Assembly: GCA_018715925.1 (NCBI GenBank) | Contig: DVKQ01000011.1 | Coordinates: 1 to 34,473 of the forward strand | Reading direction: 5' to 3' | Length of the DNA: 34,473 nucleotides | Source: Candidatus Onthousia faecipullorum | GTDB lineage: Bacteria > Bacillota_I > Bacilli_A > RF39 > UBA660 | Shown: in pieces, positions 1 through 34,473 of the stretch | Numbering within the stretch: the stretch's first letter is position 1 | Layout: each line of letters opens with the position of its first letter | Program-made: the position numbers and the translations under genes | The notes under the pieces: generated by a model | Databases searched by the model: none | What the model saw: the letters and a program-made list of their open reading frames with translations, nothing else | What the model was told of the DNA's origin: nothing

Positions 1-1
1 T

Positions 2-538
2 ATAAGAGCAGGTACTTTAGATTTAGTACTTGGAGAAGGTAATGAATTAACTTTAGAAAAACAAATACCTATAGAAGATGAAGAAGGTATGAGTTTAGAT
101 GGCTTTACTTTTTCTTTAACAAATAATGGTATTGCCATGATAGAAGATAATATAACTTGGTATTTAGGAAAAATAGATAATGGTAGTTCTTATAAATTAG
201 CAAAGTATACTGATACAAATATGACTGGATATACTTCAACTATTAATTCTAAAGTAGGGTTATTACGTTATGGTGAATTGATGGCTGGGCAATTTAATAG
301 AAATGTTGAGAAAGGCGAAACATATAATCGAACTAATTTGACAATATATTATTGGACTTTAACACCATATACTTCATCTTATGTATGGACTATTGGTCGA
401 CAGTCTAGTCCAACTGCTTTTTCTTCCTCTAATAGTTTAAATGGAATTAAGCCAGCCTTAAATCTAAAATCTAACGTTATCATAACAGGCGGAGGTGGTA
501 CTAAAGAGAATCCTTTCACTTTGCAACTTGCTAGTTAA
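2..538 (+). CDS. C-terminal part of a secreted/surface protein (5' truncated by window edge), carrying a DUF6273-like repeat domain
   Basis: Frame is open from base 2 (IRAGTLDLVLGEGNELTLEKQIPIEDEEG...) into the tracked ORF at 89. The end 'IKPALNLKSNVIITGGGGTKENPFTL' resembles repeats in the 4532-6388 product. The RAGTLDLVL segment is reminiscent of TasA/camelysin-like surface proteins. Confidence 0.6.
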   Translation: MRAGTLDLVLGEGNELTLEKQIPIEDEEGMSLDGFTFSLTNNGIAMIEDNITWYLGKIDNGSSYKLAKYTDTNMTGYTSTINSKVGLLRYGELMAGQFNRNVEKGETYNRTNLTIYYWTLTPYTSSYVWTIGRQSSPTAFSSSNSLNGIKPALNLKSNVIITGGGGTKENPFTLQLAS

Positions 539-553
539 TCTTTCCGTACCTTA

Positions 554-591
554 AGAAAATATTAGAAAACTCTAGTATTTTCTTTTTTTTT
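554..591 (+). terminator. Rho-independent terminator
   Basis: AGAAAATATTAG / CTAGTATTTTCT stem (one T-G pair) followed by a T run. Confidence 0.75.
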
Positions 592-613
592 ATGTTATAA
601 TTTAGAACGTATT

Positions 614-2443
614 TTGGAGTGTGATAGTATGAAAAAAAGAAATGTAGCAATTATAGCTCATGTCGATCATGGTAAAACTACTTTAGTAGATGGTATTTTA
701 AAAACATCTGGTATGTTTCGTGATAATGAAGATGTAAGTAATGTATCAATGGATTCTAATGCTTTAGAAAAAGAACGTGGTATTACTATTCTAGCTAAGA
801 CAACAGCTTTAGACTATAACGGATATCGCATTAATATTCTTGATACTCCAGGACATGCTGATTTTGGTGGAGAAGTTGAACGTATTATGAATATGGTAGA
901 TGGTGTTATTCTAGTTGTTGATGCTTATGAAGGTGCAATGCCTCAGACTAGATTTGTTTTAAAAAAAGCTTTTGAAGCAGGTGTTAAACCTATAGTTGTT
1001 ATTAATAAAGTAGATAAACCTAGTGCAAGATGCAGTGCTGTTGTTGATGAAGTACTTGACTTATTTATAGAACTTGGTGCAGATGAAGATCAACTTGATT
1101 TCCCTGTAGTTTATGCTAGTGCTTTAAATGAGACTTGTAGCTTAAGTGATGATATTAGTATGCAAGAAAAAGGTTTTGAACCATTACTTGACTTAATAAT
1201 AGAGAAAATTCCTGCCCCAACTGGAGATAATTCTAAACCATTACAATTTCAACCAGCACTTCTCGATTATAATGAATTTGTAGGACGTATTGGAATTGGA
1301 CGTGTACATAATGGTATTATTAAAACAGGAGAGATGGTTAGTTGTCTTAGATTAGATGGTACTGTTAAAAACTTTAGAATCCAAAAATTATTTGGATATT
1401 ATGGTTATAATCGTATAGAAATTAATGAAGCTGAAGCAGGAGATATTGTCGCTATTGCGGGACTTGCTGATATATCAGTAGGAGAGACTATCTGTAATAT
1501 GGGGGATAATTTACCTTTACCTGTTTTACATATAGATGAACCAACTTTACAAATGACTTTTGGTACTAATAGTAGTCCTTTTGTAGGTCGTGATGGTAAG
1601 ATTTTGACTGCTCGTAAGATAGAAGAAAGATTAATTCGTGAGACACAAAAAGACGTATCTTTAAGAGTTGAATCCGCTACAAATGATAGTTTCCTCGTAT
1701 CAGGACGTGGAGAGTTACATCTTGGTATTTTAATAGAAAATATGCGTCGTGAAGGCTTTGAGCTTGAAGTATCTAAACCTAAAGTAATTATTAAAGAAAT
1801 AGATGGTGTTAAGTATGAACCTTGGGAAGATTTACAAATAGAAGTACCAGAAGATGTTGTTGGTAGTGTTATCGAACATTTAGGAACTCGTGGTGGAGTA
1901 ATGGAGAATATGACTAACTTTGAAAATCAAGTTCGTCTTAACTATACTATTCCTTCACGTGGACTTATTGGTTTTTCTACAGACTTTATGACTATGACTA
2001 AGGGTTATGGAATAATGAATCATACCTTTAGTTCCTATAAACCTTATGAAAACGTTGATATTGGTGAACGTAAGCTTGGTGTATTAGTATCAGTTGAAAA
2101 TGGAAATTCTACAGCTTATTCAATAGGTAATCTTGAAGATAGAGGTACAATGTTTATTGAACCTGGTACAGAAGTATACGAAGGTATGATAATAGGAGAG
2201 TGTAATAGAGATAATGACCTTGCAGTTAATGTTGTTAAAGGTAAACAATTAACAAATATGCGTGCTGCTGGAAGTGATCATACTGTTGTCCTAAAAAGAC
2301 CTCGTCAAATAACTTTAGAGTATGCACTTGACTATATTAATTCTGATGAACTAGTAGAAGTAACTCCTAACTTTATTAGACTTAGAAAACGTATATTAAA
2401 TACAGAAGAAAGAAAAAAAGCAGATGCTAAAAAAAATAAATAG
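614..2443 (+). CDS. typA: Ribosome-associated GTPase TypA/BipA
   Basis: Translational GTPase motifs [30 protein letters not shown]; BipA-type C-terminus ([52 protein letters not shown]). ATG at 626 is an alternative start. Confidence 0.97.
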
Positions 2444-2468
2444 TTCTGATTTGACTATTTATTTTTTT
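2430..2468. terminator. Bidirectional terminator between convergent genes
   Basis: AAAAAAATAAATAG / CTATTTATTTTTTT perfect arms with an 11-nt loop. It overlaps the typA stop codon and reaches almost to the 3' end of the minus-strand gene. Confidence 0.8.
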
Positions 2469-2469
2469 C

Positions 2470-2886
2470 TTATTCAATATATCCACCATCTTTTAAATGT
2501 TCTTCAATCTTTTCATTATTTACCGCCCCATATATTCTATTACTTGTTTCTTTTCCATCTTCAAAAAATAAGACAGTAGGAGTACCAGATATTGTTGTTA
2601 ATTCATCAAACTTCTCACTTTCTTCCTCTGTTAAATTATGTAAATTAAGAGAGTATGCTTCTATATCATTAGTCTTTAAAACAGCTTTAAATCTAGGAGA
2701 AAATTCTTGACAATGAGAACATCCTGTTTGAACTATTTCTAAGATAAAACTTTCTTTATTATCTATCATTTCCTCTAAATCACTATAATTAATTTCTGTA
2801 ATTGTATTTGTGTTATTACATCCAGTTATAAATATCATAAATAATCCAATAATTAAAAATTTAATCTTTTTCTTCATTTTTATCAC
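2470..2886 (-). CDS. Thioredoxin-like lipoprotein (CxxC oxidoreductase)
   Basis: Signal peptide with lipobox-like ITGC; active-site-like GCSHC; cis-Pro-like SGTPTVLFF. Confidence 0.8.
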   Translation of the reverse strand: MIKMKKKIKFLIIGLFMIFITGCNNTNTITEINYSDLEEMIDNKESFILEIVQTGCSHCQEFSPRFKAVLKTNDIEAYSLNLHNLTEEESEKFDELTTISGTPTVLFFEDGKETSNRIYGAVNNEKIEEHLKDGGYIE

Positions 2887-2990
2887 TACTTTCTTTAAGT
2901 ATTATAGCAATTTAATTTAATAAAAACAAGTTTCTACTTGTATGAAATCTAAAACTAAGTTATACTTATAATAGTAAAGGGGTGTAGCCT

Positions 2991-4520
2991 ATGATACTTA
3001 GAAAACCATATGCTCTTTTAATACAATATTTTCAAAGAATCCATTTAATACTTATATTACTTTGTGCTTATATATTTTATAAAATAATGGGATTGCGTAG
3101 TTTTGTAGCAGATTTTTTGACTACAGAAAGTTATAATGCTTATTATGAATCAGTAAATGAACATATTAACTTTTTATTAATTATTTCTATATTAGTAGTT
3201 ATTGCCATTAGTATAGCTTTAATAATATTATTACGTTATAAGAAGAAACCTTGGAAAATATATTTAATTCCTGTTTTTGAATATATATTTATGTTAGGAA
3301 TTTTGATGTTTGTTAATAGTTATTTTCATGGTTATGATGAACTTTCTAGTATTACTCCCATAATGGCAGGTCGTGATTTACTTAATATAGTATCAATTGG
3401 GCAATATGTTATTTTTATTATTTTTGGCATTAGATTTTTAGGAATAGATTTAAAACAGTTCGGTTTTAAGAATGATGAAGAATATTTAGATATTAAAGAA
3501 GAAGATAGAGAAGAATTTGAAGTTAATATAGAATTTGATAAAGATAAAATTACTAGAAACATTAAAAGACTTTTTAGAAATTTAAAATACATTTATTTTG
3601 AACATAGACTTGTTTGTAATACTATTATAATAATTCTATTTGCTTCTCTTACTGGATATACATATTATTATTTTGGAGTTTTACATAGAACTTACGGTGA
3701 AGGGAATACTTTTAGTGCTAACTACTATGATATTACTGTTAATTCTAGTTATTTAACTAATAAAGATAGTCGTGGTAATGTTATTACTGATAAGAACTCT
3801 TATTTAGTTATAAACCTTACTGTTAAAAATGATGCTTCTAAAAGAAATATTAATTTGGATAGATTTAGAGTTATGAATAAAAGTGAAGGGTTTTCTCATG
3901 TTAACAATATTTATGATTATTTTAAAGATTTAGGAAAATCTTATAGCGGGAAGGAACTTGTAAATGGCGATGAGGTAACCTTTATTTTGGTGTATAAAGT
4001 ACCTAATAATTTAAACTCTAATAAATATGTTTTGTATTATCAAGATGTAAGTAAAAGAATATTACTAAAAAAGGTAAAATTAAATGTAGATGATGTTAGA
4101 GAAGTTGAAACTAAAGGGGAAGCTAAAATTACAGAGAGTTTAAAATTTCCTGATGGTAATAATATTACAATTACTGATTTTAAAGTATCTAATGAAACTA
4201 CTTATAGCAGATATTCTTGTGATGATTATGGTTGTAGAATGATGGATTTACCATTAAAATCTAATAATAAGATTTTAGAAATTTCTTTTGTTAGTAATAA
4301 TTTTACAGGTAAAAGTTTTATTGACTTTTCTAATATATATGCTAAAATTAGATATGAAGATAATAATGGTAAGATGAAGAGTGTAGAACCTAAATCTTTA
4401 ATTAGTAACTATAATGGAAATTATGCTTATTTTAGTATTCCTACTGATATTAAAGATAATGGGAAATTAAGGTTAGTATTTATTTTCAGAGATGAGAGAT
4501 ATATTTATCATTTAAGATAG
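2991..4520 (+). CDS. Multi-TM membrane protein with extracellular DUF4352-like beta domain
   Basis: Several N-terminal hydrophobic helices, a further TM (LVCNTIIIILFASLTGYTYYYFG), then 'ANYYDITVNSSYLTNKDSRGNVITDKNSYLVINLTVKNDA', typical of DUF4352-like domains. Confidence 0.5.
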   Translation: MILRKPYALLIQYFQRIHLILILLCAYIFYKIMGLRSFVADFLTTESYNAYYESVNEHINFLLIISILVVIAISIALIILLRYKKKPWKIYLIPVFEYIFMLGILMFVNSYFHGYDELSSITPIMAGRDLLNIVSIGQYVIFIIFGIRFLGIDLKQFGFKNDEEYLDIKEEDREEFEVNIEFDKDKITRNIKRLFRNLKYIYFEHRLVCNTIIIILFASLTGYTYYYFGVLHRTYGEGNTFSANYYDITVNSSYLTNKDSRGNVITDKNSYLVINLTVKNDASKRNINLDRFRVMNKSEGFSHVNNIYDYFKDLGKSYSGKELVNGDEVTFILVYKVPNNLNSNKYVLYYQDVSKRILLKKVKLNVDDVREVETKGEAKITESLKFPDGNNITITDFKVSNETTYSRYSCDDYGCRMMDLPLKSNNKILEISFVSNNFTGKSFIDFSNIYAKIRYEDNNGKMKSVEPKSLISNYNGNYAYFSIPTDIKDNGKLRLVFIFRDERYIYHLR

Positions 4521-4531
4521 GAGAGTTTAAA

Positions 4532-6388
4532 ATGAAAAAGAAAAAAAGAGGTTTTGATAAGAAGAAAATAGTTAAAATTGTTATAGCGGTTGCCTTATTA
4601 GTTATTATTTTGTTATTAGTTTGGTTTTTATATTTATATCCTAATAGAGTTTTTAAAGATAATGAGGAATTATTAAGAAAAGCTGGAGAAAGATATTTTT
4701 CTATTAATAGAACTAGTCTTCCAAGTGAAGAAGGACGTGTTGTTTCTGTTTCTTTAAATACTTTGATAAGGCAAGATTATTTAGAAGGATTATATGAGCC
4801 TTATAATAACAAAATATGTGATATGGACGAATCTAATGTTAAAGTTGTTTTGAATAATGATGGCGATTATCAATATTATACTTATTTGAAATGTGGTAAA
4901 TATGAATCTGATGTTGATCATGAAGGCCCTGTTATTACTTTAAATGGAGATACTACAATAAGATTAAATAGAGGAGAAGAATATACAGAGCAGGGAGTTA
5001 AGAGTGTTAGGGATGATACTGATGGTAATTTAAATGTAGATGATGTAAAGATAAGAGGAGAAATTAATACAGATGTAGTTGGTACTTATGAAATTGTTTA
5101 TACTATAAATGATAGTTTAAATAATGTAGGTAGCATTACAAGAAAAGTTATTGTTGAGGAATCCTTGAGTAATGTAGTTAAGAGTGCTACTAGTAATAGC
5201 AATAATTATTATAAAGGAAATGCTTTAAATAACTATGTAATGTTTAATAATATGTTATTTAGAATAATTAAAGTTAATAGTGATAATACAGTTACTATTG
5301 CTAGTGATGAGTTACTTGCAAGTGTTGATTATAGTAATGATGGTAGATTTGCTGGTAGTTCATTAGATTCTTGGTTAAATGATTATTTCTATAATCTATT
5401 AGATGAAAAATATAAAGACTTAATTGTATCATCAAGATGGTGTGATGATGTAGTTAATAATGATGATTATATGACAATAGAGTGTAATAGAACTAGTGCT
5501 AAGAGAAATGTCGGTATTTTATCTATTCAAGATTATAATAATACTTTAGAGGGAACTGGATTTGTTGCTGCTAGTTTCTTAGATAATCCTGGTCTTACAT
5601 GGTATGCTAATATGGGTAGCGATAATAATCCTTGGACAATAACTAGTCTTTATGATTATCCATTAAAGGCTGAGCCTATGAATAAAGAATATTTATTTAA
5701 TGTTAGACCTGCTGTTACTTTGAAGAAAAATACAAAAATATTAAGTGGTGATGGCAGTGAAAATAATCCTTATATATTAGTTGAAAATAATAGTGCTAAG
5801 AGAAATACTTTAGTTAATACAAGACAAGTTGGTGAATATATTAGATATTCTGGATATACCTTTAGAATAGCTGGTATTACTGATGATAATACGACAGAGA
5901 TTATTATGACTGGTGTTCTTAATAATAATGGAGAAGAAGTTCAAATAGGATATGAAAATAGTGGTGCGAAAGTCTATAATCCTAATAAAGAAGGTAATAT
6001 AGGTTATCAAGTTATCAATAATATGACTAGATATATTTCTACTGATTTATTTGCTAAGACTAAAATTGAAGTACCTATTTATAATAATAGAGTGACTTAT
6101 AAAGGAAAACATGATACTAAAACTTATAATAATATAGTTACAATTCCTTCTACATTTGACATTTTCTCTTCTAAGGGAGATAATACTAGTAGTGGTGGAT
6201 ATTGGTTAATAGATTCATCTAAAGCTGATAATGTAAAAACTTTTATGTTTCCTGCTGGTACAATAGATTATGATAGTGTTTTAGATAGTGCTATTAGTGG
6301 AGTAAAAATTAAAGCTTATTTAAAAGATGATGTGTTTATTACTGGTGGTAATGGTAGTATTACAGATCCATATACTATAGATGATTAA
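4532..6388 (+). CDS. Membrane-anchored surface protein with Ig-like DUF5011 domain and two DUF6273-like repeats
   Basis: N-terminal TM; 'DHEGPVITLNGDTTIRLNRGEEYTEQGVKSVRDDTDGN...VGTYEIVYTINDSLNNVGSITRKVIV' is DUF5011-like. Two repeat ends: KILSGDGSENNPYIL and VFITGGNGSITDPYTI. Confidence 0.65.
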   Translation: MKKKKRGFDKKKIVKIVIAVALLVIILLLVWFLYLYPNRVFKDNEELLRKAGERYFSINRTSLPSEEGRVVSVSLNTLIRQDYLEGLYEPYNNKICDMDESNVKVVLNNDGDYQYYTYLKCGKYESDVDHEGPVITLNGDTTIRLNRGEEYTEQGVKSVRDDTDGNLNVDDVKIRGEINTDVVGTYEIVYTINDSLNNVGSITRKVIVEESLSNVVKSATSNSNNYYKGNALNNYVMFNNMLFRIIKVNSDNTVTIASDELLASVDYSNDGRFAGSSLDSWLNDYFYNLLDEKYKDLIVSSRWCDDVVNNDDYMTIECNRTSAKRNVGILSIQDYNNTLEGTGFVAASFLDNPGLTWYANMGSDNNPWTITSLYDYPLKAEPMNKEYLFNVRPAVTLKKNTKILSGDGSENNPYILVENNSAKRNTLVNTRQVGEYIRYSGYTFRIAGITDDNTTEIIMTGVLNNNGEEVQIGYENSGAKVYNPNKEGNIGYQVINNMTRYISTDLFAKTKIEVPIYNNRVTYKGKHDTKTYNNIVTIPSTFDIFSSKGDNTSSGGYWLIDSSKADNVKTFMFPAGTIDYDSVLDSAISGVKIKAYLKDDVFITGGNGSITDPYTIDD

Positions 6389-6403
6389 TTTAGGTGAAGT
6401 GTT

Positions 6404-7186
6404 ATGAAAAATAGAGTGTTATTATTACTAGGTATATTAATTATTATTGTTGCAATTGTTCTTGTTTTCATGTATTATAAAAGCAATTATAAAATTAGTG
6501 ATTTTACTATTATAAATGAAAGCGATAAAATAGAGGATGCTAAAAAATATGGGGATAATGTAGTTGGATGGCTTAGAGTTGAAGGAACAAACATTGATTT
6601 ACCATTAATTATGATAGATGATGATACTGATGTTTTAAATGGTAAGTATCAGTTTGCTTGGACTAATTCTATACCTGATGGTACAGGAAATAGACCAGCT
6701 TATATATCTCATAATGTTAGGAATGTTTCCTCAAATCCTATAGTAGGTGATGATACAATGAATTACTTTGAACAATTAATGTCATTTATCTATCCTGACT
6801 TTATTAAAGATAATCAGTTTATCGAATTTACAGATAGTAAAGGAGATACTAATATATATAGAGTTTATGCTGTTGCATTGTTAAATGATGATCAGAATGC
6901 TTCTTTTATGGATACTTATACTTCGGAAGAACAATCGCGTTATATTAAGCAGTCTAAAAGAGAAAGCATGTATGATATAGATGTTGATGTTAAAGAAGAT
7001 GATTTAATGTTGACATTGTTTACTTGTACTAGATTTTATGGTGCAAGTAATAGTTATTCATTTAGAGTGGATGCTAGAAAGTTAAGGGAAGGTGAGGATA
7101 AAATATATGCAAAAGTAAAAACTAACGAAAACTATGAAAAAATAAAGGAAAGGATGGAAGAAGGTGAAAGCAATGAAAAAGCTTAA
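6404..7186 (+). CDS. Sortase, class B-like
   Basis: N-terminal TM, VVGWLRVEGTNIDLPL, catalytic-like His in AYISHN, LTLFTCTRF (TLxTC-like Cys), catalytic-like Arg in YSFRVDARKL. Confidence 0.85.
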   Translation: MKNRVLLLLGILIIIVAIVLVFMYYKSNYKISDFTIINESDKIEDAKKYGDNVVGWLRVEGTNIDLPLIMIDDDTDVLNGKYQFAWTNSIPDGTGNRPAYISHNVRNVSSNPIVGDDTMNYFEQLMSFIYPDFIKDNQFIEFTDSKGDTNIYRVYAVALLNDDQNASFMDTYTSEEQSRYIKQSKRESMYDIDVDVKEDDLMLTLFTCTRFYGASNSYSFRVDARKLREGEDKIYAKVKTNENYEKIKERMEEGESNEKA

Positions 7187-10058
7187 GATTTTATTATTAG
7201 TAGTATTAATTGGTGTTACGTCATATTTAGGTACTTTTTCTAGTACTTTAAATGTAGATGCTGCTAATAATGAATGTGATGAAAATTATACACTAAAAAC
7301 TTATATAAACAATTTAGGTTATAGTATTTCTGGAAATACGGTATCTTATACAGGAGCGAAAGGATTACTATATTCAACTAGTTTTGATTCTACTATTAAT
7401 GCAGCTGATCCTGATGGTAATTTTTCTTTCGTTGTTCCTGATGAAAATTTAGCTGATAGAATTGAGGTACATTTCTATTTGGCTCAAGATGATGGTGTTT
7501 GTGAGACAAATAAAGAAATTGGTAGTAATACTTTTTATATTGACAGTACAGGACCTAATCAACTTTATAATGATGCTTTATGTGTTAATTATCGTAATAG
7601 GTGGTCAAATAACGAGACTATGCGTAATGCTGTTCCATATTGTTTTACAGAAACTGTATCTATTCAATATTCTTATAATGACGTTAGTAGTTGGATAAGA
7701 GATGCAGAGAGCCTTTATCAAGTTAGTCAAGGTGGTTCAACTATTCAAGCAGATCCAACTTATCAAAATGTTGATGATGTTACCAATGTACCTAAATTAA
7801 CTTGTGATGCTTTTAGTAATAATAATTATCAAAATATTCATAAATATAGTCATAAGGAGTCTAAGACTGTTAATAATTGTACTACAACTTGTGTTGAAGA
7901 AATAGAGGTTAACTTTAGTGATCCTCAAGCGGTTGAGCCTGGTATGTGTTTTCAATATTTGATCGAAATTAAATCTAAGGTTTCTTGTGATAACACATAT
8001 ACTGCTCCAAGACCTAGTAGAAAAGGTGTTTGTTATATGATTCCTTATTGTAGATCAAGTAATGGTTTTGAAAGTACTAAAGGTGGTCCTAATGAAGATT
8101 TTGATGCATGTGTATTAGAATGTGATGGTGGCGAATATAGTCAGTCATGTATAGACTCATGTTATAATAAAGTATATAAACAAGGCAAAACTTATAGTAA
8201 GCAGAATGTTAAAAGACAAAATGCTTTTAGTACTATTAATAATGCTTCTATGTTAACGTTTAGCTCATTCCCATCTAATAGTGGTGCTTTAGCGGCTGTT
8301 CAAGTTGCTAATGGTTGTATTGCAGATAATGTTATTGCAAATCTTGATGCTAATAATCCTAATGATGTTAATAGATTATATAATTTAAAACAACAATATC
8401 CTGGTGGTTCTTATGAAAATGATAGATGGGTTGCTTCTGGTACTTGTCCAAGTAGTATTGGTTATTATTACTTTAGTACAACTGAAAGAACAAGAGCAAC
8501 TATTTTGGAATTACAGGGAAATTACTATGATCAAGATGGACAAAAAAAATATGCTCCTAATAATAATGGATTTTTAATGAGAATTGCTTTTAATGGTGCT
8601 GCTAATACATGTACTGATGTATGTTATTGGACTAATAATTGTGGTTCTAATACTGTTTTAACACCTGCTTTAGTTGAAGATGATTATCAAAAAGAGTTAG
8701 CTGAGTGGGAAAGAAATAAGGTAGCATGTGAACAAGATGTATCTACTTGTAGTAATGAAACTACTAATTATAAGATTGTAGTTGATAATGTTGATAGTAA
8801 TGATGAATACAATTCTGACTCAAAAGATGAGAATAATGATTGGCGTAAGACATATAGTGCTTCTCAGAAATTAAATAGTAATAAAATTACAGGAGCATTT
8901 CCTGATATGGTTACTCTTGCTACTGGTAAATGTGAAGATAAAAATAGTAGTAGTAATGGATGGGATTATCATAATATAATTACATTCCCTGGTATTTGGA
9001 TTAATAATAAGACAGGCCAAACTGTACATTCTATTGAACCTGGATTTGAAGATTATTATACTTATGCTGGAAATGAGTATTGTACTAAACTAAATTCTCT
9101 TCCTGTTAATACTGCATGGTGGTATTGGAAAGTTTCACAAAATGGTGATCCTAATGCTCTTACTAGTAGTCAAAAACAAGCGATAAATAATTCACTTGAG
9201 ATGAATATTAGGGGTCATATAGATAATTATGGTTATTTTGGTTGGAATTTTGATGTTGAATGTTTCTATGCTGTAGATTCTCCAAAAAATTCTAGTTGTC
9301 CACCAAGTGATCCTAATTATCCGAACTGTGATTCTGGTGATGTAGATGGTTGTCCACCAACTGATCCTGACTATCCATATTGTGATTGTCCACCAAGTGA
9401 TCCTGACTATCCATATTGTAAATCTGGTGATGATGATGATCCTCTTGTAACTGATTTTACTTTTAGACCTGTTTCTTTGGATACGATGTTTCCTAATGGT
9501 GGTAGTGCATCACAAACTAGTGTAGATGATAAAGATATTCAAGCTTCTAATTTAATAAACGATTTAGAATCTTTAAGAAATAGTGGTACATCATTAGAGC
9601 CTGTTGTTTCTGCTACTAGAGATCCTGGGTTCAATTGGAGTTGTGCTGCTACTAATCTTGAAAATCCTGATTATATTATTCAACCTGTTACTGTTATGAA
9701 TAAAATTCAAGAATTAGGTGATAGCGTATATGATGGAGATCGATATCTAGATTATCATATAAGATTAACTCCTGAAACTATGAATAAAGTTAGAGCTTAT
9801 AATAATGAATATGATAGTTATACTGAGCCTAGTGATATGAGTGAACTCTTATCTGCTGGTAATAATAAAACTGCTGGTATTACAGTATATCGTAGTTATT
9901 TACTTCATAAAGTTCTAAATAGTAGTGAGTTACTTAAGAGCGGTTTAATTGGATGTAATAATGAAGATAATGGTAGTTGTACTAATGTTATTGATACTTC
10001 TACAAGTTGTTATAATGAGTATATGGCTCAGAGTGCAGTGTTGAAAGGAGGTAACTAA
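7173..10058 (+). CDS. Large Cys-rich secreted protein with CPPSDPDYPYC tandem repeats
   Basis: Signal peptide MKKLKILLLVVLIGVTSYLGTFSSTLNVDA. Many Cys residues. The track starts at GTG 7164; ATG 7173 has better RBS spacing. Confidence 0.75.
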   Translation: MKKLKILLLVVLIGVTSYLGTFSSTLNVDAANNECDENYTLKTYINNLGYSISGNTVSYTGAKGLLYSTSFDSTINAADPDGNFSFVVPDENLADRIEVHFYLAQDDGVCETNKEIGSNTFYIDSTGPNQLYNDALCVNYRNRWSNNETMRNAVPYCFTETVSIQYSYNDVSSWIRDAESLYQVSQGGSTIQADPTYQNVDDVTNVPKLTCDAFSNNNYQNIHKYSHKESKTVNNCTTTCVEEIEVNFSDPQAVEPGMCFQYLIEIKSKVSCDNTYTAPRPSRKGVCYMIPYCRSSNGFESTKGGPNEDFDACVLECDGGEYSQSCIDSCYNKVYKQGKTYSKQNVKRQNAFSTINNASMLTFSSFPSNSGALAAVQVANGCIADNVIANLDANNPNDVNRLYNLKQQYPGGSYENDRWVASGTCPSSIGYYYFSTTERTRATILELQGNYYDQDGQKKYAPNNNGFLMRIAFNGAANTCTDVCYWTNNCGSNTVLTPALVEDDYQKELAEWERNKVACEQDVSTCSNETTNYKIVVDNVDSNDEYNSDSKDENNDWRKTYSASQKLNSNKITGAFPDMVTLATGKCEDKNSSSNGWDYHNIITFPGIWINNKTGQTVHSIEPGFEDYYTYAGNEYCTKLNSLPVNTAWWYWKVSQNGDPNALTSSQKQAINNSLEMNIRGHIDNYGYFGWNFDVECFYAVDSPKNSSCPPSDPNYPNCDSGDVDGCPPTDPDYPYCDCPPSDPDYPYCKSGDDDDPLVTDFTFRPVSLDTMFPNGGSASQTSVDDKDIQASNLINDLESLRNSGTSLEPVVSATRDPGFNWSCAATNLENPDYIIQPVTVMNKIQELGDSVYDGDRYLDYHIRLTPETMNKVRAYNNEYDSYTEPSDMSELLSAGNNKTAGITVYRSYLLHKVLNSSELLKSGLIGCNNEDNGSCTNVIDTSTSCYNEYMAQSAVLKGGN
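9297..9419 (+). repeat. Three 33-nt repeat units encoding CPP(S/T)DP(N/D)YP(N/Y)C
   Basis: Units at about 9297-9329, 9351-9383 and 9387-9419; e.g. tgtccaccaagtgatcctgactatccatattgt. Confidence 0.9.
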
Positions 10059-10061
10059 TAT

Positions 10062-10523
10062 ATGAATAGAGCGATGTTAGTTGTAGGTATTATCCTTTTA
10101 GCTATTATAACTTTTGGAGTTGTAAATATTATGCAAAATTATCAAACTGGTAATGAACTTGATTACTATTTGTTAAGAGAGACGACTGAAGCGGCAATGA
10201 CTGATGCAGTAGATGTTGGTTATTTCCGCTTAAGCGGTCAAGTTAGGATGGATAAAGAAAAATTTGTTGAAAGTTTTGTTAGACGTTTTTCTCAAAATGT
10301 TTCAAATAGTAGAACTTATGATATTGGTTTTTATGATATTAATGAGACACCACCTAAAGTTAGTATTTTAGTTAAATCTGAAACTGCTGCTAGTGTTAAT
10401 GATGCTTCTTTAGGAATTACTAATAAAATAGATGCAATTTTAGAAACTAATTATTATTCTAATGAGTATGTTACTAAGATGACTAGAGCAGGTGAGTTAG
10501 ATTATAGTGATGTTGATAGATAA
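10062..10523 (+). CDS. TadE-like / pseudopilin-like single-TM protein
   Basis: N-terminal TM immediately after MNRAM (LVVGIILLAIITFGVVNIM), then a soluble domain; sits directly upstream of cpaB-like and cpaF-like genes. Confidence 0.45.
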   Translation: MNRAMLVVGIILLAIITFGVVNIMQNYQTGNELDYYLLRETTEAAMTDAVDVGYFRLSGQVRMDKEKFVESFVRRFSQNVSNSRTYDIGFYDINETPPKVSILVKSETAASVNDASLGITNKIDAILETNYYSNEYVTKMTRAGELDYSDVDR

Positions 10524-10542
10524 AGGATAAGGAGGAAGTTAG

Positions 10543-11367
10543 ATGAATAATTTAGTTGTTGGTATAAAGAAATTCTTTACTAATAAAAATACTGTTACAG
10601 TTGTTGGTGTTATTCTTGCTATTATAATTATTTATGTAGGTTATAATATGCGTATTAATCAAGCGATTACACCTGTTACTGTTCCATATGCTATGGAAGA
10701 TATAAATCCTAGAACACAGATTACAGAAGACATGGTTGGTACTATGGAAATTCCTCAGTCAATGGTAAATGATAATATTATTTCTAATTCTGCGGATGTT
10801 ATAGATATGTATTCTAATTACAATAGTTTTATACCTGAAGGTAGTTTGTTCTATTCTAAGAGTGTTGTATCAAGAGATCAATTACCTGGAAATATAATAT
10901 TAGATTATCCTAAAGGATATGTTTTATATAACTTAGATGTTGATATGGCTAGTACTTATAGTAACCAAATTGTTCCTGGTAATTATATTGATATTTACTT
11001 AAAAGTTCAGAATGCTGAAGGTGCTCAAGGTACTGCGATTGCAGAAGATAGAATTATGGTTGGTAAGTTACTTTCTAATATTAAAGTACTTGCTGTATTT
11101 GATAGTAGTGGTAATGATGTTTTTGCTAATGTAGAAGAAAAAACAGCTCCTGCCCAGATTATATTTGCTGTTCCAGAAGAATATCATATTTTACTTCGTA
11201 AAGCAGGTTTCTTACGTGCTTATGAATCTGAAATTATTCCTGTTCCAACTAATGAAAGTTTAGAAGATGAGCCAGGTGACGTTGAGTTATCTAGTGAGGA
11301 TTTGAAAAACTTTATTAATAATGTTACAGCGATGACTGAAGAAGATTTATCTTATACACAACAGTAA
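10543..11367 (+). CDS. CpaB/RcpC-like SAF-domain pilus assembly protein
   Basis: TM then 'TPVTVPYAMEDINPRTQITEDMVGTMEIPQSMV' SAF-like segment and 'IVPGNYIDIYLKV'; adjacent to CpaF-like ATPase. Confidence 0.75.
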   Translation: MNNLVVGIKKFFTNKNTVTVVGVILAIIIIYVGYNMRINQAITPVTVPYAMEDINPRTQITEDMVGTMEIPQSMVNDNIISNSADVIDMYSNYNSFIPEGSLFYSKSVVSRDQLPGNIILDYPKGYVLYNLDVDMASTYSNQIVPGNYIDIYLKVQNAEGAQGTAIAEDRIMVGKLLSNIKVLAVFDSSGNDVFANVEEKTAPAQIIFAVPEEYHILLRKAGFLRAYESEIIPVPTNESLEDEPGDVELSSEDLKNFINNVTAMTEEDLSYTQQ

Positions 11368-11382
11368 AAAAGGGGTGATGAT

Positions 11383-12705
11383 ATGAACGATACCATATTT
11401 GATAAGTTAGATTTTGGGCTATTTGAACCACTTATTAAAGATGATGATATTACAGATATTTCTTATTGTAATCATGGACAAATTTGGGTTCGTTCCTTAA
11501 CTCAAGGTTCTAAAAGAGTAGAAATTGAAGGGCTAAATGATGCTTTTGTTGAAAAGTTAGCCTTTCAATGTTCTAATGTTATGGGAACTACTTTTAATAA
11601 TGCAAAACCATTTCTTGATGCTGAATCTACAGAGTTACGTCTTAACTTTGTACATGATTCTATTGCTACTAATGGTATTGCAGTAGTTATTCGTAAAACC
11701 CCTGCTAAGATTAGACTTAATAGAGATAAATTACTTAATGAAGATTATTTTACTGCTAATATTCATGATATTTTAATGAAATGTGTTGAAGGTCATTGTA
11801 ATATTATTGTAAGTGGAGAGACTGGTTCTGGTAAAACAGAATTTGTTAAGTATTTAGCAAGCCATACTAAAGAAAATGAGAAAATTATTACTATAGAAGA
11901 TACATTGGAACTTCATTTGGATAAGATATTTCCTCATAGAGACATAGTTGCTATGAAAACTAATAATGTGGCAAGTTATACCGATGTGTTGGTTACTTGT
12001 ATGCGTCAGAATCCTAAATGGATATTATTATCAGAAGTTCGTAGTGCAGAAGCGGTTACGGCAGTTCGTAACTCAATAAGTTCTGGACATAATATTTTAT
12101 CTACAATACATGCTGATAAAGCTAGTGCTATACCTTATCGTATGTATTCGCTTCTTGAGAGTGATATTGATGTTGATCAGTTTTTATCAACAATTTATAG
12201 ATATATTCAATTAGGAGTTCACATTAAAGCATATTATAGTAAAGAATATGGTAAGTTTCATCGTGAAGTCGATGAGGTTGTAGAATTTTATGTAGATGAT
12301 AATAATAAGCCACAGTCTCATATTTTATATCAAAAGACTTTTGGTAAGGCACCTGTACAAAATATGCCAACAGAGCATTTAAAAGAATATTTGGAAAATC
12401 AAAATATCTTTATTGATAATTTATTTACTAAAGGGGATTCAATGAATGTTATTAATAATGAAACTAATAATACTTTAGAAACAACTACTGTAAACGTAGT
12501 GGAATCTCCTAACTTTGAGAGTACTATTAGTAATAATATAAATAATGTTCAAACAAATATAAATAATTTAGCAAGCCAGTCTACTGTGGTTACACCTTAT
12601 CAAAATACGATGTTTAATCAGAGTAGTCAGGTTGTTTCAACTAATCAATTAGGCGTAAATGGTGTTCAAACATCTGTACCTAAAGATAACTTTCCTACTG
12701 AGTAA
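11383..12705 (+). CDS. CpaF/TadA-type secretion ATPase (VirB11/GspE superfamily)
   Basis: Walker A GETGSGKTEF; IEDTLELHL; MRQNPKWILLSEVRSAEAVTAVRNSISSGHNILSTIHAD. Confidence 0.93.
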   Translation: MNDTIFDKLDFGLFEPLIKDDDITDISYCNHGQIWVRSLTQGSKRVEIEGLNDAFVEKLAFQCSNVMGTTFNNAKPFLDAESTELRLNFVHDSIATNGIAVVIRKTPAKIRLNRDKLLNEDYFTANIHDILMKCVEGHCNIIVSGETGSGKTEFVKYLASHTKENEKIITIEDTLELHLDKIFPHRDIVAMKTNNVASYTDVLVTCMRQNPKWILLSEVRSAEAVTAVRNSISSGHNILSTIHADKASAIPYRMYSLLESDIDVDQFLSTIYRYIQLGVHIKAYYSKEYGKFHREVDEVVEFYVDDNNKPQSHILYQKTFGKAPVQNMPTEHLKEYLENQNIFIDNLFTKGDSMNVINNETNNTLETTTVNVVESPNFESTISNNINNVQTNINNLASQSTVVTPYQNTMFNQSSQVVSTNQLGVNGVQTSVPKDNFPTE

Positions 12706-12726
12706 GTTTAAGAGAGGAGGAATTTT

Positions 12727-13620
12727 ATGGTATTGTTTTTATTAATTGCGATTGCATTTGTTGTCCTTTTATATAGAAATTATCGAGGTAGTAATGTTTC
12801 TAAGTACATTACAGATCAAGTGCAAGTGATTTATGATAAGTTTGCTCCATATTCTTATAAAGTAGTAAGAGAAAAAACTAAGCAATTAGGTCAAGAATAT
12901 ACTGCAAGACAATATCTAATTCAAGTTTTGATTTTAGGTGGTTTTGCTGGTATTGTTACTTATATGTATTTTTATAATTTAATTGTATCTATTATTTATG
13001 TTGTTATTGCTATATGTTTTGTTCCTTACTTATCTTTTTTAAGATGCAAAAGAGTATATAGTGAGTTTATTTTTGAGCAGATTCAAGTTTATACTACTAA
13101 TACTATTATGGAGTTTGCAACTACGCAAAGCTTTGTTAAATCATTAGAAGGGGTTAGAGATTCAGGTATTCTTGAAGATCCTGTATTAGCGGATGTTAAT
13201 CATATGATAGATATTGCTTATGATGAAGGATCTATTGATGGAGCCTTAAAGTTCTTCAGTGATAAATACCCATTTTATATTGTAAAAAATATGCATCAGT
13301 TGTTTTTGCAAATAACTAAAGAAGGTGCTAGAGATACGGGAGAGAGTTTAGAAAATATGCAACTGGATATAGATACACTTGTCGAAAGTGTATATCGTGA
13401 TAGAATGGATAGAGCTAATTTCCATAAGAAGTTTTTACAATATGGTGTTATGTTATTTCTTTTAGTTATGTTAATACAATATATGTTAGGTACTGAAAGT
13501 TATATTGAACTTATTAAAGCTTTTTATGTTCAACTTATACTTCACGGTATTATTATATTTAATAGTTATTTCCTTTTAAAAGGAGAAAAATATTATAATG
13601 AGAATGTGGGGGTTGAATAG
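12727..13620 (+). CDS. TadB-like inner-membrane platform protein
   Basis: Hydrophobic N- and C-terminal helices around a cytoplasmic helical domain; position after cpaF. Confidence 0.65.
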   Translation: MVLFLLIAIAFVVLLYRNYRGSNVSKYITDQVQVIYDKFAPYSYKVVREKTKQLGQEYTARQYLIQVLILGGFAGIVTYMYFYNLIVSIIYVVIAICFVPYLSFLRCKRVYSEFIFEQIQVYTTNTIMEFATTQSFVKSLEGVRDSGILEDPVLADVNHMIDIAYDEGSIDGALKFFSDKYPFYIVKNMHQLFLQITKEGARDTGESLENMQLDIDTLVESVYRDRMDRANFHKKFLQYGVMLFLLVMLIQYMLGTESYIELIKAFYVQLILHGIIIFNSYFLLKGEKYYNENVGVE

Positions 13621-13622
13621 TT

Positions 13623-14411
13623 ATGGAAATAGTTTTTGTTGCAATTATTATTTTATTTATATTAGTTTATAATAGAACTATAGATAAAAATAAATTTATT
13701 AATGATAATAAAAAATATTTTGAAATATTAAGGGAAGATGATTATGACTTCTTAGTTTATGCTAAGTATGGTGATAGTGCTGAACCTAATTCTTTGTTTG
13801 AGAAGAGAGTTATGTATGCTTTAGGAGCTTTCTTCATCTTTATGTTCTTATTTATAGATGATGTTAGCTTAATTAATATTATTCTTTCATGTTTAGTTGC
13901 ATTTTTTATCTTTAAAATGCCTTATATGCAATTAAAACAATATTATAAAAAACATTTGCATCAAATTGATGTAATGTTGCCATACTATTTAAAGAGTTTA
14001 GAAATATTAATTCAACATTATACTGTACCTGTAGCGATAGGTAAAAGTATTCCTGATGCTCCTGATATTTTTAAACCTGGTCTTAGGGAAATGATTGAAA
14101 AGATTAATTCAGGAGATTCAAGTATTACACCTTATATGGATTTTGCTAATACTTATCCTGTTAGGGACTCTATGAGAATGATGAGACTTTTATATCGTTT
14201 AGGTCTTGGTGGACAAGAGAAAAAACAAGAAAGACTACTAATGTTTTCTCGTACGGTTTCTAATTTGCAGGCGAAAGCAAGAGATACTAAATATAAAGAA
14301 AGACTTGATCATATGGGTAATATGACAATGATTATGCTTGTTGTTACTGGTGTTAGTGTAATGATAGTTATACTTGCATCTTTGATGTCTAGTTTGGGTA
14401 CGGCTTTATAA
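13623..14411 (+). CDS. TadC-like inner-membrane platform protein
   Basis: LLYRLGLGGQEKKQERLLMFSRTVSNLQAKARDTKYKERLDHMGNMTMIMLVVTGVSVMIVILASLMSSLG; second platform-type protein in the Tad gene order. Confidence 0.65.
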   Translation: MEIVFVAIIILFILVYNRTIDKNKFINDNKKYFEILREDDYDFLVYAKYGDSAEPNSLFEKRVMYALGAFFIFMFLFIDDVSLINIILSCLVAFFIFKMPYMQLKQYYKKHLHQIDVMLPYYLKSLEILIQHYTVPVAIGKSIPDAPDIFKPGLREMIEKINSGDSSITPYMDFANTYPVRDSMRMMRLLYRLGLGGQEKKQERLLMFSRTVSNLQAKARDTKYKERLDHMGNMTMIMLVVTGVSVMIVILASLMSSLGTAL

Positions 14412-14437
14412 TTATGTAAAATACTAAAAAAAAGTAG

Positions 14438-14465
14438 TTACAAACTAGTGAATGTTTGGTATAAT
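14438..14465 (+). promoter_or_regulatory. Putative sigma-A promoter upstream of the small pilin-like gene
   Basis: TTACAA (14438-14443), 16 nt, TATAAT (14460-14465). Confidence 0.5.
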
Positions 14466-14499
14466 TATTTCTGTAAGATATGTGAAAGGAGTGAGTTAA

Positions 14500-14661
14500 A
14501 TGAAAGAAGCGACTGGTGAATTAAATATGACTGTAGTAACTATTGTACTTATTGGAGTTATTGCAGCATTCTTTGCTTTCTTTTGGCCTACAATCCAAGA
14601 AAGTATTCAAGATACTTGGAATGATAATACTAGTTCTCAATCAAATGTAGATTTTAATTAA
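14500..14661 (+). CDS. 53-aa Flp-pilin-like small protein (absent from the supplied ORF track)
   Basis: RBS-like AAAGGAG upstream; MKEATGELNMTVVTIVLIGVIAAFFAFFWPTIQESIQDTWNDNTSSQSNVDFN*: short leader ending in Gly6, one TM, short polar tail. Confidence 0.75.
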   Translation: MKEATGELNMTVVTIVLIGVIAAFFAFFWPTIQESIQDTWNDNTSSQSNVDFN

Positions 14662-14678
14662 TAAGGATGTGATTTATA

Positions 14679-15122
14679 ATGAGAGATGCGATAGGTCAAT
14701 TTTTTGTTTTACAAGTTATATTAGCTTTTGTTATTTTAATTAATGGTTATATGGCTTATTCTGTTAATTATGCTAGAGCATTTCGCGTTAAAAATCAAAT
14801 TGTTGATATTATTGAACAGTATGAAGGACCTTATAATCGAGAAGGAATAGAGAAGATTAATAGTTATATTGATCAGATGACTTATGAAGTTCCCGGACGT
14901 ATTGTTAATGAATTTGAAAGTGATTACGGTGGTGAGGCTAGTTGTCAAAATGGGTGGTGTTATATTCCACATAAAGTTACTATTGCTAGTGGTGATGAGG
15001 ATATGACAGGTTATTATTATTCTGTGGTTACTTTTGTTAATATTGATATTCCTGTAGTTAATAATATAATTGGATTAGGAAATTTTTTGAGAGTCTATGG
15101 TGAGACTAGAACTATCTATTAA
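14679..15122 (+). CDS. TadE-like / minor pilin-like protein
   Basis: MRDAIGQFFVLQVILAFVILINGYMAYSVNYARAFRVKNQIVDIIEQYEG: Gly6 then TM then amphipathic helix; C-terminal soluble domain with a Cys pair. Confidence 0.55.
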   Translation: MRDAIGQFFVLQVILAFVILINGYMAYSVNYARAFRVKNQIVDIIEQYEGPYNREGIEKINSYIDQMTYEVPGRIVNEFESDYGGEASCQNGWCYIPHKVTIASGDEDMTGYYYSVVTFVNIDIPVVNNIIGLGNFLRVYGETRTIY

Positions 15123-15139
15123 GAGAGGAAAGTGATATA

Positions 15140-16120
15140 ATGAATGTTATTATTGCTAATGAAGCTAAAACAATGCTTTCCACTTTAGATATTGATGTTA
15201 TTAAAAGCGTTGATGGTGTTCATACTGCTGAAGAGATAGTTGAAATGTTTAAAAACTTCTTTTATGCAAGAATGATTTTAGATGTAACAGCGATTAAAGA
15301 TTATGATAATATTACAAATATTCAAAAAATATCTATAGGTCTTGATGCTGATAAAATTATTCTTTTACTTCCTAATAATGAGATTTCTAATTCAAGTAGT
15401 TATTTATCTAAAATAATATCTATGGGTATTTATAATTTTACTACTACTGTTGATGGAATTAAGTATTTGTTAGATCATCCTAATACATATAAAGACGTTG
15501 CTCATATTCAACAGCTTAATGATTTATCTAGTACTATAAGTGATAAAGTAATTGCAGGTTCTAGTGTTATTGGAATTAAAAATATTACTGATCATGCTGG
15601 TAGTACAACATTAATTTATATGCTAAAAAAAGAATTGCAAGAGACGTATGGTATGAGTGTTGTTGCTATCGAAGTTAATCGACATGATTTCCTTTACTTT
15701 AACGATAATAATATGGTGTCTGTTGGTGATGATAAATTACTTAGTGAAATTGCTAAACATAAGGGAGCTGCTATTATCTTAATAGATTTAAATGATTCTA
15801 GTAATGAAGGTGCTTGTGATGATGTTTTGTATTTGATTGAGCCTTCTAGTATAAAACTTAATAAATTAATGAGAAGAGATAGAAAAATTTTTGAAGAATT
15901 AAAGGGTAAAAAGTTGGTTCTTAATATGAGTTTACTTTCTAATAGTGATATTATGGATTTTGAATATGAAGGTAGAACTAAGGTTTTTTATAACATACCA
16001 CCTTTAAATGATAGAGTTAAAAATCCTGTACTTAGTGATTTTTTATCTAAAGTTGGACTTGTTAATAATACTAAAGGTAAAGAAGGCAGTAGTAAAATTT
16101 TTGGACTATTTAAAAGATAA
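15140..16120 (+). CDS. TadZ/CpaE-like protein (receiver-like N-terminus plus divergent MinD-type ATPase domain)
   Basis: Position in the Tad order; N-terminal receiver-like alternation; GIKNITDHAGSTTLIYMLKKEL at the expected P-loop location. Confidence 0.5.
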   Translation: MNVIIANEAKTMLSTLDIDVIKSVDGVHTAEEIVEMFKNFFYARMILDVTAIKDYDNITNIQKISIGLDADKIILLLPNNEISNSSSYLSKIISMGIYNFTTTVDGIKYLLDHPNTYKDVAHIQQLNDLSSTISDKVIAGSSVIGIKNITDHAGSTTLIYMLKKELQETYGMSVVAIEVNRHDFLYFNDNNMVSVGDDKLLSEIAKHKGAAIILIDLNDSSNEGACDDVLYLIEPSSIKLNKLMRRDRKIFEELKGKKLVLNMSLLSNSDIMDFEYEGRTKVFYNIPPLNDRVKNPVLSDFLSKVGLVNNTKGKEGSSKIFGLFKR

Positions 16121-16123
16121 TAA

Positions 16124-16152
16124 TTGACAAATTTTATTATTTTGTATATTAT
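16124..16152 (+). promoter_or_regulatory. Strong sigma-A-like promoter before the VirB2-like genes
   Basis: TTGACA (16124-16129), 17 nt, TATTAT (16147-16152). Confidence 0.75.
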
Positions 16153-16175
16153 TATCTTAGTGAAGGAGAATGTAT

Positions 16176-16556
16176 ATGAATATGATGTTATTAATGAATA
16201 TTGTACAAGTTTTAGATACTACAGTAAATCCAGAAGATAATTGTCGTGGTTTTGGTTTTATCGTTAGAATTATTAAAAATGGTCTATTTCCTATTTTACA
16301 AATAGGTATTCCTATCATTTTAATAGTATTAGGTACCTTAGATTTAGGTAAAGCAGTTATTTCTAGTGATGATAAAGCTGTTAAAGAGGCACAATCTAAA
16401 TTAATTAAGAGATGTATTTATGCTATATTAGTATTCTTTATTGTTACTCTTGTTAATTTAGTGTTCTCTATGGTAGGTACTATTGCTGGAGATGATGCAC
16501 CTGGATTACAGTCTTGGAGTGCTTGTTGGTCCAATCCAGATGGTGGTTCAGAATAA
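16176..16556 (+). CDS. VirB2-like two-TM protein, paralog 1
   Basis: GLFPILQIGIPIILIVLGTLDLGKAVISSDDKAVKEAQSKLIKRCIYAILVFFIVTLVNLVFSMVG. The track starts at 16170, but ATG 16176 has proper spacing to AAGGAGA. Confidence 0.65.
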   Translation: MNMMLLMNIVQVLDTTVNPEDNCRGFGFIVRIIKNGLFPILQIGIPIILIVLGTLDLGKAVISSDDKAVKEAQSKLIKRCIYAILVFFIVTLVNLVFSMVGTIAGDDAPGLQSWSACWSNPDGGSE

Positions 16557-16561
16557 TGGGG

Positions 16562-16586
16562 AATAGCAATTTAATTGCTATTTTTT
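16562..16586 (+). terminator. Rho-independent terminator after VirB2-like paralog 1
   Basis: AATAGCAAT TTA ATTGCTATT followed by TTTT. Confidence 0.85.
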
Positions 16587-16602
16587 CTTAAGGAATGATT
16601 TT

Positions 16603-16947
16603 ATGTTTCAGATATTAGATGTAATGGTAAATTTTGAAAGTAATTGTTCTGGACTTGATTCTATTATTAGAGTTATTAAAGAAGGAGTGTTTCCTATTGT
16701 ACAAATAGCGATACCTATTATTTTAATAGTTCTTTGTACTTTAGATTTGGGGAAGGCAGTTATAGGAAGTGATGATAAAGAAAATAAGAAATTACTTAAG
16801 AGAATAGTAAGAAGACTTGTGTATGCTTTGATTTTATTCTTTTTAGTAACAGTTATTAATTTAATATTTACTATGGTTGGTTCTATTACTGAAAATGAGA
16901 CTTTAATTAGATGGAGTAATTGTTGGAATTATCCTATGGAAAATTAG
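16603..16947 (+). CDS. VirB2-like two-TM protein, paralog 2
   Basis: GVFPIVQIAIPIILIVLCTLDLGKAVIGSDDKENKKLLKRIVRRLVYALILFFLVTVINLIFTMVG; clearly paralogous to 16176-16556. Confidence 0.65.
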   Translation: MFQILDVMVNFESNCSGLDSIIRVIKEGVFPIVQIAIPIILIVLCTLDLGKAVIGSDDKENKKLLKRIVRRLVYALILFFLVTVINLIFTMVGSITENETLIRWSNCWNYPMEN

Positions 16948-16973
16948 ATAGCAATTTAATTGCTATTTTTTTT
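16948..16973 (+). terminator. Rho-independent terminator after VirB2-like paralog 2
   Basis: ATAGCAAT TTA ATTGCTAT plus T run; same hairpin as 16562-16586. Confidence 0.85.
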
Positions 16974-16994
16974 CTATGATGATATACTTTATTT

Positions 16995-18263
16995 ATGATG
17001 TTGGGAGAAGATTATATGAAAAAGAAATTATTTATTTTGATTGGAATTTTTGTTTTTTTAATACCTTTTACAGTTGATGCTAAGACTACCAAAGAATGTA
17101 CTTATAGAGTTGAATCTGGTTTATCTACGAATAGTGTAATGCAAGCTAATCTTAAATGTACATTAAATTGGGAAGAACCTTCTTTTTTTGGCTTATTTGG
17201 TGGATTTAGTTATAGCTGTAAAATTGTAAGAGATGCTACTGGTGATGGATATTCTGATATTACTATTGTACCTGTTAATGCTACTAAAAGTTGGGATACA
17301 GGTTTTAACTTATCTAATTGGTTTGAAGAAAATACTAAGTGTCCTTCTTATGCTGTTGTTGATGTTTCTATTTTAGATAAAAATGAAGGTAGAAGTACTT
17401 ATTCTGTTTTTTTTGCTGATACAATGACTCAAGTAAATAAAATAAAAGATATTGGTCCAGGACTTATTAAAACTCATGTTAGTATTAGTGCTAGTGAAAG
17501 AGCAAACTTGAGTCATTTTATGGAAACTAATAAAAGAAATGAGGAAGCAGAAAATAATCCTGATAGTGAGGCTGCTAGAGAATGTGTTTCTAAAAAAGAA
17601 GCATTGGATAATGCAATAGCTTTATTACAAGCTAATAGAGATAAGCTTATTGAGATGAATTGTCAAAATTATGTATTAAGTGATGAAGAACGTGATACTG
17701 TTGCTAGTCCAGATAATATTAAATGGGGAAGAGAATGTCAACAAATTACAGATACCTATAATGTTACTGTTTCATCTGCTCGTTCGGAACTTAATAATTA
17801 TGTACAAGCTGGTTGTTTAGATGTAAACAGTACTGAATATAATGAGTATAATGGTAAAATAAATAGTTTAGAACAAGAAGTTGAAGAAATTGATAATAAT
17901 ATAGAAGAACAGAATACAAGACCAACTGATGAGGAAAGAGAATGGGAAGAATTAGGTGATGGAATTGAGATTGATACAACAACTATAGGTTGTGGTGATA
18001 TATTTGGAACAGAAGAAGGATCATTTGGATGGCTTTTAAATACTATACTTGGTTATATTAGAGTAATTGGACCTATATTAGTAGTATTATTAAGTGCAAT
18101 TGACTTTATAAAAGCAGTAGTTGGATTTGATGAGAAAGCAATGAAAGAAGCTCAGAATAAATTAATTATTAGATTAGTTTGTGCAGTTGCTTTATTCTTA
18201 GTACCTACATTAGTTCAGTTATTATTCTCATTTATTAACGAGACAGTTTGTACTTTAAACTAA
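16995..18263 (+). CDS. Secreted multidomain protein with C-terminal VirB2-like two-TM domain, paralog 3
   Basis: Signal peptide; coiled-coil middle; C-term 'ILGYIRVIGPILVVLLSAIDFIKAVVGFDEKAMKEAQNKLIIRLVCAVALFLVPTLVQLLFSF' aligns with paralogs 1 and 2. ATG 17016 (MKKKLFILIG) is an alternative start. Confidence 0.7.
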   Translation: MMLGEDYMKKKLFILIGIFVFLIPFTVDAKTTKECTYRVESGLSTNSVMQANLKCTLNWEEPSFFGLFGGFSYSCKIVRDATGDGYSDITIVPVNATKSWDTGFNLSNWFEENTKCPSYAVVDVSILDKNEGRSTYSVFFADTMTQVNKIKDIGPGLIKTHVSISASERANLSHFMETNKRNEEAENNPDSEAARECVSKKEALDNAIALLQANRDKLIEMNCQNYVLSDEERDTVASPDNIKWGRECQQITDTYNVTVSSARSELNNYVQAGCLDVNSTEYNEYNGKINSLEQEVEEIDNNIEEQNTRPTDEEREWEELGDGIEIDTTTIGCGDIFGTEEGSFGWLLNTILGYIRVIGPILVVLLSAIDFIKAVVGFDEKAMKEAQNKLIIRLVCAVALFLVPTLVQLLFSFINETVCTLN

Positions 18264-18323
18264 TTGCTATTTGTTTATTTATTTGATAAAATAAGATTAA
18301 ACTATGGAAAGAAGTGATGCTTT

Positions 18324-20396
18324 GTGAACTTTTTTGGTGATCCTAACTTTTTAAATGATGCATTAAGATCTATATTTAGTGGTTTGGATAGTTTAGGGTA
18401 TTTCTTACTTGATGCTGTTTATAATATTTTCTTTACGGTTGCAAATGCAAATATTTTTCAAGGTGTAACAATTAATATATTTTATGAAAGGGTTCAATTG
18501 ATTTTAGGAGTGTTTATGATATTTAAACTATCTATAACACTTCTACAAATAATTATTAATCCTGATATGTATAAAGATAAACAGAAGGGGGCGGGTTCTT
18601 TAGTTACAAGAATTGCAGTTATACTTGTGTTACTTACTTTAATTGTTCCTATTGAAAATGTTCCTAATACTGAAAATTCACTTAATGAACAGATTAGTAG
18701 TAATGGTATTTTATTTGGTTTTTTATATCAAATTCAAAATACCGTTATAAAAGATAATGTATTAGGTAAGCTTGTTTTAGGTTCTAATGTTGATAGCACA
18801 GAAGGAACTGGTACAGAGCTTGATAATATGGGTGACGTGGGTTCCCAACTTGCCGCTACTGTTGCTAAGGCTTTTATTAAACCTACTTTAAGTAGTAGTG
18901 CAGATGAAGATAATATAACGGCAATGAAAGGTAATGATGGTAATAGTTATCAAGAGAATATTGCATGTAATGGTGGAGAAGCTGATCCTTATTTTAATAG
19001 TAGTCTTACAGCAGGTACTCTTATTAATCATATTAATGATACTTGTGACTCTGATGATGATGGAGAAGTATATGTATTTAATTATGCTATTATAGGTGGC
19101 TTAATATGTTCTCTTATTATGGTATTTATTATTTTAGGATTTACTATAGATGTAGCGGTAAGAGCTGTAAAACTTGCTATTTTAAGACTTATTGCACCTA
19201 TTCCTATTATTTCTTATATTGATCCTAGCCAAGGGAAAGATGGTGCTTTTAATAATTGGGTTAAGACTTTGACTTCTACTTATCTTAGTTTGTTTGTAAG
19301 ATTGATAATTATATACTTTGGAGCTTATTTAATTATTTTATTAACTAATAATAGTGATGATTTTTCAATCTTACAAACTAGTACAAGTGTATTTACATCA
19401 TTTTTTGCAACAATATTCATTATTATTGGTATTTTAATGTTTATGAAAGATGCACCTAAGTTTTTCCAAGATATGTTAGGAATTAAAGGTGATGGTAAAT
19501 TATTTAGTGGTATTGGTACAATACTTGGGGCTGCTGCTTTAACTGGTGGTTTAGTTGGTTCTGTTGCAACTGGTGTAAGAGCTGGATGGGCTGAAGGGCA
19601 GGAATTTAGAGATAAATCTGAAAAAGGTACGCCTGCTAGATATTTAAGAAATGCTTGGACTGGAATTGGAGCAGGAGTCGCAGGTTTAACTAGTGGAGTA
19701 GGAGGACTTGTAACTGGTGGTAGAGCACTTGCTACTGCTGATAAAAAAGTTCCAAGTTCTGTTATGTCTGCAATGCAAAAGCGAAATGCTATGAGAGCAT
19801 CGCACTCTACTGCTTTAGGTAGACTTTCTAGTGAAGCTTATGGTATGTTTACTGGTAGAACTTTAGCAGAGAAAGATAAACAAGCTTTAGAAGTTAATCA
19901 AGCCGCTGTTAAACAGATGCAGGAATGGAAGAGCTTTACTGAAGGTGAAGCTAAGAAGAAAGGCGATTTTGGTTATTCTAAGTATGGTATATACTCAGCT
20001 ACTGATGGAAGAACGCAAATTAGAGCTTTCAATTATGAACGTTTGGTAGCTGCAATGAATGCAAAAGATAGTAGTGGAAACTTTAAGTATGGTGGTTTAC
20101 AGTATAATGTTAGAGATTTTGATGCAAATGTAATGGGAGAAATCTTAAAAAGTCAGAATAGTCGTTATGTTAAGGCAGTTTTTGATGGTACTGAAGATAA
20201 TCCTGGTGTTTTATCAAATTGGGAATTAGCAAAAAAAGCTTTAGCTGATGCTGATATTGACTATAAAGGTGAATATCTTGATCCTATGGTTATAGGTCCA
20301 ACTATAGGTGTTGCAAGTTCTAAAGCACAAGAGATGCAAACTGGTATGAAACATATTAAACATATTGCTAACCATAATGCTAATAAGAGTAAATAG
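18324..20396 (+). CDS. VirB6/TrbL-like polytopic membrane protein with long soluble C-terminus
   Basis: Multiple TM helices, DVAVRAVKLAILRLIAPIPIISYIDPSQGKDGAFNNWVKTLTSTYLSLFVRLIIIYFG, Gly/Ala-rich segment, soluble tail. GTG start. Confidence 0.7.
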   Translation: MNFFGDPNFLNDALRSIFSGLDSLGYFLLDAVYNIFFTVANANIFQGVTINIFYERVQLILGVFMIFKLSITLLQIIINPDMYKDKQKGAGSLVTRIAVILVLLTLIVPIENVPNTENSLNEQISSNGILFGFLYQIQNTVIKDNVLGKLVLGSNVDSTEGTGTELDNMGDVGSQLAATVAKAFIKPTLSSSADEDNITAMKGNDGNSYQENIACNGGEADPYFNSSLTAGTLINHINDTCDSDDDGEVYVFNYAIIGGLICSLIMVFIILGFTIDVAVRAVKLAILRLIAPIPIISYIDPSQGKDGAFNNWVKTLTSTYLSLFVRLIIIYFGAYLIILLTNNSDDFSILQTSTSVFTSFFATIFIIIGILMFMKDAPKFFQDMLGIKGDGKLFSGIGTILGAAALTGGLVGSVATGVRAGWAEGQEFRDKSEKGTPARYLRNAWTGIGAGVAGLTSGVGGLVTGGRALATADKKVPSSVMSAMQKRNAMRASHSTALGRLSSEAYGMFTGRTLAEKDKQALEVNQAAVKQMQEWKSFTEGEAKKKGDFGYSKYGIYSATDGRTQIRAFNYERLVAAMNAKDSSGNFKYGGLQYNVRDFDANVMGEILKSQNSRYVKAVFDGTEDNPGVLSNWELAKKALADADIDYKGEYLDPMVIGPTIGVASSKAQEMQTGMKHIKHIANHNANKSK

Positions 20397-20411
20397 GGAG
20401 TGTGATAATAG

Positions 20412-20738
20412 ATGAATGATAGTTATTTAATACCTGCTAATACAAAAAGGGGAACTTTGATACTTGGATGGTTTAAGCCATTTGATTTGATATTACTGGG
20501 AACTGGAGTTTTAATTTCTCTTGTTCTCTTGATGACTTTTCCTATGGCTTCTACTTGGCAAGTTGTTTTGGTTTTATTACCTGGATTAACTTGTGCATTT
20601 CTTGTTATTCCAATACCTAATTATCATAATATTTTAACTATAATTATAGAGTGTTATAATTTCTTTACAGGTAGAAGGAATTATATATGGAAAGGTTGGT
20701 GTGTTAAAGATGTCCAAGATGTCAAAAACAGTAGGTAG
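20412..20738 (+). CDS. PrgI/VirB3-like small membrane protein
   Basis: IPANTKRGTLILGWFKPFDLILLGTGVLISLVLLM and NFFTGRRNYIWKGW; directly precedes VirB4. Confidence 0.7.
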   Translation: MNDSYLIPANTKRGTLILGWFKPFDLILLGTGVLISLVLLMTFPMASTWQVVLVLLPGLTCAFLVIPIPNYHNILTIIIECYNFFTGRRNYIWKGWCVKDVQDVKNSR

Positions 20739-21267
20739 TCAGTATACTGAAGATTGGCTTCCTATTATAGGAATACAAAATGGTTATATAATCTGTGAAG
20801 GAAAACAGAAAGTTACTGGAGTTAAAATTACTCCTCGTAATATCTTTATTCTTGATCAACAATCTCAAGAGAATGTCTTGATTAGTCTTAAAAATTTTTA
20901 TAATATGATAGACTTTACCTTTTGGTTAGTTGTTGCTGATAGACCTGTAGATATATCTGTTTATATGTCACAACTACAACTTCTATATAACGATACAACA
21001 TCTCCTGCTATTCGTAAGTTAATCTTACAAGATATAGATAAAGGTAATACTTTTATGAATAATAATATTGTTGATACTGAGTACTTCATTCTATTTAAAG
21101 ATGCTAGTGAAGATGTATTACAGAAAAGGGTTCGTTTATTGATTAATGGACTTGCATCTTGTGGACTTAATGCTTCACAAGTTAGTAATGATGATCTTAG
21201 AATAATTATGGAAAACTTCTTAAATGGAGGAGTTAATACAGAGTTTGGGACGGTGATGCCTGTATGA
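20701..21267 (+). CDS. VirB4-like N-terminal domain as a separate polypeptide
   Basis: DWLPIIGIQNGYIICEGKQKVTGVKITPRNIF; no ATPase motifs; overlaps the next gene by ATGA. Confidence 0.65.
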   Translation: MLKMSKMSKTVGSQYTEDWLPIIGIQNGYIICEGKQKVTGVKITPRNIFILDQQSQENVLISLKNFYNMIDFTFWLVVADRPVDISVYMSQLQLLYNDTTSPAIRKLILQDIDKGNTFMNNNIVDTEYFILFKDASEDVLQKRVRLLINGLASCGLNASQVSNDDLRIIMENFLNGGVNTEFGTVMPV

Positions 21268-23054
21268 GTATAAGTTTAAAGAGTCAGTTAGCTCCTAAAG
21301 GATTACAATTTAATCCTAGTGACTTTAATATTAGCGATAAGTATGCAACTATATTATCAGTTATATCTTATCCTCGTTATATCGCACCTGGTTACCTTTC
21401 AACATTGACTTCTATGAGTGGTATTAAAATAGTTATTAAACATATTCCTGTACCATTTAGTACTATGTCTAAAATGATTAATAGACAAGTTGCAGATTTA
21501 AGAGAAAGATATCGTCAAGAAAAAGATCAGACTACTAAGGAGAGAATTAGACAGGATGCTGAGAGCCTTGAATCCTTTGTCTCTATGCTTGCATCAAGTC
21601 AGTCTCGTATTTTTGATTTTCAAATGCATATTATGATAAATGCTGATACTAAAGAAGACTTGGAGTTACGTAAAGTAAATGTTAAGAACTATTTGGATGC
21701 AATGGAACTTAGAGCGGTTTCTTTACGTTTTGAACAGGAGAAAGTTTTAAAAAGTATCTTGCCAATATTTCCTAATCAAGATATAGAAGAGAGAATTGGT
21801 ACTCCTATTCCAACTCCTACTATTGCAGCGATGTATCCTTTTATCTTTGATAGTATTAAAGATCCAGGATTATCTGTTTTACTTGGAGTTGATTTTTCTG
21901 GAGGGGTAATCTTATTTAATCAATTTCTTTATCAAATAAGAAAAGAGAATAATAGAAATAATGCTAATATGATTATACTTGGTACTTCAGGTTCTGGTAA
22001 AAGTACGGCTGCTAAATTGTTACTTAGATCTCATATTAGAAATGGTTGTCAGATAGTTGCAATTGACCCTGAAAATGAGTTAGAAGAGATGACTAGAACT
22101 TTTGGTGGAGATACTATTGATATTGGTAAAGGTGGAGAGTTTGGACTCATTAATCCATTAGAAGTCATTATAGATGCTGATGATGAGGAGATTAGAGATG
22201 GACTTGGTTATACTGTTTTAACTCGTACTTTACAGTCACTTAGAGCCTTTATGAAGTATTATGATCCATCTATAGAAGAAGATGTACTTAATATGTTTAG
22301 TGAGATTGTTCAAGATACATATAAACGTTTTGGAATAGATTTTAATACAGATTTTAGTAATTTTACATCTGCTGATTATCCAACTTTTTCTGATGTATAT
22401 GCTACTATTAAGGGAAGACTTTTATCATTAACAGAACAGACTAGAGAAAAAGATATTATTCAAAGACTTGAACTTAAGATTAGACCTTTAATAAAAGAAT
22501 TAAAATTCTATTTTGATGGTAAGACTACGTTAACTGCTAATAGTGATTTTATGGTATTTAATATAAAAGAATTTATGAATTCTGATACTAATATTAGAAA
22601 TGCTTTATTTTTTAATATCTTAAAATATGCTTGGGGACTTTGTCTTGATCCAACAGTTAATACAATATTAATGGTAGATGAAGCTCATGTATTACTTAGC
22701 AATAACAATGAACAAGGAGCTGATTTCCTTGCTCAAGTACAACGACGTGCTCGTAAATATAATACAGGTACAATAATTATTACCCAGCAGCCTAGTGACT
22801 TCTCTAGTCCTTCAATTATTACACAGGGGAAAGCAATATTTGATAACTCATCATATTATCTTGTTATGGGACTTAGAAAACAGGCTGTTGAAGATTTATC
22901 ATTATTAATAGATTTAAATGAAAATGAGAAAGATAGTATTAAGAGATATTCTCAAGGTGAAGCACTGTTTGTATGTGGTAATAGACGTATGAGAATAAAT
23001 ATAGTTGTTACGCAAGAAGAATTAGAATCATTTGGTAGTGCTGGAGGATTTTAG
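21264..23054 (+). CDS. VirB4-like T4SS ATPase
   Basis: Walker A GTSGSGKSTAAKLLLRS, IDPENELEEMTRTFGGDTIDIG, Walker B TILMVDEAHVLLS, RRARKYNTGTIIITQQPSDF. Confidence 0.93.
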   Translation: MSISLKSQLAPKGLQFNPSDFNISDKYATILSVISYPRYIAPGYLSTLTSMSGIKIVIKHIPVPFSTMSKMINRQVADLRERYRQEKDQTTKERIRQDAESLESFVSMLASSQSRIFDFQMHIMINADTKEDLELRKVNVKNYLDAMELRAVSLRFEQEKVLKSILPIFPNQDIEERIGTPIPTPTIAAMYPFIFDSIKDPGLSVLLGVDFSGGVILFNQFLYQIRKENNRNNANMIILGTSGSGKSTAAKLLLRSHIRNGCQIVAIDPENELEEMTRTFGGDTIDIGKGGEFGLINPLEVIIDADDEEIRDGLGYTVLTRTLQSLRAFMKYYDPSIEEDVLNMFSEIVQDTYKRFGIDFNTDFSNFTSADYPTFSDVYATIKGRLLSLTEQTREKDIIQRLELKIRPLIKELKFYFDGKTTLTANSDFMVFNIKEFMNSDTNIRNALFFNILKYAWGLCLDPTVNTILMVDEAHVLLSNNNEQGADFLAQVQRRARKYNTGTIIITQQPSDFSSPSIITQGKAIFDNSSYYLVMGLRKQAVEDLSLLIDLNENEKDSIKRYSQGEALFVCGNRRMRINIVVTQEELESFGSAGGF

Positions 23055-23093
23055 AAATAGTTAAAGTAATGTATGTAGAGGGAAGTGGTGATT

Positions 23094-24869
23094 ATGGAAG
23101 GAGAAAAATTTAGTAAGAAAAATAGAAAAAAAATAGTTTTTTCTTCTTCTAATTATTTGAAACTTGTTCTAGTAGCATTACTTTTTTCTATTTGTCTTAT
23201 TAGTTTAACTTTTTGTTTTAAAATTAGTATTATCTCTAATAATAATGAATTGCTTTCTTATAGTGATGCTTCAGATGAATTTTATGATAGACTTGATCAA
23301 GTATATAATGAATATCATGGAGAAGATAAAGAGTTTGCTAAATTTGTTATTACTTCAACATTTACTGTTATTCATTTGCATATTCCTGATTTTACTTATG
23401 AAGATATGTCTCTTGATATGATGAGAAAAGTTGCTGATTTAATGGTTGATGAAGTAGAACATGATGATGGTAGTATTACTTATACAGATAAAGGAGAAGA
23501 AGCGGTTAAAGAAGGGTTAGTAGATTATTTTAAAGATGTTGATTCTAGTCTTTCCGATACTACTTGTAAGCGGATGGCGGAAGATGTTTATGATTATATA
23601 GAAGATTATTTAGAGTTTATTGGGGCTAATGAAGGAGAAGGTAATGGCTCTACTTCTAGTTGTGTTGGTAATTCTTATTGGTGGCCTATAGGTAGTGCTG
23701 ATACAACTTTAGAAAATGATGTTACTTTTGCTAGTGGTGATCCTGTCCCTTCTACTATAACTGCTACTTTTGCAGGGAATGATTCTGTTCATGATGGTAG
23801 TCATGGAGCGATTGATATATCTAATGATTTAGGTGTAGGTGGTACAAATATAATTGCTGCTAAGGATGGAGTTGTAATTTATCCTACAAGTGATGAGCAG
23901 ATTCAATATGCCGATAATGGTTATGTTGGTAATCTTGATGGTGGTGGTTATGGCAATTATGTTGTTATAGAACATTCTGATGGTAATTATACATATTATG
24001 CTCATATGGCTCAAGGTAGTATTACTGTTATGGCAGGTGATACAGTTAAGCAGGGACAAGTAATTGGTAAGATGGGTAATTCTGGTAGTTCTACAGGAGT
24101 TCACTTGCATTTTGAAGTTAGATCTGGTGGTAATACTAGTTCTAATAGAGTTGATCCTCTAGATTATGTTAGTATGGAGAGTCCTAGGTCTTCTTGTGTT
24201 GATTTTTCTTTAACTACTTCATCTTTATCAAAACAGGAATTTATATCTAAGATGGAAGCATATTGTACTAATAGTGGAAACAATGCCTTTTGTACTAATT
24301 TTTCTAGTCATGCTGAAGAAGTTTATGATGTATCAGTAGAGGCAGGTGTTAATCCAGAACTTGTTGTTGTTACAGCAGGAACAGAGCAAGGATGGGAAAA
24401 GTGCGATGGATATTCTAATTACTGGGGTATAGGAATATCAAATGGTGAATCTTGTAGTGGTGGACCACATTTAACTTCTTTAGCGGAGGGAATAAGAACT
24501 TATGCTAATGTTTTAAAAGAATATCAACCTGGTGGTGCAAAGGCATCTCTTATTGAAACAAGAAATCAAGAAAGAGAAGCGGCAGGATGTGATGCTGCTG
24601 GACATGGGCCTCCTGGTAGTTTAGCAGGTATGCAATCTATTTATTCTTGGGTTGGTGATTATCGCTTTAGCCCTGGAACTTGGGGACGTGGCGGTTGTAA
24701 ATACCTTGATATAATATATGGTTCTGGTTATTGTTCTACTAAATCAGTTTGTACAAATTATTCAAATTGTCCAGCAAGCAGTGCTACTACAGTTTGTGAA
24801 CAAAATGATTATACTGCTTGGCAATTACAAGGAAAATTAGAGCTTAGAAATACAATATTTGGTTTATAG
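23094..24869 (+). CDS. Membrane-anchored bifunctional peptidoglycan hydrolase: M23 (LytM) domain plus lysozyme/glucosaminidase-like domain
   Basis: HDGSHGAIDIS...YGNYVVIEHSDGNYTYYAHM...GVHLHFEVRSGG (M23); C-terminal VEAGVNPELVVVTAGTEQGWEKCDGYSNYWGIGI. The track starts at 23085. Confidence 0.88.
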   Translation: MEGEKFSKKNRKKIVFSSSNYLKLVLVALLFSICLISLTFCFKISIISNNNELLSYSDASDEFYDRLDQVYNEYHGEDKEFAKFVITSTFTVIHLHIPDFTYEDMSLDMMRKVADLMVDEVEHDDGSITYTDKGEEAVKEGLVDYFKDVDSSLSDTTCKRMAEDVYDYIEDYLEFIGANEGEGNGSTSSCVGNSYWWPIGSADTTLENDVTFASGDPVPSTITATFAGNDSVHDGSHGAIDISNDLGVGGTNIIAAKDGVVIYPTSDEQIQYADNGYVGNLDGGGYGNYVVIEHSDGNYTYYAHMAQGSITVMAGDTVKQGQVIGKMGNSGSSTGVHLHFEVRSGGNTSSNRVDPLDYVSMESPRSSCVDFSLTTSSLSKQEFISKMEAYCTNSGNNAFCTNFSSHAEEVYDVSVEAGVNPELVVVTAGTEQGWEKCDGYSNYWGIGISNGESCSGGPHLTSLAEGIRTYANVLKEYQPGGAKASLIETRNQEREAAGCDAAGHGPPGSLAGMQSIYSWVGDYRFSPGTWGRGGCKYLDIIYGSGYCSTKSVCTNYSNCPASSATTVCEQNDYTAWQLQGKLELRNTIFGL

Positions 24870-24882
24870 GAGATGGTTTTTT

Positions 24883-25401
24883 ATGAATAAAACATCTAAA
24901 ATAGAATTAAGTATAGTTATATTACTTGTTGTTATTTTTTGTGGGAGTTTTATATATATGAAATCTATGGAAGTTATGAAAGATAATGAAAGTATTAATA
25001 CAGATGTTGTTGCTCTTGCTGATGTTAATCGTTTCTTTACTATAGATTCTGCTATTTCCAAGTATTTTTCTTATATTACTTTAAAAGATGGAGAATCTTT
25101 GTTAAGCATATTAGATGAAGACTATATAAGTAGAAACAATATTACTACTGCTAATATCTATCAATTTGTTGGTAATTATAATAGTAATATAAAGACTAGT
25201 TTAGAGGAAGCCTACAGAGTTAGTTCTTATAAAAATATTTATAAATATTATACTAAAGTGGTGCTTAATGAAGAGACATTATATGATTCTACTTTACAAG
25301 GATATAACTATTATATAGTTACAATTAATGAAAATGAATTAACTTATGCAATAGAGCCTATTTCTGAAATTATTTATAACAATAAAGTGAAAGGAAGCTG
25401 A
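24883..25401 (+). CDS. Single-TM extracytoplasmic protein, VirB8/TcpC-like candidate 1
   Basis: N-terminal TM (KIELSIVILLVVIFCGSFIYM) and a small soluble domain. The track starts at 24859; ATG 24883 fits the RBS. Confidence 0.35.
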   Translation: MNKTSKIELSIVILLVVIFCGSFIYMKSMEVMKDNESINTDVVALADVNRFFTIDSAISKYFSYITLKDGESLLSILDEDYISRNNITTANIYQFVGNYNSNIKTSLEEAYRVSSYKNIYKYYTKVVLNEETLYDSTLQGYNYYIVTINENELTYAIEPISEIIYNNKVKGS

Positions 25402-25406
25402 TTATT

Positions 25407-25865
25407 GTGGAGAAGAAAATTAAAATTGTTGTTTATATAATCCTTGTAGCTTTACTTTTCTTTTTAATATTTAGAAACTTTAGAATAGTTAATGATGTGG
25501 AAAGAGAGCTTCCTAGTAATGAAGAATTAAATGAGTTTAATAATGTTCAATCTAAAAGTAATGCTAATAGTTATGAAGTTAAAGATATTCCTGATAAAGA
25601 GCTTGTTACTATTTATTATAATCATTTTAAGAATTTAGTAGTTAATAATAGTAGTGAAGCTTATAATAGAGTTAGAAATAAAGATAATATGCCAATAGAG
25701 AAATTTAATTTATTTAGAGATAGTTTAGTAAATAATTATTATAATAATAAAGTTGCTAGTTATAGAATTTCTGATAATACTTATAAAATTGTAAATAGTA
25801 ATAATCAAACTATTATTTTCTATGTTGATGCAGTTTATAAATACGAAGTAGAGTTGTTATTTTGA
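25407..25865 (+). CDS. Single-TM extracytoplasmic protein, VirB8/TcpC (NTF2-like) candidate 2
   Basis: N-terminal TM then DKELVTIYYNHFKNLVVNNSSEAYNRVRNKDNMPIEKFNLFRDSLVNNYYNNKVASY, an NTF2-like pattern. Confidence 0.4.
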   Translation: MEKKIKIVVYIILVALLFFLIFRNFRIVNDVERELPSNEELNEFNNVQSKSNANSYEVKDIPDKELVTIYYNHFKNLVVNNSSEAYNRVRNKDNMPIEKFNLFRDSLVNNYYNNKVASYRISDNTYKIVNSNNQTIIFYVDAVYKYEVELLF

Positions 25866-25895
25866 TAGTATAGATAAAGTAAAGGTGGTGGTAAT

Positions 25896-27329
25896 ATGAG
25901 AGAAGAAGATATTGAAACGTTAGATGATGAAGGACAAGGTTTAGGACAAGAGAATCAAAATGATAATAATTCTTCTATAAAAAAAACTTCTTCACCTTTA
26001 AAAGATGCTATTACTAATATTGCAGGTGCAACTTTAGATAGTAATAAATATAAAAGTAAATTAAATCATATTAATCCTAATGATGATAATAGCACAACTA
26101 TGGCTAAAAATGATTTTAATAAGACTATTCCTAGTAAAGAATCTAATACAGTCAATACTGTTAAGAATGCAGTTGGTAATAAAGCAGTTAATGCTGTTTC
26201 TAATTTACATCCTGCTTTAAAAGGAGTTAATATTGCTAGAAATATTATAAGTGGTAGAAGGTCTAATAATAGTAATACTAGTGGTAATAATTCTATTAAT
26301 AATAACAATAGCAATAGTCCTGCTAATGATAATAATAATACTGATAGTAATAATATAAATACTAAAAATAATGATGTTATGCCCAATAATACAGTTAATA
26401 ATGGTATTGATAATAGTGATGATAACTCTTCTAGTAATAGGGGAAGTATTTTAAATTCGCTAAATCCTCTTAGTTCTGTTTTAGGAGGTACTAGTGGTGT
26501 ATCTGGTAGATTTAGTTTTTTAGGAAAGATACCTGTAGCATTAAAATTTGTTATTATTGGTGCGGTTTCTTTCTTTGGACTTTTGATTTTAACTTTGCTA
26601 CCAGCATTAATTATAATTAGTCTTTTTAGTAGCTTTTTTGGAATGGATTCAACTATTACTAGTAGTGGTAATGGAAGTGGTAATATTGATTATGGTGATT
26701 ATGAATTGTCATCAGATGGTGATGAAATATTACATCAACCATTAAGTGCTTTTTTAACAACAAATGGTTCTAGTTTAGCTGAATTTAATAATTTAATTAC
26801 TACTAATGTTGAGGATGCTGGTTTTGGTACAAGAGCTGGAGTTGTCGCTTCTGCAGTTACATTAATTGCAGAACTTGGTAATAACTATGATGTTAAAGTT
26901 CCTTATTATTGGGGTGGAGGTCATGGTAATATTGCAAATGGTGCTTTAGGTAATTGGGGAAGTAGTGAGTGTCATACATATGCGAATGGTCAATCTTATA
27001 ATTACTGTGGATTAGATTGTTCTGGTTTTGTTACGTGGGCTATTTATAATGGAGGATTTAACATGTCTCCTAGAACAGCTGGTACTTTTCAATATTTACC
27101 TGGTGCAGAAAGGGTTACTTTAAGTAGTAGTGGTGTTTTACAACCTGGTGATTTGATGGAATCTGACCATCACATTGTATTAATTGTTGAAGTAGTAGAT
27201 GAGGGGTATGTGTGTGCTGAAGCAGCAGGTAACTCTACAGGAGTTAAGTTCTCAATTAGAAGTTTTAATGCAAGTGGATATTGGGGGGTTAATATGGATG
27301 GCTTTTATGAGCGACAAGCGAGGAGTTAA
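25896..27329 (+). CDS. NlpC/P60-type peptidoglycan hydrolase with Asn/Ser-rich cytoplasmic region and one TM
   Basis: VPYYWGGGHGN...YNYCGLDCSGFVTWAIYNGG...LQPGDLMESDHHIVLIVEVV; low-complexity N-rich segment; TM PVALKFVIIGAVSFFGLLILTLLPALIIISLF. Confidence 0.85.
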   Translation: MREEDIETLDDEGQGLGQENQNDNNSSIKKTSSPLKDAITNIAGATLDSNKYKSKLNHINPNDDNSTTMAKNDFNKTIPSKESNTVNTVKNAVGNKAVNAVSNLHPALKGVNIARNIISGRRSNNSNTSGNNSINNNNSNSPANDNNNTDSNNINTKNNDVMPNNTVNNGIDNSDDNSSSNRGSILNSLNPLSSVLGGTSGVSGRFSFLGKIPVALKFVIIGAVSFFGLLILTLLPALIIISLFSSFFGMDSTITSSGNGSGNIDYGDYELSSDGDEILHQPLSAFLTTNGSSLAEFNNLITTNVEDAGFGTRAGVVASAVTLIAELGNNYDVKVPYYWGGGHGNIANGALGNWGSSECHTYANGQSYNYCGLDCSGFVTWAIYNGGFNMSPRTAGTFQYLPGAERVTLSSSGVLQPGDLMESDHHIVLIVEVVDEGYVCAEAAGNSTGVKFSIRSFNASGYWGVNMDGFYERQARS

Positions 27330-27332
27330 GAT

Positions 27333-28019
27333 ATGAAAGTTAAGTGTTTAATTCTAATATTTATAACATTTCTAATGTGTGGTTGTACAGCTAGTGTTAA
27401 TCTTGAGATAACTGATAGTGAAATAAGAGAAAGTGTTGATATTACTTTTTATCAAAATGCAATTTACCCTAAAGATATTATTAAAACATCATTTAGAAAT
27501 TATATTCCAATATATTCAAGAGATGCTATTGTTGATACGAATCCTGATTTACCTGCACCTGATGTTACTTATTATCAAAAAGAAGAGACTGATTTAGGTA
27601 ATGGATATAAGTTTAATTATAAATATAATTTTGATATAACAGATTATAATAATGCTAGGACTATTAGAGAAGCCTTTAGATCTTATAATGTTTCTCGGAA
27701 TGGTAATATTATATCTTTAACTACTGATGATGAGGGTATTATATTCTTTGAAGATTATCCGGAACTTGAAGAGGTTAAAATAAATATTAAAACTGACTAT
27801 TATGTAGAAGAGAATAATGCTGATAGTGTTAATGATAATACTTATACTTGGACTTTTAATAAAGATAGTAAAAAAAGTATAAATATGTTAATAGATACAA
27901 CGAAAGATGTTAATTATAGTGTTATTGATTGGAGGATTCCTGTTATTGTTATAATTGCTATAATACTTATTATTGCTTTATTTCTTGTTTTCAAAAATAA
28001 AAAGAATAATAAAATATAA
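27333..28019 (+). CDS. Lipoprotein with C-terminal TM
   Basis: LIFITFLMCGCTASVNLEI lipobox-like start; C-terminal IPVIVIIAIILIIALFLVFKNKK. Confidence 0.55.
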   Translation: MKVKCLILIFITFLMCGCTASVNLEITDSEIRESVDITFYQNAIYPKDIIKTSFRNYIPIYSRDAIVDTNPDLPAPDVTYYQKEETDLGNGYKFNYKYNFDITDYNNARTIREAFRSYNVSRNGNIISLTTDDEGIIFFEDYPELEEVKINIKTDYYVEENNADSVNDNTYTWTFNKDSKKSINMLIDTTKDVNYSVIDWRIPVIVIIAIILIIALFLVFKNKKNNKI

Positions 28020-28041
28020 TTAAATTTGTTTTCAAATTTAA
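28020..28041. terminator. Perfect 9-bp hairpin between operon segments (terminator or attenuator-like)
   Basis: TTAAATTTG TTTT CAAATTTAA; TATAAT at about 28052 follows. Confidence 0.45.
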
Positions 28042-28086
28042 GAAATACTGATATAATAAGCGTAGATTTGAAATGAGGGGATTAAA

Positions 28087-30294
28087 ATGAAGTTAAAATT
28101 TAGAGCGGATAAAGACGATGTAATGATTTTTATAGTCTTTGCTATATTTTTACTTTATATAGTAGCGATTGGTATTGTTAATTTACATTCTTTTGCTACA
28201 GAAGGATATTTTAGTGGGTTAAATCCATTTCCAGCTTTTACACCTGAATTTTTATGGATTACTTTAATTGTTTATTTTGTGGCATTAATAGGTATGCTTA
28301 TTAGTGTTAAATCATACTTTTTTGAAATGGAAAAGGGGATTGGTTTTACTAGTGAGAAAAAAGATAAAGGTTATTCTAGATGGGCTAAAGATAAAGAGAT
28401 GAAAGAAGAACTAGTTATGGTTCCTTTACAAGATGAAGTTAGTAATGCAGCAGGGGTACCTATTATGCTTAATGATAAAGAAGCTTGGGTTGATAATGGA
28501 GAATATCATACTTTAGTTATTGGTTCTACTGGTTCAGGTAAGACGCAAACAGTTATTAAACCGACAGTTAAATTACTTGCTAAAGCTGGGGAGTCTATGA
28601 TAATTACAGATCCTAAGGGTGAGATTTATGAATCTACTGCTAATATGCTAAGAGATAAAGGATATGATGTACAGATACTTAACTTCCGTGATCCACAAAA
28701 TGGTAGTAGCTGGAATCCTTTATCACTTCCTTATAGGATGTATAAAAATGGTAATCAAGATAAAGCGATAGAGTTACTTGATGACCTTGCTTTAAATATT
28801 TTGTATGATGAATCTAGTAATAATAGTGATCCTTTTTGGGAAAAGACATCAGCTGATTACTTTTCTGGTGTTGCTTTAGGACTTTTTGAAGATGCTAAAG
28901 AAGATGAGATAAATATTAATAGTATTAGTTTAATGACTACTGTTGGTGAAGAGAAGTTTGGTGGTAGTACTTATATTAAAGAATATTTTTCATTTAAAGA
29001 TCCTGCTAGTGCAGCATCAATTAATGCATCTAGTACTATCAATGCTCCGACAGATACTAAGGGATCAATTTTATCAGTATTTAGACAGAAAATTAAATTA
29101 TTTGCATCTCGTGAGAATTTATCAGAAATGCTTAGTCATAGTGATATAGAACTTGCTGATATAGGTAGAAAGAAAACAGCTTTATTTATAGTTGTGCAAG
29201 ATGAAAAGAAGACTTATCATTCTCTTGTTACAATACTATTAAAACAATGTTATGAAACATTAATAGATGTGGCACAGGAAAATGGAGGAGAGCTTCCTGT
29301 TAGAACTAATTTCTTACTTGATGAGTTTGCAAATATGCCACCTTTAAAAGATGTTACAACTATGATAACAGCAGCACGTTCAAGACATATAAGATTTACG
29401 ATGATTATTCAAAACTATGCACAGTTAAATCAAATATATGGTAAAGAAAATGCGGAAACAATTCGTGGTAACTGTGGTAATATAATTTATTTGTTATCAA
29501 CAGAACTTGCTTCTCTTGAAGAGATTTCTAAGATGTGTGGAGAAGTTAAATCTAAAGATGATGATAAAACTGCTAGTACTCCTTTAGTTACTATTTCTGA
29601 TTTACAGAGGATGAAACCATTTGATGTTATTATCTTAAGAATTAGAAAACAACCATTTAAAACGAAATTTACTCCTGATTTTAAACTTGAGTGGGGTAAA
29701 ACTTATCCTAAAGCTAGTTATCCATCACGTGAGAAAATTCCTGTTCATACATTTGATATAAAAACTTTTGTTAAGGAAAAGAAGAAAGAGAAACTTTTAG
29801 AAATGATGAATAGTAATAATGCTAATCCTAATGGGGGAAGTACACCTCCTGGGTTTGTACCACCAAATCTTTTTGGTATAGGTGCTGGTTCTAACAATGG
29901 TCCTATGGAAAGTATGATGCCTAATACTAGTGGTATGCTTAGACCAAGTAATCCTATGCCTTCTTTTATGAATCCTAATATGGAAAATGAAAGTAGTGTA
30001 CCTAAGAGGCCTTCATTTGATGTGGATGAGTTAGTTAAGAAGATAGATGCTAAGATTGCAGAACTTGAAAAAGAAGAGGCAATGAATAAACAAAAACAAC
30101 AGCAGAAGATGGAGGCTATGAAATCTAAAGAGGAAAGACCTGTTAAGGATGTTTCTCCAGTTAAAGAAGTTGTTAATAGTCCTATTCCTGAAGTTAGTGA
30201 AATGCCTAAAGTTGAACAACCTAAAAAGTCAGTTAACTTAAGTTTAGATGATGACGATGATGATGACTTCTTTGATGATTTCTTTGATGAATAG
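28087..30294 (+). CDS. VirD4/TraG-type T4SS coupling ATPase
   Basis: TLVIGSTGSGKTQTVIKPTVKLL, MIITDPKGEIYE, NFLLDEFANMPPL, AARSRHIRFTMIIQNYAQLNQIYG. Confidence 0.93.
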   Translation: MKLKFRADKDDVMIFIVFAIFLLYIVAIGIVNLHSFATEGYFSGLNPFPAFTPEFLWITLIVYFVALIGMLISVKSYFFEMEKGIGFTSEKKDKGYSRWAKDKEMKEELVMVPLQDEVSNAAGVPIMLNDKEAWVDNGEYHTLVIGSTGSGKTQTVIKPTVKLLAKAGESMIITDPKGEIYESTANMLRDKGYDVQILNFRDPQNGSSWNPLSLPYRMYKNGNQDKAIELLDDLALNILYDESSNNSDPFWEKTSADYFSGVALGLFEDAKEDEININSISLMTTVGEEKFGGSTYIKEYFSFKDPASAASINASSTINAPTDTKGSILSVFRQKIKLFASRENLSEMLSHSDIELADIGRKKTALFIVVQDEKKTYHSLVTILLKQCYETLIDVAQENGGELPVRTNFLLDEFANMPPLKDVTTMITAARSRHIRFTMIIQNYAQLNQIYGKENAETIRGNCGNIIYLLSTELASLEEISKMCGEVKSKDDDKTASTPLVTISDLQRMKPFDVIILRIRKQPFKTKFTPDFKLEWGKTYPKASYPSREKIPVHTFDIKTFVKEKKKEKLLEMMNSNNANPNGGSTPPGFVPPNLFGIGAGSNNGPMESMMPNTSGMLRPSNPMPSFMNPNMENESSVPKRPSFDVDELVKKIDAKIAELEKEEAMNKQKQQQKMEAMKSKEERPVKDVSPVKEVVNSPIPEVSEMPKVEQPKKSVNLSLDDDDDDDFFDDFFDE

Positions 30295-30313
30295 AAAAAA
30301 ATAAAAAACTTTG

Positions 30314-30410
30314 AATTTTGCAAATTCAAGAGAATTTAGAAATGAAAATTAAAAATTTAGTGGGCGAATTTTAAAATTTGACCCACTTTTTTAGGTGAAT
30401 TTGCAAAATT
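30314..30410. repeat. Nested inverted repeats after virD4 (14-bp outer arms enclosing a terminator hairpin)
   Basis: AATTTTGCAAATTC (30314-30327) is the exact reverse complement of GAATTTGCAAAATT (30397-30410). Confidence 0.8.
30359..30392 (+). terminator. Rho-independent terminator at the 3' end of the secretion cluster
   Basis: AGTGGG / CCCACT arms with AT-paired inner region, followed by T6. Confidence 0.8.
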
Positions 30411-30427
30411 TGTAATTTTACAGATAT

Positions 30428-30484
30428 TTAATTCTATGTTAGATTTATTTCGTGTTGACACGATTAGTATTTAAATAGAATTAA
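30428..30484. promoter_or_regulatory. Palindromic promoter/operator-like region upstream of VapD-like genes
   Basis: TTAATTCTAT (30428-30437) / ATAGAATTAA (30475-30484) perfect 10-bp inverted repeat; inner CGTGT TG ACACG; contains TTGACA at 30455-30460. Confidence 0.5.
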
Positions 30485-30507
30485 TTGAAAGGAGTTGATA
30501 GATATAA

Positions 30508-30852
30508 GATGTAGTATGGGAGGTATCGGTTGTAGATCTAAATCAAAATAATTATTATGATTTAACAAGAAAAGCGATTAATTTTGATTTAGATACTAAG
30601 AAACTAAAAGAAGTATATCCTAAAACCTATACTAATGCCTATTATGATATAAAGAAATATTTAGAAGATATTGGCTATCTGCATAGACAAGGTTCTGGTT
30701 ATATTTCTGTTAATTTTTTAAATTTGTCAGAAGTAGAGCAGGATATGATTAATATGGGAAATGATTTACCATGGATAAAACTTTGCATTAAAAGAATAGA
30801 TGTAACTAGTGTAGGTGATAGGTATGATATGGTGAAAGTTATTAAAGATTAA
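30508..30852 (+). CDS. VapD-like (Cas2-fold) protein, apparently lacking a usable start codon in frame (absent from track)
   Basis: Open frame encodes ...RKAINFDLDTKKLKEVYPKTYTNAYYDIKKYLEDIGYLHRQGSGYISVNFLNLSEVEQDMINMGNDLPWIKLCIKRIDVTSVGDRYDMVKVIKD*, matching the VapD pattern FDLDxxxLKxxYP..NAYxDIxxxLExxGFxxxQGSxY...W...V.DI. No ATG/GTG/TTG in frame before the domain. Confidence 0.65.
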   Translation, partial: DVVWEVSVVDLNQNNYYDLTRKAINFDLDTKKLKEVYPKTYTNAYYDIKKYLEDIGYLHRQGSGYISVNFLNLSEVEQDMINMGNDLPWIKLCIKRIDVTSVGDRYDMVKVIKD

Positions 30853-30900
30853 AAAATATTTGTAAATATAAAATTTAATTATAAAAGGAGTTGATTAAAA

Positions 30901-31224
30901 ATGATGATGGAAATATATTTTGATGAAGAAAAATGTAAAGAATATAATTATGATATTAATGAACGTTATCAGATTATAGATAATTTTTTTGAAGATAATC
31001 ATGTTAAAAAAATAGATAAAGGTGTGTACTTAGGTACAAAAGAAGATTTTGTAACTTTTTCAAAGGCCAATATAACTTTACCTAGGACTAAATGGTTTAG
31101 ACAGATAATAGATAAGATGTATTGGCGAGTAGAAGGATTAAGCCCTCTTTATAGAGAGGATTGTATGCAATCTTATTATAATTCTATGAGGAAATGCGGT
31201 TTGTTAAATGAAGATACTATGTAA
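30901..31224 (+). CDS. Divergent VapD/Cas2-fold-like protein
   Basis: MEIYFDEEKCKEYNYDINERYQIIDNFFEDNHVKKIDKGVYLGTKEDFVTF...TKWFRQIIDKMYWRVEG follows the same layout as VapD (FD..., GVYLG, WF...I..). Confidence 0.4.
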   Translation: MMMEIYFDEEKCKEYNYDINERYQIIDNFFEDNHVKKIDKGVYLGTKEDFVTFSKANITLPRTKWFRQIIDKMYWRVEGLSPLYREDCMQSYYNSMRKCGLLNEDTM

Positions 31225-31228
31225 AAAG

Positions 31229-31258
31229 AGAAATGTTGAGATTAAATTTCTTTTTTTT
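31229..31258 (+). terminator. Rho-independent terminator after VapD-like pair
   Basis: AGAAAT ... ATTTCT followed by a T run. Confidence 0.65.
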
Positions 31259-31262
31259 AGTG

Positions 31263-31291
31263 TTGACAAATTATTCTCTTATTAATATAAT
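31263..31291 (+). promoter_or_regulatory. Consensus sigma-A promoter for NAD salvage operon
   Basis: TTGACA (31263-31268), 17 nt, TATAAT (31286-31291). Confidence 0.85.
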
Positions 31292-31368
31292 GTTAATAAC
31301 AAGTTTAAACACTTGCTTATTTCTTAGCTTTTGATATTAATAAAAAATTAATAAGAGGAGGGATAATT

Positions 31369-31956
31369 ATGAAGGTTAAGAATTTTAAAGTCTATAATAA
31401 AGCTTTAATCGTTGTTGATATGGTTAATGGCTTTGTTAAGGAAGGAGTGTTACATGATAAATCTATTACTAGAGTTATACCTAGACAGATAGAACTTATT
31501 AAAGAGTATCATAATGAGAGAGAACTTGTTATCTTTATTCAAGATACTCATACTAAAGAATCTACGGAACATAAGAGATTTCCAGATTATCACTGTCTTA
31601 AAGGTAGTGGAGAAGAGGAAATAGTTGATGAATTAAAACCTTTTACTAGCCTTAATAATACTATCTGTATACCTAAGAACAATACAAGTTTTATGGAATC
31701 TCCTAGTTTTAGAGAAGTGATGGAGAAATCTACTAATATAAAAGAGTTTGATATAGTAGGATGTTGTACTGATATTTGTGTATGTAATGGTCCTATGGGG
31801 CTTGCAAATTATCTTGATGAACATAATAGAGAAAGTATTATAAGAGTACATAAAGATGCTGTGGCAACTTTTAGAGAAGATAATAGACAAAACTATGTAG
31901 ATGCAGCTTATCTACTTATGGAACAACAGGGAATTAAGTTAGTTAAAAAAATTTAG
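31369..31956 (+). CDS. pncA: Isochorismatase-family cysteine hydrolase, probable nicotinamidase
   Basis: ALIVVDMVNGFV (catalytic Asp), FIQDTHTKES, IVGCCTDICV (catalytic Cys); followed by pncB. Confidence 0.8.
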   Translation: MKVKNFKVYNKALIVVDMVNGFVKEGVLHDKSITRVIPRQIELIKEYHNERELVIFIQDTHTKESTEHKRFPDYHCLKGSGEEEIVDELKPFTSLNNTICIPKNNTSFMESPSFREVMEKSTNIKEFDIVGCCTDICVCNGPMGLANYLDEHNRESIIRVHKDAVATFREDNRQNYVDAAYLLMEQQGIKLVKKI

Positions 31957-31999
31957 AACTTGATATTAATAATTTGATAAAAAGAAAGGAATGGTTTAA

Positions 32000-33457
32000 A
32001 TGAATGAAAGAAATTTAACTTTATTAACTGATTTATATGAACTTACTATGATGAATGGATATTTTGATATGAAAAGAGATGAAAGAGTTGTCTTTGATGT
32101 ATTTTATCGTAAGAATCCATATGATGGAGGATATGCTATTGTAGCAGGTCTTGAACAAGTAATAGATTATATTAAAAATTTACATTTTAATAGTGATGAC
32201 ATCGAGTACTTAAGAGAATTAGAGCTTTTTGATGAAGAATTTTTAAAATATTTAGAAAACTTTAAATTTACTGGTAATATTTATGCAATTAAAGAAGGAA
32301 CTGTTGTATTTCCAATGGAGCCTTTATTAAAAGTAGAAGCTCCTATAATAGAAGCACAACTTGTAGAGACAGCAATATTAAATATTATTAATCATCAAAG
32401 CTTAATTGCTACTAAAGCATCAAGAGTGTGTGAAGCGGCTAAAGGTGATGCCGTTATGGAGTTTGGACTTAGAAGAGCACAGGGACCTGATGCTGGTATA
32501 TATGGAGCAAGGGCTGCTGTTATTGGAGGATGTGCTTCAACTAGTAATGTTCTAGCTGGTAAAAAATTTAATATTCCTGTTGCAGGTACTCATGCTCACA
32601 GCTATATTATGAGTTTTGATAGTGAATATGAGGCTTTTAAGAAATATGCAGAACTTTTTCCAAATAATGCAACCTTGTTAGTAGATACTTATGATACCTT
32701 AAAGTCAGGTGTTCCTAATGCAATAAGAGTATTTAAAGAATTAAAAGAAGAAGGTAAGATGCCTAAAAAATATGGAATAAGACTTGATAGTGGGGATTTA
32801 GCATATCTATCTAAAAAAGCTAGAGTTATGTTAGATGAAGCAGGATTTCCTGATGCTACTATTTGTGCTTCTAATGATTTAGATGAATATCTAATAGAAT
32901 CTTTAAAAGAACAAGATGCTAAAATAAATCTTTGGGGAGTAGGTACAAGTTTGATTACTTCTAAAGATTGGTCAAGCTTTGGGGGAGTTTATAAACTAGC
33001 TGTGCTTAAAAAAAGTGGAGAAATTATTCCTAAGATTAAACTTAGTGAAGATAGAGTAAAAATTACTAATCCAGGAGATAAACAAGTATTTAGATTCTAT
33101 GATAAAGAAACAGGTAAAATTAGAGGGGATATTATTGGCAATACATACGAAAAATATAATGAAGATGAGACAACTATAATGTTTGATCCTGTAGATACTT
33201 GGAAGAGAAAAGAATTAGAGAAGGGTACTTATACAGTTAGAGAGTTGTTAGAACCAATATTTATAAATGGGGAATGTGTCTATAAAAGTGATAATGTAAT
33301 GAATATTAGAGATTACTGTAGTATGGAAAAAGAAACTTTGAGTGAAGAGAATAGAAGATTTGTTAATCCTCATCCAGTACATGTTGATTTAAGTTATGAT
33401 TTGTGGAATGTTAAAAATAAAATAATAGATGAAGAAAAGAAATTAGTTAAAAAGTAG
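32000..33457 (+). CDS. pncB: Nicotinate phosphoribosyltransferase
   Basis: LLTDLYELTMMNGYF, MEFGLRRAQGPDAGIYGARAAVIGG, VAGTHAHSYIMSF, YGIRLDSGDLAYLSKKAR, WGVGTSLITS. Confidence 0.96.
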   Translation: MNERNLTLLTDLYELTMMNGYFDMKRDERVVFDVFYRKNPYDGGYAIVAGLEQVIDYIKNLHFNSDDIEYLRELELFDEEFLKYLENFKFTGNIYAIKEGTVVFPMEPLLKVEAPIIEAQLVETAILNIINHQSLIATKASRVCEAAKGDAVMEFGLRRAQGPDAGIYGARAAVIGGCASTSNVLAGKKFNIPVAGTHAHSYIMSFDSEYEAFKKYAELFPNNATLLVDTYDTLKSGVPNAIRVFKELKEEGKMPKKYGIRLDSGDLAYLSKKARVMLDEAGFPDATICASNDLDEYLIESLKEQDAKINLWGVGTSLITSKDWSSFGGVYKLAVLKKSGEIIPKIKLSEDRVKITNPGDKQVFRFYDKETGKIRGDIIGNTYEKYNEDETTIMFDPVDTWKRKELEKGTYTVRELLEPIFINGECVYKSDNVMNIRDYCSMEKETLSEENRRFVNPHPVHVDLSYDLWNVKNKIIDEEKKLVKK

Positions 33458-33464
33458 GGATAAA

Positions 33465-34057
33465 ATGAGAAGAGAGAAGTTAGAAGAGTTACATAGTTAT
33501 ATAAAAGAATTAAAAATAATTGAAAAAAATTATTAGAAAGAAGTGATAATTCTTATATAAAAGTAGAAAACTATAACTGTTTACTTAATAACGGTATCAC
33601 TATCGTAAGAGATAAAATAATTAAAGGTAATAGTAATGGTGATGCCGTTGTTACTATACCTGTTACTAAAGATAATGAGTTTTTATTAATAGTACAACCT
33701 AGACCAGTTAAAGATGGATTTCTTGTTGAGTTTCCTGCAGGTTATGTAGAAGATAAAGAAAATCCTTTGATTTCTGCTAAAAGAGAACTTATTGAAGAGA
33801 CAGGTTATTACTCTGATAATATTAAGTATCTTGATTCTTTCTATCAAGACCAAGGATGTAGTGAAGCATATAACTATGCTTATCTTGCTTTAGACTGTGA
33901 AAAGGTAAAAGAACAGAAGCTAGATAAAGATGAATTTGTTAGATATTTCTTATGTAATTATGATGAAGTACTAGAACTTGTTAAAATGGGGTATATTAAA
34001 GATATACAGTCTAAATATGCTTTAGAGTTATCTAAAAAATATATTAAGAGGAGATGA
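33465..34057 (+). pseudogene. Nudix hydrolase (ADP-ribose pyrophosphatase-like), reading frame interrupted at an A7 tract
   Basis: Frame 1 from ATG 33465: MRREKLEELHSYIKELKIIEKNY*. The shifted frame from 33524 encodes KKLLERSDNSYIKVENY...; complete Nudix box GYVEDKENPLISAKRELIEETGY. The tracked ORF at 33767 starts inside the box. Confidence 0.8.
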
Positions 34058-34062
34058 TTAAG

Positions 34063-34473
34063 GTGTTAGAATATGGTTTTGTTAGAGTAGGGGCAATTGT
34101 TAATAAGTTAGTACTTGCTAGTCCTATGGATAATGCTAAAGAAATAGTTAAAATGATTAAGAAAGCAGATAAAGAAGGTGTGTCAATTGTTACTACTGCT
34201 GAACTTGCTCTTACAGGATATACTTGTTCTGATTTGTTTTTACAAGATGAATTACTTGATGAAGCAGAGAAAGCTTTAGGTATTATTATAGAATCTACTA
34301 AAGATTTAGATATTATTTCTATAATAGGTATGCCTATTAGGTGTAATAATCAACTTTTAAATACTGCTGTTGTTATAGAAAAAGGTAATATTATTGGAGT
34401 TGTTCCTAAGACTTATATACCTAATTACAGTGAATTTTATGAGAATAGATGGTTTACTTCTAGTTTTGATTTG
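34063..34473 (+). CDS. nadE: Glutamine-dependent NAD+ synthetase, N-terminal nitrilase domain (3' truncated by window edge; absent from track)
   Basis: GTG start, open to window end: MLEYGFVRVGAIVNKLVLASPMDNAKEIVKMIKKADKEGVSIVTTAELALTGYTCSDLFLQDELLDEAEKALG...GVVPKTYIPNYSEFYENRWF. Confidence 0.85.
   Translation, partial: MLEYGFVRVGAIVNKLVLASPMDNAKEIVKMIKKADKEGVSIVTTAELALTGYTCSDLFLQDELLDEAEKALGIIIESTKDLDIISIIGMPIRCNNQLLNTAVVIEKGNIIGVVPKTYIPNYSEFYENRWFTSSFDL

Follow-up and report, generated by a model that had tools for sequence, protein, structure and literature searches.

Gene content of the locus

The window, that is, the whole stretch of 34,473 nucleotides that was analysed, is a single contig of a 1.41 Mb draft genome whose named near relatives are Candidatus Onthousia MAGs (Bacilli). 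Genes in the window are found in the order DUF5411, RcpC-like, TadA/VirB11 ATPase, TadB/C-like, Flp-like, TadE-like, TadZ-like, short pilin (S), longer and often headed pilin (L), VirB6/TrbL, PrgI-like and VirB4, followed 3' of the split VirB4 by an M23 peptidase, small single-helix genes, an NlpC/P60-like gene and VirD4 (Table 1). The S position is occupied by two genes, P0001 and P0002, and the L position by P0003. The locus is flanked by housekeeping genes (TypA; nicotinate and NAD genes) and opens with a gene for a secreted, Cys-rich protein of 964 aa that has no known domains (window positions 7164-10058), which is found in the same place in several relatives.

Regarding the Tad-like block, matches to PF17424 (E 4e-50) and PF00437 (E 2e-28) were detected, TIGR03819 and TIGR02788 match equally, and the RcpC match reaches 28.7 bits for a cut-off of 28.8. 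The TadA/VirB11 ATPase is clear and the Flp-like gene is weak; TadB and TadC were unmatched by Pfam, the names TadB, TadC, Flp, TadE and TadZ being given solely by gene order. One prepilin peptidase is encoded elsewhere in the genome.

Regarding the T4SS genes, VirB4 and VirB6 match the Mycoplasma ICE models NF045975 and NF045889, respectively, and the split of VirB4 into genes for an N-terminal domain and an ATPase is also kept in relatives. The NlpC/P60-like gene matches NLPC_P60 weakly (18.0 bits, cut-off 23), while the two single-helix genes gave no family match and are VirB8-like by position only. Relaxases of PF03432, PF03389 and PF02486 were not detected in the genome and no relaxase was found in the locus. 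Two Mob_Pre relaxase genes are present on other contigs of the same genome (41 and 18), possibly on mobilisable elements, and mobilisation in trans via the T4SS is thus possible.

Table 1. Features of the Tad-like and T4SS gene region, in window coordinates.
Feature	Position	Strand	Remarks
Tad-like block: DUF5411, RcpC/CpaB-like, TadA/VirB11 ATPase, TadB/C-like, Flp-like (53 aa), TadE-like, TadZ-like	10062..16120	+	
P0001, S-type pilin 1: short T4SS_pilin-like two-helix hairpin	16170..16556	+	128 aa; immediately 3' of TadZ
Hairpin and T run ATAGCAATTTAATTGCTATTTTTT, terminator-like, 3' of P0001	16563..16586	+	
P0002, S-type pilin 2, genus-level duplicate of the S pilin	16603..16947	+	114 aa
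Identical hairpin and T run 3' of P0002	16948..16971	+	hairpin letters of both copies ATAGCAATT
Promoter-like TTGCTA-17-TATACT 5' of the L pilin, second hexamer preceded by TG	16960..16988	+	consensus match only
P0003, L-type headed pilin	16995..18263	+	422 aa; adjoins the VirB6 gene
P0003 head, secreted Cys-containing beta domain (residues 30-153)	17082..17453	+	AlphaFold2 secondary structure
P0003 head, three-helix bundle (residues 192-307)	17568..17915	+	block pLDDT 82-96, best-predicted part
P0003 C-terminal pilin anchor (residues 344-421)	18024..18257	+	family model match 350-415; helices 344-376, 380-421
VirB6/TrbL-like membrane protein	18324..20396	+	PF19597, E 5e-11; NF045848/NF045889
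PrgI/VirB3-like small membrane protein	20412..20738	+	by position and topology; no Pfam match; kept between VirB6 and VirB4 in relatives
VirB4, split: N-terminal gene (20701-21267) and ATPase gene (21264-23054)	20701..23054	+	NF045975, E 2e-13 and 5e-104
M23 peptidase, two single-helix genes, NlpC/P60-like gene	23085..27329	+	PF01551, E 3e-23
VirD4-type coupling ATPase	28087..30294	+	NF045973 (CD1115 family) over cut-off; PF02534, E 7e-58

Hairpin modules and family assignment

P0001, P0002 and the C-terminus of P0003 are homologous two-helix hairpins with a likeness far beyond chance. A whole-genome search with P0001 recovered P0002 at 55% identity (E 2e-37) and the C-terminus of P0003 at 39% (E 1.7e-12), which bears out the claim of the sequence-only reading that the three products have a Cys, a TM segment, a charged loop and a second TM segment in common. 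That description had missed one detail: the conserved cysteines are two, and in each module one Cys precedes the first, hydrophobic helix while the other follows the second helix, the helices being joined by a charged loop. Both cysteines are present in 231 of the 236 family members with a module E-value of at most 1e-5 (113 of 116 S-type and 118 of 120 L-type). Sequences and AlphaFold2 models both show a pair of hydrophobic helices with a charged loop between them, the model of P0001 (mean pLDDT 78) having its hairpin at H29-65/H68-105. The charge of the loop and the signal peptide of P0003 suggest that the module loop is cytoplasmic, and both cysteines would then lie outside, where they could form a disulfide. 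The likelier start of P0001 is the ATG at 16176, preceded by GGAG, and the probable start of P0003 is the ATG at 17016 (Met8), which is kept in 23 of 23 aligned homologues.

A fourth, divergent two-Cys module (L055:6393-6746; 38% identity and E 4e-5 to P0001) is present on contig 66 of the same genome, where it stands alone beside methyltransferase and MltG-like genes, away from the T4SS.

Regarding family identity, the evidence supports modules of the T4SS_pilin (PF18895) kind that are VirB2-like in topology and gene order. No single window copy passed any Pfam or NCBIfam cut-off, scores against PF18895 being 11.9 and 18.5 bits or absent for a gathering cut-off of 26.6 bits, and PF18895 had no match in the genome itself at E 0.001; weak matches of single window copies to unrelated membrane families were also seen. 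PF18895 was matched by 20 of 38 short relatives (best E 1.3e-7), with many members from the same family exceeding the curated cut-off, and hhalign of the profile against PF18895 pilins from other families of the class gave a probability of 94% (E 1.4e-7). Four S pilins match NF045849. The genes beside the pilins, encoding VirB6, VirB3-like and VirB4 proteins, are those of a VirB2-type neighbourhood. In contrast, the VirB2/TrbC family PF04956 had no match in the window at E values up to 1, and hhalign against F TraA and R388 TrwL, each as a single sequence, gave probabilities below 1%; direct membership in classical PF04956/TraA is therefore unsupported. Thus, the earlier suggestion of VirB2-like modules holds by way of members over the PF18895 cut-off, the profile match and gene order, but not as a sequence match to classical VirB2 or TraA. 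Foldseek searches that started from the S and L models yielded nothing significant in fold for either the pilin or the head, PDB sequence searches gave no significant match for S or L, a PHROGs search gave nothing, and PADLOC returned only generic HerA/mad8 matches to the VirB4 ATPase.

Two pilin classes and their conservation

The modules form two ancient classes, the short S pilins encoded behind TadZ and the longer, often headed L pilins encoded directly 5' of VirB6. In a tree of 112 modules the basal split lies between S and L, with an SH-aLRT support of 90% (not starred) over an alignment of only 100 columns. P0001 has P0002 as its sister among the S modules of the genus, and P0003 falls in the L class; the local triplication proposed from the sequence is therefore retained as a lineage-specific duplication for P0001 and P0002, while a recent triplication that includes P0003 is rejected because the two classes separate at the base of the tree. 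Heads have also been gained by S-class modules in some relatives (8 label changes on the tree).

The arrangement of Tad-like genes, S, L, VirB6, PrgI, VirB4 and VirD4 recurs in nearly all relatives and is shared across an order of Bacilli that is probably RF39, since Ca. Faecimonas, one of the relatives scanned, belongs to that GTDB order (PMC8035907). A pilin module lies immediately 5' of VirB6 in 98 of 98 distinct loci and immediately 3' of TadZ in 79 of 79, and these 79 loci always have at least two pilins (two in 58, three in 16, four in 3 and five in 2). Most loci were collected via VirB4, so that the pilin was no selection criterion for the synteny counts. An L pilin query matches 134 of the 146 genomes of the order, and anchor matches of the L profile in a phylum-level sample are confined to this family; L-profile matches outside it cover the N-terminal signal and head region only and were discounted.

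VirB4 has a mean column identity of 84% across 31 genomes and is single-copy in the genome, indicating a system that is kept and not passing through. Given these features and the housekeeping flanks, we consider it unlikely that the locus is a mobile element in transit.

Headed pilins are not confined to the order, since a secreted protein of 511 aa from another family of the class has at its C-terminus a T4SS_pilin module that scores over the Pfam cut-off (L159:169-1704).

Regarding expression, the 24-base hairpin and T run has exactly two copies in the genome, each behind an S pilin, with no further copy of the element within two mismatches; the hairpin folds better than shuffled sequences (z about -2.8) and variants of the element are found in relatives. 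The promoter-like sequence ahead of P0003 has its counterpart in a similar TATACT box 5' of L in many relatives. A hairpin behind each S gene together with a promoter-like box before L makes separate control of S and L plausible.

Constant anchors and changing heads

The AlphaFold2 model of P0003, built with 23 homologues, begins with a signal helix; a beta domain and a three-helix bundle follow, and a disordered linker leads to the hairpin (residues 344-421). With a pTM of 0.39 and a mean pLDDT of 73, the model is reliable at the domain level only. The product had been described beforehand as a pilin module fused to an extracytoplasmic coiled-coil domain; the fusion stands, whereas the beta domain and three-helix bundle do not fit a pure coiled coil. 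Despite the three-helix bundle, the head has no Pfam match, no PDB sequence match and no significant fold match, and no VirB5 sequence or fold was recognised in it. Of 90 headed proteins, more than 90% have a Cys within a 'CP' motif region. A short L ectodomain (<230 aa) is encoded in 32 of 79 loci (about 40%), so that a large head is not essential everywhere.

Heads of a different content were also observed, with Amidase_3 and NlpC/P60 domains on a pilin anchor in two relatives (L064:5824-7698, L066:7567-9318) and a C39-like peptidase head in one of these (L064:2219-3346). Among the 90 headed proteins scanned, only heads of these two loci have a known hydrolase domain, and the head in the window has none.

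Tandem L copies have anchors that are 82-99% identical, while global alignment of their heads gives only 19-36%, roughly what unrelated sequences would give, and DNA repeats of 244-337 bp (96-98% identity) cover the anchors. Near-identical anchors with unrelated heads inside one genome point to recombination at the anchor. Within the genus, where VirB4 is 94-97% identical, anchor identity is 69-90% and head identity ranges from 53% down to 18%. In the same genus, 19 heads from 14 species, typed after removal of the signal peptide and junction, fall into 8 types without detectable similarity between types (E 1e-4). The head type of the window is common to three congeners and to other genera (E 6e-25, 5e-17), while closer species have other types; this distribution cannot be explained by divergence in place and needs exchange, or the retention and loss of several old copies. 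Caution is due to assembly errors of MAGs in repeats, yet the head pattern recurs in many independent assemblies.

VirB6 was found to vary more within the genus (42-78% identity) than VirB4, mostly in a C-terminal tail and one loop, and an examination of its co-variation with the heads gave no clear link. In a further relative (L074:8596-12781), two L pilins are arranged head to head, and their anchors make up an inverted repeat of 337 bp (96%). A near-perfect palindrome of 27 bp occurs twice between the two pilins, and a tyrosine recombinase gene is found beside them; this region resembles an invertible promoter or a switch based on inversion.

Interpretation and rival explanations

VirB2-type conjugative pilins assemble into pili, which are five-start lipid-pilin filaments. 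The three genes are best explained as paralogues for T4SS_pilin-type subunits of a T4SS that is chromosomal, kept by vertical descent and joined to a Tad-like locus, with L as a headed minor pilin or tip adhesin that docks on VirB6 and recombines its heads, a reading that we hold with moderate confidence. P0001 and P0002 would be short S pilins and likely structural subunits, and P0003 a Sec-exported head on a membrane-spanning hairpin with the charged loop inside and both Cys-bearing ends outside. Since L is always encoded directly 5' of VirB6, it would most likely form the first ring on VirB6 and take its final place at the tip or on the outer face of the secretion machine, much as in the R388 model, in which VirB5 is at the tip and the pilus grows from VirB6 with VirB2 inserted between (PMC9259494). 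The head of L would contact a partner cell or surface in this monoderm, as VirB5 or a cell-wall adhesin does elsewhere, and may act as a changeable recognition part, with recombination between near-identical anchors joining new heads to the same anchor. The separate hairpins after the S genes and the promoter-like box before L fit differing expression levels, and the earlier suggestion of major and minor pilins plus a tip adaptor can reasonably be inferred. The hydrolase heads of two relatives, which are unlike adhesins, were counted against this explanation, as were the short L ectodomains of about 40% of loci, the window scores under the PF18895 cut-off and the negative outcomes with TrwL, TraA and Foldseek.

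The main rival, unlikely in our judgement but with arguments of its own, is that no pilus is formed and the hairpin is a membrane anchor or channel-ring subunit, with L lining or capping a channel and its heads crossing the cell wall. Pili are described as absent from Gram-positive systems (PMC12857230), the S-type hairpin could form a channel ring by itself, and L proteins with short ectodomains are common. However, VirB2-like pilins are known from the monoderm Patescibacteria, where the array is essential (PMC12857230, PMC12102498), and at least two paralogues per locus with separate terminator-like elements suggest that the subunits are made in unequal amounts.

The hydrolase and peptidase heads of L064 and L066 could also mean that L is mainly a part for cell-wall remodelling or an envelope scaffold (VirB1- or VirB8-like) brought into place by its pilin hairpin. 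Such heads are confined to those few of the 90 scanned proteins and do not include that of the window, and the locus already has M23 and NlpC/P60-like genes of its own, making this role improbable. Still less credence is given to heads that are antigens under immune or phage pressure, for which change itself would be the function and no specific receptor would be needed; replacement of heads on a near-constant anchor would agree with this, as would the tandem VirB2 paralogues of Bartonella and Anaplasma, which are so read in literature cited in PMC12102498, but head types that recur across genera and a Cys-Pro motif region common to more than 90% suggest functional limits. Chance resemblance among small hydrophobic hairpins, to which the weak matches of single window copies to unrelated membrane families might point, is already refuted by the E-values within the window (2e-37 and 1.7e-12), the Cys pair in 231 of 236 members, the perfect synteny and the module tree.

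Comparison with known systems and significance

VirB2 and VirB5 are said to be missing from Gram-positive T4SSs except in Patescibacteria (PMC12857230), and the closest known relatives of the pilin-based system proposed here are the VirB2-like pilin arrays of the patescibacterial T4SS (PMC12102498; Ca. S. epibionticum locus, PMC12857230), which are tandem arrays of 2-11 divergent VirB2-like pilins (PMC12102498). Common to both are a chromosomal monoderm T4SS with VirB4, PrgI/VirB3 and VirB6 and several divergent PF18895-type pilins in tandem; a relaxase is absent from most patescibacterial loci, and none was found in this locus. Unlike the patescibacterial systems, the one described here belongs to the class Bacilli, is fixed beside a Tad-like block and has one fixed short and one fixed VirB6-adjacent pilin. 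It also has large exchangeable heads on near-identical anchors, while the accessible text of PMC12102498 makes no mention of heads.

The order of pilin-like, VirB6-like and VirB4 genes is like that of Mbov_0395/0396/0397 in the Mycoplasma ICE (NF045849, NF045889, NF045975), but that element is mobile with one small pilin-like gene, whereas this locus is a single-copy chromosomal fixture in which no relaxase was found. Diderm VirB2/VirB5 systems (R388 TrwL/TrwJ, F TraA) likewise have a two-helix hairpin with a charged loop and, in the working model, a separate tip protein; here the tip-like part is fused to the pilin, and no sequence match to TrwL or TraA was obtained. The role proposed for the head, contact with a partner cell, is that of Gram-positive cell-wall adhesins (PrgB and others, PMC12857230), but unlike PrgB-type adhesins the head has no LPxTG anchor and rides on a pilin hairpin.

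A wider proposal, which we put forward as possible and tentative, is that an order of small-genome gut Bacilli has domesticated a hybrid Tad-T4SS machine that builds a pilus and bears a tip pilin with a constant anchor and a cassette-like head, the head being exchanged by recombination, perhaps switched by promoter inversion in at least one relative, and letting a strain choose its partner cell.

Thus, pilin-like subunits beside a Tad-like block are a fixed part of a T4SS locus in an order of Bacilli, in contrast to reviews that name Patescibacteria as the sole exception (PMC12857230), and the head of the headed pilin is swapped wholesale between close species. The locus provides a testable candidate for partner contact and selection by uncultured small-genome gut bacteria, and an example from nature of heads being exchanged on a pilin scaffold. 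If the proposal is true, these Bacilli would have a pilus-building T4SS with built-in head switching.
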